Shown piece by piece: positions 1 to 64,000 of a stretch of DNA of 64,000 nt; position 1 is the first letter of the stretch; every line of letters begins with the position of its first letter. A model generated the notes under the pieces. That model was not told the origin of the DNA, did no database searches, and saw nothing but the letters and a program-made list of their open reading frames with translations. This DNA is from Limimaricola cinnabarinus (lineage in GTDB: Bacteria; Pseudomonadota; Alphaproteobacteria; Rhodobacterales; Rhodobacteraceae): positions 187,362 through 251,361 of the forward strand of contig NZ_KZ304953.1 in NCBI RefSeq assembly GCF_002723615.1, in the 5' to 3' direction. The position numbers and the translations under genes are program-made.

Positions 1-58
1 ATTTGAACAGATTGTGCGGCGGGCGTGTTGAGCCAGAGTTCGAGAGAAAGGAACCAAC

Positions 59-250
59 ATGTTTTACAAGTTTCTTCTTCCCGCTGCACTTTTTCTTACG
101 GCGTGCGCGGATATGCAAACCGGCACGGAGCCACTGACGCCGACCGGGGCTGGTGGCACCGTTTTCAATGACGAAGATCGCCCTGATTATCGGCCGGGGG
201 GAGATCCGTTGATCCAGACCAGCGGGGGTCTCAACGACGAGGACCAGTAA
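59..250 (+). CDS. Small lipoprotein, 63 aa
   Basis: The predicted protein begins with a short positively charged start and a hydrophobic stretch ending in the lipobox-like LTAC, so it should be cleaved and lipid-modified at Cys16 and held at a membrane surface. The rest is short, polar and low in complexity (repeated NDEDR/NDEDQ pieces) with no recognisable domain. The purine-rich GAAAGGA lies about 8 bases before the ATG. It stands alone, convergent with the EF-hand gene on the other strand. Function unknown. The signal and lipobox are the main reason to regard it as real. Confidence 0.6.
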   Translation: MFYKFLLPAALFLTACADMQTGTEPLTPTGAGGTVFNDEDRPDYRPGGDPLIQTSGGLNDEDQ

Positions 251-423
251 CCTTCTGATGCTGTTTCAGTGGCTGCATAGGCATCAAGATCCCATGCAGC
301 CACTGAATGACACATTGACCGTGCGGTCTGATGATAGGCGAACCCCTTGCTCTGCGATCGGTTCCATACCGGAGGGCAGCCTCTTCTGCTTGCCCCCACA
401 ACGCGCTTCGGCGAGTTCGTTCG

Positions 424-1239
424 TTAATCGGCTTCGGTGCTCTCCGCCGGCTCGCCCTCAAGCATGGCTGCGAGATGCGCAATTTCGGGACCGGCGAGCA
501 CACCATCGCTGTTCAGGTCGAAGGCGGAGAAGTCACCTGTGAGCTCTTCTGGTGCGTCCAGCCCGCCGCTGAGATCGCCGTCGTAGCTCGTCGTATATTC
601 TGTTGCCTCCACCCAAGCGAGATCGAACTCGACCTTGGTGATCAGGCCATCGCCATCCCGGTCCCAGAGGCCACTGTCGAAATCAAGGGAACGCCGCTGC
701 TCGAGCAGCTCCGCGACAGCCTCGCGCTCACCGCCGGTCTGCCCGAGAGCCGTCATGAGTTCCTCCTTGCGGTTCTCCTCAAGGGACGAGTTGCCGATCT
801 CTTCGAGAAGGGCGTCGTAGTCGAAGGTTTCCGATGACACCGCCTCTTCGAGGATCGCGAGGCCCACATTGGAACCCGCGGCTTCAGTGCCGAGGATGGC
901 CTCCGCTTCGCTTTCGACCTGGCGCGCAAGGATATCATCCCCGCGCAGCACGGTCGGTTCCCGTCCGGGCACCGGCGGCAGGGTTTCCTCTTCGACCTCA
1001 TTGGTCAACATCTCGGTCGTCGGCTGGTCGATCGCGGGAACTGCCTCTTCACCGATATCCTCCACAGGTTCGGTGTGTGAATCCGCATTGCCGCCGATAT
1101 CCGCCGTGGGCGGTTCCGCAAGCTGGCTGAACTCGTTGTCGACCTGGGTGACATCGGCCATGTCGTCGCTGACAAAGCTGGCTGCGATCAGGGCAGCAGC
1201 GCCGGCCACGGCTACAATACCGACAGTTCTGATCATCAT
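424..1239 (-). CDS. Exported EF-hand calcium-binding protein, about 271 aa
   Basis: The start at 1239 (MMIRTVG...) is chosen because AGGAG sits 6 bases upstream; an in-frame ATG at 1272 has no such site. Residues about 3-24 form a hydrophobic signal or anchor segment. A long acidic, low-complexity middle follows. The C-terminal part carries EF-hand loops: DRDGDGLITKVEF is canonical, and a second loop, DLNSDGVLAGPEI, lies close to the end, with a weaker DGDLSGGLDAPEEL loop between them. This points to calcium binding in the periplasm or outside the cell. It is divergent from a second EF-hand protein (1458-2675), so the two may share a control region. No enzymatic domain is visible. Confidence 0.7.
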   Translation of the reverse strand: MMIRTVGIVAVAGAAALIAASFVSDDMADVTQVDNEFSQLAEPPTADIGGNADSHTEPVEDIGEEAVPAIDQPTTEMLTNEVEEETLPPVPGREPTVLRGDDILARQVESEAEAILGTEAAGSNVGLAILEEAVSSETFDYDALLEEIGNSSLEENRKEELMTALGQTGGEREAVAELLEQRRSLDFDSGLWDRDGDGLITKVEFDLAWVEATEYTTSYDGDLSGGLDAPEELTGDFSAFDLNSDGVLAGPEIAHLAAMLEGEPAESTEAD

Positions 1240-1457
1240 GCTCACTCCTGAAATCGCGTGGGTATGGATCATGGGCTCGGTTGAACTGACCCAACGGGGA
1301 GAGAGCGCTGCAGTTTCGAAAACGGCCTCACAGCTCCGTCAGAAATCGGAACCGCATATGGATCGGACCGTTGGGCGGCCATCCAAGAGGTCGTCGCACG
1401 TGGCGATGCGCTGACAGCGTCGCCGGCGGCCGTTTACCGACCAGGAGGAGACACGAT

Positions 1458-2675
1458 ATGCGACTGAAGACCGCGACCGCCATGGGGCTGGCCCTTGCCG
1501 TGACCGGGGCGATGCCTGCTCTGGCCCAGACCACGTGGACCTATGACGACATCGACACCGATAGGAACCTCGAGCTCAGCTCTGTGGAGTTCGAGAATTA
1601 CAGTGGCGAACTGTTCGGGCTGTGGGATGCCAATAGCGATGGCACCATCGTGGAACAGGAGTTCGTCGGCGGCCTTTACGATGCCTGGGACACCGATGAC
1701 GATGGCGTGCTGACCGAGGCCGAATACACGAGCAACTGGAACACCTGGTTCGATGACTACGAGACCATCGGCTATGATGCGGTGGACCTCGATGGCGACG
1801 GTCTTCTGACCGACGACGAGTTTTCCGATGGCGCAGTGAATGCCGGTCTCTTCGACAGCTGGAGCGGTGGCCCGCTCGACGAGGAGCAGTTCGCGACCGT
1901 TCTCTTTGATGTCTACGATTCCGACGACAATCTCACCATCTCGCAGGTCGAGTATGAGGCTGTCCCCACCTTCGGCAGCTTCGGCTATGACCCGGTGAAT
2001 ACGCTTCAGGTGGATGATGTCATCTCGCTGTCCGACTGGAACTACGACGATGTCTATGCTGGCGGTATCAGCGCCGAGGAGTTCATCGACGAGATGGAAG
2101 TCTATGGTATCACCGGTGAGGAGATCGGCGATGTCGAGGATCTTCTCATCGGTCCGGATGGTCGTGTGCTGTCGGTCATCGCCGAAGTCGGCGGCTTCTG
2201 GGACATCGGCGACACCCACGTGAGCATTCCCTTCGAGGAGGTGGCGCTGGCCGATGATGGCGACGGCATTCTCGTGCCGGTCACCGAAGACAATGTCAGC
2301 GATTACGACCTGTGGACATATGACGCGGTGCGCGCCGACGAGGCGGCCGAAGAGGTCGTTTCTGGTCTGGATGACGCGACCGTCCTGCGCGCTTGGCGGG
2401 CGACTGAGCTGATCGGCGACTCTGCACGACTGCAGGATGGTGATCTCTATTCGGAGTATGGCTACATCAGCGACCTGATTCTGCGCGACGGCAAAGTTGC
2501 CGCGGTGGTCGCCAACGCAAGCTCCGGCTACGGCGCCGGCTATCAAGCCTACCCCTTCTATGGCTACGATTACGACATGGGCTGGGACGCGGGCAGCCCC
2601 TACTACGACCTGCCCTATACCGAGGATGAGGTCGGTGAACTGGAGCGGTTCGACTATGAGCGTCTGGGCAGCTGA
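1458..2675 (+). CDS. Exported EF-hand / PRC-barrel protein, 405 aa
   Basis: The start at 1458 has a strong AGGAGGAG site 8 bases upstream and gives a classic signal peptide ending in ALAQ, so the mature protein is probably periplasmic. Residues about 30-190 hold at least five EF-hand-type loops, among them DTDRNLELSSVEF, DANSDGTIVEQEF, DTDDDGVLTEAEY and DLDGDGLLTDDEF. The second half (from about residue 240) has one PRC-barrel-like segment (GEEIGDVEDLLIGPDGRVLSV) and a degenerate second one near the C terminus (YGYISDLILRDGKVAAVVA). EF-hands plus PRC-barrel occur together in alphaproteobacterial envelope proteins; the actual ligand and role are unknown. A perfect 10-bp hairpin follows the stop. 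Confidence 0.75.
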   Translation: MRLKTATAMGLALAVTGAMPALAQTTWTYDDIDTDRNLELSSVEFENYSGELFGLWDANSDGTIVEQEFVGGLYDAWDTDDDGVLTEAEYTSNWNTWFDDYETIGYDAVDLDGDGLLTDDEFSDGAVNAGLFDSWSGGPLDEEQFATVLFDVYDSDDNLTISQVEYEAVPTFGSFGYDPVNTLQVDDVISLSDWNYDDVYAGGISAEEFIDEMEVYGITGEEIGDVEDLLIGPDGRVLSVIAEVGGFWDIGDTHVSIPFEEVALADDGDGILVPVTEDNVSDYDLWTYDAVRADEAAEEVVSGLDDATVLRAWRATELIGDSARLQDGDLYSEYGYISDLILRDGKVAAVVANASSGYGAGYQAYPFYGYDYDMGWDAGSPYYDLPYTEDEVGELERFDYERLGS

Positions 2676-2711
2676 TCCGCGCCTTGTCCTGACAATGTGG
2701 TCGCTTCCGAG

Positions 2712-2737
2712 CCCCGTCGACCGTCAGGTCGACGGGG
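2712..2737 (+). terminator. Hairpin after the EF-hand/PRC-barrel gene
   Basis: CCCCGTCGAC and GTCGACGGGG form a perfect 10-bp stem around a 6-base loop, 36 bases after the stop codon. No T-run follows, so it may stabilise the 3' end or act as a weak terminator. Confidence 0.5.
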
Positions 2738-2828
2738 CGATGCCATGACAGGTGCTGATCGGGCCGCTGAAAGCAGCCTGGGACCCATCGCGCTCGAGAG
2801 CCGTTTGCCCGGATACGGAGAACACACC

Positions 2829-3419
2829 ATGTCACATCCCCGCACGCGAGCGCTCAGTGATGTCCTGGATCAGCTGGAAAGCTCGGTTGAGGGTGAAAGC
2901 GTCAAGGTGGAAACCGTGATCGCCAAGCTGGGACATCGATCTTTCGCGTCGCTGATGCTCGTATTCTCGCTGATTTCTGCGTCACCAGCGAGCGCCATTC
3001 CCGGCATCACCGCCACGGTGGCGGCCATCGTCTTCATCTTGGTGGTGCAGATGATCGCAGGGCGCGACTGCGTCTGGCTGCCGGATTTTGTCACCCGGCG
3101 GGAGATGTCGCGCGCGAAGTTGTGCAAGGGGATTGGCTGGCTTCGGGGCCCGGTTCGCTTCACGGAGCGTTTTCTGAAGACCCGGCTGACCTTTTTCTTT
3201 CACCGGCCGTGGCTCTGGCTGCCGCTGATATTGATCCTCGGGCTGACCCTGTTCATGCCCTTCATGGAAATCATCCCCACCTCTGGATCGATCGCCTCTG
3301 CTGTCATCGCGCTATTTGCGGCCGGGCTTCTGACACGCGACGGGATCGTGGTGCTTGCCTCCATGCTTCTGCTGCTCGCGGTGCCGCTGGCGGCTTGGCA
3401 GTTCGGTTTCTCTGGTTAA
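2829..3419 (+). CDS. ExoD-family membrane protein, 196 aa
   Basis: The protein matches the ExoD family (named after a rhizobial exopolysaccharide gene): a soluble N terminus (about 45 residues), a GHRSF motif, then hydrophobic segments at about 45-80 and 115-190, and charged loops containing RREMSRAKL. The start at 2829 has GGAG 9 bases upstream; earlier in-frame starts would run through the preceding hairpin. ExoD proteins sit in the inner membrane and have been linked to exopolysaccharide production and alkali tolerance, but the biochemical role is unknown. No polysaccharide genes are adjacent. Confidence 0.75.
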   Translation: MSHPRTRALSDVLDQLESSVEGESVKVETVIAKLGHRSFASLMLVFSLISASPASAIPGITATVAAIVFILVVQMIAGRDCVWLPDFVTRREMSRAKLCKGIGWLRGPVRFTERFLKTRLTFFFHRPWLWLPLILILGLTLFMPFMEIIPTSGSIASAVIALFAAGLLTRDGIVVLASMLLLLAVPLAAWQFGFSG

Positions 3420-3479
3420 GGGCTTGGCGGTCCAATGCGCTGCGAGAGCAACGCGGCCTTCATCGCCGGAAAATGACCT

Positions 3480-4097
3480 TCATCCAATCCCGAGGCGTAC
3501 CTCCAGGTCGCGGCGCAGCTTGCGGCTGGCCGCCCGGCCCGTAATTTGCTCGGCCATCAGCGTGCGCCCATGCAAGATCCGGTCCTCCCCTGTGCCTTCG
3601 ATGACAAAGGCACGCCGTGAGCCCGTGACCGCTCCCTTGGCCGCCGTCGCTGTGACGACGGTGATGGTGACTTCGGACACGTCTTCGAGGCTGCCCTCGC
3701 GCTTGCTCGCCGAAAGGCCCCGCCGGACGAGATCTTCGAACTCCCCGATGCTGCTGTGACGCCCGCTCTGAAGGGGCCCTTGGTTCGTCGCCTCGCGGGG
3801 ATCCTCCAGTTCATGGTCAGTCATCAATGTGCGGTCTGTGACGACCGCCTGGCACGGCTTTCCATTCACCATCAAGTCGACGACCACCTCGACGATGTAG
3901 ATCGGTTCCAGACCGAGGTTGGAGACAAAGCACTTGGCCTTCAGCTCAGCACCGGCGCCTTGGGTGATCGTGACAAGTTGGCGACGCTGACGCAGGAAAC
4001 TGAACAGGAAGATGTTCAGGTAGGAAATCCAAACCACGAGCATGGCCGCATTCGTGACCAAGGAGAGGGCAGCGCTGTGTTCGGCGAGCCATTGCAT
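3480..4097 (-). CDS. Membrane-anchored protein of unknown function, 205 aa
   Basis: One N-terminal hydrophobic segment (about residues 8-35, SLVTNAAMLVVWISYLNIF) is followed by a basic stop-transfer RQRRQ and a soluble domain of about 160 residues with a beta-rich pattern. This topology suggests an inner-membrane anchor with a cytoplasmic domain. I do not recognise the family. It is convergent with the ExoD gene. The roughly 250 bases to its right, before the next gene, show no convincing ORF. Confidence 0.55.
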   Translation of the reverse strand: MQWLAEHSAALSLVTNAAMLVVWISYLNIFLFSFLRQRRQLVTITQGAGAELKAKCFVSNLGLEPIYIVEVVVDLMVNGKPCQAVVTDRTLMTDHELEDPREATNQGPLQSGRHSSIGEFEDLVRRGLSASKREGSLEDVSEVTITVVTATAAKGAVTGSRRAFVIEGTGEDRILHGRTLMAEQITGRAASRKLRRDLEVRLGIG

Positions 4098-4345
4098 GGC
4101 GATTGCTCCCTCATTCGGTCAGGGGCAACACGCGGAGAAGGCGGCAGGTCCATGCATGAATGCTTCGTGACCGGGAGTTGAGGGCGAGAGGCGCGCGCCT
4201 GGTGGGCTGCCATGCGCTGTCAATGGAACGCAGACGACCAGGTCGCCGGGGAGCTCTCGGATCGTTGCAGGCGCTGCGAGCTGGACCCGTACTGCTCGAT
4301 CGCTCCCGGCGTTCGGGCCAGCTTGGCATCGATGCCGGGCGGCCT

Positions 4346-5242
4346 CTACATGCTCTGCAATCGCTCGAGCAGCACCTCGTTACTTTTCAACGTCGTAATC
4401 CGGTTTCGCTGGATGTGATAGCCGCGCGGGTCGGTGCGCCGTGCGATCAGGGCCCGGCGGCTCCAGCGGCCTTGCATCTGCATGGAACCCTTTTCGTCGC
4501 GAATGCTATAATCGCGCCCGACACGCAGATGCAGCCGCCGCAGGTTGGCTGGTACCCAGCGCCGCGTTTCATCCGTCCCGTCCCATTGGTGGTAGATGTC
4601 GTCGTAAGTGATGACCTCTGTGGGTGAGCCGCCGCGGCGCAGGTCGCCGGCGATGTCATGGACCCGGGGGATGCTCACGTTGCGGTCCTGGCCGCCGATC
4701 AGGATGGTGACCGGGGCCCCGGGCGTGGTCGGATCCTCCAGACGCGGGATGGAGCAACCGTAGTAGCTGACATGCGCGGCGAAGCGGGGACCGTCGGGGA
4801 GATATGCCTGGGCCAGCTGCTCATAGGCGGCCAGCTGCGTGATCATGCCCCCATAGGAGAAACCGATGATGCCGATCCGGCGCGCGTCCACGTCAGGACG
4901 GTCCGCCAGGTAACGCAGCCCGGTGAAGGCATCCCCGAGCATCATCGCTTCGGTGACCGACATGGCGCGAAGGAAGTCGCCATTGCTGCCGACACCTCGC
5001 GCGCCGAAGCTGTCGATGACCAAGACCACGTAGCCCTCATCCGAAAGCAGGCGGCCATAATCCCGCTCGCGCTTGTCCTGCAAGCCGCCGAGACCTTCGG
5101 ACACCACCACGGCCGGACAGGGGACACGCGTGTCTCGCGGCAGGTACAATTCGGCCTCGATCTTGACCTGAGGCACGTCACCACCCCCGATCATGTCGTG
5201 GATGAGGTCGGGGTTGGGTCCGGTGATCTCGATCTTCTGCAT
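4346..5242 (-). CDS. Dienelactone-hydrolase-like alpha/beta hydrolase, 298 aa
   Basis: The fold is an alpha/beta hydrolase of the dienelactone hydrolase kind. After a beta-rich N terminus comes VVVSEGLGG (oxyanion strand), then the nucleophile elbow GFSYGG with Ser in the GxSxG position, IGGQDRNVSIP with the likely catalytic Asp, and a Tyr-His near YDDIYHQWDG. The start at 5242 is chosen for its GAAAGG upstream; upstream in-frame codons overlap the divergent membrane-protein gene. The elbow Ser instead of Cys argues against a true clc-type dienelactone hydrolase, so the substrate is unknown. The last 60 residues are basic and unusual. It is not part of the distant benzoate cluster. Confidence 0.7.
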   Translation of the reverse strand: MQKIEITGPNPDLIHDMIGGGDVPQVKIEAELYLPRDTRVPCPAVVVSEGLGGLQDKRERDYGRLLSDEGYVVLVIDSFGARGVGSNGDFLRAMSVTEAMMLGDAFTGLRYLADRPDVDARRIGIIGFSYGGMITQLAAYEQLAQAYLPDGPRFAAHVSYYGCSIPRLEDPTTPGAPVTILIGGQDRNVSIPRVHDIAGDLRRGGSPTEVITYDDIYHQWDGTDETRRWVPANLRRLHLRVGRDYSIRDEKGSMQMQGRWSRRALIARRTDPRGYHIQRNRITTLKSNEVLLERLQSM

Positions 5243-5419
5243 GGGCCTTTCAAGCTGCCGCTTCGGTTGGGAGGTCAACCGGTGCTGTCCAAGGGGGTTC
5301 CGCCCATCTCGCTGCCACCGCTCGAGATGCGTTGCCGCGGGCAAGGGTTGGCACCTGGGGGGAACCATCCCGAAATTCTCCCGTTCGCCCTTAAGACAGG
5401 TAACACAAGGGTGATCGCG

Positions 5420-6421
5420 ATGAAGCCAACCACAGCTGCCGCCACGGCTACGGAGGCCACGCTCGACCGGGGCGGCCGGGCGTCTTGGGGCGCCATCTTC
5501 GCGGGGACCGTCATCGGCCTCGCCGCCTTCATACTGCTCAGCCTTTTGGGCCTCTGGTGGGGTTTTGCCGCGCTGGAGCCGACCGAGGCTAATCCGATTG
5601 GGGCCGTGCCCTCGGTGGCGCCGTGGTGGATCGTGGTATCGCAGATTCTGGCCCTGCTGGTCGGTGGCTATGCGGCAGGTCGTTTCGCAGGCGTCCTGCA
5701 CAAGACCGGCAGCATGCTGCACGGCGCGGCCGTCTGGGGGCTGGCCACGCTCGCCGCGGTCTGGCTCGGCGTGTCGGCCTCGATGAGCCTGGTGAACATG
5801 ACCGGCTCGCTTCTGACCAGCACCGCGAAGAACGTGGCCGATGCGGCGCAGGCCGTAATCCCCGAAGACATGCAGCTGCCGGACTTTGCACTGCCCAATG
5901 TCAGCATGGAAGCACTGCCGCAAGATCTGCGCCAGACCCTCAACGCTCAAGGCCTCACGCCGCAGAACTTCCAGGCCGAGGCGCGGGAGATCTTCCGACA
6001 GGTCATCGATCAGGCCGAGCAGCGCCGCGCGCTCAACGCGGTGCAGGGCACCGCCCAGGAGGTCATCCAGCAGCCGAGCACGGCCCCCGGTGAGATCGAC
6101 GATCTCGTCGGCACGCTGTTCGGCCAGGGCGGGGTGCTGAACGAGGAGGATCGGGCCGAGGCGCTCTCAATGCTGCAAAATCGCTTCAACATCTCGCAGA
6201 CGGAAGCGGAGCAATTCGTCGATCAAGTTCAGGCGCAGCTGGAGGAAACCGTGGATGCAGCGCAATCGGCGCTGGAGGAGGCGCGCCAAACGGCGACCCA
6301 GGCCATGGATACCGCAGTCGATGCGGCGGGCAACGCCGCGATGGCCGCCTTCATCGCCTCGCTGCTGGGTCTCGTCGCGGCCGTGGCAGGCGCCGCGTTC
6401 GGGCGTCCGGTGCGCGACTGA
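5420..6421 (+). CDS. Membrane protein with helical periplasmic-type insert, 333 aa
   Basis: Hydrophobic segments lie at about residues 24-48, 70-88 and 98-120, with a last one at about 305-328. Between them is a long, strongly helical, Ala/Gln/Glu-rich region with coiled-coil character (for example EREIFRQVIDQAEQ-like heptads and QVQAQLEETVDAAQSAL). Proteins of this plan are common next to YrhK or stress genes in alphaproteobacteria, but I know no assigned function. Starts at 5411 (GTG) and 5420 (ATG) are both possible. A strong intrinsic terminator follows at once, so it is the last gene of its transcript. Confidence 0.6.
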   Translation: MKPTTAAATATEATLDRGGRASWGAIFAGTVIGLAAFILLSLLGLWWGFAALEPTEANPIGAVPSVAPWWIVVSQILALLVGGYAAGRFAGVLHKTGSMLHGAAVWGLATLAAVWLGVSASMSLVNMTGSLLTSTAKNVADAAQAVIPEDMQLPDFALPNVSMEALPQDLRQTLNAQGLTPQNFQAEAREIFRQVIDQAEQRRALNAVQGTAQEVIQQPSTAPGEIDDLVGTLFGQGGVLNEEDRAEALSMLQNRFNISQTEAEQFVDQVQAQLEETVDAAQSALEEARQTATQAMDTAVDAAGNAAMAAFIASLLGLVAAVAGAAFGRPVRD

Positions 6422-6436
6422 CGGAGGATCGAGAGG

Positions 6437-6468
6437 GCGCGGCCGGTGACGCACCGGCCGCGCTTTTT
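6437..6468 (+). terminator. Rho-independent terminator
   Basis: GCGCGGCCGGT pairs perfectly with ACCGGCCGCGC around a 5-base loop and is followed by five T residues. This textbook terminator separates the membrane-protein gene from the YrhK gene. Confidence 0.9.
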
Positions 6469-6522
6469 CATCAGTCCGGGGGGATCCGGATCGGAAAAGG
6501 ATACGCAAGACAGGAGGGCAGG

Positions 6523-6783
6523 ATGGCCAACCCCATCAAGACCCTGGTGCAGGACTACGAATGGATCCACCTCTCGCTGGGCCTGGCAGGCAACGTGATG
6601 TTCTTGGCCGGCAGCGTCCTGTTCCTGCCGGTGTTCGAACAGCAGAACCCCGATGCGGGAGTGATCGACATGAAGTGGCAGACGGTGGGCGTCTGGTTGT
6701 TCATCTTCGGCGCCTTCTTCATGTTCATCGGCGCCTTCGGCAACCTGCTCGTGAAGCTCTACCAGAAGGCGGACTCCGACTGA
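6523..6783 (+). CDS. YrhK-domain membrane protein, 86 aa
   Basis: A short protein with two transmembrane helices (about residues 20-40 and 52-78) separated by a polar turn (EQQNPDAGVIDMKWQ), matching the YrhK family in length and pattern (EWIHLSLGLAGN...GVWLFIFGAF). CAGGAGGGCAGG directly precedes the start. YrhK domains occur alone or attached to other membrane proteins; function unknown. It is convergent with the phospholipase-D-family gene, with 36 bases between. Confidence 0.7.
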   Translation: MANPIKTLVQDYEWIHLSLGLAGNVMFLAGSVLFLPVFEQQNPDAGVIDMKWQTVGVWLFIFGAFFMFIGAFGNLLVKLYQKADSD

Positions 6784-6819
6784 GGGCGCGCCTTTCCGGG
6801 ACCCGAGCTGGGCAAGGGC

Positions 6820-8253
6820 CTAGCCGGTCCAGCTGCTCGATACGCTTTCGGGATCGAAGAGCTCGTTCTCACCGATGGCCTCGATCTCGACATCCGCATA
6901 CTCGGAGGGCTCGAACGGCACGAGGCTGCGGCCCTCACCCCGCAGGCTGTCGATCGCCCGCACGAGCGATCCGTCCATCTCGTCCAGCAGGCGCTCCACG
7001 GCCGCGTTGGGAACGCCCAGATGCTCGGCCAGAAGATCGTTCCGCAGGCCGACAATGCTCGCGCGCAGCTGCGGGTCGGACGCGTCATCCACCTCGATCG
7101 ACAGGTCGCATTCGCTGTCGAAGCCCATGGACCGGTTGTTGAGGTTCGACGAGCCGACCCGCAGCAGCCTGTCATCCATGACCACGACCTTGGCATGGAC
7201 GTAGATATGCGCCCCCTCGGCCGCCACCGGCGTATAGAGGCGAAACCGGTCGTGATGGTCCGCCTCACGCACCAATCGCAGCAGGCGCGCCCGCGCCGCG
7301 CCCATCACTTCAGCCGTGAGCCAGCCCTCGGCGCTTTGCGGGTTGATCACCACGATCTCGGGCCCGTCCGGTTCGCGCAGCCGCGCCGCCATCGCTTCGG
7401 CGATGCGGTGCGAGGCGAAGTACTGGCTTTCGATGTAGAGGCTATGGCGCGCCTGGCGGATGATCTCCAGGTAGAGCGCCTCGATCTCCCGCACCTCCGC
7501 GCGGCCCTGATATTCCGGCAGTGTCCGGGAAATGGCGACCGGCTGCTCGACCGCCACCGGCGAAAGCCTGTCGGGCCAGATCGGCTCGCCCGGCATCGGG
7601 GCGTCAAGCCGTTCGCCCGTCGCCGCCTCCCACCGGTCCCGGGCGAGCTTGCCCAAGGCCCGGGCAGCCTCGCCGCTGACGGCGGTGGTGATGTCGTGCC
7701 AGGGACCGTAGTGCCGTTTCGAGGTCGGACGCCGGCGATGGGGGTGCGCGTCGCGATGCTCGCGCGTGTCCCAGCGCGCTGCCGTGATGTCGATGCCGCC
7801 GCAGAACGCCAGCGCGTCGTCGATCACCACGATCTTCTGGTGATGGGCGGCGCCCGAGGGATGCGCGTGATCGAGCCGCATGTGGATGTTCTGATGCGAG
7901 AACCAGTCCGCCACCATCAACGGCGTCGAACCCCCCGCCAGGGTCTGCAGCGCACCCAGGTCCCATTTCAGCATGTGGATCTGCAGCCCGGGGGTCCGCT
8001 CCGCCACCCAGTCGAGGAAGGCTCCGAGCGTGTTGGGCGCCTCGCCCTTCGGGGCCCCGGGCTCGAGCTCGATCCGGGTATCGAAGTCCCAGCCGATGAA
8101 GAGGACGCTCTGGCGCGCCTGCGGCACGACCTCGCGGATGACGGAGAAGTAATCGGCCGCATCCACGATGACGGCCAGGCGATCGGCCTGCGCCATCTTC
8201 CAACAGGTCTCGCCCGGTCGCAGGATCCGGCAGGGGTGGGGCAAGTCGGACAT
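6820..8253 (-). CDS. Phospholipase D-family protein (cardiolipin-synthase-like), 477 aa
   Basis: Two HKD motifs define the phospholipase D superfamily: HHQKIVVIDD in the first half and HAKVVVMDD in the second, each followed by a GGxD or GSSNLNNRS segment as in cardiolipin synthases. Such enzymes transfer phosphatidyl groups or hydrolyse phospholipids at the inner membrane. There is no clear N-terminal membrane segment, unlike classical ClsA, so it is closer to soluble PLD/ClsC-like members. The start at 8253 has GGGAAAG upstream; a longer in-frame start at 8388 would run into the IS5 element. It is monocistronic. Confidence 0.8.
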   Translation of the reverse strand: MSDLPHPCRILRPGETCWKMAQADRLAVIVDAADYFSVIREVVPQARQSVLFIGWDFDTRIELEPGAPKGEAPNTLGAFLDWVAERTPGLQIHMLKWDLGALQTLAGGSTPLMVADWFSHQNIHMRLDHAHPSGAAHHQKIVVIDDALAFCGGIDITAARWDTREHRDAHPHRRRPTSKRHYGPWHDITTAVSGEAARALGKLARDRWEAATGERLDAPMPGEPIWPDRLSPVAVEQPVAISRTLPEYQGRAEVREIEALYLEIIRQARHSLYIESQYFASHRIAEAMAARLREPDGPEIVVINPQSAEGWLTAEVMGAARARLLRLVREADHHDRFRLYTPVAAEGAHIYVHAKVVVMDDRLLRVGSSNLNNRSMGFDSECDLSIEVDDASDPQLRASIVGLRNDLLAEHLGVPNAAVERLLDEMDGSLVRAIDSLRGEGRSLVPFEPSEYADVEIEAIGENELFDPESVSSSWTG

Positions 8254-8336
8254 GGTGCTTTCCCTTGGTTGCGTGCCTGCAGGAAGCGAACGAGGCACCC
8301 CGCGCTCCGGTTTCAGGCATGGCGGGCGGCCTGTCC

Positions 8337-9388
8337 GGGCGATGTTGCGCAAATCAGCCCCGAGCATGACTGCACCCTTTCCCGTCATCCTTCAGCGGAC
8401 GGCTTCGATCTCGGCCCTGCCGAGGGCCGAGAAGCGGTTCATGATGGCGATGCGGATCTGGACTTCAGCGGTCTGGCGGTCGGGGTCTTGTGACATGATC
8501 CTCTCGCCGAAGAGCTTCAGGCAGTTCATCACAGCCTCGACCCGACTTCGGACGTGATAGCCGGTCCACTTCTTCCAGAGCGTCCGACCCAAGCGCCGGG
8601 TTGCCCGCAGGATCTCATTTCGCGCGGCAGCAGCGGGACAGTCCTCTTTCCAGGCGCGACCATTGCGCCGGATCGGTATGACAGCGGCGGCGCCTCGGTC
8701 GATGATGGCGCCATGGCATCGTCGTGTATCGTATGCCCCATCGGCGGTGACCGTGCCGATCGCCTCCTCCGGCGGGATCTGCGCCAGCAGGTCCGGCAGC
8801 AGCGGGCTGTCGCCTTGGCGGCTCGAGGTGAACTCGACCGCGCGCACATCTCCCGTGCCCGCATCCATGGCGATATGGACTTTCCTCCATTGCCTTCGGC
8901 GTGATGGGCCATGCTTTCGAGCCTGCCACTCACCATCACCGCGAAACTTGATGCCGGTGCTGTCGACAAGCAGGTTCAGCGGCTGTTCCGATGCTCGATA
9001 TGGGATCTGCACTGCGATCCGCGCCTGCCGCCGGCACAGCGTCGAATAGTCCGGAACCGGCCAATCCAGCCCCGCCATCTGGATCAGGCTCTCGATCAGC
9101 CCGACCGTCTGCCGGAGCGGAAGGCTGAAGAGCACTTTCAGGGTAAGACATGTTTGGATCGCAGCGTCCGAGAAGGTCTCGGGTCGGCCACGCTTGCCGG
9201 TCTTTTCGGCGTGCCAGACCATCTCGGGATCGAACCAGACCGACAGCGAGCCCGCTTGCGCAGCGCTGCGTTGTAGTCGGACCAGTTCGTCGTGCGGTAG
9301 CGGATCGGGGAAGGCTTCGGCATGCCCCCCGAGCTAACCGTCAGGACCCGCTCGGTGAATCCCCCTCACCGAGATGTGCAACAAGGTC
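8337..9388. mobile_element. IS5-family insertion sequence, about 1.05 kb
   Basis: The left terminus reads GGGCGATGTTGCGCAAATC (from 8337). An imperfect inverted copy, GAGATGTGCAACAAGGTC, sits at 9371-9388, about 12 of 18 positions matching. Between them is a single IS5-type transposase on the minus strand. The left terminus is confirmed by a second copy of the same end at 30.92 kb, where similarity stops at the same base. No obvious target duplication could be read. Confidence 0.75.
8392..9323 (-). pseudogene. IS5-family transposase with one-base frameshift
   Basis: The natural start at 9323 gives MPKPSPIRYRTTNWSDYN..., the usual N terminus of this transposase group. After LRKR (codon 24) the frame breaks. 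The expected continuation GSLSVWFDPEMVWHAEK lies in the next frame, as if one G were missing at 9251-9253. From 9222 down the protein is intact, with the DDE pieces LLVDSTGIKF, TADGAYD and RSRVEAVMN, ending at 8392. The copy is probably inactive unless the missing base is a sequencing error in a short homopolymer. Confidence 0.8.
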
Positions 9389-9407
9389 AGGGGGGATGCC
9401 CCGTTTC

Positions 9408-10169
9408 TCACGCGATTACCCGCTCCAGCCCTGACTGCACCCGGCGCATCTCGGGCAAGTAGGTCTCGACCAGCGTCTCGGCGCGGTCCTGGGTCGCGGC
9501 CATGCCGACGTTGAGCGCCGCCACCACCCGCCCCCGCGCGTCGATCAGCGGCACCGCGATCGAGCGCAGCCCGATCTCGACCTCTTGGTCGATGATCGCG
9601 AAGCCGTCGCGGCGTGCCTGCGCCACCCGCGCCATGATCTCCTCGGGGTCGGTGAGGCTCAGCGCCGTGCGCGGCGCGAGATCGCTTCGCTCCACCAGCG
9701 CGCGGGCTTGCGGCTCGGGCAGCGCGGCGAGCAGCACCCGCCCGAGTGAGGTGCAATGCGCCGGCAGCCGCGAGCCCGGCATCAGCCCGATCGACATTAC
9801 CCGCCGCTGTGCAGCGCGGGCGAGATAGACGATCTCGGTGTCGTCTCGGATCGCGATCGAGGCCGACTGGCCGACGCGCTCCGAGAGTTGGTCGAGCCAG
9901 GGCTGTACGATCTGCGCCAATGGCAAGGTGGCGAGCGCCGCCATGCCGAGCCGCAGTACCCGAGGTGTCAGCGTGAAGTACTTCCCGTCATGAGCGGCAT
10001 ATCCCCCCGCCACCAGCGTCAGCAGGCAGCGTCGCGCAGTGGCGCGATCAAGCCCGGTGCGCGTAGCCGTCTCGGCAACGGAGAGTCGCGGATGTCGCGC
10101 GTCGAAGGCTTCGATCACGCGAAGGCCCTTGGCAAAGGCCGCGATGACATCAGATGATTTGTTCGTCAT
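9408..10169 (-). CDS. pcaR: IclR-family regulator of the beta-ketoadipate genes (PcaR-like), 253 aa
   Basis: Residues about 8-70 form the IclR winged helix (FAKGLRVIEAFDARHPRLSVAETATRTGLDRATARRCL region), followed by the effector-binding domain with RVMSIGLMPGSRLPAH and TSLGRVLLAALPE, as in PcaR/PobR/PcaU proteins. The start at 10169 places it divergent from pcaI, 132 bases away. That gap contains a palindrome very close to the known PcaR box. Members of this group respond to beta-ketoadipate or related acids and activate pcaIJF-type genes. The adjacent gene order makes that role likely here. Confidence 0.75.
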   Translation of the reverse strand: MTNKSSDVIAAFAKGLRVIEAFDARHPRLSVAETATRTGLDRATARRCLLTLVAGGYAAHDGKYFTLTPRVLRLGMAALATLPLAQIVQPWLDQLSERVGQSASIAIRDDTEIVYLARAAQRRVMSIGLMPGSRLPAHCTSLGRVLLAALPEPQARALVERSDLAPRTALSLTDPEEIMARVAQARRDGFAIIDQEVEIGLRSIAVPLIDARGRVVAALNVGMAATQDRAETLVETYLPEMRRVQSGLERVIA

Positions 10170-10191
10170 GCGCACATATTTAAACGGTGGC

Positions 10192-10214
10192 CGAACAAAG
10201 TTCGAGATGCGAAC
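10192..10214. promoter_or_regulatory. Likely PcaR operator
   Basis: GTTCGAGATGCGAAC at 10200-10214 is a perfect 5-5-5 palindrome. A further CGAAC half-site at 10192 makes three alternating half-sites. From memory it closely resembles the Pseudomonas PcaR box (GTTCGATAATCGCAC). It lies between pcaR and pcaI, about 90 bases before the pcaI start. Confidence 0.65.
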
Positions 10215-10301
10215 GTTGTCGCTTGCTCCGACTGTGTGCCGAACCGTAGCACGGACGCCATGGATCCGCGCCATGGCGCGGTGTAGCGGAGGAATAGGAG
10301 C

Positions 10302-11012
10302 ATGGACAAAACGATAGGCGATGTCGCCGCCGCGGCGGTGGCGGACATCCCCGACGGGGCGAGCGTGATGATCGGAGGCTTTGGCGGCTCGGGCGCGCCG
10401 ATCGAGCTGATCCACGCACTGATCGATCGCGGTCCGCGCAATCTGACTGTGATCAACAACAATGCCGGTAATGGCCGGATCGGCATTGCCGCGATGATCG
10501 ACGCCGGCATGGTGCGCAAGATCGTCTGCTCCTTTCCGAAGTCCAAGGATCCCCGCGCCTTCACCGAGGCCTATCTCGCCGGCCGGATCGAACTGGAGCT
10601 GGTGCCGCAGGGCACCCTGGCCGAACGGATCCGCGCGGGCGGTGCGGGCATTCCCGCCTTCTACACGCCAACCTCTTTCGGCACGGAGCTGGCGGCAGGC
10701 AAACCCACCGCGGAGTTCGACGGGCGCGGCTACGTGCAGGAGCGCTGGCTCAAGGCCGACTACGCGCTGGTCAAGGCTGAGACGGCGGATCGGCACGGCA
10801 ACCTCGTCTACCGCAAGGCTGGCCGCAATTTCGGCCCGCTGATGTGCATGGCCGCCGCCACCACGATCGTGCAGGCGACGCGGATCGTGGCCCCGGGCGA
10901 GATCGATCCCGAGCAGGTCGTGACCCCGGGCATCTTCGTCAAGCGTCTGGTGCGGGTCGAGACCCCGCAGCAGGAAGAAGACCTCAACCGGGCGGAGGCC
11001 GTCTACCCGTGA
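10302..11012 (+). CDS. pcaI: 3-oxoadipate CoA-transferase, alpha subunit
   Basis: PcaI forms a heterotetramer with PcaJ and moves CoA from succinyl-CoA to beta-ketoadipate, the penultimate step of benzoate/catechol breakdown. The protein has the family's GGFGGSGAPIELIHAL glycine-rich segment and NNNAGNG near residue 50, with the usual length (236 aa). GGAGGAATAGGAG precedes the ATG. It is the first gene of the pcaIJF group, overlapping pcaJ by 4 bases, so the two subunits should be translationally coupled. Control is probably by the divergent IclR protein. Confidence 0.9.
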   Translation: MDKTIGDVAAAAVADIPDGASVMIGGFGGSGAPIELIHALIDRGPRNLTVINNNAGNGRIGIAAMIDAGMVRKIVCSFPKSKDPRAFTEAYLAGRIELELVPQGTLAERIRAGGAGIPAFYTPTSFGTELAAGKPTAEFDGRGYVQERWLKADYALVKAETADRHGNLVYRKAGRNFGPLMCMAAATTIVQATRIVAPGEIDPEQVVTPGIFVKRLVRVETPQQEEDLNRAEAVYP

Positions 11013-11692
11013 CCGACATTTCCGACATCAAGCTCTCCAACGCCCAGATCGCCTGGCGCGCGGCGCAGGACATCGAGGACGGCGCCTATGTCAATCTCGG
11101 CATCGGCTTTCCCGAGATGGTGGCGCGCTACCAGGTCGAGGGGCGGCAGGCGATCTACCACACGGAGAACGGCATCCTCGATTTCGGCCCGGCCCCCGCG
11201 CCGGGCGAGGAGGACTGGGACCTGATCAATGCCGGCAAGAAGGCGGTGACGCTCAACCCCGGCGCCGCCTTCTTCCACCACGCCGACAGCTTCGCCATGG
11301 TGCGCGGCGGTCATCTCGACGTGGCCATCCTCGGCGCTTTCGAGGTGGCCGAGACCGGCGACCTCGCCAATTGGAGCGTCGGCAAGGGCGGGGTGCCCGC
11401 CGTGGGCGGCGCGATGGACCTCGTGCATGGCGCCGGGCGCGTCGCGGTGATCACCGACCACGTCACCAAGACCGGTGCGCCCAAGCTGGTGGAGCGCTGT
11501 TCGCTGCCGCTCACCGGGGTCGGCTGCGTGACGCGGGTCTACACCTCGCTGGCGGTGGTGGATATCGAGGGCGGGCGCTTCGTGCTGCGCGAGAAGCTGC
11601 CCGCGATCTCCATGGGCGATCTGCAGGCCGTGACCGGCGCGACGCTCAATCTCGACGGCCCCGTGGCCGATCTCACCGTTCCGGAGCTCTGA
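11009..11692 (+). CDS. pcaJ: 3-oxoadipate CoA-transferase, beta subunit
   Basis: The beta subunit starts at a GTG inside the pcaI stop (GTGA overlap). It carries GIGFPE, the active-site region TENGIL with the catalytic Glu that forms the acyl-CoA ester intermediate, and NPGAAFFHHADSFAMVRGG. The length, 227 aa, is normal. It works only as a complex with PcaI. pcaF follows one base after its stop. Confidence 0.9.
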   Translation: MTDISDIKLSNAQIAWRAAQDIEDGAYVNLGIGFPEMVARYQVEGRQAIYHTENGILDFGPAPAPGEEDWDLINAGKKAVTLNPGAAFFHHADSFAMVRGGHLDVAILGAFEVAETGDLANWSVGKGGVPAVGGAMDLVHGAGRVAVITDHVTKTGAPKLVERCSLPLTGVGCVTRVYTSLAVVDIEGGRFVLREKLPAISMGDLQAVTGATLNLDGPVADLTVPEL

Positions 11693-11693
11693 C

Positions 11694-12888
11694 ATGCTTG
11701 ATGCCTACATCTGCGACTACATCCGCACCCCGATCGGTCGCTATGGCGGCGCGCTCTCGACCGTGCGCGCCGACGATCTGGGCGCGATCCCGCTGCGCGC
11801 GCTGATGGCGCGCAACGAGGGCGTCGACTGGGAGGCGGTCGACGAGGTGATCTATGGCTGCGCCAACCAGGCGGGCGAGGACAACCGCAACGTGGCGCGG
11901 ATGTCGGCGCTGCTCGCGGGTCTGCCCGAGGCGGTGCCGGGCACCACGATGAACCGGCTCTGCGGCTCGGGCATGGATGCGGTGATCACCGCCGCGCGCC
12001 ATCCGCGCGGGCGAGGCCGAGCTGATCCTGGCGGGGGGCGTCGAGAGCATGTCCCGCGCGCCCTTCGTGATGGGCAAGGCCGAGACGGCCTTCTCGCGCG
12101 CGGCCGAGATCTTCGACACCACCATCGGCTGGCGCTTCGTCAACAAGCTGATGAAGGCGCAATACGGCGTCGACTCGATGCCCGAAACCGCCGAGAACGT
12201 GGCCGAGGAGTTCGCCATTTCGCGCAAGGACCAGGACGCTTTCGCCCTGCGCAGCCAGGTCAAGGCCGCCGAGGCCATCGCCTCGGGGCGGCTGGCGCGC
12301 GAGATCACCCCGGTCGAGATCCCGCAGCGCAAGGGCGATCCGAAGATCGTCGACACCGACGAGCATCCCCGCGCCACCTCGCTCGAGGCGTTGGCCAAGC
12401 TGCGCGCCCCGTTCCGCGAGGGCGGTTCGGTGACGGCGGGCAACGCCTCGGGCGTCAATGACGGGGCGGCGGCGCTGGTCATCGCCTCCGAGGCGGCGGC
12501 GAAGAGGCACGGGCTGACCCCGATCGCGCGTATCCTCGGCGGCGCGACGGCGGGCGTCGCGCCGCGCATCATGGGCTTCGGCCCCGCGCCCGCCTCGAAG
12601 AAGCTGATGGCGCGGCTCGGGCTGACACCGGAGGATTTCGCGGTGATCGAGCTCAACGAGGCCTTCGCGAGCCAAGGGCTCGCCACCTTGCGCGATCTCG
12701 GCATCGCCGATGACGACGCGCGGGTGAACCGCAATGGCGGCGCCATCGCGCTCGGCCACCCGCTGGGCATGTCCGGGGCACGGATCACCGGCACCGCCGC
12801 GCTGGAGCTGAAGCCGGGCGAGAAGTCGCTCTCCACCATGTGCATCGGTGTGGGCCAGGGCATCACCGTGGCGCTCGAAGGAGTGTGA
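11694..12888 (+). pseudogene. pcaF: pcaF: 3-oxoadipyl-CoA thiolase with internal frameshift
   Basis: PcaF cleaves beta-ketoadipyl-CoA to succinyl-CoA and acetyl-CoA. The first part reads normally to MNRLCGSGMDAVITAAR, which includes the active-site Cys. At about 11,997-12,000, two bases of a GC repeat are missing (GCGCGCC where GCGCGCGCC is expected), and the protein continues in another frame as IRAGEAELILAGGVESMSR through to GGAIALGHPLGMSGAR at the C terminus. With the two bases restored it is about 398 aa, the family's normal length. Everything else is well conserved. This is either a recent inactivation or a sequencing error in a GC repeat. Confidence 0.85.
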
Positions 12889-12927
12889 GTTGCCAGGGCG
12901 GGACGGCCCGACCGTCCCGCCCGCCAT

Positions 12928-13890
12928 TCAGCAGGGCAGCAGCGCCGACATGTCGGGGCCCTTGGGTACGATGCCGTTTGGGTTCAACGCGCTGATGGAG
13001 TAGTAGCCCACCTTGATATGGTCGATGTCGACCGTCTCGCGCACCCCTTCGACAGCTAGCATATCCCGGAGGAAACGGGCCAGTGCAGGGTAATCGGCGA
13101 CGCGCCGCAAGTTGCACTTGAACAGCCCGTGATAGGCGGCGTCGAAGCGGATCAGCGTCACGAAAAGCCGGATGTCAGCCTCGGTGAAGGCCTCGCCCAA
13201 GAGAAAGGGACCACCTACCGCAAGCCGCGTTTCGATCCTGTCGAGCATGGCGAATACGGCCTCGAACGCCTCCTCGTAAGCCTCCTGCGTGGTGGCGAAG
13301 CCGGCCCGGTAGACGCCGTTGTTGAGGCTGGGGTAGATCTCGGCGTTGAGCGCGTCGATTTCGGTGCGCAGCGGCTCAGGGTAGAGGTCGATCCCGCCCT
13401 GAGCCAACTCGCCGAAGCCCGAGTTCAGCATGCGCAGGATGTCGGCGCTCTCGTTGTTGACGATGGTGCCGGTGGCGTTGTCCCACAGGACCGGCACGGT
13501 GGCGCGGCCAGTGTAGCACGGATCGGCGCGGGTGTAGATCTCGTGCATGTGACGCGCGCCGTTCAGCCGGTCCTCGTCAGCGCCGGGATACCCACCGAAG
13601 GCCCAGCCCTGGGCCCCGAGCCGCGGATCGACCACGGTGACACCGATCGACTCGGTCAGCCCCTTGAGCCGCCGGGCGATCAGCGTGCGCGAGGCCCATG
13701 GGCAGATCAGCGCGACATAGAGGTGGTAGCGGCCAGCCTCGGCCTTGAAGCCACCTTCGCCGGTAGGGCCGGGCGCGCCGTCCGGCGTCACCCAGTGACG
13801 GAATCCGGAGGTCTGGCGCACGAAGCCGCCCTTCTCGTCGGTCGATTGCACCGGGTGCCAGTCGGCGCTCCACTTGCCGTCAATGAGCAT
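12928..13890 (-). CDS. Glutathionyl-hydroquinone reductase (Xi-class GST), 320 aa
   Basis: These enzymes reduce glutathionyl-(hydro)quinones to hydroquinones using glutathione. The family hallmarks are visible: GRYHLYVALICPWASRTLI with the catalytic Cys in the CPWA motif, TVPVLWDN, NNESADILRMLN, and the C-terminal helical domain with EADIRLFVTLIRFD and YHGLFKCN. The length is typical. It overlaps the VOC gene upstream by 11 bases and is the last gene of the minus-strand lysR-doxX-VOC-GST set. The context suggests scavenging of quinones formed by catechol oxidation. Confidence 0.85.
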   Translation of the reverse strand: MLIDGKWSADWHPVQSTDEKGGFVRQTSGFRHWVTPDGAPGPTGEGGFKAEAGRYHLYVALICPWASRTLIARRLKGLTESIGVTVVDPRLGAQGWAFGGYPGADEDRLNGARHMHEIYTRADPCYTGRATVPVLWDNATGTIVNNESADILRMLNSGFGELAQGGIDLYPEPLRTEIDALNAEIYPSLNNGVYRAGFATTQEAYEEAFEAVFAMLDRIETRLAVGGPFLLGEAFTEADIRLFVTLIRFDAAYHGLFKCNLRRVADYPALARFLRDMLAVEGVRETVDIDHIKVGYYSISALNPNGIVPKGPDMSALLPC

Positions 13891-14677
13891 GATGGCTCTC
13901 CTTGCCTTCGGTTTCGATCCGGATGCCCCATGGGTCCGTGGCGGCGGGCGCCGCGCCGCTCTCGGCGCGCAGCACCACCGCCTCCAGCCCCGTCGTGCCG
14001 GCCGCGCGGGGGCCCGCGCCGCGGCTGTTCCAGACATTGGCGGCGACGTGGTGATGATAGCCGCCCGCACCGAGAAACAGCGCGCCGGGCAGCCGGCAAG
14101 TGACGTCGAAGCCCAGCCGCTGCGCCCAGAACGCCTCGGCCGCGGCGAGGTCGCCTACCTGCAGGTGGACATGGCCGACCACCATGTCCTCGGGCGCGCC
14201 GTGCCATGCCCCCTCGGCGGCGGCGCGCACGCCCGCGCCGTCCATCGGCTCGGTCGTCATGGCGATGCCGCGCGCATCGCGGCGCCATTGGTCGCGGGGG
14301 CGGTCGGCATAGACCTCGATGCCGTTGCCCTCGGGATCGGCGAGGTAGACCGCCTCGCTGACGAGGTGATCGGCCGCGCCCTGCATCGGCAGCCCGGTGT
14401 CGACGGCATGCCGCAGCCAGCGCCCCAGCGCCGCGCGCGAGGGCAGCAGGAAGGCGGTGTGGAACAGCCCCGCCGCGCGCGGATCGCGGGGGCGGGCGGC
14501 GGTGTCGCGGCGCAGGTCGAGCAGCGTCCGCCCGCCCGCACCGAGCCTGGCGCTGTCGCCGTCGGCGGCCAGTTCGTCGAGGCCGAGGGCGGTGGCATAG
14601 AAGCCGCGCATGAGATCGAGGTCGCGCACAACGAGACGCAGTCGGTCGATCTCGATCGGGGCATCGCTGGTGGCCAT
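13880..14677 (-). CDS. Two-domain VOC/glyoxalase protein, CatE-like, 265 aa
   Basis: The protein contains two vicinal-oxygen-chelate repeats. The first starts at IDRLRLVVRDLD and has GLFHTAFLLP and YLADPEGNGIEVYADRP. The second starts at MVVGHVHLQVGDL and has GGYHHHVAANVW and WGIRIE. His and Glu metal ligands sit at the expected places. This matches the CatE (YfiE) type of thiol-dependent or extradiol dioxygenase found with a DoxX partner in Bacillus catDE. The role in catechol or quinone detoxification is inferred from that pairing. Confidence 0.75.
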   Translation of the reverse strand: MATSDAPIEIDRLRLVVRDLDLMRGFYATALGLDELAADGDSARLGAGGRTLLDLRRDTAARPRDPRAAGLFHTAFLLPSRAALGRWLRHAVDTGLPMQGAADHLVSEAVYLADPEGNGIEVYADRPRDQWRRDARGIAMTTEPMDGAGVRAAAEGAWHGAPEDMVVGHVHLQVGDLAAAEAFWAQRLGFDVTCRLPGALFLGAGGYHHHVAANVWNSRGAGPRAAGTTGLEAVVLRAESGAAPAATDPWGIRIETEGKESHHAH

Positions 14678-14730
14678 GTCGGTCTCCCTGTGTGTGGGGG
14701 CCGCGGTCGCCGGGCCCGCGGCGGGAGGGG

Positions 14731-15150
14731 TCAGGCGCGCAGGGCGCGCAGCGAGGGGCTGGCGCGCCAGGCATAGGGGCCGTCGCCCAGAAGCGCCTGC
14801 ACGACGAGGGCGAGCGCCCAGAACAGCGGAAACTCCCAACCGCCGCCCTCGTTCGAGAACCAGAAGCCGGCGGCGAAATGCGGCGTCCAGATCGAGCCCA
14901 CGACCGGGATCAGCAACAGGAGCGCCACCGGCCGGGTCCACAGCCCCGCGATCAGCGCGAGGCCACCCGCCAGCTCGCCCAGCATCACGGCCCAGGCCAG
15001 CAGCCCGGGCAGGCCGAGGCTCTGGAAGAAGCCGACCGTTCCGGCGGGGGTGAAGACGAAGAACTTCAGATAGGCGTGCAGCAGGAAGAAGACGCCGAGG
15101 GTGACGCGGAGCGTCAGGAGGCCCCAGGGGGCGGTGCGGGTATCGGTCAT
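14731..15150 (-). CDS. DoxX-family membrane protein (CatD-like), 139 aa
   Basis: Four hydrophobic helices and the DoxX pattern (LRVTLGVFFLLHAYLKF, GLPGLLAWAVMLGELAGGLALI, WTRPVALLLLIPVVGSIW) are visible. DoxX proteins accompany quinone-handling enzymes. Here it lies 53 bases upstream of a CatE-like VOC protein, the same pairing as catDE. Probably an inner-membrane partner in quinone or thiol-redox detoxification. Confidence 0.8.
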   Translation of the reverse strand: MTDTRTAPWGLLTLRVTLGVFFLLHAYLKFFVFTPAGTVGFFQSLGLPGLLAWAVMLGELAGGLALIAGLWTRPVALLLLIPVVGSIWTPHFAAGFWFSNEGGGWEFPLFWALALVVQALLGDGPYAWRASPSLRALRA

Positions 15151-15284
15151 GGTGCCGGTCCTTTCGAGGGGCCGCGCGGCGCGGCAGGTGTGACGGTCGG
15201 CGCCGCGCCGGGTCGGGGCCCGCCGGTGCCGTGCCGACTATCTGCACCCGTTCCGCCGCAAACATTAGACGGGAGATCGGAAAG

Positions 15285-16211
15285 TCATTCCTTCCGGAAT
15301 GGAAGCGCCGCGTCCCAGTCCGGTGGTCCCCTGAACCGCTCGGCGAGGAAATCGATCAGCGCGCGAGACTTGGCGGCGAGGTGGCGCGAGGGCGGGTAGA
15401 TCGCGTGCAGGCCGAGCGGTTCGGCCTCGAACGCCTCCAGCACCGGCACCAGCTCGCCCGCCCGGATCATCGGCCCGGCCACGAAGCTCGGCCCGAAGCA
15501 GATCCCGAGGCCCGCCCGCGCGGCCATGGCGCAGGCCTCGGCATTGGCGAAGGTGATCCGGCCTTTTACCTGCACGGGCTGCGCCGCGCCGCCCGCCCCG
15601 CGCAGCGGCCACAGCCCCGGCTGGGCGAGGTTACCGTCAAGGATGCAGTCATGCGCCGCGAGATCGCCGGGCCGCTCGGGCTGGCCGCGCCGGGCGAGGT
15701 AAGCGGGCGCCGCGCAGGTGACGAGGCGCACGGCGCAGAGCCGCCTCGCAATCAGCGCGCTGTCGCGTGGCTGGCCGATTCGCAGCGCCATGTCGAAGCC
15801 TTCCTCGACCAGATTGGCGAGCCGGTCGGAAAAGGCCACGTCGAGCGCGACCTGCGGGTGGCGCGCGGCGAAGTCGCCCAGGAGCGGCGCTAGGATCGCC
15901 GAGCCGAAGCTGAGCGGCACGGTGAGGCGCAAGAGGCCGCGCGGCTCGAAGCCCTCGCGCCGCATCTCGGCGTCGAGCGCGTCGAACTCCTCGAGCAGCG
16001 GGCGCAGCCGCTCGTGATAGGCGCGGCCCGCCTCGGTCAGCGACAGCGCCCGGGTCGAGCGCTGGATCAGCTGCGCGCCGAGATCGGCCTCGAGCCGCGC
16101 CACCAGCTTCGAGGCCTGCCCCGAGCTGGTGCCGAGCCGCCGCGCCGCCGCCGCGAAGCTTCCCGTCTCCACCACCGTGGCGAACATCCTGTCGCAGGCT
16201 AGCCGATCCAT
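15285..16211 (-). CDS. LysR-family regulator, 308 aa
   Basis: The N-terminal LysR helix-turn-helix (FATVVETGSFAAAARRLGTSSGQASKLVARLE) and an inducer-binding domain typical of the CrgA/DsdC-like branch (LLRLTVPLSFG..., FARRHPQV-like, AYLARRG) are clear. It is divergent from catB (163 bases between starts) and upstream of the co-directional doxX-VOC-GST set, so it could control either side. The HTH is the usual kind for repressors or activators of redox-active or aromatic compound genes. Inducer unknown. Confidence 0.75.
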   Translation of the reverse strand: MDRLACDRMFATVVETGSFAAAARRLGTSSGQASKLVARLEADLGAQLIQRSTRALSLTEAGRAYHERLRPLLEEFDALDAEMRREGFEPRGLLRLTVPLSFGSAILAPLLGDFAARHPQVALDVAFSDRLANLVEEGFDMALRIGQPRDSALIARRLCAVRLVTCAAPAYLARRGQPERPGDLAAHDCILDGNLAQPGLWPLRGAGGAAQPVQVKGRITFANAEACAMAARAGLGICFGPSFVAGPMIRAGELVPVLEAFEAEPLGLHAIYPPSRHLAAKSRALIDFLAERFRGPPDWDAALPFRKE

Positions 16212-16374
16212 CCGCGTTCCCTTTCGCCATGTGGCCACGCTAGGACAGGGCGCAAGCTCGGTCGAGCGGCCCCGGGGCTCGGGTATCGCATCAGACCGCC
16301 TCGGTATTGGATTCCGGCCCTTCGGCTGGCCCATGGTCCTTTCGACCGAAGCCCAAACGCCGCATGGGGACCCG

Positions 16375-17523
16375 ATGAGCAAGATCGAACACGTCGAAAC
16401 GACGATCCTCGATATTCCAACGATCCGAGGCCATGTGCTGTCGATGACCACCATGACCGTGCAATCTGTCGTGCTGGTGCGGATCCGTTTCGGCGACGGC
16501 TCCGAGGGCTGGGGCGAGGGCACCGCGATCGGGGGAATGAGCTACGGGCCCGAGAGCCCTGAGAGCATCCGGCTTGCCATTGACGCCTATATCACCCCGG
16601 CGATCACCGGGATGGACGGTGACGACATTAACGCCGTTACCCACCGCGTCGAAAAGCTGGTGCGCGGCAATCCCATCGCTCGCTGCGCGGTCGAGACGGC
16701 GCTGTGGGATGGGCTCGGACGGCGGCTCGGCGTTTCGGTGGCGCAGCTCTTCGGCGGCCCGGTGCGCGAGACGATGCCGGTGGCCTGGACGCTCGCCAGC
16801 GGTCATTCCGAGACCGATATCGACGAGGCGCGCGAGATGATCGCCGCGCGCCGACACAACATCTTCAAGCTCAAGATCGGCAAGCGCGCATTGCGCGACG
16901 ACCTCGCCCATGTTGGCGCGATCAAGTCGGCACTCGGCGACGCCGCCAGCATCCGGGTCGACGTCAATCAAGCCTGGAACGTCACCGAAGCACGCCACGG
17001 CCTCAGGGGGCTGCAGGAGATCGGCGTCGATCTCGTGGAGCAGCCAATAGCCGCCCGCTTCCACAAATCGTTGGGCCATCTCAGCGACGCCTACGAGATC
17101 GCGGTGATGGCCGACGAGGCCCTTCAAGGGCCGGAGGACGCGATGCGCGTCGCGGCCGAACGCTCGGCCGATGTCTTCGCCGTCAAGATCGCCCAGTCCG
17201 GCGGGCTGAGGCGCGCCGCCGAGGTGGTGGCGATCGCCCAGTCGGCCGGGATCGGGATCTATGGCGGCACAATGCTCGAGGCCGGGATCGGCACCGCCGC
17301 CGCGGTGCAGCTCTTCTCGACGGTGGAGCGGCTCGGCTGGGGAACCGAACTGTTCGGACCGCTGCTGATGAAGGACGAGATCCTGGCCTCGCCGATAGAG
17401 TATCGCGACTTCTCGCTGGTGCGTCCGCAGGGGCCGGGTCTCGGCGTGGTGCCGGACCCCGAGAAGATCGCCTGTTACGACCGCGACGCGAGGCGCGTGC
17501 TGCGCAGCGTCGCGGGGGAGTAA
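16375..17523 (+). CDS. catB: Muconate cycloisomerase
   Basis: CatB converts cis,cis-muconate to muconolactone. It is an enolase-superfamily member: an N-terminal capping domain, then the barrel with KLKIG (catalytic Lys pair region), VDVNQAWN (metal Asp), VEQP (metal Glu), and MADEAL (third metal ligand), followed by [11 protein letters not shown] with a second Lys. Length 382 aa is right. The ATG at 16375 precedes [19 protein letters not shown], the normal CatB N terminus. It heads the ben operon and is divergent from a LysR regulator. Confidence 0.9.
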
Positions 17524-17555
17524 GGCGCGGCCCCCGCGCCGCGCGCAACAGCAAT

Positions 17556-17585
17556 GCTGTCCGGGGCGCCGCCGCGCCGGACAGC
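17556..17585 (+). promoter_or_regulatory. catB-benA intercistronic hairpin
   Basis: GCTGTCCGG and CCGGACAGC form a perfect 9-bp stem around a GC-rich 12-base loop between catB and benA. The benA ribosome site (GAGGAGGAGGAA) starts just after it. It may be a processing or attenuation point that sets different mRNA levels for catB and benABC. Confidence 0.5.
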
Positions 17586-17603
17586 CGAGGAGGAGGAATA
17601 GCC

Positions 17604-18992
17604 ATGTTCACATCGACGGATCTTACGGAGATCGAGCGCCGCCTCGACGGCATCGTGCAGGACGACCCGGAGAAGGGCATCTTCCGCGCCCGCCGCGACA
17701 TGTTCTCGGACGAGGACCTGTTCGAGCTGGAGATGAAGCACATCTTTGAGGGCAACTGGATCTACATGGCGCATGAAAGCCAGATCCCCGAGCCGGGCGA
17801 TTACTACACGCTGACCATGGGCCGCACCCCGGTCGTGATCACCCGCGACAAGGAAGGCGAGCTGCACGCGCTGGTTAATGCCTGCAGCCATCGCGGTGCG
17901 ATGCTGTGCCGCTTCAAGCGCCGCAATCAGAAGACCTTTACCTGCCCGTTCCACGGCTGGACCTTCTCGAACACCGGCAAGCTTCTGAAGGTCAAGGACC
18001 CCAAGACCGGTGGCTATCCCGAGCAGTTCAACAAGGATGGCAGCCACGACATGACCCGCGTGGCGCGGTTCGAGAATTATCGCGGCTTCCTGTTCGGCTC
18101 GCTCAACGCCGATGTCTCCTCGCTCGCGGAGTATCTGGGCGAGACCCGCAAACTGATCGACATGGTGGTCGACCAGTCCGAGGAGGGGCTGGAGGTGCTG
18201 CGCGGCGCCTCGACCTACACTTTCGACGGCAACTGGAAGCTGCAGGCCGAGAATGGTGCCGATGGCTATCACGTCTCTTCGGTTCATTGGAACTATGTTG
18301 CCACCACCGGGCGGCGCGGCCAGGAGGGCAAGGAGGACAAGATCAAGGCCACCGACGCCTCGAAATGGTCCAAGCAGAAGGGCGGTTTCTACAGCTTCGA
18401 CAACGGCCACCTGCTGCTATGGACGACCTGGGCCGATCCGACCAACCGCCCGCTCTATGCTGAGCGCGACAAGTTCGCCGCCAAGTACGGCGAGGCCAAG
18501 GCCGACTGGATGGTCGGCGTGCTGCGCAACTTGTGCCTCTATCCGAACCTGTTCCTGATGGACCAGTTCAGCTCGCAGTTGAGGGTGTTCCGCCCGATCA
18601 GCCCCACCAAGACCGAGGTGACGATCTACTGCATCGCACCCAAGGGCGAGAGCCAGGAGGCGCGCTCGCGTCGGATCCGGCAATACGAGGACTTCTTCAA
18701 CGCCTCAGGCATGGCCACGCCGGACGACACCGAGGAATTCCGCGCCACGCAGCGCGGCTACCAAGGCGCGGCCCATGCCAAGTGGAACGACCTGACGCGC
18801 GGCGCCACCCACTGGATCACCGGCCCCGACGAGGAGGCAAAGGCGCTCGGCATCGAGCCGATCATGTCGGGGGCACGCACCGAGGATGAAGGCCTCTTCG
18901 TGGTCCAGCACCGGCAATGGACGGAGCGGATGGCGAAGGCGGTCGAGAAGGAGCGCGCCGCTCTTGGTAACAACACCATCGCTGCGGAGTAA
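17604..18992 (+). CDS. benA: Benzoate 1,2-dioxygenase, large (alpha) subunit
   Basis: The oxygenase alpha subunit dihydroxylates benzoate to the cis-diol together with BenB and BenC. The Rieske site is complete (CSHRGAML...CPFHGW, C-x-H and C-x2-H). The mononuclear iron site follows, with [15 protein letters not shown] giving the D-x2-H-x4-H signature. Length 462 aa fits BenA/XylX. A very strong Shine-Dalgarno sits 6 bases upstream. It is 4 bases upstream of benB. Toluate or anthranilate are alternative substrates of this family, but neighbours favour benzoate. Confidence 0.9.
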
Positions 18993-18996
18993 GATC

Positions 18997-19524
18997 ATGA
19001 GCACCGAAACCATCGACCGCCCCGCTACTGTTACCGAACTGAGCTTCGAGCGGATCCAGGCGTTTCTCTATGCCGAGGCGCGCGCCCTCGACGACCGCGA
19101 ATGGGACGACTGGATCGGGTTCTACCATCCCGACTGCCAGTTCTGGATGCCTGCCTGGGACGACTTCGACACGCTGACCGAAGATCCCGAGAACGAGATG
19201 TCGTTGATCTTTTACTACGACCGTTCGGGCATCGAGGACCGGGTGTTCCGGATCAAGACCGACCGCTCCTCGGCGACCTCGCTGCCGGAGCCGCGCACCC
19301 AGCACAACCTCTCGAACATCGAGGTTCTGGAGCGCGCCGGCAATACGATCAAGCTGCGGTTCAACTGGATCACCAACACCTACCGCTACGGCGAGACCGA
19401 CACCCACTGGGGGACGTCCTTCTACACGCTCGACGTCTCGGGGGAGAAGCCGTTGATCGCCGACAAGAAGGTGGTGCTGAAGAACGACCGCATCCACCAC
19501 GTGATCGACGTCTACCACATCTGA
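18997..19524 (+). CDS. benB: Benzoate 1,2-dioxygenase, small (beta) subunit
   Basis: The beta subunit is the structural part of the alpha3-beta3 oxygenase. The 175-aa protein has the family's RIQAFLYAEARALDDREWDDW start and the cone-fold hallmark NRYRYGE-like segment (here NTYRYGETDTHWGT) and ends in RIHHVIDVYHI. It begins 4 bases after benA and is followed by two intercistronic palindromes before benC. Confidence 0.9.
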   Translation: MSTETIDRPATVTELSFERIQAFLYAEARALDDREWDDWIGFYHPDCQFWMPAWDDFDTLTEDPENEMSLIFYYDRSGIEDRVFRIKTDRSSATSLPEPRTQHNLSNIEVLERAGNTIKLRFNWITNTYRYGETDTHWGTSFYTLDVSGEKPLIADKKVVLKNDRIHHVIDVYHI

Positions 19525-19528
19525 GCCG

Positions 19529-19580
19529 CGGCCATCGATCGATGGCCGAGGCGTCCGCGCGCCCCGGGGAGGGGGCGCGC
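19529..19580 (+). promoter_or_regulatory. Two palindromes between benB and benC
   Basis: CGGCCATCGATCGATGGCCG (19529-19548) is a perfect palindrome. GCGCGCCCC/GGGGCGCGC (19557-19565 and 19572-19580) makes a second stem. The benC ribosome site (GGGAGGAGGAA) follows. They probably mark mRNA processing or stabilise the oxygenase message relative to the reductase. Confidence 0.5.
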
Positions 19581-19599
19581 GACCGGGAGGAGGAACAGC

Positions 19600-20616
19600 A
19601 TGAGCTACAGCATCGCGCTCAATTTCGAGGACGGGGTCACCCGCGTCATCGATTGCGACGAGGACGAGAAGGTGACCGACGCCGCCTTCCGGCAGAAGAT
19701 CAACATCCCCATGGATTGCCGCGACGGCGTCTGTGGAACCTGCAAGTGCTTCGCCGAGAAGGGCGAGTACGAGCTCGAGTTCTACATGGACGAGGCGATG
19801 ACCGAGGAAGAGGCGGAGGAAGGCTATGTCCTGACCTGCCAGATGATCCCCGAGAGCGATTGCGTCATCCGCGTTCCGGCCTCTTCACTGGTCTGCAAGA
19901 CTGGCGCCGAAACGCTGGGCGGCGCGGTGGCCGGGGTGGACGTGCTGTCGGAGACCTCCTTCGGGCTGCGCGTGACGCTCGACAAGCCGATGGGCTTCCT
20001 GCCGGGGCAATACGTCAACGTCTCGGTGCCCGGTGCGGGGGTGCATCGTTCCTATTCCTTTTCCTCGGCGCCCGGTGCTGCCGAGGCCAGCTTCCTGATC
20101 CGCAATCTGCCCGGCGGGGTGATGAGCGGCTATCTCGCCCAAGCCGCCGCCATCGGTGATCGACTAGAGCTGACCGGACCGATGGGCGCATTTTACCTGC
20201 GCCCGGTGGAGCGGCCGCAGCTCTGGCTTGCGGGCGGCACCGGGCTCGCGCCCTTCCTGTCAATGCTCGAACAGCTCGCCGCGCAGGGCTGCGAGCAGCC
20301 GGTGACGCTGTATTACGCCGTGACCCGCGCCGCCGATCTGGTGGAACTGGAGCGGGTGCAGTCGCTGGCCGAAAGGATCGGTGGGGTGGAGGTGATCACC
20401 ATCCTTGCGGCAGAGGAAGATGCGCATGAACGCAAAGGCTTCGTCACCGACCACATCGCGGCCGGGGATCTGAACGGGGGCGACTGCGACGTCTATCTCT
20501 GCGGCCCGCCGCCGATGGTCGAGGCGGTGCGCCAGCATTTCGCCACGCTGGGCGTGGAGCCCGCGAGCTTCCACTACGAGAAGTTCGCCCCCACTGAGTC
20601 GGCGGCGGCGGCATGA
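19600..20616 (+). CDS. benC: Benzoate 1,2-dioxygenase reductase
   Basis: BenC passes electrons from NADH through FAD and a 2Fe-2S cluster to the oxygenase. The N-terminal plant-type ferredoxin domain has CRDGVCGTCKC plus a distal C in VLTCQM. The flavin domain follows with RSYSFSS, and the NAD domain with LAGGTGLAPFLSML and VYLCGPPPMVEAV. Length 338 aa is typical. It overlaps benD by 4 bases (ATGA). Confidence 0.92.
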   Translation: MSYSIALNFEDGVTRVIDCDEDEKVTDAAFRQKINIPMDCRDGVCGTCKCFAEKGEYELEFYMDEAMTEEEAEEGYVLTCQMIPESDCVIRVPASSLVCKTGAETLGGAVAGVDVLSETSFGLRVTLDKPMGFLPGQYVNVSVPGAGVHRSYSFSSAPGAAEASFLIRNLPGGVMSGYLAQAAAIGDRLELTGPMGAFYLRPVERPQLWLAGGTGLAPFLSMLEQLAAQGCEQPVTLYYAVTRAADLVELERVQSLAERIGGVEVITILAAEEDAHERKGFVTDHIAAGDLNGGDCDVYLCGPPPMVEAVRQHFATLGVEPASFHYEKFAPTESAAAA

Positions 20617-21392
20617 GCGGACGCTTCGCGGGCCGCGCGATGGTGGTGACCGGCGCCGCGCAGGGCATCGGCCAGCGCGTCGCCGAGCGCGCGGCGGCCG
20701 AGGGCGCCGAGGTGCTGATCGTCGACCGGGCGCCACAACGCCGCAAGGTCGCGCGGGCGATCCGCGCGGCGGGCGGCGTGGCGCATGACATCAGCGCCAA
20801 TCTCGAGACCTATGCGGGCTGCGAGAAGGCGATGAAGAAGGCGGTCGAGCTGTTCGGCCGGATCGACATCCTCGTCAACAATGTCGGCGGTACGATCTGG
20901 GCCAAGCCCTACGAGCATTATGCCCAGAAGGAGATCGACGCCGAGATCCGCCGCTCGCTGTTCCCGACGCTCTATTGCTGCCGCGCGGCACTCGAGCCGA
21001 TGCTGGAGGCGGGACGCGGCGTGATCGTCAACGTCTCGTCGATCGCGACGCGCGGGCTCAACCGCGTGCCCTATGCGGCGGCCAAGGGCGGGGTGAATGC
21101 GATAACCGCCAGCCTCGCCTGGGAGGTTGCCGAGCGCGGCATCCGCGTCGTCGCCACCGCGCCGGGCGGCACCGAGGCGCCGCCGCGCGCCGTGCCGCGC
21201 AACCCCAACGCGGAACAGGAACAGCGCGAGGACTGGTACCGGACCATCGTCGACCAGACGATCCAGTCCAGCCTGATGAAACGATACGGCACGCTCGACG
21301 AGCAGGCAGGCGCGATCCTGTTCCTGGCGTCGGACGAGGCATCCTACATCACGGGCGTCACATTGCCCGTGGGAGGCGGAGATCTTGGCTGA
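20613..21392 (+). CDS. benD: Benzoate cis-diol dehydrogenase
   Basis: A short-chain dehydrogenase that oxidises and decarboxylates the benzoate cis-diol to catechol. The Rossmann signature VTGAAQGIGQRVAERAA, the NNVG motif, the catalytic Ser (NVSSIATRG) and YAAAKGG are present. Also typical of BenD is the TAPGGTEAPPR segment. Length 259 aa. Translationally coupled to benC. Confidence 0.92.
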   Translation: MSGRFAGRAMVVTGAAQGIGQRVAERAAAEGAEVLIVDRAPQRRKVARAIRAAGGVAHDISANLETYAGCEKAMKKAVELFGRIDILVNNVGGTIWAKPYEHYAQKEIDAEIRRSLFPTLYCCRAALEPMLEAGRGVIVNVSSIATRGLNRVPYAAAKGGVNAITASLAWEVAERGIRVVATAPGGTEAPPRAVPRNPNAEQEQREDWYRTIVDQTIQSSLMKRYGTLDEQAGAILFLASDEASYITGVTLPVGGGDLG

Positions 21393-21434
21393 GCCGTGGG
21401 AGGCGGCGCGGCCGAAACAGTGGAGGAGAGAATC

Positions 21435-22601
21435 ATGACGACCATCACCAAGGCGGCCCTTGCCGGGCTCGCCACGACCTTCTGCGTCGAAACCGCATCC
21501 GCCGAGCAGATCGATGTCGGGTTGCTGCTGCCCTTCTCGGGCGTTTATGCCGCGCTCGGGAACGACATCGAGGCGGGCTTCCGGCTCGGGCTCGATACCT
21601 TCGGCGCCGAGACCGACGCGACCTTCGAGGTGATCGCCGAGGACACCGAGGTCAAGCCGCCCGTGGCGCTTGCCAAGGCGCGCAAGCTGATGCTGCAGGA
21701 CAATGTCGACGTGATGGTCGGCATCGTGTCCTCCGGCGTGCTCGGCGCGGTGCGCGACATGGTCGACGGGGCGGGCGTGCCGCTGATCGTCGCCAATGCC
21801 GGCAATGATGAGGCCACCGGCGTGGACTGCTCGCCCTACATCACGCGGATCTCCTTCTCGAACGGCCAGGTCAACCGCCCGATGGGCACCTGGCTGGCCG
21901 GGCAGGGCGTCGAGAAGGTCTACACCCTCGCCCCCGATTACGCCGCCGGGCGGCAGATGATCGGCGGCTTCGTCGAGACCTTCGAGGCGGCGGGCGGCGA
22001 GATCGTCGGCCAGGAGTTCACGCCGTTCCAGCAGACCCAGGATTTCGGGCCCTATCTCGCTCAGGCCAAGGCCAGCGGCGCCGACGCGGTCTATGTCTTC
22101 TATGCCGGCGGCGAGGCGATCTCCTTCGTCAAGCAGTATGACAGCTTCGGCCTCAAGGGCGAGCTGCCGCTCTACGGCTCCGGCTTCCTGACCTCGCCGC
22201 TCTACGTCGCGGCCGAGGGGCCGGCGGCCGAGGGGGTGATCGCGGCGGGGCATTACGTGCCGACCATCGACAACGAGGCCAACGCCGCCTTCGTACAGGC
22301 CTTCGAGGCCGAGAACGACCGGCTGCCCTCGGAATTCGCGGTGCATGGCTACGACGCCGCGCGGGCGTTGATCGAGGCGACGGCCACCGGCGCCGCCGAC
22401 CGCGAGAGCCTGGCGCAGGCGCTGCGCGAGGTGAGCTTCGGCGGACCGCGCGGCCAGCTGTCGATCGACCCCGCGACCAACAACATCGTCCAGCCGATCC
22501 ATGTCTACGAGACCGTCGCCGGCGAGGACGGGCTGACGCAGAAGGTGCTCGCCACCCTGCCGGCCGAGGCCGACCCGGCCAATGGCTGCGAGATGAACTG
22601 A
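21435..22601 (+). CDS. ABC transporter substrate-binding protein, aromatic-acid type
   Basis: A 388-residue periplasmic binding protein of the Leu/Ile/Val-type family (Peripla_BP_6): signal peptide ending ETASAEQ, then IDVGLLLPFSGVYAALGNDIEAG and the usual EDTEVKPPVALAKARKL and VDVMVGIVSSG segments. Such proteins next to ben genes usually bind benzoate or similar acids. It follows benD by 42 bases and precedes the four transporter genes. A GC hairpin separates it from the permease, fitting the excess of binding protein usually needed. Confidence 0.8.
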   Translation: MTTITKAALAGLATTFCVETASAEQIDVGLLLPFSGVYAALGNDIEAGFRLGLDTFGAETDATFEVIAEDTEVKPPVALAKARKLMLQDNVDVMVGIVSSGVLGAVRDMVDGAGVPLIVANAGNDEATGVDCSPYITRISFSNGQVNRPMGTWLAGQGVEKVYTLAPDYAAGRQMIGGFVETFEAAGGEIVGQEFTPFQQTQDFGPYLAQAKASGADAVYVFYAGGEAISFVKQYDSFGLKGELPLYGSGFLTSPLYVAAEGPAAEGVIAAGHYVPTIDNEANAAFVQAFEAENDRLPSEFAVHGYDAARALIEATATGAADRESLAQALREVSFGGPRGQLSIDPATNNIVQPIHVYETVAGEDGLTQKVLATLPAEADPANGCEMN

Positions 22602-22608
22602 GGGCCCC

Positions 22609-22632
22609 GGCCGCGCCCGACCGGGCGCGGCC
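22609..22632 (+). terminator. Attenuating hairpin after the binding-protein gene
   Basis: GGCCGCGCCC and GGGCGCGGCC pair perfectly around a 4-base loop 8 bases after the stop codon. Only three T residues follow shortly after, so it is probably a partial terminator or RNA-stabilising stem. Confidence 0.6.
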
Positions 22633-22668
22633 GATCCTTTCCCTGCGATCCGAACCGGGAGACCCGCC

Positions 22669-23541
22669 ATGACCCATGACGCCGGCTTCTGGGTGCTGCA
22701 GGCGCTCAACGCGCTGCAACTCTCGATGCTGCTATTCCTGCTTTCCGTCGGGCTGACGGTGATCTTCGGCCTGATGCATTTCGTCAATCTCGCCCATGGC
22801 GCGCTCTACGCGCTCGGCGCCTATGTCGCGGCCAGCGTGGCGGGTGCCTGGGGCGGCTTCTGGGTCGGGCTGATCGTCGCCCCGATCGCCGTCGCCGCGA
22901 TGGGGGTGGTGCTCTATGGCGGGCTGATCCGCCGGATGCGGCGCTCGGGCCCGATGGCGCAGGTGCTGGTCACGTTCGGGCTGATCTTCGCGCTGCTGGA
23001 CCTCACCCGCATCATCTGGGGCGACGTGGCGCTGGCCTCGGACGTGCCGGCGCTGCTCGAGGGTCAGGTGCGGCTTCTGGGCGTCGACTATCCGGCCTAC
23101 CGGCTGTTCGTGATCGGGCTGGGGCTAGCGGTGCTCGCCGTGCTGGCCTTCGTGCTGGGGCGCACCCAGATCGGCGCGATGATCCGCGCCGGCGTCGACA
23201 ACGACGCCATGGCCGCCTGCCTCGGCATCGATGTCGAGCGGCTGTTCTTCGTGGTGTTCTGCGTCGGCTGCGCGCTGGCGGGGCTGGCGGGGGCGGTGGC
23301 CGCGCCGCTCCTGTCGGTGACGCCCGACATGGGGCTGCAGATCCTGATCCCGGTGCTGATCGTCATCGTTATCGGCGGGCTGGGATCGCTCAAGGGGGCG
23401 ATCGCCGGGGCGCTGATCTACGGGGTGGTGCAGACCTTCGGCGCGGTGCTGGCGCCGCAGCTCTCCTCGGTTCTCATCTACGCCCTGCTGGCGCTGGTCC
23501 TCGTGACCCGGCCGACCGGCCTCTTCCCCGCGAAAGGATAG
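22669..23541 (+). CDS. Branched-chain-type ABC permease (LivH-like)
   Basis: This 290-aa inner-membrane permease has about eight hydrophobic helices and the LivH signature region (GLMHFVNLAHGALYALGAY, and GGLGSLKGAIAGALIYG near the C terminus). It would form the translocation channel with the LivM-like protein encoded 4 bases downstream. Confidence 0.85.
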   Translation: MTHDAGFWVLQALNALQLSMLLFLLSVGLTVIFGLMHFVNLAHGALYALGAYVAASVAGAWGGFWVGLIVAPIAVAAMGVVLYGGLIRRMRRSGPMAQVLVTFGLIFALLDLTRIIWGDVALASDVPALLEGQVRLLGVDYPAYRLFVIGLGLAVLAVLAFVLGRTQIGAMIRAGVDNDAMAACLGIDVERLFFVVFCVGCALAGLAGAVAAPLLSVTPDMGLQILIPVLIVIVIGGLGSLKGAIAGALIYGVVQTFGAVLAPQLSSVLIYALLALVLVTRPTGLFPAKG

Positions 23542-23545
23542 AGCG

Positions 23546-24538
23546 ATGTTCAGACACACTCCCCTGCGCGTCGCGGCGCTGGCGCTGCTCGCCGTCGCGG
23601 GCATCGGCTACGCCTTCGGCGCGAGCTATTTCGGCCTCGAGATCCTGACCGAGATCGCGATCCTCGCGATCCTAGTGCTGGCGCTCGACATGGTGGCGGG
23701 CTTCGGCGGCATGGTCTCGCTGGCGCATGGCGCGCTGGCCGGGGTCGGGGCCTATGGCTACGCCATGCTGCAGGCGCAGGCGGGCGTCGCGCCGCCCATC
23801 GCGCTTCTGGGCGCGATCGGGCTGACCGGGGCGCTGGCTTGGGCGATCGGCGCGGTCTGCGCGCGCAGCCACGGCATCTATTTCATCATGGCGACGCTGG
23901 CCTTCGGGCAGATGGCCTATTCCTACATCTTTGAGACCCCCGTCTTCGGTGGCGATGACGGTCTGGGCGGCATCTCACGGCTTGACCTCTCGGTCCTCGG
24001 GCTCGACCTGATGGACAGCCGCAACTTCGCGCTGTTCTGCCTCGCCATGGTGGCGCTGGCCTATGCCGCCTGCGCCTTCGTGCTACGCTCGGGGCTGGGG
24101 CGCAGCCTGTCGGGCGTGCATGAGAGCGAGCAGCGGATGCGCGCGCTCGGCCTCACCGTCTGGCGGGTCAAGGCGCATGTCTTCGGCCTGTCGGGCATGA
24201 TCGCCGGGCTGTCGGGGGCGCTGGCGGCGCAGCACATCATGTATGTCTCGCCCGGCCTGCTGTCCTGGACCGTCTCGGGGGAGGCGCTGGTGGTGGTGAT
24301 CCTCGGAGGCCTGGGCACGCTGGTCGGCCCGCTGGTCGGCGCCGCCTTCTTCGTGGTGCTCAAGCACGAGGTCGGCGCGATCACCCCTTATTGGCACCTT
24401 GTCACCGGCCTGGTGCTGATAGCGGTGGTGATGAGCCGCGCCAACGGCATCTTCGGCGCCCTGGAGGCTTGGGTCGGGCGGCGCCGCGCGGCCCGCCAAC
24501 CGCAACCCCTGGCCAAGGAGGTGCCCGGCAATGCTTGA
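23546..24538 (+). CDS. Branched-chain-type ABC permease (LivM-like)
   Basis: A 330-aa permease with the LivM pattern: an N-terminal extra helix, LDMVAGFGGMVSLAHGAL, FGGDDGLGGISR in the periplasmic loop, and VILGGLGTLVGPLVGAAFF. It pairs with the LivH-like protein and overlaps the ATPase gene downstream by 8 bases, so the operon is tightly coupled. Confidence 0.85.
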   Translation: MFRHTPLRVAALALLAVAGIGYAFGASYFGLEILTEIAILAILVLALDMVAGFGGMVSLAHGALAGVGAYGYAMLQAQAGVAPPIALLGAIGLTGALAWAIGAVCARSHGIYFIMATLAFGQMAYSYIFETPVFGGDDGLGGISRLDLSVLGLDLMDSRNFALFCLAMVALAYAACAFVLRSGLGRSLSGVHESEQRMRALGLTVWRVKAHVFGLSGMIAGLSGALAAQHIMYVSPGLLSWTVSGEALVVVILGGLGTLVGPLVGAAFFVVLKHEVGAITPYWHLVTGLVLIAVVMSRANGIFGALEAWVGRRRAARQPQPLAKEVPGNA

Positions 24539-25274
24539 GACCCGCAATCTCGACAAGAGCTTCGGCGCGATCCACGTCACCCGCGACGTGTCGCTAAAGC
24601 TGGAGCGCGGCGAGCGCCGCGTCATTCTCGGCCCCAATGGCGCCGGCAAGACCACGCTGTTCAACCAGCTCACCGGCGAGATCGCCCCGAGCTCGGGCCG
24701 GATCATCCTCGACGGCGCGGACGTCACCGCGCTGCCGGTGGCGCAGCGCGCCAGGGCCGGCCTGTCGCGCAGCTACCAGAAGAACACGCTGTTCGACGGG
24801 CTCAGCGTGGCCGACAATCTCGGCCTCGCGGCGATGGTGGCGCAGGGCCGGGGCATGGGGCTCGGTCGCGACGGGCTCCTCCACCCGGAGGTACGCGAGA
24901 CGGTGGAGGAGGTCGCCGCGCAGCTGCGGCTGTCGGACCATCTCGACGCAAGGGTAAGCGAGATCTCCTATGGCATGCGCCGACAGCTCGAGGTCGGCGT
25001 GGCACTGGCCACCCGGCCCAAGGTGATCCTGATGGACGAGCCGACCTCCGGGGTCGGGCCGGAGATGGCCAAGGGCTTCCACGATCTGCTGGCCGCGCTG
25101 CCGCGCGACCTGACGCTGCTGATCATCGAGCACGACATAGACCTCGCCTTCGCGGTGGCCGACACGATCACGGTGCTGAACTACGGCGAGGTGGTGTTCG
25201 ACGGGCTGCCCGAGGCGGCGCGCGGCAGCAGCCTGCTCAAGGAAATCTATCTGGGGAGCTGGGAAGATGCTTGA
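24531..25274 (+). CDS. ABC transporter ATP-binding protein (LivG-like)
   Basis: All the ATPase motifs are readable: Walker A GPNGAGKTT, Q-loop region, signature ISYGMRRQLEVG (a variant of LSGGQ), Walker B VILMDEP, then H-loop IEHDI. Length 247 aa. The variant signature is usual for LivG-type subunits. Overlaps the next ATPase gene by 8 bases. Confidence 0.87.
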   Translation: MLETRNLDKSFGAIHVTRDVSLKLERGERRVILGPNGAGKTTLFNQLTGEIAPSSGRIILDGADVTALPVAQRARAGLSRSYQKNTLFDGLSVADNLGLAAMVAQGRGMGLGRDGLLHPEVRETVEEVAAQLRLSDHLDARVSEISYGMRRQLEVGVALATRPKVILMDEPTSGVGPEMAKGFHDLLAALPRDLTLLIIEHDIDLAFAVADTITVLNYGEVVFDGLPEAARGSSLLKEIYLGSWEDA

Positions 25275-25968
25275 TCTGCTGGATGTCCGCTCGGGCTATG
25301 GCGAGACGCAGGTGCTGCACGGGCTGTCGCTCGCGGCGCGGCCGGGACGGGTGCTGGCGGTGCTGGGCCGCAACGGCGCCGGCAAGAGCACGACGCTCAA
25401 GACCATCATGGGGCTGCTGCCCTGCCGGGGCGGCGAGATCCGCCTCGACGGCGTGCCGATCGCCAAGCGCCCCTTCGACGTGGCCCGCGACGGCATCGCC
25501 TACGTGCCGGAGACGCGGGACATCTTTCCCTCGCTCACGGTGCGCGAGAACCTCGAACTCGCGGCGCGGCGCTTTGCTGCGAAAGGCGCGGGGAGCTGGA
25601 CGCTCGAGCGAGTGCTCGAACTCTTCCCGCGCTTGGGCGAGCGGATGGACAATGGCGGCACGCAACTCTCGGGCGGCGAACAGCAGATGCTGGCGATCGC
25701 GCGGGCGCTGCTAATGAACCCGCGGCTGCTGATCCTCGACGAGCCGACCGAGGGACTGGCACCGATTATCGTCAAGCTGATCCATGACAAGCTGCAGGAG
25801 CTTAAGCGCGCGGGGCTGACCATGGTGGTAGTCGAGCAGAATTTCGGTTTCGCCACCTCCCTTGCCGACGACGTGGCGGTAGTTAGTAAGGGGCAGGTGG
25901 TCTGGACCGGCAGCGCTTCCGAGATCCGCGCCGACGTGGAGGCGCAGCATCGCTGGCTCGGGGTCTGA
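25267..25968 (+). CDS. ABC transporter ATP-binding protein (LivF-like)
   Basis: The second ATPase has Walker A GRNGAGKST, signature LSGGEQQML, Walker B LLILDEPTEGLAP, and the H-loop replaced by VVVEQNF as in LivF. Length 233 aa. It is the last gene of the catB-benABCD-transporter group. The LysR gene beyond is convergent. Confidence 0.87.
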   Translation: MLDLLDVRSGYGETQVLHGLSLAARPGRVLAVLGRNGAGKSTTLKTIMGLLPCRGGEIRLDGVPIAKRPFDVARDGIAYVPETRDIFPSLTVRENLELAARRFAAKGAGSWTLERVLELFPRLGERMDNGGTQLSGGEQQMLAIARALLMNPRLLILDEPTEGLAPIIVKLIHDKLQELKRAGLTMVVVEQNFGFATSLADDVAVVSKGQVVWTGSASEIRADVEAQHRWLGV

Positions 25969-26009
25969 AGGCTGCATCGGTACGGGCCGCCAACGCGGCG
26001 GCCCGTGAT

Positions 26010-26900
26010 TCAAAACATTTTGCGCGCGACCTTCTGGGCGATGTCGACGAAGTTGCGCACATGCGCACTCTGTTCGTCATAGCGATAGTTCAGCGACAGT
26101 GCGGTCCGTGCGATCTCAGGTTCGATGCGCAGGAACTTCATGCCCTTGCGCGGTGCCGAGGAAACTGATTCCGGGACGATACAGACCCCTTCGCCCACCG
26201 AGACGAGGCTAAGTGCGGTCTGTAGATCCATGCACCAGACTCGAAGTGGCACCGGGAAGCCGGCCTTCTCACAAGCGTCGAGAATGAAGTCGGCAAAGCT
26301 CGGCCGGGGGTATTCAGGGTAGAGGATCAGATTGTGCGTCGCCAACCTTTCGAGTTTGGCCACGATACGCCCGCCGGTATCGACAGTGTCAGGTAGGGCC
26401 AAGATCAGCTTTTCCTCGAGCAACTCGCGGGTGACGAATTCGGCATCCACTAGTGCCGGGCGCCCGAAGGCCACGTCGATTTCGCGCGCCACCAGCGCGC
26501 GGTGCAGCTGCGCGTTGTTCATCGGCAGCAAGCTGAGATTGACCTCGGGGTAGTTGGCCCGAAAGGATTTAATGATAGTTGGCAGGATGCCGAAGGTCGA
26601 TGAGCCGACGAAGCCGATCCTGAGACGGCCTTCGGCGCCCTGGCCGATCCGCTTCACCTCGAGCCGGGCATCCTCGATCTGGCGCAGGATCGACACGCCA
26701 CGCTCGTAGAGCCGCTCGCCCGCCTGCGTGAGCGAGATTGCGCTGCGGCTGCGGTCGAAGAGCTGGGCACCGAGCTCCTCCTCGAGCTGCTTGATCTGGC
26801 GACTAAGCGGCGGCTGCGCCATGCCAAGACGTTCCGCTGCGCGGCCGAAATGCAGCTCCTCAGCCAGCGCCGTGAAGTAGGTCAGTTGTCTGAAATTCAT
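26010..26900 (-). CDS. LysR-family regulator of the CatR/BenM type, 296 aa
   Basis: The protein starts MNFRQLTYFTALAEELHFGRAAERLGMAQPPLSRQI, the CatM/BenM/CatR N terminus, with the usual inducer-binding domain (GRLRIGFVGSSTFGILP) and ATP-like length. Such regulators respond to cis,cis-muconate and/or benzoate and activate cat and ben promoters. It lies between the transporter operon and catA, in the same direction as catA but behind catA's terminator, so it has its own promoter. Confidence 0.82.
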   Translation of the reverse strand: MNFRQLTYFTALAEELHFGRAAERLGMAQPPLSRQIKQLEEELGAQLFDRSRSAISLTQAGERLYERGVSILRQIEDARLEVKRIGQGAEGRLRIGFVGSSTFGILPTIIKSFRANYPEVNLSLLPMNNAQLHRALVAREIDVAFGRPALVDAEFVTRELLEEKLILALPDTVDTGGRIVAKLERLATHNLILYPEYPRPSFADFILDACEKAGFPVPLRVWCMDLQTALSLVSVGEGVCIVPESVSSAPRKGMKFLRIEPEIARTALSLNYRYDEQSAHVRNFVDIAQKVARKMF

Positions 26901-26948
26901 CTGTCTCCCCCGAACTGCGATCATATGGGGTACGGGCGGCACTGGCAC

Positions 26949-26975
26949 GAAAAAAACCCCTGCCGAAGCAGGGGT
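26949..26975 (-). terminator. Rho-independent terminator of catA
   Basis: Read on the minus strand, ACCCCTGC-TTCG-GCAGGGGT is followed by a run of Ts. It lies 26 bases after the catA stop and ends that transcript before the LysR gene. Confidence 0.9.
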
Positions 26976-27000
26976 CTGGGATACGCAAAGGGGGTGAATT

Positions 27001-27876
27001 CTACTCGGCGGCGAGCGCGGCCTCGGCCGCCCCCTCCTTGAGCACGAAATCGAAGCTCACCCGCAGGTCGGTGTCGAGATCGTCACCGGCCTTCTCGAAC
27101 TTAGCGATCAGGCTCTCCTTCACCGCAAAGACAGAGTCGCTGTCGAGCCAGTCGCTGTCAGCGTCGTAGACCTGGCTGACCAGGGTGCGGTAGCCGTCCT
27201 TGGAGAGGATGAAATGCATGTGGCCAGGGCGGTTCGGGTGATGGCCCATGTAGCGCAGCAGCTCGCCCGCAGTCTCGTTGTCGGGGATCGGGTAGGCCAC
27301 GGGACGCACCGCGCGGAAGGCGTAGTGCCCGTTCTCGTCGGTCTCGAAGCGACCGCGCAGGTTGTAGTCGGGCTGGTCGGGGTCGTGGTTCTCGTAAAGA
27401 CCGTTGGGCGCGTCCTCCCAGACGTCGATGGTGACGCCGGTGACGGGATTGCCATGGGCGTCCCTGACATGACCCTCGAAATAGACCGTTTCCTCGTTGT
27501 CGAAATGCTTCTGCACGGTCGAGGCACCCTTGGGCAGCACTGGCGGGTTCTCGCGGTAGAAGGGGCCGAGCACGGTGGATTCGCTCTCGCTACCCTCGAC
27601 CGGATGGGTGAGCATGTCGGCCAGCACTTCGACCCCGAGAATGTCGCCGAGCAGGATGAATTCCTGCCGCTTGTCGTCGCACGCCGCGCCGGCACGGGCG
27701 AGGAACTGGCAGGCTTCGATGAATTCGCCATGGGTCAGGGTCACGTCGCGGCAGAAATCATGCAGGTGACGGACCAGCGCGGTCATGATCTCGCGCTGGC
27801 GGTCGCTGATCTCGCCGTGCTGGCCGAGCGAGGCGACGACCGCATCTGTGACGGTCTCTCTGGTAACGTTGCGCAT
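27001..27876 (-). CDS. catA: Catechol 1,2-dioxygenase
   Basis: CatA opens catechol between the hydroxyls to cis,cis-muconate. The non-haem iron ligands are in place: Tyr in PNGLYENHD, a second Tyr in RPVAYPIP, and two His in RPGHMHFI. The N-terminal helical linker domain and the intradiol signature (LRGRFETDENGHYAFRAV) are complete; 291 aa. The start at 27876 fits the GGAGGA site better than the in-frame ATG at 27882, which would directly abut it. Hydroxyquinol 1,2-dioxygenases are related, but the neighbouring ben and catB genes favour catechol. Confidence 0.88.
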   Translation of the reverse strand: MRNVTRETVTDAVVASLGQHGEISDRQREIMTALVRHLHDFCRDVTLTHGEFIEACQFLARAGAACDDKRQEFILLGDILGVEVLADMLTHPVEGSESESTVLGPFYRENPPVLPKGASTVQKHFDNEETVYFEGHVRDAHGNPVTGVTIDVWEDAPNGLYENHDPDQPDYNLRGRFETDENGHYAFRAVRPVAYPIPDNETAGELLRYMGHHPNRPGHMHFILSKDGYRTLVSQVYDADSDWLDSDSVFAVKESLIAKFEKAGDDLDTDLRVSFDFVLKEGAAEAALAAE

Positions 27877-27949
27877 CCTCATTCCTCCTCCAAGGGGTCG
27901 CTTCGCGGGCATCTTGAGCGAGCGGCCCGGCCCGGCCAATGCTTGGGCC

Positions 27950-28015
27950 GGTATCGCCCGATACCCGAACTTCCGAGCCGTGGCGGGGCGATCTCCGGGG
28001 TATCGCGGGATACCC
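27950..28015. promoter_or_regulatory. Paired palindromes between catA and the SCP2-like gene
   Basis: GGTATCGCCCGATACC (27950-27965) and GGGTATCGCGGGATACCC (27998-28015) are two dyads sharing GGTATC/GATACC arms, about 48 bases apart. LysR regulators of the Cat/Ben type bind ATAC/GTAT dyads, so they are good candidates for CatR-type sites controlling both divergent transcripts. Confidence 0.6.
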
Positions 28016-28095
28016 TGAGCGACATTGCCCGCCGCGCCCCTTCCACGGCAGCCTGCCGCCCGAACGCCCATCCGGGTGAGCGAGAGGAGAGGATC

Positions 28096-28476
28096 ATGCA
28101 AGCCAGACTGCGCGCCATGCAGGCCCGGCTCAACGGTATGCCGCACCTGCGGCGGCTGGGACGGCTGTTTTCTGAGACTGTGCTGCTGAAGGTGGACGAC
28201 GCGGAATACTACCTAGTCTTCGATCGCGGCGCGCTGGCGGCGATCCAGTGCGGACCGAGCCGCAAGACGCCGTGGCGCTTCGCGCTCACCACCGATGCCG
28301 AGGCGCTGGAAGCGTTCTGGCAGGAGAAGCCCGAGCCGGGCTTTCACGACATCTTTGGACTGGTAAAGATCGGCCGGGGCCGAGTCGATGGCGACATCCT
28401 CACGCTTGTGAAGAACCTGCGCTTCTTCAAGGAATTCATGGCGCTGGGGCGCGAAGTCGAAGAGGTAGCGGCATGA
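28096..28476 (+). CDS. Small SCP2-like protein, 126 aa
   Basis: The protein has an SCP2/sterol-carrier-like pattern (VLLKVDDAEYYLVFDRGAL, HDIFGLVKIGRGRVDGDILTLVKNLRFFKEFM) and no membrane segments or signal peptide. GAGAGGAGAGG precedes the ATG. It overlaps the hydrolase gene by 4 bases and is divergent from catA. No function is known to me. Its position in the operon where muconolactone isomerase (catC) would be expected is notable, but it does not resemble CatC. Confidence 0.65.
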   Translation: MQARLRAMQARLNGMPHLRRLGRLFSETVLLKVDDAEYYLVFDRGALAAIQCGPSRKTPWRFALTTDAEALEAFWQEKPEPGFHDIFGLVKIGRGRVDGDILTLVKNLRFFKEFMALGREVEEVAA

Positions 28477-29336
28477 GTGGGACGATCGAGGCGATCACCG
28501 GGCGCTACTTGAAGCTGGAACTGGGCGGGCGCGCCCATCGCGTTTATTTCGAGGAGGCCGGGCAGGGCCGTCCGGTGCTGTGCCTTCACACTGCCGGGGC
28601 CGACACCAGACAATGGCGGCACCTGCTCAACGACGCCGAGCTCACCTCCTCGAACCGGCTCGTCGCCTTCGACATGCCATGGCACGGCAAGTCGCTGCCG
28701 CCGGAGGGGTTCGAGACCGAGGAATACCTGCTCACCACCGAGGCCTATGTCGAAACTGTGCTGGCCATGGTCGAGACACTCGGGCTCGAGCGACCGGTGC
28801 TGGCGGGCTGCTCCATGGGCGGGCGGATCGCGCTGCAGCTCGCCGCGCTGCACCCCGAGCGGTTCTCGGGCTTCATCGCGATCGAGGCCAGCGACTTCCA
28901 GCCCGCATGGTACGACATCGACTGGTTCCACCGCCCGGACGCCCATGGCGGCGAGATGGGCGCGGCGCTGGTCTCGGCCAACATCTCGCCCCACGCGCCG
29001 GAAGCCGAGCGCTGGAACACCCAGTGGATGTTCATGCAGTCGGGGCCCGGCGTGTTCCGTGGCGATCTGAGCTTCTACACCCGCGACGACAGCTTAATCG
29101 GGCGATTGGGCGACATCGACACCGCGCGTACGCCGGTGCATCTAATGGTCGGCGCCTATGACCTGACCTGCACGCCCGAAGATGCCCGCCGCACCGCCGA
29201 TGCGATCCCCGGCGCGACGCTGGCGGTGATGGACGAGCTAGGCCATTTCCCGATGAGCGAGCATCCCGAGGGGTTCCGCCCGTACTTTTTGGCGGCGCTG
29301 GCGCGGATGCCCGACGCGGCGCGACGAGCGGCGTGA
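28473..29336 (+). CDS. Alpha/beta hydrolase, candidate 3-oxoadipate enol-lactonase, 287 aa
   Basis: An alpha/beta hydrolase with oxyanion segment VLCLHTAGAD, nucleophile elbow GCSMGG, acid in VGAYDLTCTPED and final His in ELGHFPMSE. PcaD-type enol-lactonases have this fold and size, and the location between catA, benE and pcaIJF supports hydrolysis of the enol-lactone. However, the sequence also resembles other hydrolases, so the substrate is inferred. It overlaps both neighbours by 4 bases and is probably the middle gene of a three-gene operon. Confidence 0.7.
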   Translation: MSGTIEAITGRYLKLELGGRAHRVYFEEAGQGRPVLCLHTAGADTRQWRHLLNDAELTSSNRLVAFDMPWHGKSLPPEGFETEEYLLTTEAYVETVLAMVETLGLERPVLAGCSMGGRIALQLAALHPERFSGFIAIEASDFQPAWYDIDWFHRPDAHGGEMGAALVSANISPHAPEAERWNTQWMFMQSGPGVFRGDLSFYTRDDSLIGRLGDIDTARTPVHLMVGAYDLTCTPEDARRTADAIPGATLAVMDELGHFPMSEHPEGFRPYFLAALARMPDAARRAA

Positions 29337-30544
29337 ACGAGGGTACGGCGCCCGTCGCGACTCCTGCCGCCCGGGGGCGGGGACCGCGTGATCTCTCGGC
29401 CTCGGCGGTGACGGCGGGGCTTCTGGCGGTGCTTGTCTCCTGCGCCGGGCCGCTCCTGATCCTGTCGCAGGCGGCCCAGGCGATGGGGGTGGGAGCGCAG
29501 GTCTTCTCGTCTTGGGTCTTCGCAACGCTGGTCTCGGCCGGGCTGGCCTGCATCGGGCTAAGCCTGTGGCTGCGCGCGCCGGTGCTGGTTGCATGGTCGG
29601 CACCCGGGGCGGTGCTGCTGATCTCGGCTGGGCCAACGCTGTCACCAGGCGAGGTGGCAGGGGCCTATCTGGTCACCGCCGCGGCTATCCTCGTCATCGG
29701 GGCGAGCGGGCTGTTCGACCGGATCGTCGCGCTGGTGCCGCGCGCGGTGGCGAGCGGAATGATGGCGGGGATCTTGTTTCGCTTCGGCACCGAGGCTATG
29801 GGGGCGCTTGGCGCGATGCCGCTGGCCTTCGCGGTGCTACTCGCGGCGTTTCTCGTCCTGCAGGCGCGCCTGCCACGCATGGTGATGCCGATTGTGCTGC
29901 TGCTGGCGCTGACGCTGTCATGGGGGGTCTACGAGGTGCCGCTCGGGGAGGTCGGGTTGCGTCTGGCGCAGCCTCACATGACTTCGCCGGTCTTCTCGTC
30001 GCAGGCGTTGCTCGGGCTGGCGCTGCCTTTGGTGGTCGTGACGCTGACCGGACAGTTCCTCGGCGGGTTGGCCGTGCTGCGCTCAAACGGCTTCGACGCA
30101 CCGGCTCGACCGATCCTCGTGGCAGCAAGCCTGGCAGCCCTCCCTGCCGCACTGATGGGGGGTATCACCACGGCGCTGGCCTCCATCACCATGGCGCTGG
30201 GGGCGGGTCTCGAGGCCCATCCCGACCCGTCGCGCCGCTATGTCGCCGGGGTGGCCTGTGGCGTGTTCTTCTGCCTTGCGGGTGTGTTCGGCGGCAGCAT
30301 TGTTGCGGCGCTGTCGCTCCTGCCGGGCGAGGTGATCGCCCTCCTGGCCGGGCTGGCGCTTCTGGGCCCGATCGGGCGGGGCCTGTCGGAGATGATGGCC
30401 GATCCGCGGGAGGCGCAGGCGGGGCTCCTGACCTTCGTCGTCACCGCCTCGGGCGCAGGACTTTGGGGGCTCGGTGGCAGCTTCTGGGGAATCGTAGTGG
30501 GTGTGGCCGCAGCGGCAGCGGCGCGGATATTCCGCTCCGGCTGA
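29333..30544 (+). CDS. benE: Benzoate/proton symporter family
   Basis: BenE-type transporter with about 11-12 membrane segments, 403 aa; family landmarks are GAYLVTAAAILVIGASGLFDR, ASGMMAGILFRFG and TGQFLGGLAVLRSNGFDAP. It carries benzoate across the inner membrane using the proton gradient. The start overlaps the hydrolase stop (GTGA). It gives a second uptake route beside the ABC transporter. A dyad hairpin follows the stop. Confidence 0.85.
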   Translation: MNEGTAPVATPAARGRGPRDLSASAVTAGLLAVLVSCAGPLLILSQAAQAMGVGAQVFSSWVFATLVSAGLACIGLSLWLRAPVLVAWSAPGAVLLISAGPTLSPGEVAGAYLVTAAAILVIGASGLFDRIVALVPRAVASGMMAGILFRFGTEAMGALGAMPLAFAVLLAAFLVLQARLPRMVMPIVLLLALTLSWGVYEVPLGEVGLRLAQPHMTSPVFSSQALLGLALPLVVVTLTGQFLGGLAVLRSNGFDAPARPILVAASLAALPAALMGGITTALASITMALGAGLEAHPDPSRRYVAGVACGVFFCLAGVFGGSIVAALSLLPGEVIALLAGLALLGPIGRGLSEMMADPREAQAGLLTFVVTASGAGLWGLGGSFWGIVVGVAAAAAARIFRSG

Positions 30545-30557
30545 CCGTCCGATTAGG

Positions 30558-30600
30558 GCGGTCTGAGAATGCCTATGAGCAATACTCAGACCGCGCCTTT
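30558..30600 (+). terminator. Terminator after benE
   Basis: GCGGTCTGAG pairs with CTCAGACCGC across a 17-base loop 13 bases after the benE stop, followed by a short T-rich tract. It ends the SCP2-like/hydrolase/benE transcript. Confidence 0.65.
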
Positions 30601-31076
30601 GTATTGTCTCACGGTAGGGCGCTCGTGGCCTCTTCTCCAGCATCGTGGCCCGGAACCCCTCGGCGGAGAGCTTCCATCCGAGGCGTTCCCGGGGGGGCGT
30701 TCAGCCGGTCGCAGATCGCGCGGATGTCCGAATCCGAGAGTTCGCCAGTGTCGAGTGGCGCAATTGCGCTAATCCGGTGCGGCCCGAAGTTTTCCCTCTC
30801 CCGTCGCGCTTCAAGCCAAGCGAACGATCTCGGGCCTTGGCAGGACTAAGATAGAAGCGGTTCGCTGAGAAAAGACCGGAAAGGGGGCAGTCATGCTCGG
30901 GGCTGATTCGCGCAACATCGCCCCCTTGGACTGCAAGATCCAAAGAAATGTGCGTTTTGACCTGAGTACGAGCTTGAGTTTGGGGCGCAGACAACGAAGC
31001 GCGGCAGCTCTGTCATCCGGGGATGCTAGGAACCAGAGCTGCCTGATAAAGTGCTGCGCCAATAGACCCGCTTCAT
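30601..31076. other. Gene-poor stretch with IS5 remnant
   Basis: About 475 bases between benE and the iron-sulfur gene contain no convincing intact ORF. From 30,824 to 30,923 lies the IS5 fragment listed separately. The minus-strand frames before it (near 30,620-30,800) look partly coding-like but shift frame and have no start; I treat them as decayed remnants. Confidence 0.5.
30824..30923 (+). mobile_element. Terminal fragment of a second IS5-family element
   Basis: The sequence encodes the transposase C-terminal end (LGRTKIEAVR then stop, against LGRAEIEAVR in the copy at 8.4 kb) and continues through the non-coding end AGTCATGCTCGGGGCTGAT to GCGCAACATCGCCC, where it stops exactly like the terminus of the first copy. 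Only about 100 bp remain, in inverted orientation relative to that copy. Confidence 0.8.
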
Positions 31077-32069
31077 CTAGGTGGAGGCGAGGCTCTCGCG
31101 GTCGGCCCGCCGCGCTAGCTTCTCGGCGAGGTTCGGTCCTACGCCGGGCCGCGACCAAGGGCAGACCGCGATGCAGATCCCGCAGCCATGGTGCTCGTTG
31201 AAGAAGGGCAGGCATCTATCGAAGTCGACGTACCATTTGCGCGTGCCGCGGACCTGCTGCTTCTCCGGGTAGATCGCCTCGGGCGGGCAGGCATCCTCGC
31301 AGATCCGGCAGCTCGCGCAGAAGGCATCGATGCCATGCTCACGCTGCGGGGTGGGGGCGAAGGGTGCATTGGTCAGCACCGCCGAGAGCCGGAAGTTCGC
31401 GCCGAGATCGCGGTCGATGATCGAGCCGTGCTTGCCGAGTTCCCCGAAGCCGCAGGCCAGCGCGGGTGGGATGAGGGTGAAGTCCCCGGTCATCGGCCCG
31501 GTCACCGGCTCCGCTGCCCATCCCTCCTGACGCAGCCAGCCCGCAACCTGCTTGGCGGCATGCGCGGCCCGTCCGTACTGATGGATGACCTCTGCGCAGG
31601 CCTCGACCTCGGGCGCTTGGCTAAGCCGGGCGTAGTCGTGCCGCACCCCTAGCATGATCACCCGCGACTGCGGCACAGAGCGGCCCTCGTAGCACCACTC
31701 GGCTTGCATCTCAGCGACGCCGGTCTTCTCGCACAGGCTGGCTTCGACAAAGCTGTCGAGCAGGGCGGTCCAATCTTCAGGCGCGCGCGTGACCTGCTCG
31801 GTGCCGACCTCCGGCAACGGCGCTTCGAGGATCGCCTGCCGCGCGGCCCGTTCCGCGAGAAGGGCGGGGGCGTCGGGCTGGACCGTGTAGAACCAACGCT
31901 GCATCTTGCCATGCGGGATCTGGTCCGGATCGGGGGCCCAGTAGACCAGGCGCGGCGGATGCGGATCGGGATCATCCAGCCCGTTGATGTCATTCCCCGA
32001 CACGATGGGTCTTAGCGCCATCTGGGCAGGGTCGGGCTGGTAGGGGCGATACGGATTGGGCTTCGGCAT
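31077..32069 (-). CDS. Double 4Fe-4S protein, reductive-dehalogenase/QueG-like, 330 aa
   Basis: Two [4Fe-4S] ferredoxin motifs are near the C terminus: CASCRICEDACPPEAI and CGICIAVCPWSRP. The N-terminal part belongs to the cobalamin-binding reductive dehalogenase / epoxyqueuosine reductase superfamily (FTLIPPALACGFGELGKHG..., SAVLTNAPF). There is no Tat signal, so it is not a typical respiratory RdhA. It is larger at the N terminus than QueG and lacks clear QueG specificity marks. Its 5' end and 3' end occur again as decayed fragments at 49.3 and 60.9 kb, so it seems to mark an integration hotspot. Actual substrate unknown. Confidence 0.7.
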   Translation of the reverse strand: MPKPNPYRPYQPDPAQMALRPIVSGNDINGLDDPDPHPPRLVYWAPDPDQIPHGKMQRWFYTVQPDAPALLAERAARQAILEAPLPEVGTEQVTRAPEDWTALLDSFVEASLCEKTGVAEMQAEWCYEGRSVPQSRVIMLGVRHDYARLSQAPEVEACAEVIHQYGRAAHAAKQVAGWLRQEGWAAEPVTGPMTGDFTLIPPALACGFGELGKHGSIIDRDLGANFRLSAVLTNAPFAPTPQREHGIDAFCASCRICEDACPPEAIYPEKQQVRGTRKWYVDFDRCLPFFNEHHGCGICIAVCPWSRPGVGPNLAEKLARRADRESLAST

Positions 32070-32636
32070 GGCCGGAGGTTAGCCGATCGGCGGCACGCTA
32101 CAAGCGGCCGTGGGCAAAGCGCGGGTTCACTCGAGAAGACCCTTCTTCATGACGTAAGGTCATCTGAAAAATAGTCGCCGCGACCTCGGTCAGAGGGGGG
32201 CGTCAGCCCCTTGGAGGCAAGGCGCAGGAAGGTTTGCGAAAAATCATAATCCTCGATTTTTCGCATAATTTCAGGTGTTTACGAATCTCCGGGGTGCTGC
32301 TTTAGGCCTCGCTGCCTCGAACATGTGGACAACCGAGAATCTCCGCTCGGGATTTTCACCCGGTTCGCTCATGTTGAAGGCAGACGAGGCGGTTGGAGAT
32401 TTCGAGGAAGCCGTACCTGACCCACCGGGCCGCCATACAGCGGGCTTCGAACACGGCGTCAGGGCGCAGAGCAGGCAAAAAAAGAGCGCGCCCCGAAGAG
32501 CGCGCAGAAGTCGAAGGCCGACTGCGGCCCTATCACATCGCGGACCGTAGACCCGAACACCGGGCACCCGCAACAACGCAGGCGGTCATATCCATCGATC
32601 GCCCGGAGCCGTTGGTTTCCGGGAGCGGAAGAAGAC
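32070..32636. other. Non-coding region before tnsA
   Basis: About 570 bases without a supported gene. The first 60-65 bases (promoter side of the iron-sulfur gene) are repeated at 49.47-49.53 kb. Then come the 32,235 hairpin and a small dyad (CCGAGAATCTCCGCTCGG at 32,332-32,349). The transposon end should be in this interval, but I could not identify convincing TnsB-site repeats or a terminal TGT. Confidence 0.6.
32235..32265. repeat. Perfect 11-bp inverted repeat
   Basis: TGCGAAAAATC and GATTTTTCGCA face each other across 9 bases in the non-coding region before tnsA. It could be an operator, a part of the transposon end, or a terminator for an approaching transcript (T-rich). Confidence 0.7.
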
Positions 32637-33374
32637 ATGATCCTCGATAACGACGAATGGCGGTACTCCCCGCTCAAGTACAAAAGACAGACGGCCATCC
32701 AGCTGGGACAGGTGCGGGGCGTTCTGCCCTACACCGGCGTGCGCAACCCGCTGTCCGCCAGCCATTCCAGCCACAAGGTCATGCTGACCTACCGGGTGCC
32801 GGCCAACGACAACCAGCCGAAGATCGGCCTTTGCGATAGCGCTGCCGAGCTTGCCGTGGCGCACGACCTGCTGATGCACCGGGATACCTACGATCTCGAG
32901 TTTCAGCCCTGCACCGTGAAGTTCAAGTTCGACGGTGCCCTCGAGAGCCACACCTACGATTTCCGCCTGACGCTGACGTCCGGCGAGCGGCGCCTGATCT
33001 ACGTGCGCTATAGGGAAAGCCTGAAGCGCCCGCGCACGAAAGCGCAGCTGCTGGCAATCGTGGCGGCCACGCCCGCCAGCGAAGGGCATCGCGTTCTGGT
33101 CGTTGATGCCGATTCCTATTCGCGCCCGCGCCGGGACAATTTGCGGCGGATGAGGATCGCTCTCGATCATCCCGACGATTGGGCTGACGAGGTTGTCTTC
33201 GACGCGGCTTGCCACCAGCGCAACCTCTGGCTCATGCGTGACCTGATCGCCGCCATCGACCTCGAGCCGTGGCGCTCCTTCCAGTCGATCCTGCGCCTTA
33301 TCGGCCGCGGCCAGATCAAGGCGAACCTCGACCAGGTGGTGGGCTATCATTCGCGTATCTGGTGGCCCGAATGA
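32637..33374 (+). CDS. tnsA: TnsA-like transposase endonuclease, 245 aa
   Basis: TnsA makes the 5' strand cuts during Tn7 cut-and-paste transposition. The restriction-like core is visible: Glu71 in SAAELAVAHDLL, the QPCTVKF strand, and Asp108 in SHTYDFRL. The last catalytic strand reads IYVRYRES, where a QxK pair is usual; here it is R124-x-R126, so the canonical Lys is lacking. The downstream HTH-like part is present. Length is near the family's usual. It begins a tnsABC operon with 4-base overlap to tnsB. Confidence 0.8.
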   Translation: MILDNDEWRYSPLKYKRQTAIQLGQVRGVLPYTGVRNPLSASHSSHKVMLTYRVPANDNQPKIGLCDSAAELAVAHDLLMHRDTYDLEFQPCTVKFKFDGALESHTYDFRLTLTSGERRLIYVRYRESLKRPRTKAQLLAIVAATPASEGHRVLVVDADSYSRPRRDNLRRMRIALDHPDDWADEVVFDAACHQRNLWLMRDLIAAIDLEPWRSFQSILRLIGRGQIKANLDQVVGYHSRIWWPE

Positions 33375-35545
33375 GCAAGTCGAGGCTCCCTGAACTTCCG
33401 ACTGCTGCCCTCGTAACGGCCGAGGGAGAGCAGGTGCTTGTCGCTGCCCGGTCCGAGCAGGGCCATGCACTGATCAACCTGACAGGATCTGGATGGGCTC
33501 CATTTCACGATAGCGATGGTCGTCCCGTGAAGCAGGGTGCCAGCATGTTGGCTGCCGCGACCGGCAATGCGGTCGACCAGAAAGCCCATGGCTACTTCCG
33601 GTACCGGTGGCAGCTTTCCGAGGAGGAACGTGAAAACGTCAAGTTCCGGGCAGCACTCTGCCATGCCATGTCGGAGATCGAAGGTCGCGACGGCCGGCTG
33701 ACCGAGGGCCGTCTCAACACGCCACAGGTGCGGCGCGAGATCGAAGAGACCGCAGGGACAATCTTTGGTCAGAAGATCGGCCGCGCGGAGATGCGGGGTG
33801 GACGGGCAAAGCTGGCCTGGCCCTTGCCGAAAGGGCGGACACTCCTGAAGTACCTCCGCATTTTCAAAGACGAAGGGGCGCACAGCGTTTCGCTGCAGGA
33901 CAGGCACCGACTCAAGGGTAACCGCAGCGGTCGGGTTACCCACGATGTCCGGTTGCTCATGACGGAGGCCAGCAAGGTTTGGCTAACTGAGCGCAAACCT
34001 TCAATGGCGGTAGCTCACGCTGAGCTGCGTGACCTCATCGAAAGCAAGAACAGACTTCGTCGCAGCAGGGGCCTCAAGGACCTGCAAGTGCCATCCCTCG
34101 CCACCCTGCGTGCCCACATCATGAAGAACGTGCCTTCGATCGCGCGGCATATCGCCCGCAATGGCGAGAAAGACGCCCATAACAAGCGGGGCCCCGGTTC
34201 GACCGATGTCCGTGCGCAGATGTTGGGCGAGCTGGTCGAGATCGATGAATGCAAGCTGTCCATCATCGTCGGGATCAAGGAGGCCGGGCAGTGGGAAGAA
34301 CTGGACGAGGTCCAGCGCGCGCGCCTCGTGGAACTGGAAGACGGTATCCGGAAACAGCGCATCTATCTCGTCTTGATGCTCGACGTCGCCACAAGGATGC
34401 CACTGGCGTGGGTGTTGACGGATCAGCCGCGGGCTGATGCGACGATGGCTGCCTTTGGCATGGCGACCCGCTCGAAGGAGAGGGAGCAGCAGAAGTATGG
34501 GTGCCTGCGGGAAGCAGCTCCTGCTGTCGGACTCGCTATGGTTCGCAACGATAACGGACCCGGCCTGCGCAACTCGGTGACGAAGACAGCCATGGCCGGT
34601 ATCGGGACGACCTCGGTCGACATGCGGACCCATCGCAGTGCCGACAAACCCTTCGTGGAAAGGATGTTCGGCACGTTGGAGACCGAACTGATTGCGAGGC
34701 TGACGGGCTATACCGGCAACGCCCCGGGGGCTTTGCCCGCATACGATGCCGTGGCAAACGGCAAGCTGCCGGTGGGCGTGCTGTACGAGATCATCACCCG
34801 CTACCTGACCGATATCTACCCACACGAACCTCATTTCGGCTTCGGCATGTTCGGGCGCACCCCCTATGAGGTCATGCAGCAGACCCTGCGGGAGCAGGGG
34901 ATGATCCCCCCGCCGTCGCCTCACGATCGGCGCGTCCATCTCGGGAAGATGGCTAGGGCTACCCCGAACGACGAGGGGATCCGGGCTTTCGGATTGCCGT
35001 ACCAGAGCACTGAGTTCCAGAAGCTCCGTGACCTCTACCGCGGCAAATGGGCTGTCTACTTGGATCCCGATGACCTCCGCGCCGCGACGGTGCTGATCGA
35101 AGGCTATAAAGAACCGATCGAAGCTCAGCTGACTGCTACGTTCTTTGCTGATCTCGACTTCTACGAAGCCAAAGCGATCATCGAGGAGTGTCGCCGCCAG
35201 AACCCGCGGAATGCCAATCCTTCCGAGCATCATCTCATGGAAGCATGGCGCGCGATCAAGGCGACCAACCGGGCCTTCGAGGGCCAATTCGGCTCGTGGG
35301 AAGACATAGCGCGAAAGTTTGAGAGGATGACACAGGGCATCCATCTTCCCCAATCGACTGGCCCGCTCGCGGTCGCGATGCCGGGAAGTCTCGCAGATGC
35401 CGATCCTGTTGGCGCTTTCTCCATCGGGGAGGGCGCTCCTGAGCCGCTGGAAGTGGCGCCGGCCGCTTCACCAAATGAGACCTCGCCTACCACCCCGACA
35501 GCGCGCCGTCTCGGCCGCCCGGAAACCAAAGGAAAGATGACGTGA
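33371..35545 (+). CDS. tnsB: TnsB-like DDE transposase, 724 aa
   Basis: TnsB recognises the transposon ends and makes the 3' cuts and joinings. The rve-type catalytic core is complete: Asp292 in VEIDECKL, Asp394 in VRNDNGPG and Glu430 in FVERMFGTLE, giving D-x101-D-x35-E. N-terminal DNA-binding domains and the Mu C-like barrel (YRGKWAVYLDPDDL) flank it. The ATG lies inside the tnsA stop. The last 90 residues are low-complexity Pro/Ala, probably the tail that binds TnsC. Confidence 0.88.
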   Translation: MSKSRLPELPTAALVTAEGEQVLVAARSEQGHALINLTGSGWAPFHDSDGRPVKQGASMLAAATGNAVDQKAHGYFRYRWQLSEEERENVKFRAALCHAMSEIEGRDGRLTEGRLNTPQVRREIEETAGTIFGQKIGRAEMRGGRAKLAWPLPKGRTLLKYLRIFKDEGAHSVSLQDRHRLKGNRSGRVTHDVRLLMTEASKVWLTERKPSMAVAHAELRDLIESKNRLRRSRGLKDLQVPSLATLRAHIMKNVPSIARHIARNGEKDAHNKRGPGSTDVRAQMLGELVEIDECKLSIIVGIKEAGQWEELDEVQRARLVELEDGIRKQRIYLVLMLDVATRMPLAWVLTDQPRADATMAAFGMATRSKEREQQKYGCLREAAPAVGLAMVRNDNGPGLRNSVTKTAMAGIGTTSVDMRTHRSADKPFVERMFGTLETELIARLTGYTGNAPGALPAYDAVANGKLPVGVLYEIITRYLTDIYPHEPHFGFGMFGRTPYEVMQQTLREQGMIPPPSPHDRRVHLGKMARATPNDEGIRAFGLPYQSTEFQKLRDLYRGKWAVYLDPDDLRAATVLIEGYKEPIEAQLTATFFADLDFYEAKAIIEECRRQNPRNANPSEHHLMEAWRAIKATNRAFEGQFGSWEDIARKFERMTQGIHLPQSTGPLAVAMPGSLADADPVGAFSIGEGAPEPLEVAPAASPNETSPTTPTARRLGRPETKGKMT

Positions 35546-36492
35546 GCTTCATCAATAGGGATGTTCTCGACACCGCCACCGAGCTCTATCGTTGGCGCTA
35601 CGAATTCGAACGGCGGGCCCAGCTGGAGCAAGCGTTCACCGGCATCGTGACGGAGTATTGGAGCCGTGCTGCAACAGGTAGGCACTTCGAAGCGCGGGGC
35701 CTGCTGGTGACCGGGGCCTCTCGCGTAGGCAAGACCAGCGAGATCAGCTTGATGCTTTCGAAGTTCAACGCGGCGCAAGACGTACTGCCCTGCGGGAAGG
35801 TGGCATCCGCCGTATCCTGCATCCTTGATGGCAAGATGAGCTGGAAGGATCTGGGGTTCAGGACGGCGGAGGCCCTTGGCTATCCTGTCCGTCAGCGCAG
35901 GATGACCCAGAGCGAGATCTGGTCGCGCGTCACGTTCCAGGCCAAGGAGCAGGGAGTGGTTGCTATCCATTTCGACGAGTGCCAGCACATCTTCCCGCGC
36001 AAGCCGGACCAGTCGACGCGGGCGCTGCTCGATAGCTTTAAGTCGCTCATGAAAAACCCGGACTGGCCGCTCATGCTGCTGCTCAGCGGGGTCGATGAGC
36101 TTGCCGGGCACGTGCGGCAGGAGGAGCAGCTTGCTCGCCTGCTTCGGCCGATCCATTTCCGGAACATCCAGTTACCGAGCGACGTGGAGGAGTTGAACCG
36201 GCTCTGCTTTCTCTATGGCGATACTGCGGGGATCAAATTCGATGGCCTCGACACCGAGGACTTCTACAACCGGTTGGCATTCGCCTGTGCCGATCGGTGG
36301 GGGTTGGTCATCGAACTTATGATCGACGCCTGCCAACACGCATTGGCCGAAGGTGCCGATCGGATGTCGGAGAGCCATTTCAGCGCAGCATTCGCTGACC
36401 GCAGCGGAACCCCAGCAGATTACACGCCGTTCAACGTGCCCGACTACGAACGTGCATTCGATATGAAGAGGATCTTGTTCGGGGTCGAGTAG
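35542..36492 (+). CDS. tnsC: TnsC-like AAA+ regulator, 316 aa
   Basis: TnsC is the ATPase linking target selectors to the transposase. Walker A GASRVGKT is at residues 58-65, Walker B IHFDECQ around 146, and sensor 1 MLLLSGVDEL follows. At 316 aa it is shorter than Tn7 TnsC (about 555) and resembles TniB-sized members. GTG start overlapping the tnsB stop. It completes tnsABC; the target-selector gene is convergent rather than in the operon. Confidence 0.87.
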   Translation: MSFINRDVLDTATELYRWRYEFERRAQLEQAFTGIVTEYWSRAATGRHFEARGLLVTGASRVGKTSEISLMLSKFNAAQDVLPCGKVASAVSCILDGKMSWKDLGFRTAEALGYPVRQRRMTQSEIWSRVTFQAKEQGVVAIHFDECQHIFPRKPDQSTRALLDSFKSLMKNPDWPLMLLLSGVDELAGHVRQEEQLARLLRPIHFRNIQLPSDVEELNRLCFLYGDTAGIKFDGLDTEDFYNRLAFACADRWGLVIELMIDACQHALAEGADRMSESHFSAAFADRSGTPADYTPFNVPDYERAFDMKRILFGVE

Positions 36493-36996
36493 GGCTCCTC
36501 TGTCCGTGGTTGGTCGGCCCGCGCAGGGGAGGTCGCGCGCCGCGAGGGGTGGCGAAGCCAGATCCGCTTGGTTCGGCTGATGCGGCCAGAGTAGCCAGTT
36601 CATGAAATGGCGCCGAAACACGTCTGGCGGGTGCGGTGAGCCGACGAAGTCATGACGGCGCGGATGAGCTACCGCAGACTTTCCGAGACGCGTGCTCCGC
36701 CGGCTAGAGGCTTGCACCCGCGCGCAGCGCTTGAGGTATCGCCTCGCGCCAGCGACTACGACGGTCTCCCCGGTTGATCTGACTGATGTCGTCCAAACAT
36801 CTCGAGCTCCGCTTCCCAACTGCAAACTTGTGATCGGCTGTTTGCTGAACAGGGTCGGAGGGGTCTTGGTGCGCTCGAATACTCGCAAACAATTGCTATC
36901 AGCTCGCAAGCTTATGGCCCCGTATAAATGCTAGAGGCGCGCAGGTGGCTGATATTGCTTATTAAATTTGGGTCTAAGATCAGAGAAATCTATTCG
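36493..36996. other. Gene-poor stretch between tnsC and the repeat array
   Basis: About 500 bases with no supported gene. On the minus strand a short coding-like stretch (around HPPDVFRRHFMNWLLWP) near 36,590-36,650 may be a fragment of another gene, but it has no start and I cannot name it. AT content rises toward 36.9 kb. Confidence 0.4.
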
Positions 36997-37073
36997 ATTC
37001 GCACTCTTATGCCGCTCTGGCAGGTATGCCAGAAAGGCATATGAGTGCGAATTGAAAGCATAAGCGTGCGAGT
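36997..37073. repeat. Inverted and direct copies of a 16-17 bp motif between tnsC and tniQ
   Basis: ATTCGCACTCTTATGCC at 36,997-37,013 is inverted at 37,036-37,052 (GGCATATGAGTGCGAAT, 16 of 17 matching). A third, direct copy GCATAAGCGTGCGAGT lies at 37,058-37,073, 21 bases after the second. Between the inverted copies TCTGGCA/TGCCAGA form a further stem. The pattern fits protein-binding sites or a structured RNA. Confidence 0.75.
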
Positions 37074-37097
37074 TACACGTCAAGTGCTTTCTACGAT

Positions 37098-37121
37098 GAC
37101 CCCGGCAGACATGCCGGGGTC
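37098..37121. terminator. Hairpin at the tnsABC/tniQ convergence
   Basis: GACCCCGGCA and TGCCGGGGTC form a perfect 10-bp stem with a 4-base loop. It overlaps the tniQ stop codon and could terminate both convergent transcripts, although the following T-runs are poor. Confidence 0.6.
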
Positions 37122-38958
37122 ATTCTCGTTTAGGCCAATGGCATAGAAAGTGGCGTTCAAGGGCCGTCCACAAGAAGAGGTTTTCGTGCTTTGTTTCGCC
37201 GTCGAAGAATCTCCGCTCCAGCAGGCCGAAAGCAGGCGACAGCAACTTCTGCCATGGCCATCCAGTCTCCAGCGACAAGCGGCGGAGCGGGACAAAAGTC
37301 TCGTCGAAGGACCGGCGATCGCTCTCAGTGATATAGGGCTGGACCGCCTTTCGCTTGGGGTTGGAAGCGTTCGTGGCTCGGATATGGCCGGAGGCAACGA
37401 GCTGCGTCATCTGCGTGGGCTTGAGGCCGACTGATTTGGCGAACACCTCGAGCGTTAGGCCCGGAGCGTGATCGATATTCAGCTTGCTTTGCAGTTCGTC
37501 TCGGTCGACCAGGATCGAGGCGTAGCCTGTGGCCTGCGAGTAGCTGCCAATTCGACGAAGCTCGCCTTTCTTGATTAGGTCGATGATCTCGGCGGGGCGG
37601 ACCCGAAGCTGATGGCAGGCCTCTTGCAGCGTACGCCAGCCATGCATCTTTGCATGAACTGTTTCGGCGCCACGTAGGAGGTCAGCAACGAAGCGATGAG
37701 CATCGGTGGCCTTCCACAGAGGCTTCGCACCTGCTGCCGCGATCGCCGGCGACAGATAGCCATCTGCTCTGAGCGATTCGAATTGGGACCGAGAGATATT
37801 CATCAGCTGCTGCAGTTCGATCCCGCTCACCATTCGATTGAGCTCTTCGATGATGGGCTTCACCGCCTTGGCGTCGAACACCGCCCATTCGTCGGTGCTG
37901 CTCAAGGCCGCGCCTGTCAGTATTCCTCGCTCGCGCAGAAGTTTACGCAGACGGCGATCATCGATCCCGCCCTCCTCCGCAGCCGTCCGAACGGAATGGA
38001 GCCTACGCTCGAGAACGGGCTCCCCCATCACGTTGTCTCCTGCGCCGACCGGCCAGGTTGCCAGGATATGGTCGCGAATGATTCCCCTGAAAACGCCGTA
38101 AGGCTCGGACGTCAGTTCATGCGCAAACCTGTCGTACAGGTCGCCGAAGACGCCCTTCGGTCCCTGCCGGGGCGCTCCCAACTTGGATTGCAGCCGAGCA
38201 AGCGTGTCGCGAACTTGGTCTGGTCCTTCCGCCGAAAGCACATACCCCGTTGCCGCTTCGGCCCAAAGCTCGTCCGGATGAACGCGGTTTCGTCCTCCGG
38301 TCTCCAGACGTACCGCGGCCCGCCCTAGTAGTTCGGAAAAGACGCAGACGGCCTGCAGATCGATGCCATCGAACCAGTTCCCGCTATGCTGACCGTGCAG
38401 CCGGTCGGCCACGTATAGCTCGAAGAGGCTCGCCTCCCTCGGCTCACCATCGAGCCCCCCCTCTTCGAGGGACGTTCGGATCTCAGCTAGACGCGCAGCG
38501 AAGTCGAAGCGGACAGTTGAAGCAGGATCGGCCCATAGGTCGACCAGCGGCATTTCATGCTCGGTGCAAACACGGAGGTGGCGCAGCAACCAGTCGGCGC
38601 GCATGTGGGGCATCCAGGGGGACGGGTCCTTGGCCATGTCCTCTCGAAGGCATGCAGGGCAGCCTCTGATGGCCACGGGCTTAATGCTCTTAGCGTGGAA
38701 GATTTCACCACGAAACGAATGTTCGCGACCTCCTAGGTGAATGGGTGTCCACTCCAAAAGGGCATCGAGCGCTACCCCACCTAGTTCTGCCAAACGCTGG
38801 CAGACCAACTCATCGCCTTGAATGATCTTCGAGAAGGGAAGCTCGAAGTCCGCGCCGAAGGTACTGGTTGGCAAGCCATTCCGGCTCGCGAGGCGCGACA
38901 TGAAGGAGAAGGCTGGTTCCTGTTCGCCGAGGGGAACGGAGAGGGGAAGTGATAACAT
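37120..38958 (-). CDS. tniQ: TniQ/TnsD-family target selector, 612 aa
   Basis: The N-terminal TniQ domain is recognisable (PAFSFMSRLASRNGLP) with its zinc site Cys100-x2-Cys103...Cys131-x2-His134 (CPACLRED and CTEHEMPL). A long helical part with several HTH-like segments follows, such as GLTLEVFAKSVGLKPTQMTQLV. The size, 612 aa, is above many TniQ proteins and near TnsD, which suggests direct recognition of an attachment sequence. The single selector means no TnsD/TnsE pair in this window. Its promoter should be in the 267-bp gap upstream, and read-through from the defence operon, in the same direction, is possible. Confidence 0.8.
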   Translation of the reverse strand: MLSLPLSVPLGEQEPAFSFMSRLASRNGLPTSTFGADFELPFSKIIQGDELVCQRLAELGGVALDALLEWTPIHLGGREHSFRGEIFHAKSIKPVAIRGCPACLREDMAKDPSPWMPHMRADWLLRHLRVCTEHEMPLVDLWADPASTVRFDFAARLAEIRTSLEEGGLDGEPREASLFELYVADRLHGQHSGNWFDGIDLQAVCVFSELLGRAAVRLETGGRNRVHPDELWAEAATGYVLSAEGPDQVRDTLARLQSKLGAPRQGPKGVFGDLYDRFAHELTSEPYGVFRGIIRDHILATWPVGAGDNVMGEPVLERRLHSVRTAAEEGGIDDRRLRKLLRERGILTGAALSSTDEWAVFDAKAVKPIIEELNRMVSGIELQQLMNISRSQFESLRADGYLSPAIAAAGAKPLWKATDAHRFVADLLRGAETVHAKMHGWRTLQEACHQLRVRPAEIIDLIKKGELRRIGSYSQATGYASILVDRDELQSKLNIDHAPGLTLEVFAKSVGLKPTQMTQLVASGHIRATNASNPKRKAVQPYITESDRRSFDETFVPLRRLSLETGWPWQKLLSPAFGLLERRFFDGETKHENLFLWTALERHFLCHWPKRE

Positions 38959-39225
38959 TATGCCTCAATAATGAGCGCCAGTTTTCCCTAGAGATGTGCA
39001 GCTAGGGTTCGGCTGGAGGGCGTAGATGTTTCTGTGGTTGTGGCAGCAGTAGCCAAAGTAATTGGCTTGCGGAATTGAGCCGGACAATAATGAGTCCGAT
39101 CGCGCCACCATGCCCGAACCAAATTTACGGGCATGGTGCGACCTTGAGGGTAGGGAGAATTGAGTATCCAATTCAAACCTACGGAGTGTTATTGCTTTGC
39201 GATGTGGATTGGGGTGACTAGAGGA
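38959..39225. promoter_or_regulatory. Gap between the DUF499 gene and tniQ with repeated CAATAATGAG
   Basis: The 267 bases contain CAATAATGAG twice (about 38,965 and 39,085), the second within a perfect CGGAC/GTCCG dyad. A strong stem CACCATGCCCG/CGGGCATGGTG occupies 39,106-39,138. The repeat copies are placed as operators would be upstream of tniQ; the stem could terminate the defence operon. Confidence 0.5.
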
Positions 39226-42558
<3,333 letters not shown>

Positions 42559-42570
42559 CTCATATCACTT

Positions 42571-45309
42571 TCAAATATCCATGCGGGTCTGGCGGTTCTT
42601 GTCGGTCACGCGAATCGTGGCTGCCAGCCGGGTCAAATCTGTCCAGACAGCGATCAGGCCGTTGTAGGAGGTCGCCTCCTTCGCGTCCTGGCGCTTGTTG
42701 CCGCAGACGTCATAGAGGTAGTAGGCAAGATCCTTCACCGTCTCAGCGCGCTCGCTGCCAATCTTCTTCAGCAGTTCTGCCGCCGCGTATTCGCCGTCAT
42801 TTTCCAGCGCGCGGATCAGGTGCTGGCAGGCCTCCCAGATCGTGAAATGATCATCGGTCTCGGGGTCCCAGTCGGGGTCGAGCTCGTCACGCTTCAGGAT
42901 GCGGACCTTTCCGGCCGAGCTTTCGATGATCCCCGCGTGCTTGACGCTTTCGACCGAGATGCCGCGCGCCGTGGCGATGCTGTTGGCGGTGCCATACACA
43001 CCCTTGTCGAACCCGTTCTGTTGAAACCAGGTGGCAGTAAAGCGCGTCTCGGCATCGAACTCGCCATGCAGGTCGTTCAAATACTCATCCAGCTGAGAGT
43101 TTATCAGCTGCAAGGCTGTCTTAACGCTCATCGGACTGTCGTCAGCTTCTAGCACTGTCGCGTATCGGGAGAAGACGCCCATACCGGGGCCGATAGCCGA
43201 TTGCGGCATGTCGGCCGGGGCGATGCTCGCAGCCTGAAGCTCGGCAATGGCTGGTGGCAGTTCGCGCTTCAAAGCACGAGTAAACTCAGCACGGGTGATT
43301 GTCTCGGCCATCTCTTCCTTCTTCCGACAAACGAGCACGACGGAGTTAGCGAGAGCATTTGAACCGGCAGCTCTCATCCTATTGGCCATTTCCGTACGCA
43401 TCGGCCACGTGCCTACGACCGAGTAGCCAGCGTCAATTATTGCCTGCAAAAAAGTCGCCCAACCTGTGGAGCTTACTCCCTCTTGCGCGATCTCGCTCTG
43501 CTTAAATGCATAGTATATTGTGGCGGGAAAGGCTTCACTTGAACTGCGAGCCATTCTCGAGACTGCTGCGGTCATTCCGGACAGGAAAAACTGTTCTGCA
43601 TTACTAGTGCCGCTATGTCGCATTCTGTCAGCAACGAGTTCATCCATTTTCGGAACCGCCATCGTTCCGAAAATACTAGGGTAGATCTCCCGGAGCATCC
43701 GCCTCAACCAGCCGTAAAAAAAGTCGGAAAGATCAGCGTAAGGGATATTATCATAGTACGGCGGATCTGAAGAAATCACCATATCACTTGAGTAGGTGAC
43801 GCTCTGAGCATCAATATTGACGATCTTTCCTGAGCCGCCGCCAACCCATCGATCTACGGCCTTCGAAACAGTGGTCGCACTAACCAGAAAATCTCCGGCT
43901 GTGCCAGAGAACGGATTCGCTTCAAAATAGTCCCAGGTCATCGGAATAGCTTGGCGCCCAAACATATTCTTCAACTGAATTTTGTCAGCAGCCCAGCGGC
44001 AGTGTGCGTTGCAACTGTCTGCCAACCGACTTATCGCGAGGGCAAGATACGTGACTACTGCGGATGCATAATCGTCACTCTGCCTGATTTCAGATCTTAC
44101 TTCTTCGAGTAAATCAGCAAATGTGTTGAGCGCAACGAGCTGACGATCCGTGAATAGATCTCCGAAAGTCTCGTAGCCATATCCTAGAACGCCGATATAC
44201 TGGCTGTGATTTGGCAGTTTCGTTCCCGGTTCCCAGTTCGGGCGAACCGAGTCTGCAATATGCTCATGCTGAGAAGTAGCCTCTGCGAACGCACGTCCAG
44301 ATTTTGCGCTCACTACAACAGCAAGAAGGGTGCGGCCCATCTTTCCGCTGCGCGCGCACTCTTTAACGTATTTCGGGGTAATCGCCGATCCTGAGATTAT
44401 GCAGCGAAAGTTCGCCCCACGGGCTTCCTTTGTTCCGCTCTTTGCGCTCTCGAGGTCAGCCTTCGAACCGCCCACCCTAATCTTGAACGATATCGATTTG
44501 GTCTGTCTATCTACCACGGGCTCAAGCCAAGCTGTCCGCCCTGACTTCAAGCTCAGCAGAAAGCTTGAGGCAATCGGCACCTGAACATCTGAGAAGGCAG
44601 GGTCCGGGCTAGGAACGGTACGGGACCAAATCCATCCAATGACCGGGGCGCGCCCGCCACCATATGCTTCCGGTGTTTCGGCGTCAGGATAGAGGTGCCC
44701 GATGCGCTCCCATGCCTTCTCGCGCATCCACTCGCCGTAGTATTTCACATCCTCGGCGAGCCCTTCGGCATTGCGATAAAACGACCGGTCCTTGATGCCC
44801 GGATGGATCGGTTCCATGTCCTTGAACTTCGGCGGGATCTCGATCATCGCCTTGCCGATCATCACCGCCACCGGGTTCAGGTCCGACCCATAGGCGGGCA
44901 GGCCAAGGCGCTGCGCCTCTAGCGGGATCGACCCACCACCCGAGAACGGGTCATAGACCGGCGGCAGCTCACCGCCGCAGCTGCGCCGGATTTCTGCCCG
45001 TGCGCGCTCTAAGACTTCCTCGTTGGTCGAGTTCTCCCATTTCACCAGCTCTTCGATGATCTGGAACAGACGCTTGCGTTCGACCTCTACTGTCTCATCG
45101 GTCGGGAACTGATCCGGGTGGCTGGAGGGGTCATCCACCAGCTGCGCAAACAGCACCGCCCGACACGCCGCCAACGGCCGCCGCGCCCACCACAGGTGCA
45201 GCGTGCTGGGATGCCCATGCCGGATCGACTTCTCCCGCGCCGACGCCGCGTTGATCGCTTCGAGGGGGATCGCGACTTCGATTAGTTTCTTCTTGTAGGC
45301 TTGGGTCAT
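42571..45309 (-). CDS. DUF1156 adenine-specific DNA methyltransferase, 912 aa
   Basis: The N terminus (LIEVAIPLEAINAASAREKSIRHGHPSTLHLWWARRP, described in two parts at residues 9-45) is the DUF1156 signature. The methylase motifs are DPFSGGGS at 120-127 (AdoMet binding) and SDPPYYDN at about 515 (catalytic DPPY). So it should methylate adenine (or cytosine N4) in DNA, most likely to mark self DNA in the operon's defence mechanism. It overlaps the ASCH gene by 4 bases. The long sequence between the two motifs probably holds target recognition. Confidence 0.85.
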   Translation of the reverse strand: MTQAYKKKLIEVAIPLEAINAASAREKSIRHGHPSTLHLWWARRPLAACRAVLFAQLVDDPSSHPDQFPTDETVEVERKRLFQIIEELVKWENSTNEEVLERARAEIRRSCGGELPPVYDPFSGGGSIPLEAQRLGLPAYGSDLNPVAVMIGKAMIEIPPKFKDMEPIHPGIKDRSFYRNAEGLAEDVKYYGEWMREKAWERIGHLYPDAETPEAYGGGRAPVIGWIWSRTVPSPDPAFSDVQVPIASSFLLSLKSGRTAWLEPVVDRQTKSISFKIRVGGSKADLESAKSGTKEARGANFRCIISGSAITPKYVKECARSGKMGRTLLAVVVSAKSGRAFAEATSQHEHIADSVRPNWEPGTKLPNHSQYIGVLGYGYETFGDLFTDRQLVALNTFADLLEEVRSEIRQSDDYASAVVTYLALAISRLADSCNAHCRWAADKIQLKNMFGRQAIPMTWDYFEANPFSGTAGDFLVSATTVSKAVDRWVGGGSGKIVNIDAQSVTYSSDMVISSDPPYYDNIPYADLSDFFYGWLRRMLREIYPSIFGTMAVPKMDELVADRMRHSGTSNAEQFFLSGMTAAVSRMARSSSEAFPATIYYAFKQSEIAQEGVSSTGWATFLQAIIDAGYSVVGTWPMRTEMANRMRAAGSNALANSVVLVCRKKEEMAETITRAEFTRALKRELPPAIAELQAASIAPADMPQSAIGPGMGVFSRYATVLEADDSPMSVKTALQLINSQLDEYLNDLHGEFDAETRFTATWFQQNGFDKGVYGTANSIATARGISVESVKHAGIIESSAGKVRILKRDELDPDWDPETDDHFTIWEACQHLIRALENDGEYAAAELLKKIGSERAETVKDLAYYLYDVCGNKRQDAKEATSYNGLIAVWTDLTRLAATIRVTDKNRQTRMDI

Positions 45310-45713
45310 GCGAGTGCCTTTACAGCCTCGTCTGCTGCTAGAGCATCAGATACGCGTTGATCGAGAGTGACCCAGATGACTGCGCCGCTCTTGTGGGTGT
45401 ATGGAATGGGCCGGTGAAGCCTCACGGCGCTTGACATGATCCATGCATGTCGATGCTTCGCGAATTTTCCCGAGAGGAAAGTCTCGGGTGGGATGTGATG
45501 CTTGTCTTGGTTGTCGAGCATCTTCTGATCGGACAGAGGGCCTTCAGCCCCCACCATCTTGGCCACGCCAACGATATGGCCGCTGCCCTTCTTGACGAGA
45601 CCGATCCAGCCGCGCTGCTTGGCAGAGGTGCTTCGCATCTCCCATGTCTTCTCGCTTCTCATGATCTTGCTGATCCAAGGTTCGTCGATGATAAGCGCTT
45701 TCTCGATCTTCAT
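45306..45713 (-). CDS. ASCH-domain protein, 135 aa
   Basis: A small beta-barrel ASCH/PUA-like protein: the start has IIDEPWISKIMRSEKTWEMRS, the position where ASCH proteins carry their G-x-K-x-x-E-x-R signature, here modified, followed by HIVGVAKMVG and a C-terminal strand. ASCH domains bind RNA or modified nucleotides. It sits between helicase and methylase genes with 4-base overlaps on both sides, strongly suggesting a functional subunit of the same system. Confidence 0.75.
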   Translation of the reverse strand: MKIEKALIIDEPWISKIMRSEKTWEMRSTSAKQRGWIGLVKKGSGHIVGVAKMVGAEGPLSDQKMLDNQDKHHIPPETFLSGKFAKHRHAWIMSSAVRLHRPIPYTHKSGAVIWVTLDQRVSDALAADEAVKALA

Positions 45714-48700
45714 GCCGGTGCCTCTGCTCGCTCAAGCAAGCGATTGATATTAAACTGGATTGCGTTCTGATCGAACGGCGGTTCGCGCGAGTCGAGCGCA
45801 CCGTGTACATACCTCGGGGCAGAAGCGAACCCCTCTTTGACCTGCACGATCGCGAGGATGAACTTTTCGGGTTCGTGGAGCGAGGTGATTATTTCTTGGC
45901 GGGTTAACATGATGGTATCTGCGCCGTCGACCCGGCCTTTGACCTCAATGAACCGCATATGGTTGGTATCAGGATCGAAGGAGGCGATGTCATAGCCGAT
46001 TTTGCGGGCGGACACGTCCTCGGGCTCGTTTCCAAGGGCACGCTCGGACGCCATGACGGCAGCCATCGCCTTCAACTCGATCTCGCGGCGGGCTTCAGGG
46101 TCTTCTGAAAAGCCATTGGGTGCAACAGAGTTGCCCTTCTTCAGGAGCAGGCCTCTCGGAACCACGACCATTCCGCCCCGGACGCGCGGGGGCAGGGACG
46201 TGATAAAGCGCTCCTGCTCGATCACCTCTAGACGGCGGCGTAGGCGTTCGGCGAGGTCCTCAGCCCGTCGCTCCGCGTTGCGCCAGTTTGACCGGACCTT
46301 CTTGCCCGCTTTTTCCTCTTCTTTCAGCTCGGCGGCGCGAGAATCCCAGTAGTTGATCTCTTTCTTCAGGCGCGCTTTGACCTCGTGCTCGACCTTATCG
46401 ATCTCCGGGAGGCGCCGCTCTCGAACTTCGGCAACATGGCCTTGAGCAAGCTCGATGGTCGCGTATTGGACGACGCGCTTTTCCAAGTCTGCCGTAAGCC
46501 AAGGGGCGCTGATCTCAGTCTGGACAGAGGTGATCTCCTCTGGTGTCGCAGCCCGCAGGTTCAGGTGCGGCGCGATCCCGGCATCATGAATTTCACCTGC
46601 CTGACTGATTGTTGCAAATTGGAGCTTTTGCGAGACAAGGTTGGCATTGCCTGCGTGACCAGGACGCCCGTCCTGCACCGAGTGTTCCAGAAGGAAAAGG
46701 GCTTCGACTGCTGTCCCGTCGTCGGTGTCGTCGACCAGCACGGCCCCTTGTTTCATCAGGTGATCGTTCTGTTCGCGGACTACGCTGATCACTGCGTCTA
46801 GCAAGGGGTGGCCTGGATAGACGAAGGCCGCCACCGGTTGCTGGTTGATCTTCGACTTCTCGAAGCAAATCCGTTCATACTTCTTCTGGATCGGCGCCCC
46901 GCCGCCGATCTGGCGATCCCGCTCCCTGATGATGAGCGGGACGTGGGTAATCTCCCACCGGCCTTCTTCCCGTCTCTTGATCTGACCGCCAAGGCGCTGG
47001 AAGGCTTCCACGAAGAAGCTCTGAATGTGGTGAGGTTGGAGGCGTTGCGCCTCGGCCTTCTCCATCGCGATCCGAAGCTCTTGGACTTGGGCCGCTGGCA
47101 TAGTGTCGTTTGTGAGTTGCCGCTTCTGAAGAAGGTCGAGGAGATGGCTTTGATCTACCGCGCCATCGACGGCTTTGTAGAGGCGCGCCCTCACGTCCTC
47201 ATCGTCGTTGTACTGGATTGCTTCCAGAAGCAGATCCCGCAGCGGCCGATCCTCGAAGAGCTCGCCCAGGACATCATAGACTCGTCCTCCTAAAGCCTCG
47301 CGGGCGGCTTCAAGCTTTTCGAGCAGGCGCGCATAGACGTCCCCTTCGCGGGTGTCTTTCGCAACGAGGTTCCAGAGGTGGCATACCTCGGTTTGCCCGA
47401 TCCTATGGATGCGACCAAACCGCTGCTCAATCTTATTCGGGTTCCAGGGAAGGTCATAGTTCACCATCAGATGCCCGCGCTGAAGGTTGACGCCTTCACC
47501 TGCCGCATCGTTAGCAATGAGGACAAGCATGTCCCTGTCCTGCATGAAGCGTTCGACGACCTTGCGGCGCTCCTCGCGCGTCACTCCGCCATAGATCACG
47601 TCCACTGCATCGGGTTTGCCGAGGCGCGCGGTCACCTTGTTGCGAAGATATTCGAGCGTGTCTTTCGGCTCGGTGAAGATGATCAGCTTGCGACGGTGCC
47701 CGTCGGGATCGAGCATCAGATCATCATCGAGGATCTTGTCGAGCTGCTGCCACTTGGTGTCATGCCCGGAGTGAAGAACGCGGAGGGCCATGCCCTCCAG
47801 TCCTTTAAGGGTTTCGACCTCGATCTCCAGCTGCTCGGCCGTCTCCGCACTAGTTGCGCTAGTCGAAATTAGGTCTTCCATCTCGTCGATTTCGTCCTGA
47901 CCATACTCGTCGATATTGGTCAGCAGGTCTTGATTGACCTTGGGTTGGGAGAAGCCTGCCCTCTCACTCTTGGCGGCGAGCCGCGCCTCGCTCAGCTCAG
48001 CTTCGAGCCGCTCCCGGCGTCGCTTGAGCGACTGGTAGATTGCGGCGGGGCTGGAGGCCAGACGTCGCTGGAGAATTTGCAGAGCGAAACCGACGTTGTT
48101 CTTCTTGCGCCCATCCGTGTCAGCGAACCTCAAGACGCGGTTCATCTCATCGCGCACGTAGTCCGTAACCGCGGTGTAGAGTTCGGCTTCTTCCGGAGAG
48201 AGGTCGTACTTGACTGTGTAGGCGCGACGCTCCGGGAAGAGGGGGCGACCGTCAAAACGCAGCAGCTCTTCTTTGGTCAGACGGCGCATCATGTCTTCGA
48301 CGTCTGCGACATGGACGCCGTCCCGGAAACGGCCTTCGAAGCGGTCCCCATCCAAGAGCGCCATGAAAAGCTGGAAGTCACGTTCCTTGCCGTTGTGGGG
48401 CGTGGCCGACATCAGCAGGAAGTGACGACAGACCTGTCCCAGCTTCTGCCCAAGCTGATACCGCTTGGTGTATTTGGCCTCGCTGCCAAAAAATGTCGCG
48501 GACATACGGTGGGCTTCGTCGGCGATGATCAGATCCCATTCTGTCGACTTGAGGAGCTTTTCCTGAAGCTCTTCATTGCGCGCCAGGACATCCAGGCGCG
48601 CAATCATCCTGTTGCAGTCGTTGAATGGATTACCGGAGCGGGAGCTCTCGATCATGTCTCGGCTCAGGATATCGAACTCCAAGCCGAACTTTTCTCCAAG

Positions 48701-49210
48701 TTCATCCTGCCACTGCTCAACAAGGCTGCCAGGTGCGACCACTAGGCATCTTTCGAGATCACTGCGGGCGATTAGCTCCTTAATCAGAAGGCCAGACATA
48801 ATGGTTTTGCCCGCGCCCGGATCATCGGCCAACAGGAACCGCAAGGGCTGCCTTGGCAACATCTCTCCGTAAACTGCCGAGATTTGGTGAGGAAGAGGAT
48901 CGACCTGACTGGTGTGGATCGCCAGATAAGGATCGAAAAAATGGGCGAGCTTGATGCGGTTTGCTTCGGTCACCAGGCGCAGGAGTGCCCCATCCGCGTC
49001 GAACGACCAGTTTCGGCCGGCAGACTGGATATCAATGCGGTACTCGTCATCGCGGTAAATGGTCGTCTCGGCTACAGTGCCACTCGTCTGACGAAATACA
49101 AGGTTGATGGCTTGGTTGCCGATCCATTCTACGGACACCACATCCACCGCTGTACCCGGCACAACGCCAGCTACGCGACCTCCAGATCTAATTTCTTCGA
49201 GCTTTGCCAT
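45710..49210 (-). CDS. SNF2-family helicase with DUF3883-type C terminus, 1166 aa
   Basis: The SF2 helicase core begins at about residue 105: Walker A ADDPGAGKT (129-136), DEAH at 231-234, SATPHNG motif III, and motif VI region EQRFGRIHRIGQ. The C-terminal part resembles DUF3883 (GYDIASF...MRFIEVKGR), a PD-(D/E)xK-like domain with the E-x-K ending, so it may add nuclease or DNA-end recognition. This resembles DrmD-type helicases of DISARM and the helicase of helicase-methylase-ATPase defence systems. It is the first gene of the operon. Confidence 0.85.
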   Translation of the reverse strand: MAKLEEIRSGGRVAGVVPGTAVDVVSVEWIGNQAINLVFRQTSGTVAETTIYRDDEYRIDIQSAGRNWSFDADGALLRLVTEANRIKLAHFFDPYLAIHTSQVDPLPHQISAVYGEMLPRQPLRFLLADDPGAGKTIMSGLLIKELIARSDLERCLVVAPGSLVEQWQDELGEKFGLEFDILSRDMIESSRSGNPFNDCNRMIARLDVLARNEELQEKLLKSTEWDLIIADEAHRMSATFFGSEAKYTKRYQLGQKLGQVCRHFLLMSATPHNGKERDFQLFMALLDGDRFEGRFRDGVHVADVEDMMRRLTKEELLRFDGRPLFPERRAYTVKYDLSPEEAELYTAVTDYVRDEMNRVLRFADTDGRKKNNVGFALQILQRRLASSPAAIYQSLKRRRERLEAELSEARLAAKSERAGFSQPKVNQDLLTNIDEYGQDEIDEMEDLISTSATSAETAEQLEIEVETLKGLEGMALRVLHSGHDTKWQQLDKILDDDLMLDPDGHRRKLIIFTEPKDTLEYLRNKVTARLGKPDAVDVIYGGVTREERRKVVERFMQDRDMLVLIANDAAGEGVNLQRGHLMVNYDLPWNPNKIEQRFGRIHRIGQTEVCHLWNLVAKDTREGDVYARLLEKLEAAREALGGRVYDVLGELFEDRPLRDLLLEAIQYNDDEDVRARLYKAVDGAVDQSHLLDLLQKRQLTNDTMPAAQVQELRIAMEKAEAQRLQPHHIQSFFVEAFQRLGGQIKRREEGRWEITHVPLIIRERDRQIGGGAPIQKKYERICFEKSKINQQPVAAFVYPGHPLLDAVISVVREQNDHLMKQGAVLVDDTDDGTAVEALFLLEHSVQDGRPGHAGNANLVSQKLQFATISQAGEIHDAGIAPHLNLRAATPEEITSVQTEISAPWLTADLEKRVVQYATIELAQGHVAEVRERRLPEIDKVEHEVKARLKKEINYWDSRAAELKEEEKAGKKVRSNWRNAERRAEDLAERLRRRLEVIEQERFITSLPPRVRGGMVVVPRGLLLKKGNSVAPNGFSEDPEARREIELKAMAAVMASERALGNEPEDVSARKIGYDIASFDPDTNHMRFIEVKGRVDGADTIMLTRQEIITSLHEPEKFILAIVQVKEGFASAPRYVHGALDSREPPFDQNAIQFNINRLLERAEAPA

Positions 49211-49261
49211 TGCAGGTCGTTTCCAAAGTAAAGTTGTTAATTGAAAAGAGATTAAAGTAAT

Positions 49262-49500
49262 TGACCTGTCCCGTGCCTCGCTGGAGAACCAGCCCTGCGA
49301 CTTGCCACCGCGGAGTTAGTCCTGCTCGAGTTCTGTAGGCCACGTGTAACAGGCGAGAGACCAGGTGCTCAGCTCACTTATCTCCTTGCTCGATACGACG
49401 GCGTCCGCGTCAGCTGAGCGGGATAGGGAATGAATGGACGGTATGGATTAGGCTTCGACATGGCCGGAAGTTATCCGATCGCAGCCGCGCTACAAGCGGT
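49262..49500 (-). pseudogene. Decayed 5' end of the iron-sulfur (RdhA/QueG-like) gene
   Basis: The minus strand from 49,463 reads MSKPNPYRPFIPYPAQ, against MPKPNPYRPYQPDPAQ in the intact gene at 32,069. With frame changes it continues through VVSSKEISEL, a LACYTWP-like piece and GGKSQGWFS (GKMQRWFY in the intact gene) until about 49,262, where similarity ends. On the upstream side the match also covers about 35-60 bases of promoter region (CTACAAGCGG in both). It has stops and frameshifts and is not expressed as protein. Confidence 0.85.
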
Positions 49501-49540
49501 GGCGCTTATAGCGCGGTATCTTGTGGAAAAACTGGGTTAC

Positions 49541-49852
49541 CTAGCGAGGGATAACGTCGCAGTTCTTCTTCACGATGGTGGCGAGCCGTTTATCAAGTGG
49601 CCCGAGAGCGTCTGCAGTGGGCCATGCTCCGAGCGAGACGCTGGAAGTCTTCGTTGCCCAGAAGTGATGCTGTTGCAAGTCGAGTGATCGCGCGTCCCCG
49701 ACGGGTGAGCTTGCGTCGCTATCTACTTGTACGGCGCTGCTGACGAATAGTAGCTGATATGAGCGTGGTGTGGCTGAAATGGGCCCACGATCTTGAGCAT
49801 GAACCGAGCTCTTGTCCTTCCGTTTGTGGTCGTACCATTCGCCAGTATGGCC
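49541..49852 (-). pseudogene. Possible ORF fragment interrupted by the IS3 element
   Basis: A minus-strand frame stays open from the IS3 boundary (GHTGEWYDHKRKDKSSV...) to a stop at 49,541 (about 104 codons). If the IS and one target copy are removed, the frame continues open into 51,056-51,140 with no ATG before a stop. It may be the end of an older gene or chance openness; I do not recognise the protein. Confidence 0.3.
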
Positions 49853-49917
49853 TGACCTGCTCCCCTGAAATGTCCGCGCTTTGAAGTTAGCCTGTTCTCC
49901 AAGCGAGGAGACAGACG

Positions 49918-50184
49918 ATGAGAAGAAGCCGGTTCAGCGAGGAGCAGATCATCCGCATCCTGAAGGAGCATCAAGCCGGGCTCGGGGTGAAGGAGCTGTG
50001 CCGACAGCACGGGATCAGTGATGCGACCTTCTACAAGTGGCGCTCGAAGTATGGCGGCATGGAGGTGCCTGACGCCAAGCGGCTGAAGGCGCTGGAGGCC
50101 GAGAATGCGAAGCTGAAGAAGATGTTGGCGGAGCAGATGCTGGACATGGCCACGCTCAAGGAAATGCTCGCAAAAAACTTCTGA
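49918..50184 (+). CDS. IS3-family transposase OrfA, 88 aa
   Basis: Contains the helix-turn-helix ([38 protein letters not shown]) and a leucine zipper ([14 protein letters not shown]). Near its end GCA-AAA-AAC gives the slippery heptamer A-AAA-AAC at 50,172-50,178, where a -1 shift would join it to OrfB. OrfA alone normally acts as a regulator. Confidence 0.9.
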
Positions 50185-50207
50185 GGCCTGGTTCGAGGAG
50201 ACGTGCC

Positions 50208-51029
50208 GTGGACTGGGCCATGACAGAGAAGAGCTATTCGCAGCGGCGCGCCTGCGCCTTGGTGGGGATCGATCCGCGCGTGTATCGGCGGCGGCCCACC
50301 AGACCTTCCGACGAGGAACTGCGCCGGCGGCTGCGAGCACTTGCCGGCGAGCGACGACGCTTCGGCTATCGCCGCCTGCACCTCCTGCTGGAACGGGAGG
50401 GTTGGGTGCTGAACTGGAAGAAGCTGTATCGGCTCTACCGCGAGGAAGGGCTGACCGTGCGCAAGCGCGGGGGCCGCAAACGCGCCATCGGGACAAGGGC
50501 GCCCATGGCGATCCCGCAAGGGCCGAACCAGCGGTGGAGCCTGGACTTCGTGTCCGACAGCTTCGCCGATGGCCGGCGGTTCCGGGTGTTCTGCGTGATC
50601 GACGACTTCACCCGGGAGTGTCTGGCGACCGTCGTCGATACCTCGCTATCTGGGCAACGGGTTGCGCGTGAGCTCGACCGGATCGCCGAACTGCGAGGCT
50701 ACCCCTGCATGGTGGTCAGCGATAACGGCACGGAGCTGACCAGCAACGCGATCCTGAAATGGCAGGAGGACCGCAAGGTGGAATGGCACTACATCGCGCC
50801 GGGAAAGCCAATGCAGAACGGCTTCGTCGAGAGCTTCAATGGGCGACTGCGCGATGAGTGCCTGAACGAGCACCTGTTCTCGAACCTGCGCCATGCCCGC
50901 CAGCTGATCGAGGCCTGGCGGGACGACTACAACCACCACCGCCCTCATACGAGCCTCGACGGGCTAACGCCCCGCGAGTATCACCACCAGACTGAAAACG
51001 ACCAAACCCTGAACGGAGCTAACCTATAA
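50208..51029 (+). CDS. IS3-family transposase OrfB (DDE catalytic part), 273 aa
   Basis: Has the N-terminal HTH_21 region ([19 protein letters not shown]) and the rve core with [24 protein letters not shown] and [19 protein letters not shown]-type E region. The GTG start is formal. The active enzyme is expected as the OrfAB fusion through the -1 frameshift at 50,172-50,178, which brings ribosomes into exactly this frame. Confidence 0.9.
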
Positions 51030-51250
51030 ACGAGGACTCTCAGGGGAGCAGGTCAGGCCCAGCGTCCGGGTGAGCCTAGCCACCCTATCCCCTGTGTTTT
51101 TTTTGTTACTCGATCTAAGAATTTTGTTTACCGTAAACTTTTAGCTTCTTAGCAGTGGCTCCTTGTCGACCTCCCTCTTGCATGTCTAGGTTGTTCCAAG
51201 GGGGCGGCTTGCGCCCTTAGTGGGGCGGGGCCAAGAAGGAGCGGGTAGCA

Positions 51251-51289
51251 ATGTTACACGGTGCCATTTCAATCTGTGCTGTGCCGTAA
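51251..51289 (+). CDS. Leader mini-ORF overlapping the druH start
   Basis: AAGGAG at about 51,236 precedes ATG at 51,251, which opens MLHGAISICAVP and stops at TAA 51,287-51,289. The stop shares its last A with an ATG (TAATG) that begins the DruH frame. The DruH ATG has no ribosome site of its own, so translation is probably coupled to this 12-codon leader. Confidence 0.5.
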   Translation: MLHGAISICAVP

Positions 51290-54200
51290 TGAGCCCTGAT
51301 GGTTCTAGGACGGCATCATTCGACCTGCCGCTTGTAGTAGCAAATCAGCCGCTTCATAAATATCGGTTATCGGCGGTGAGCTACGCTGCCATTGAAGTCC
51401 TTCTATCGCAGGCGTTTCAGCGCGGGCCTCGTTTGTCTCTCGCTCCGTATTTCGTTCTCTGGGCAGCAGAGCGTTATCGGCTTTATTATGATGGAGGTGT
51501 GGCGAGTTGGGAGTTTCTAACTGCACCTCTTAAGGTCTCTCTTGATCAAGCTGACCTCCGTGCAATGACCCGGGCAGGACTGTCTCATTTCGGGCGAACT
51601 AATCTTCTGAGGTCTGAGAACGGAACCCAGTATCTCCGCACCCTCGCTGCCGAAGGAGGAATCCCCCTAGCATTGCTCTCGTCTGACGGAGTATGGCAGC
51701 AAGCAATCTCGGGATTAATCTCTGATATAGAGCCCTTCGGTTTAGGCTGCTCTGATGAGCTAGCCCTTGGCTTCGCCAACGCTCGAACCGCTTCTTTGTC
51801 AATGGGCTACCGAACCGAAGAGTTTCGGCGTCTATTTGCTGAATTTGCACGTGAAGTTGTGGGTCTTCGCGCAGAATTGGGGGATGGACTTTTAGCGCAT
51901 GACGTTTGCCCTCGACTTGACGAGCTGCGTGCAAACTGGCGCGAAGAAATGGTCTTACGCCTCGATGAGCGAGGTGCAGAACGACTTCTCTCCCAGATAG
52001 TTTCGGCACCACGTAGTCAAGTCGAAGGCAGCCCTCTTCGCCGCGTGCTTTATCGAGAAGGTTCCGATTGGCATCCTCGGATCGAAATCGCGGAACGGGG
52101 CGGCATCGAGGCTCGTCTGTTAGATGATGTGGCGGCAGGGCATAGTCGGTTGCGCCTTGGGCCGTCCGGCATGCTCGCTTCTGCCTCCCCGCACTTGTTG
52201 CTGATGGTCGAACGTGACGCTTCAAAGCCTGGACGCGTTCCTGATTTCACAGCCCGTCGGATTAGCGGCCGACGCGGTGCGCAGGTCCCATATCCGCTCG
52301 AACGACAGGCAGACTTTGTCGCCATTGCCGACGGTAAAGTGCTGGGGAGTGTCGCGCTTCCCGCTGGCGGTCCACTTGCTGAGGATGAACTCACTATCTG
52401 GGCAGCGCTTGGTACGGATGAAGAAGGAGAAATTAATCGACTTGTTCTGGTAGGGACGGGCGGTATGAGAACTCGTGCGCCAAGTGTCTGGGTTCGGGTA
52501 CCAGGAATGGAACCTCCTATCGGGACAGATGGACTAGGTGTAAGTCCGGCCGGAAACTCGTTTGATGCCCAGCTGTGGCGCGTTGAGGGGAAGGGGCGCC
52601 TTGCTTTCGCCGGTTGGTCGGTTGCTATCGAGACTGGGTCGGACAAGGAAGCTCGAGACGAAGCTTTCGCTGTAGGCTCGATCGTAACAGGTCTGCATGA
52701 CGCTGCGGGGGCGGCGGTATATCGTGGGGTGCCCGACCTATGGCTTCGCCCGCAGGGCGAAATGGCGCAACAGGTAGAGCGTAATAAGCTAAAGTATAAG
52801 AAACCGCGTCAGCAGCGATGGCAGTCAGGAGCGCCGCTGGCCAATGAGGCCGGGACATTCTATCTAGCGCAGTTTTCAGATGCTAAATTCGGCTGTCGGG
52901 TTCGCGTGCGAGTGGTGCCTCCAAACATGCATCTGTCGCTCGTAGAAGAGTGGCCTGAACGCTTGTGTATAGCAGGTGGACCTCCGGGATGGCATCTGAC
53001 TGTAGCAGGGGCTGCCCCAGTAGTGCTGGGGGCTTTGGGTGATGCTGAAATAGAGCTTGCCAGTGATAGCGCTGAACTATCGGAGCTTCCGCTACATTTG
53101 GCTGACCCGGTTTCAGGCGAGACGCTAGCGCTTCGGTTCAGTTTGCGGCGGCGCATGCCGCGCATTGTCGATTCATTCGGCCGAGCGGCACCCGCAGAAA
53201 TTGAGGTTTCTCCGGCGGGATTGAGCGCTTGGCAGCTTATTCCGGCGCAAGCTGAGCGAACAGATTTAATTCTGCGGGTCATGGGGCCGAACTTATCTGA
53301 CGGCGGGGTCCGTCTAACGTTACCCATGCCAGATGCTCGTCCTCTTTCAAGTTTCGAAAACGTTATTCGACGCCTTCTCGTCTTAGGTGGGCCCGACAGT
53401 GAGCTGCGCGTGCGGCTCGCGGCAGGTCTTGATGAGACTGCTCGTCTCTATGTGCGTGATTTTTCGAGTGCGGCTGTTTGGAACGGGGACCGTCTGATGC
53501 TCTCGGGGGAGCTAGCAACTCCGATCAAGCTCGAAGTGGACGCAATCAACCTTCACAACCCGTCTCAGAGCGTCAGTCTGCACGTCGCCTCTGGTGCGAG
53601 GCTTACAGAGCTGCTTGACGCGGGGTGTTGGTTCATAGCTCCCAGTTGCAATGGTGAGCTGCTACGCCCCCCGCGACCCTTCGTGCGGCCTGAAGAGCGA
53701 GAAAGCTCTCCCTTATCAATGGATCGAGGTATTAGTGAAGCGATGCGCGTTGCGGGCGAGCATGGTAGGCGCAAAGAACGTATCTCCGCCTATGCGACTT
53801 GTTTGCGTGATGGCCTGTCAGATGCAGATATAGAAGCCATCGGTCGGGTTGTTGATTTCGCTACCGAGCGGCACATTGGCGCAAGCTTTGACCAGTGCAT
53901 AGCACTTGCCCAAGCACCTGTCGCGGCGGTACGCGTGCTCTTGGCTGGTAGCTCGCAGGCATTGGCAGATCGGCTTTCACTTGAAATGCAAGGGGGGCCT
54001 GTCTGGACTCGGATCGCACCGGAGTACTGGGCAAAAGGGATCGCCGAAGAAGTCAATCGATTGAAGAGTGCTATCGCACGAGTGCCAGGTCTCGGTGAGC
54101 ATGCCGAAGGGTTGGCTATGGAGAACCTCCAACTGGTTGTGCGAGATCTACTGCGGCTTCGGCCGGAGTTGATGGGGCATGTCCTTCCGGCGTTGATCCA

Positions 54201-54570
54201 AGTGCCGGTGTGCCCGAAGGACTTGCCCGCTTGGGTCGGCCGGCTCGACATGAATCATGTTAACGCGGTGAAAGCAGGGGCCGCGCTTGAGGCTCGAGCC
54301 GACGAAATCGTTCGATTGCAATCGGGCGATCCTCGGTCGTTTTCTAACCTGGTCCCGAGAAACGTACCTGACCGCTTTCGGCGGTTTTCGGAGGATTTTC
54401 ATGGGTATCTCGGAGCGCCCCTATTGTTGGCGGAGATCGCATATGGACGCCGCCCAGCACGCTTAAATGACAGGCAAGAAATCGCGCTTTTACACCTAGC
54501 TGAACGAGATCCGGACTGGATCGCAAGTGCATTGCCGCTAGCAATGACTTGGTGCGCTGCGCAGACATGA
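51289..54570 (+). CDS. druH: Druantia type III-like DruH, about 1093 aa
   Basis: I see no catalytic motif. The identification rests on context and size: a protein of about 1,100 residues directly upstream of a 2,000-residue DruE-like helicase with DUF1998, which is the druH-druE pair that defines Druantia type III. A GTG at 51,220 would extend it by 23 residues; I prefer ATG 51,289, coupled to the leader ORF. The text includes a beta-rich middle region (many short strands, around residues 330-750) and a helical C terminus. Codon use is more AT-rich than the host genes. Role: accessory subunit of phage defence, mechanism unknown to me. Confidence 0.65.
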   Translation: MSPDGSRTASFDLPLVVANQPLHKYRLSAVSYAAIEVLLSQAFQRGPRLSLAPYFVLWAAERYRLYYDGGVASWEFLTAPLKVSLDQADLRAMTRAGLSHFGRTNLLRSENGTQYLRTLAAEGGIPLALLSSDGVWQQAISGLISDIEPFGLGCSDELALGFANARTASLSMGYRTEEFRRLFAEFAREVVGLRAELGDGLLAHDVCPRLDELRANWREEMVLRLDERGAERLLSQIVSAPRSQVEGSPLRRVLYREGSDWHPRIEIAERGGIEARLLDDVAAGHSRLRLGPSGMLASASPHLLLMVERDASKPGRVPDFTARRISGRRGAQVPYPLERQADFVAIADGKVLGSVALPAGGPLAEDELTIWAALGTDEEGEINRLVLVGTGGMRTRAPSVWVRVPGMEPPIGTDGLGVSPAGNSFDAQLWRVEGKGRLAFAGWSVAIETGSDKEARDEAFAVGSIVTGLHDAAGAAVYRGVPDLWLRPQGEMAQQVERNKLKYKKPRQQRWQSGAPLANEAGTFYLAQFSDAKFGCRVRVRVVPPNMHLSLVEEWPERLCIAGGPPGWHLTVAGAAPVVLGALGDAEIELASDSAELSELPLHLADPVSGETLALRFSLRRRMPRIVDSFGRAAPAEIEVSPAGLSAWQLIPAQAERTDLILRVMGPNLSDGGVRLTLPMPDARPLSSFENVIRRLLVLGGPDSELRVRLAAGLDETARLYVRDFSSAAVWNGDRLMLSGELATPIKLEVDAINLHNPSQSVSLHVASGARLTELLDAGCWFIAPSCNGELLRPPRPFVRPEERESSPLSMDRGISEAMRVAGEHGRRKERISAYATCLRDGLSDADIEAIGRVVDFATERHIGASFDQCIALAQAPVAAVRVLLAGSSQALADRLSLEMQGGPVWTRIAPEYWAKGIAEEVNRLKSAIARVPGLGEHAEGLAMENLQLVVRDLLRLRPELMGHVLPALIQVPVCPKDLPAWVGRLDMNHVNAVKAGAALEARADEIVRLQSGDPRSFSNLVPRNVPDRFRRFSEDFHGYLGAPLLLAEIAYGRRPARLNDRQEIALLHLAERDPDWIASALPLAMTWCAAQT

Positions 54571-54589
54571 CAGGAATGGGGAACCTCGG

Positions 54590-57500
54590 ATGAAAGATAC
54601 GACAGAGGGAGCTCGACTCCGCTCAGGTTTTGAGGAGACGCTTGACCGGGTAGCTGAACGTGCAGCGCGCGCACTTGTGGCGCAGGGACGCGTGCGTTCG
54701 GATGCTTTTCGTGCTGCTTTGTCGCGGCGACTAACGCGACCTGCGACTCCTCGAGAAGCACTGATCGGCGACCCTGTCTTCGAGGCCTCGCGTATCTGGA
54801 AAAATGCGGATCGGAGATTGGGTGAGCTGGCAGGGGAACTGCTCTTACCTGAGCTTGTCGGCGCACTCGACGCAGCCGGAGAAAAGCGCTTCGCGCGCGA
54901 TTGGTTTCCTTATCTGCATCAATTGCAAGCTTGGGAGGTAGCAAGAGCGGGGCGTAGCTACATGGTCACCTCAGGCACTGGTTCAGGCAAGACCGAGTGC
55001 TTCATGGTGCCAATGATCGACGACTTGCTGCGTCAAGCCGGCGGGCGACGGTTACAAGGAACCGGAGCACTCGTCATCTATCCCCTCAACGCGCTAATCG
55101 ATAGTCAGCGAGAGCGCCTTTCGGCCTGGATTGCGCCTTTTGATGACCGTCTAAGCTTTGCCACTTACAATGGTGATACTCCGGACCAGCTGCGCAAGGC
55201 AGAAGCGCGGTTGGGAGCTGAAATTCGTGACCGCGCTACCCTGCGAACCGATCCGGCCTCAGTGCTGGTGACCAATGTCACGATGCTCGAGTACTTGCTT
55301 CTCCGGGCACAAGACCGGGCGATTTTGGATCAGTCTAAAGGCAAGCTGCGATGGATCGTTCTTGACGAAGCGCACAGCTACGTAGGGGCTCAGGCTGCGG
55401 AGATGGCGCTATTGCTACGCCGGGTGCGACAAGCGTTTGAGGTCGCGCCTGAAGATGTGCGCCTCGTCGCAACCTCTGCCACCATTGGAGAAGGGAACGA
55501 GACACGTGAGGCGTTGCGAAGCTTCGTGGCAGACCTGGCCGGTATCTCAACCGACCGCGTGGATGTGATTGAAGGGTTAGAGGAGTTGACGCCGCTACCC
55601 GAGATCGGACCCGATTTTCCAGTTTCGCTTGATGAATTGCCAGTGGACGAGACGGGACTCTGGCACCGCATTGCTCCGCATCCAAAATTTCGCGCGGTAC
55701 GCCAGGCAATGCGAGATGGCGGCGTCTCCCTTGGCAGTGCTGCCACCATTTTGGGATCGCCGGGCGCGCCGCTATCGCGGGCTGCGGCGATGGAGGCCGT
55801 AGAGGCCGCGGCTCTTGCGCGGGACCCCCATAGTGGCCATAGATTTGCGCCTTGGCGAATGCATGCCTTTCATCGCGCGCAAGCGGGGCTCTGGGCCTGC
55901 GTCGACCCGGAATGTAAAAGCCGCGATGTTGAGTTCCGTGAGGACGGTACAGACTGGCCTTTCGGACGACTGCATCTAGAGCCGCGCGAACATTGCTCGT
56001 GCGGCGCGCCGATCTTTGAGGTCGTAGCCTGCGATGAATGTGCGACGCCTTGGCTGCGTGCGACGCGTAGTTTTTCAGGCGCGAACGAACGTCTAAGTTT
56101 GGAGCTGGATGGTGATGACGAGGATGACTACGCCTTCGAGCATGAGCCTGACTCCGACGCGGAGATCGTTCACTCCGACGGTATCGTCTACGTGGGGCCT
56201 ACCGGTGCGCGTTCGGTGCCTGATCTCTGGCTGCGCCTGAAGGACAGACAAGTCTTTACTACTAAGCCCGAGGGACACTCTGCTGCAGTTCAGGTCGTCG
56301 AGGACGCTACTGATCGTGGTTGCTGTGCTCGAGCACAAGAAAAGTCAGTCAGCTTGAAACCCCGTCGGTTTGGCGCACCATTTTTAATGGGCAATGCTAT
56401 GCCACTGCTGCTTGAGGCTGTGCCGTCGCATGATCGTAGCGGGGCCGAACCCTCAGATGGACGACGGCTTTTATCCTTTACTGATAGTCGGCAAGGCACA
56501 GCGCGCTTTTCAGCAAAGTTACAGCAGGATGCCGAACGAAACCTAACGCGCGCTGTGATATATCACGCCGTACAAGCTGCAGGGCAGAATGACCCAACGG
56601 AGGTGGCTGCGCTAAGATCGCAAATCGCTGGCCTCGAGAAGGCCGTGGAGACCGTTCCAAGCCTTTCAGCGTTACTTACCACGACGCGCGCAAAACTTGA
56701 GGCCGCATTGGGAAACAGCGCTGGTCGGGTTTCCTGGCGGGACATGATTTCGCGGCTTGCAGGGCATTCCGAACTCCGTGGGTTCGCGGGCGAGATCTGG
56801 AAGTCGCGCCCGAAGGGTGGCGACATACTCGGAGAGGAGCCTGGAGCGCTCGCAGAATTGATGCTGTTTCGTGAGTTGTTCAGGCGACCACGTATGCAGA
56901 ACAACGTCGAGACTATGGGCCTTGCCAGACTTGTCTTCCCCGAGTTGGAGGCACAGGCAAAGCTTCGAGTACCGTCCGAGCTAGCTGAGGCGGGGCATGG
57001 TGAACAAGCTTGGTGCGATCTGTTGCATGCGGCGGTTGATTTGGTGTTCCGGGCCAATCTCGCTGTGTCGCTTTCAGAAGCGCCGGTGGACATACGCCAC
57101 TGGATCAGCCCGCGCGGTCGAACAAAGAGCGTGCTACCACCAACAGTAGAATCCGAGCACTTCGACGCGAATCTTCATTCCCGGTTCCCCAGTGCCAAGG
57201 GAGAATCGTTGTTAACAGCACTATGCTTTATGCTTAGCGGCGGGAGTCCCAGTAGCGCGACCGACATCGATCGCGTGGGGCGTCTCCTTGCGGCGATTTG
57301 GACCACGTTTGAGTCGTCTGGCCTACTCGTACGTAGCAGTAGTTTGGGATACCGCCTTCGGTTGGAGCGGGCAGAAATCGCTGCACTCCGCGAGACGCCA
57401 TTGTGTCTTCGCACTGGAAAGATGTTACCTTACGCGCCGGCAGGTCTTTCGCTAAACGCAATCGACAGGCGGAATCCGGTTGCATCGAAAGCACTAACAC

Positions 57501-60500
57501 GGCTTGTAGCCTTGCCGATACCGCCGCTGGCTGAGCCGGCGGGTTTAAGCGAGGTCGAGCGCGCGAGACTACGCGACTGGCTCGCCATAGATCCGCAGGT
57601 CGCAAGACTTCGAAGCCAAGGTCTGTGGTCGAATCTCCATGATCGGATCGTTGAGTTTACGCCTTTTCTAAGGTCCGCAGAGCACTCCGCTCAAATCGAT
57701 CGCGGAAGCCTTCGTACATTCGAGGTCGACTTTAAAGCGCACAGGATAAATATCCTCAACTGTTCGACTACGATGGAAATGGGCGTCGATATCCCCGACG
57801 TCAGCGTAGTGGTCAACACCAATGTGCCCCCTGCGCCCTCGAACTATCGCCAACGCGTGGGGCGCGCAGGCCGGAGGGGGGAGCCATGGGCTCTGTCCTT
57901 TACCTTCTGTAAGGATCAGCCGCTTGACCGGCGCGTATTTTCTGACCCGCATACCTTGCTACAGGGTGAGGTGCGCGCGCCGTCTGTGCGCTTGGATAGT
58001 GCGATCGTGCTACAGCGACATGCGAACTCATTACTGTTGGCTATGCATCTGCGAGCGAGCTCAGGCGGCATCAAGGTTACCAAGAATATCGGCAGCTTTT
58101 TCGGTGCCACCGACCCCACGCTAGATAGCGCGTCCAAGCAACCCATTTTGCATGATAGCGCCGCCTCGGGATTCTTGGATGCCCTGAAGGGTGCTTGGGG
58201 TGCCGAAGGGAAAGTCCTTGATGCGCTGCGCCTGCTGGCCCGTGGGGCGCCCGTAGCTGATCCCGCTTTGCTCCGAGATCGCTGTATCCGCGATTTCTCT
58301 GCGCTGCAGCGTAAATGGGAGGAAGAGTATCGCGCACTACTAACCGCGCAGGAAGCGGCCGGCAGCGACTCTGTTGTTCGGGGCTTCTACGTTAATCGAG
58401 CCAATCGCATGCGTCGAGAGTTCCTACTCACGGAGCTTGCGCGGCGTAATTTTACTCCGGCCTACGGCTTTCCCGTCGATGTGGTCACGTTCGAACACTA
58501 CGATCGAAATAGTGGACCAAGCCGACCGCTTTCGACCGCAATTCGGGATTATGCGCCGGGCACTGAGGTAGTGATTGACGGTCTTGTTTATCGATCCGAG
58601 GGGATACTCCCCAGCTGGAGCAACCGCGAAAATCCTGACCGAATTGAAGATCTGAGAACCCATTGGACCTGCCGCGAGTGTCGCGCCTTCGGTATCGAGC
58701 GAAATCCGCCGGAAGCCTGTCCGCGTTGTGACGGCCGCGTAAACAGATTCGAGCTTCTGAAACCTTCGGGTTTTCTTGGAACTAAAACACCCCACGCCGC
58801 CTATGAGGCGCTAGATTTCGTGCCTCCGGAGCCACCACAGATCTCTGCCGACAGCGGCTTTTGGACTGCATTGCCCGATCCGGACGCGGGGCGTTTTCGA
58901 GCGACCCGGGCGGGACGAGTGGTCACGACATCGGCCGGAAAAGATGGCAGTGGCTACGCGATCTGCATCACTTGCGGGCGTGCTGAAGCTGAAACGCAAG
59001 GGACTGATGCGCTCTCGAAAGCCATGAAAGAGCACAGGCCACTCCAACGGCCAAAAGGTGAGGCTCGCCGCGATGGTCGCTGTCTTGGCACCGAAGCTGC
59101 AAGCCTGCGTATTCGCCGACATGTTCGTTTGGGGTCTGAGACCATAACCGACGTCTTCGAACTCCAGCTGGAAACGCTCTCATGGAATAAAGAGGGACGA
59201 CGTAAAGGACTCGCCATCGTGGCAGCGCTGCGCGAGGCGCTCTGCTCTCGACTTGGCATCGGGGCCGAAGAGGTCGGAGTGGGTGTTGCGCGAGGTCTCA
59301 GTTCCGGCGGGATCGAGCGGGTGAGCATGTTCCTTTACGATCTGGCAGCAGGAGGCGCAGGTTTCGCTGTCTCGGCTGAAGCGGAGATTTCTTCTCTTAT
59401 GGTAGATGCGGCCCGCCGGCTCGATTGTCCCAGTGCCTGTACGCATGGGTGTCCTGAATGCATCTTGCGGCGCGATTTGCAGTTCGACATGCGGGCCATC
59501 GATCGACCTGGCGGCTACGAGGCCATGATTAGGGATGTACTCCCGCACCTTGCCTTACCTGAAGACCTTCGCGTTTTCGGATCTGAAAGCACTGCAGTTA
59601 CGCGGTCGCTCGAAGCCGAAATTCTGTCTTGCCTTGGCGGCGGTGGAGTCGAAGAGGTAATTCTTACCCTTCCCGGTGACGACCGGGACTGGGATCTCCC
59701 GCGCTGGCCCGGTGGGAGGGTCATTCGTCGAGCCTCCGAGGCAGGTGCTGCGACCCGAGTAATGAGTGCGGTTCGGAGCATTACCTATTTTGATTATCCC
59801 GAGCGCATGGATCTACTGCGTTTGACTGCCCGGGGTGATGCGGGGCTGTCTCTGACGCAGAACCTGCCAGAGGCTGGGGGGTACCCAATTCTCGCGCTTC
59901 TTCGAAAAGGTGCAAGTTGGCGAGCTATTCTTTCGCCGGACGAGACAGTGGTGTTACCTGACGGAGAGTGGGGGCAGGCTGATCGAATGCCTCTTATCGC
60001 CGGTCCCGCACCTGAGTTTAATCCAGGGCATCTTGTTGAAGCGGTCGATCTAGCTAAGCATGGTCTACCGAACTCTACCGAGGCGCTAGTCCTTAAGGAA
60101 TTCGATGGGCCGCTTTCGGAATTCGGGCGAAAGTTCTGGGATAAAGTGCGGGAAGTTCGGCCCCAAGCGTTCCGTCCAGGGCTGCGCTTGGCGCGCCTGT
60201 GTTACTCTGATCGCTACCTACACGCACCTGCGCCTGTGGCGCTCCTGATGCAGGTGCTGGCGACAGCTCCAGGGCGCGACCCGGTGACTGAGGTCCGCGT
60301 CGAAAGTGAAGCGAAGCGGCCACCTCGGGGGGCGACTGGGCTTGCCAATACGCCATTGCCTGATCGTCTGCATCACAATTGGGAAGACGACTCAATACGG
60401 AAACGGGTCCTGACGGGGGTGCTTGGTGCAAAGGTCGACCTTTTAGATAAACGCAGTGTCGATCACGCTCGTATTGTCAGGCTCCAGTTTGAAGACGGCT

Positions 60501-60712
60501 CTTGTGTGAGCGTTAGGCTTGATCAGGGTTTGGGTTCCTGGCGTGTTCAAGAGGCGGGGCGTGATCCATTCTTCGACTTTGAAGCTTCTGCAAACAAGCA
60601 GGTCGAGGCGATATCATGCCTCAATCGAGAAGTTCTTTTTTCGAACCCGCGCTACCCGACTCCGGTTACAGTAAGCTGGGAGGCGAGCCGAATTGAAAGC
60701 AGATGTTGTTGA
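54590..60712 (+). CDS. druE: Druantia DruE-like giant helicase with DUF1998, 2040 aa
   Basis: SF2 helicase motifs: SGTGSGKTEC with Lys134, DEAH at 259-262 (VLDEAHSYVGAQ), TSATIGEG, and the C-terminal lobe with TTMEMGVDIPDV and QRVGRAGRRG from residue 1088. The DUF1998 region at about 1540-1640 has the cysteine cluster C-x-S-A-C-x3-C-x2-C (CTHGCPECIL). Additional Cys pairs (CSCGAP, CDECATPW, CRECRAFG, CPRCDG) suggest zinc ribbons. The size fits DruE. It lies 19 bases after druH. Related DUF1998 helicases also occur in DISARM (DrmA/DrmB), but those partners are missing here. Confidence 0.8.
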   Translation: MKDTTEGARLRSGFEETLDRVAERAARALVAQGRVRSDAFRAALSRRLTRPATPREALIGDPVFEASRIWKNADRRLGELAGELLLPELVGALDAAGEKRFARDWFPYLHQLQAWEVARAGRSYMVTSGTGSGKTECFMVPMIDDLLRQAGGRRLQGTGALVIYPLNALIDSQRERLSAWIAPFDDRLSFATYNGDTPDQLRKAEARLGAEIRDRATLRTDPASVLVTNVTMLEYLLLRAQDRAILDQSKGKLRWIVLDEAHSYVGAQAAEMALLLRRVRQAFEVAPEDVRLVATSATIGEGNETREALRSFVADLAGISTDRVDVIEGLEELTPLPEIGPDFPVSLDELPVDETGLWHRIAPHPKFRAVRQAMRDGGVSLGSAATILGSPGAPLSRAAAMEAVEAAALARDPHSGHRFAPWRMHAFHRAQAGLWACVDPECKSRDVEFREDGTDWPFGRLHLEPREHCSCGAPIFEVVACDECATPWLRATRSFSGANERLSLELDGDDEDDYAFEHEPDSDAEIVHSDGIVYVGPTGARSVPDLWLRLKDRQVFTTKPEGHSAAVQVVEDATDRGCCARAQEKSVSLKPRRFGAPFLMGNAMPLLLEAVPSHDRSGAEPSDGRRLLSFTDSRQGTARFSAKLQQDAERNLTRAVIYHAVQAAGQNDPTEVAALRSQIAGLEKAVETVPSLSALLTTTRAKLEAALGNSAGRVSWRDMISRLAGHSELRGFAGEIWKSRPKGGDILGEEPGALAELMLFRELFRRPRMQNNVETMGLARLVFPELEAQAKLRVPSELAEAGHGEQAWCDLLHAAVDLVFRANLAVSLSEAPVDIRHWISPRGRTKSVLPPTVESEHFDANLHSRFPSAKGESLLTALCFMLSGGSPSSATDIDRVGRLLAAIWTTFESSGLLVRSSSLGYRLRLERAEIAALRETPLCLRTGKMLPYAPAGLSLNAIDRRNPVASKALTRLVALPIPPLAEPAGLSEVERARLRDWLAIDPQVARLRSQGLWSNLHDRIVEFTPFLRSAEHSAQIDRGSLRTFEVDFKAHRINILNCSTTMEMGVDIPDVSVVVNTNVPPAPSNYRQRVGRAGRRGEPWALSFTFCKDQPLDRRVFSDPHTLLQGEVRAPSVRLDSAIVLQRHANSLLLAMHLRASSGGIKVTKNIGSFFGATDPTLDSASKQPILHDSAASGFLDALKGAWGAEGKVLDALRLLARGAPVADPALLRDRCIRDFSALQRKWEEEYRALLTAQEAAGSDSVVRGFYVNRANRMRREFLLTELARRNFTPAYGFPVDVVTFEHYDRNSGPSRPLSTAIRDYAPGTEVVIDGLVYRSEGILPSWSNRENPDRIEDLRTHWTCRECRAFGIERNPPEACPRCDGRVNRFELLKPSGFLGTKTPHAAYEALDFVPPEPPQISADSGFWTALPDPDAGRFRATRAGRVVTTSAGKDGSGYAICITCGRAEAETQGTDALSKAMKEHRPLQRPKGEARRDGRCLGTEAASLRIRRHVRLGSETITDVFELQLETLSWNKEGRRKGLAIVAALREALCSRLGIGAEEVGVGVARGLSSGGIERVSMFLYDLAAGGAGFAVSAEAEISSLMVDAARRLDCPSACTHGCPECILRRDLQFDMRAIDRPGGYEAMIRDVLPHLALPEDLRVFGSESTAVTRSLEAEILSCLGGGGVEEVILTLPGDDRDWDLPRWPGGRVIRRASEAGAATRVMSAVRSITYFDYPERMDLLRLTARGDAGLSLTQNLPEAGGYPILALLRKGASWRAILSPDETVVLPDGEWGQADRMPLIAGPAPEFNPGHLVEAVDLAKHGLPNSTEALVLKEFDGPLSEFGRKFWDKVREVRPQAFRPGLRLARLCYSDRYLHAPAPVALLMQVLATAPGRDPVTEVRVESEAKRPPRGATGLANTPLPDRLHHNWEDDSIRKRVLTGVLGAKVDLLDKRSVDHARIVRLQFEDGSCVSVRLDQGLGSWRVQEAGRDPFFDFEASANKQVEAISCLNREVLFSNPRYPTPVTVSWEASRIESRCC

Positions 60713-61048
60713 GTCAATGCATGTCTGAGGGCTGCAATTTTTGCGGCTCGCAGAGTTCTGCTGCGGACGAATTTCATTCTATGAGAAAACGCCTTCTCGA
60801 AAGCGTCACCCCACTGGAGGCCTTATGCTGCCGCGCATTAAGATACTTCGATGCACTGCCGCTCGGCTCGTTGGGCCAGATTTGCCGCAAGGTTTGAGCC
60901 CCATGTCGGGACGAGATCACAGAGAAGCCGCGATGCAGATCGTGAAATCGCGACGGAGTTCTTACCAGCCCACGGCAGCTTGCCGACATTCAATCTATTT
61001 TAAATACTTAGTCAATTTGGCGTCCAACACCTCCGAGTGCAAATTACA
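60713..61048. other. Intergenic stretch with target-gene debris
   Basis: The 336 bases between druE and the last gene have no supported ORF. They contain the decayed 3' end of the iron-sulfur gene (60,863-60,945) listed separately, then AT-rich sequence (TTTTAAATACTTAGTCAATTT) that could hold the promoter of the last gene. Confidence 0.6.
60863..60945 (-). pseudogene. Decayed 3' end of the iron-sulfur (RdhA/QueG-like) gene
   Basis: On the minus strand the stretch reads ICIAA, then after a small shift SRPDMG, matching ICIAVCPWSRPGVG in the intact gene; the TGG codon of CPW has become TGA. On the plus strand CCGCGATGCAGATC is identical and the flank around GCAAGGTT matches GCGAGGTT, continuing to about 60,863. 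It cannot encode a protein. Confidence 0.75.
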
Positions 61049-64000
61049 TTGAGCTTTCAGGTCTCCTCTCAGCCATTGGCACGGCCCGCCTCATCCCAAC
61101 ATCCGAAGCTCCAATCGGCCCTCGTCAAACTACCCTTTTTCGCAACGATCGAGGCCATGGTCGCCGATCGCGGCTTTGGTTTCCTTGCCTTAGAGGGCAT
61201 GCCGGGAAAAGTCTTCTTCCACGTTACCGCATCGCTGAGCCGGCAGACGGATTACGCGATGCTGGCGGAGGGCGACAAAGTACTTTGCCAGATCGGCAGT
61301 ACGCCTCGCGAGCCAGCCAAGCGCTCCGCGGTCACTTGGGCGCCTTTGGCAGATTGGGATTGGCCGGAATATGGCCTGCCCAGTAGCCAGGAAACCGTTG
61401 ATTCCATCCGGCTTGAGGTGTTGCGAGAATTGCACCCGAAAAAGCTTGATTACGCCGTCACTGCGAAGTGGTACAAAAACCAGTGGGATGGCACCCCGCC
61501 GTCGGACCTATTCGACCCCGTCTTGAAGCTGGCTTGGCTGGAACGGCTTGTCCCACTGTCCCCCGACGCACTCAAGGCGCTCGATCTTCCAACGTTGCTG
61601 TCGGAAAGCCCACTTGCCTTTGCCAAGCAGCTTGATCCTGACAGCTCGGCCTGTTCCGTCTCTACACTGCTTTCGACATTCTCGCCTGCTCAGCTTGCCC
61701 GGATCGGTGCTCCCAAAATAGAGTGGCTGGCTTCCTCTTGGTCGGAGCCACCTGAAACCGCGGGCGCTCCTGTCAAGCTGGAGGATGCCCAGAAGGCCGA
61801 TGTCCTCGAGTGGTTTCTAGAACATCACCGTGGCGCCTACGCCGATCTCGATTCTGCCGTATTGGCGGGAAACAGGAAGTTTGAGGCAATCTTGGCTAAA
61901 CGCCTCCTTGACCGTGGCGAAACCCTACCTAAAGCGCTCGTGTCATGGCTTCGAATGCTAGCCGACCGGGGCTGGATGCAGAAGCAAGACTTCGACAGCT
62001 TGGTCAACCGCGACCCTGTCTTGGCCATTTCGCTCTTTCCCTCGCTATCGCCGTCCACGCAGCGCGCCCTGCGCGCCTCCTGGAAGAAGAACAAGGCGCC
62101 CTTGGAATGCGCGTTGGATGCTGACTCTGCGCTTGGCTCTGACATCCTGATGCGCTCGGCCTTGGCAATCGACTTGGAAACCGACGGGGAGCAGACATGG
62201 GAAATTGGTAGCGCCGGTCACGACAGCTGCACCCGCTTACACGACGCGGCTCTGGGCACCAGCCTTGAGAATGCCCTGGTGACGCTTGCAGCCCAGCTCA
62301 ACGAAGCCGAACTCCTCGTTGGCCATAACATCCTGGGCTGGGATTGGCCCATCCTGTCGGGGCTGGCGCCGGATTTAGCCATGCCGCTGGCATGGGACAC
62401 GCTGCTGGTTCAATTCCTCCTTGAACCGCAAGCTCGATCTCATGCTCTTGGCTCCAACCACCACGCGGAAACCGACGCGAAAGCCGCCCTGGAGCTATTT
62501 GCCCGGCAGCTCGACCTTATCGCTCTGGGGCTCAAGACCAAGATATTGCTCGGGCGGTTCCAGTCACCTGAGGCGCTTATCACAGCGCTCATCGCCTATC
62601 TACCGGAAGGTCTGTCGCTCGCACGCCCGGCCCCCGCTTTCTTGGATGCGGCAGATCCCAGCATACCCATGCTAATGCAGCTGAATAGTATTCACGAGGT
62701 AGACTGGGTTCCCGGCGTGCAGGTAGTTCCAGCCACCGCTGACGAACGTCTCGATCCCGCTTACTGGCAAATCGACATCGCGCGCCTCTATGACGCATTG
62801 ACCGATGACCAGCGCCACACGCCCAACGCGCTTGTCTTGCTCGCCGTGGGCAGCCGCGCGATGCAGCAAAACGTCGCTGTGCGGCGCAACATGGTCCCGC
62901 AATGGCTGATTGAGAAATCGCCTTGGCTTGTGACCGCAATCGATCGGGCCTGTTTCGTCCCGGCGGGCACTACGGCGATCCGGGTCGCGCCTCTACCAAG
63001 TTCGCCCCGGTGGTGGACTGACGTCGCAACGGCACGGCTGCAGGCGGTTCTACCGTGCAACGCTGCCCTAGTGGTCAACCGTCGTATCCTGACCGGCGAG
63101 GAAACGCTCCAGCTTAGCGCCCCTGCCAACATCGCTCTCCTCGAAGTTCCTGGGTATGACGGGGCCCGCTGGGCGCTGCAGGACCCGGCGGCGCGGGTGC
63201 TCGAAGTTGGCGGTGGATGGCGCGGCTTCGATGTTATCGCCATCCCCGAAACATTCGAGATCTTCCAACAACGGCCGAGCCCTCCCCGCACACGACCCCA
63301 CCTGGCCATGCGGCAATTCCCGACTCTTTTCCCCGGCTCGCAGGCGCAGGGCGGTTATTGGATGGGGCAGCTCGCATCCCTTCGAGCGATCTGTGAAGGT
63401 GGCACCGTTCCGGTGTTCCTGCTGACCAGCACTACGAGCCGGACCATGATCGACATATTGGTCACCGCCTGCGCCGAGGTCGGCATAGCAGAGATCAAGC
63501 CAGCACATCGCAGCCGCCGCGAACACCTGTTGCGCGCCGTGACACGCGGCTGCGTCATAGTCGACAGCATTGACCAGTGGCGCGACTGGCAGTCCATCGC
63601 CGAGGACGCGGGTGTTCCGCTCCAGCCGGTCGTTGAGGCCCTCCCGCTCGAAGAGTGGTATGCCCTGTCCGAGGTCGAAAACCAGTCGCAAACAGATGCA
63701 ACAGTTCAAGGCCCCCTTGCGATATCAAACATCGAGCTTCTCGAGGATCTTCAGAAACTCATTGGATTTTGGCTTGGGCCCTGGCTCGAGGAATCCGGCC
63801 TAACTGAAAGTCCTCTCGCGCCTATCATACTGGACCCCCGCCTCGAAAGCGCGGCTTACGAACTACGCGCCCAACTGGACCGCATGCCCATTACATTGCA
63901 GGACTGGTCCGCCGATCTGCGCGAGCGGCTCGAGAACGTCTTTGCCGCTTTCCATGTCCAGCGTGAGGACGCACCCTCAGATTTCGCCTCTATGGAACGC
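61049..64000 (+). CDS. Cold-shock-like / DEDD exonuclease fusion protein, incomplete at the window end
   Basis: One frame is open from 61,049 (TTG; GTG 61,037 and ATG 61,157 are alternatives) through base 64,000, at least 984 codons. Residues about 36-80 resemble a cold-shock/OB domain (RGFGFLALEG..VFFHVTA). A DEDD 3'-5' exonuclease follows at about 375-490: DLETDG (Asp375), LVGHNILGWDWPIL and ETDAKAALELF (Asp476). The later part, to residue 984, is helical/mixed with VPVFLLTSTTSRTMIDIL and GCVIVDSIDQW, possibly leading into a helicase beyond the window. Position directly after Druantia suggests a further defence or DNA-repair-like effector. No Walker A is seen so far. Confidence 0.7.
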   Translation, partial: MSFQVSSQPLARPASSQHPKLQSALVKLPFFATIEAMVADRGFGFLALEGMPGKVFFHVTASLSRQTDYAMLAEGDKVLCQIGSTPREPAKRSAVTWAPLADWDWPEYGLPSSQETVDSIRLEVLRELHPKKLDYAVTAKWYKNQWDGTPPSDLFDPVLKLAWLERLVPLSPDALKALDLPTLLSESPLAFAKQLDPDSSACSVSTLLSTFSPAQLARIGAPKIEWLASSWSEPPETAGAPVKLEDAQKADVLEWFLEHHRGAYADLDSAVLAGNRKFEAILAKRLLDRGETLPKALVSWLRMLADRGWMQKQDFDSLVNRDPVLAISLFPSLSPSTQRALRASWKKNKAPLECALDADSALGSDILMRSALAIDLETDGEQTWEIGSAGHDSCTRLHDAALGTSLENALVTLAAQLNEAELLVGHNILGWDWPILSGLAPDLAMPLAWDTLLVQFLLEPQARSHALGSNHHAETDAKAALELFARQLDLIALGLKTKILLGRFQSPEALITALIAYLPEGLSLARPAPAFLDAADPSIPMLMQLNSIHEVDWVPGVQVVPATADERLDPAYWQIDIARLYDALTDDQRHTPNALVLLAVGSRAMQQNVAVRRNMVPQWLIEKSPWLVTAIDRACFVPAGTTAIRVAPLPSSPRWWTDVATARLQAVLPCNAALVVNRRILTGEETLQLSAPANIALLEVPGYDGARWALQDPAARVLEVGGGWRGFDVIAIPETFEIFQQRPSPPRTRPHLAMRQFPTLFPGSQAQGGYWMGQLASLRAICEGGTVPVFLLTSTTSRTMIDILVTACAEVGIAEIKPAHRSRREHLLRAVTRGCVIVDSIDQWRDWQSIAEDAGVPLQPVVEALPLEEWYALSEVENQSQTDATVQGPLAISNIELLEDLQKLIGFWLGPWLEESGLTESPLAPIILDPRLESAAYELRAQLDRMPITLQDWSADLRERLENVFAAFHVQREDAPSDFASMER

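Follow-up and report, generated by a model that had tools for sequence, protein, structure and literature searches.

The repeat cluster between tnsC and tniQ of Limimaricola cinnabarinus is very probably the meeting point of two Tn7-like elements stacked downstream of nrdJ

The repeat cluster that lies between tnsC and tniQ in the L. cinnabarinus window (the whole 64,000-nucleotide stretch of DNA analysed here) is almost certainly the right end of one Tn7-like element, A, abutting the left end of another, B, the two being inserted head to tail downstream of nrdJ, by its sequence the putative gene of a B12-dependent ribonucleotide reductase. The ends, their boundaries, the tandem arrangement and the site preference are read from the DNA sequence, and the cluster is an ordinary structure of a known kind, i.e., normal transposon end sequences. 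Three protein hallmarks of Tn7-like elements are present: a TnsB DDE transposase, a TnsC AAA+ regulator and a TniQ/TnsD target selector. The features of the junction and of the genes that flank it are listed below in window coordinates (LE and RE, left and right ends; C3, the contig; L004 and L011, loci of L. variabilis and L. hongkongensis, respectively; site scores in bits).

32637..33374, + strand: tnsA-like gene of element A, 245 aa, named by position
33269..35545, + strand: tnsB (DDE transposase) of element A, with an uncertain start
35542..36492, + strand: tnsC (AAA+ ATPase) of element A, Pfam AAA_22 and TniB matches above cut-off
36881..36897, - strand: inner putative TnsB-type site of right end A (weak), score 18.3, below the simulated maximum of 18.7, 21 bp from its neighbour
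36902..36918, - strand: inner putative TnsB-type site of right end A (fourth copy), score 16.6, similar doublets near other right ends
36997..37013, - strand: terminal putative TnsB-type site of right end A, score 27.2, same 17 bases at right ends B, L004 and L011
37022: final base of element A (right end ...CTCTGGCA), the point at which similarity to the L011 right end is lost
37023..37027: GGTAT, target duplication of A, found as well in front of LE-A next to nrdJ; element B starts with its last T
37027..37130, + strand: left end of element B (TGCCAGAAAGGCATATGAG...), 94% identical to C3:176699-176802
37036..37052, + strand: terminal putative TnsB-type site of left end B, score 25.7
37057..37073, + strand: second putative TnsB-type site of left end B, 21 bp on, score 26.1
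37096..37123: perfect 12-bp stem-loop at the tniQ 3' end, found in LE-B and in the six nrdJ-side left ends, slightly altered in some of them
37120..38958, - strand: tniQ/tnsD-like target selector of element B, 612 aa, Pfam TniQ 3.1e-17, PADLOC TniQ 2.4e-17
39226..49210, - strand: HmaC, HmaB and HmaA anti-phage genes, cargo of element B, PADLOC 1.3e-292, 0 and 0, respectively

The name of tnsA rests on position, since searches of Pfam, NCBIfam and PDB gave no match to the 245-aa ORF itself; it is 67% identical to its counterparts in B and in the Limimaricola elements and is always located directly upstream of tnsB. The product of tnsB-A matches TnsAB/TnsB of type I-F CASTs in PDB (E values of 2.5e-7 to 1.1e-6, within an overall range of 2.5e-7 to 8.5e-4 for PDB TnsB/TnsAB matches) and PADLOC TnsB (4.1e-7), while tnsC-A shares 77-80% identity with its counterparts in element B and in the two Limimaricola elements. 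TniQ-B contains a sub-threshold HTH_17 match at residues 443-489. The stem-loop at the 3' end of tniQ is probably a bidirectional terminator between the host gene and tniQ; the terminator scan did not flag it.

When the 64-kb window was scanned, the motif GCATAWGNGTGCGA was detected without mismatch at 36999-37012 (-), 37037-37050 (+) and 37058-37071 (+). The three exact copies fit in 73 bp, and no further copy with fewer than two mismatches was present in the 64 kb. The three GCATAAG-GTGCGA copies described in a first-pass annotation made from the sequence are thus confirmed, as is the direct copy located 21 bp from the preceding one. The inverted pair is also real, but its length had been understated: the arms (36993-37022 and 37027-37056) are 30 nt long rather than 17 bp, are 87% complementary and are separated by a 4-nt spacer. 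The count of three fell short, since a fourth copy, CATAAGCTTGCGA, is an exact match to the relaxed motif at 36904-36917 (-). A weaker fifth copy at 36881-36897 lies 21 bp from the fourth.

The genome was then searched with the window segment 36890-37130, and three places were found, one being the site itself. At C3:176699-176802, only the right half of the segment (37027-37130) is matched, with 94% identity; this copy is located directly 3' of the nrdJ stop codon and leads into a second tniQ. At C3:264270-264309, the contig end, only the left half (36990-37028) is matched, with 90% identity, and this copy comes after a second tnsC, the last gene of a complete tnsABC. The similarity to each half breaks in the middle of the palindrome. 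Element A thus corresponds to C3:176698-224383 (~47.7 kb), with a left end beside nrdJ, tniQ-A, tnsABC-A and a right end at window position 37022. Element B extends from window position 37027 to C3:264302 (~39.9 kb), from its left end through tniQ-B to tnsABC-B at the contig end. Among the tnsC genes of the eight genus genomes, four in number, there is no other of A's type, so A is without a close single-copy relative and its boundaries rest on its own ends.

In L. hongkongensis (L011, L041), a single element of ~22.7 kb occupies the nrdJ site; tniQ is at one of its ends, tnsABC at the other, and each boundary carries a half-repeat: nrdJ, the left end and tniQ are found at C7:224895-228256, and tnsABC with the right end at about C7:244589-248998. 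Element B resembles this L. hongkongensis DSM 17492 element (L011, L041, L046, L047) in its ends, its site, its TniQ (98.7% identical, compared to 76% between TniQ-B and TniQ-A) and its TnsA, TnsB and TnsC (98, 97 and 93% identical, respectively); unlike the arrangement studied here, the L. hongkongensis element is a single insertion. Its nucleotide identity to B is 94-96% in both end regions, with unmatched stretches between them, and the aligned blocks extend from position 3 to position 39917 of the 39927 positions of B. The corresponding proteins of A are only 67, 51 and 79% identical to those of the L. hongkongensis element. These identities assign the tnsC and the tniQ on either side of the motif to different elements. 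At L004 of L. variabilis and L011 of L. hongkongensis, the tnsC-side half occurs alone, and unrelated DNA comes next. Similarity to the L011 right end breaks at query position 138 of 211, and the same break is seen at RE-B and at C19 of L. variabilis.

The position between tnsC and tniQ had therefore been described correctly, but not the relationship between the two genes, and the cluster is located not inside an element, as had been supposed, but at two ends. This also bears on the suggestion that the cluster is an internal operator controlling the expression of convergent tnsC and tniQ genes of one element. Such an operator would account for the palindrome and the phased motif copies in a gap between convergent genes. 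It is nevertheless extremely unlikely, because tnsC and tniQ come from two different elements; moreover, single elements carry copies at two boundaries, one beside nrdJ and the other beside unrelated DNA, and in L. hongkongensis the two halves are ~22.7 kb apart. A search for a σ70-like promoter at the junction found none, which also counts against an operator.

A matrix trained on 16 end sites, all of them from other genomes, was applied to C3:170000-264309 (94.3 kb), and 20 simulated 94-kb sequences (first-order Markov), the top score of which was 18.7 bits, served as a chance control. Only six matches above 20 bits were found, at C3 positions 176708, 176729, 224358, 224397, 224418 and 264277. 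Two of them are in LE-A, three at the junction and one in RE-B, with none elsewhere. The junction sites scored 27.2, 25.7 and 26.1 bits against the simulated maximum, so that the cluster is far beyond chance. Away from the ends, matches of 14.0 to 16.2 bits occurred at 177729, 178755 and 260472. Left ends contain two copies of the site spaced 21 bp apart. Close to the terminus, the right ends of A, B, L011 and L004 contain the 17-mer GGCATAAGAGTGCGAAT (reverse strand), and further in a doublet, also with 21-bp spacing; these inner doublets, at 15.4-18.3 bits, do not score above the simulations, and their assignment rests on position. As judged by this held-out scan of 94 kb and by alignment of the ends, inverted arrays of ~20-bp transposase-type sites are present at both ends only. 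The first-pass annotation had proposed TnsB-like sites with ~21-bp phasing and a search for the motif at the ends of homologous elements; the search was run, and the same repeats were found there, which supports the proposal.

Since the ends are inverted, a right end that abuts a left end has the appearance of a 30-bp palindrome. A structured RNA had also been proposed. In favour of this proposal, or of a guide RNA, a 91-nt stretch between tnsC and tniQ folds at -49.9 kcal/mol (z -8.4). However, this fold is the palindrome of the two inverted ends; that hairpin is not formed by a left end (z -1.2) or a right end (z -2.6) on its own. Because the hairpin exists only where two ends meet and is not conserved, an RNA is an exceedingly improbable explanation of the cluster. 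Rfam covariance models at gathering scores gave 0 matches in the window.

The sequences next to the ends agree with two transpositions. GGTAT comes after the end of RE-A at 37022 and again before LE-A, beside nrdJ. RE-B is followed by GGGTA, and without A the DNA in front of LE-B would read GAGGGTA-TGCCAG. Each duplication matches at 5/5 bases at the expected places, although the right duplication of B is read from only 7 bases, since the contig stops 7 bases after RE-B. The pattern of GGTAT and GGGTA fits the insertion of B first and of A later, 4 bp from the left end of B, and we infer this order of insertion. In L. hongkongensis the duplication (ACGGG) matches only with 6 extra left-end bases; in L. 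variabilis, where the two ends are on different contigs, a shift of one base is needed for a match.

Tyrosine-recombinase core sites and circle junctions likewise typically show inverted motif copies around a short spacer. The cluster could thus be a recombination site (res/dif/attC-like) or the RE-LE junction of an excised circle of one element. This is hardly credible, given that the two ends come from elements whose TnsB proteins are only 51% identical, that the two outer ends were found where predicted and that the duplication pattern fits two transpositions. An assembly misjoin, in which RE and LE were fused at a shared repeat and the elements are not truly adjacent, could be suspected in a draft assembly of 67 contigs in which the contig stops right after another RE. 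We consider it very unlikely, because the 5-bp duplication is clean: the GGTAT at the junction is repeated in the flank of LE-A on the nrdJ side. The chromosomal DNA on the far side of RE-B was sought by synteny, but no neighbourhood in this genome matched the flank in L. hongkongensis or that of the empty G006 site.

The attachment site of both A and B is nrdJ. In six of the eight genus genomes (G000, G003, G004, G005, G008 and G009), nrdJ is followed by a left end and in G007 by a short scar; G006 contains no element. The left end or scar is located 14-19 nt past the nrdJ stop codon in all seven, the eighth site being empty. Since tnsC of this kind is present in only three of the eight genomes (G000, G004 and G009), several of the nrdJ-site copies look decayed or incompletely assembled. 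In two left ends beside nrdJ, L040 (G008) and L038 (G005), tniQ appeared by eye to be interrupted or missing, and tnsC of this kind was not found in these genomes. The scar just past nrdJ in L039 (G007:C21) reads TTGCCAGAAAGGCATATTATGCTGACA; it joins the opening bases of a left end to what seem to be the closing bases of a right end and is apparently the whole remnant of an element.

Among 394 genomes of the family (393 genera), the exact nrdJ-plus-LE pattern was found in this genome only; since no mismatches were allowed, the strict pattern says little about diverged relatives. A search of genome contigs retrieved 27 tnsC loci, with no nrdJ match in the DNA examined around them, and more distant relatives may use other sites. 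To our knowledge, nrdJ is not among the known Tn7-like sites. No paper tying Tn7-like elements to nrdJ or to a ribonucleotide reductase site was found in a literature search of mainly open-access main texts, and the word "ribonucleotide" is absent from the main text of two Tn7 surveys (PMC10293859, PMC8649781). As a Tn7-like landing site, nrdJ may be new.

In Tn7-like elements, according to the two surveys, TnsB acts on the end repeats and TniQ/TnsD on the site, with TnsC as the link (PMC8649781, PMC10293859); the ends are inverted terminal arrays of ~20-bp repeats placed ~10 bp off the boundary, and an element can insert inside or beside another, giving multiple left and right ends (PMC8649781). 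By analogy, we infer binding of the repeats by TnsB and targeting by TniQ. The motif GCATAAGNGTGCGA would be the terminal TnsB-type binding site, with 21-bp-phased copies at the ends. TniQ/TnsD would recognise the 3' end of nrdJ, TnsC would then be recruited, and TnsAB on the terminal repeats would insert the element 14-19 bp past the nrdJ stop codon with a 5-bp duplication. B would have entered first (duplication GGGTA) and A later, at the same site, 4 bp from the end of B (duplication GGTAT).

A and B share with Tn7-like transposons (heteromeric TnsABC plus TniQ/TnsD) the tnsABC genes (tnsA being putative), the TniQ-family selector, defence cargo, the inverted end repeats and insertion downstream of a conserved gene at a short and constant distance. 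They differ in that tniQ is located at the end opposite tnsABC, with its 3' end towards nrdJ, and in that the site is nrdJ, not glmS. Compared to other tandem or adjacent Tn7-like insertions at one site, the ends here abut at a distance of 4 bp, and identity between the two TnsB proteins is only 51%. A broader reading, which we put forward tentatively and hold as somewhat doubtful, is that the elements represent a Tn7-like lineage with an undescribed protein-guided site, the 3' end of nrdJ, and with tniQ at the nrdJ end. Elements with divergent TnsB (51%) and near-identical terminal repeats, which have apparently exchanged DNA upstream of tnsA, would stack in tandem, escape target immunity and possibly mobilise each other's ends or the whole 88-kb array. 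The A/B pair, in which divergent TnsB proteins go with the same 17-bp terminal site, would be a natural test of target-immunity evasion in stacked Tn7-like elements, and nrdJ is pointed to as a safe landing site.

What had looked like an odd internal motif gives exact transposon boundaries and defines the cargo of two large elements, one of them with an Hma anti-phage system. Between HmaB and HmaA, a 135-aa ORF (45306-45713) has a sub-threshold ASCH match. The cargo of element A at window positions 15288-26948 is catabolic-looking rather than defensive and includes a Rieske ring-hydroxylating oxygenase, LysR regulators and a branched-chain amino acid type permease.

A stretch of ~1.4 kb upstream of tnsA-A (window 31236-32635) is 89-97% identical to B. 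Its left part is a minus-strand gene of a 4Fe-4S protein, and the rest is largely intergenic. At the adjacent tnsA/tnsB, the identity between A and B falls sharply to 47-77%. This boundary suggests inter-element recombination or replacement of the transposase module. Also upstream of tnsA, a 64-nt stretch of A (32044-32107) is 83% identical to positions 49436-49499 in B, and related copies of it are present at two places in the L. hongkongensis element.
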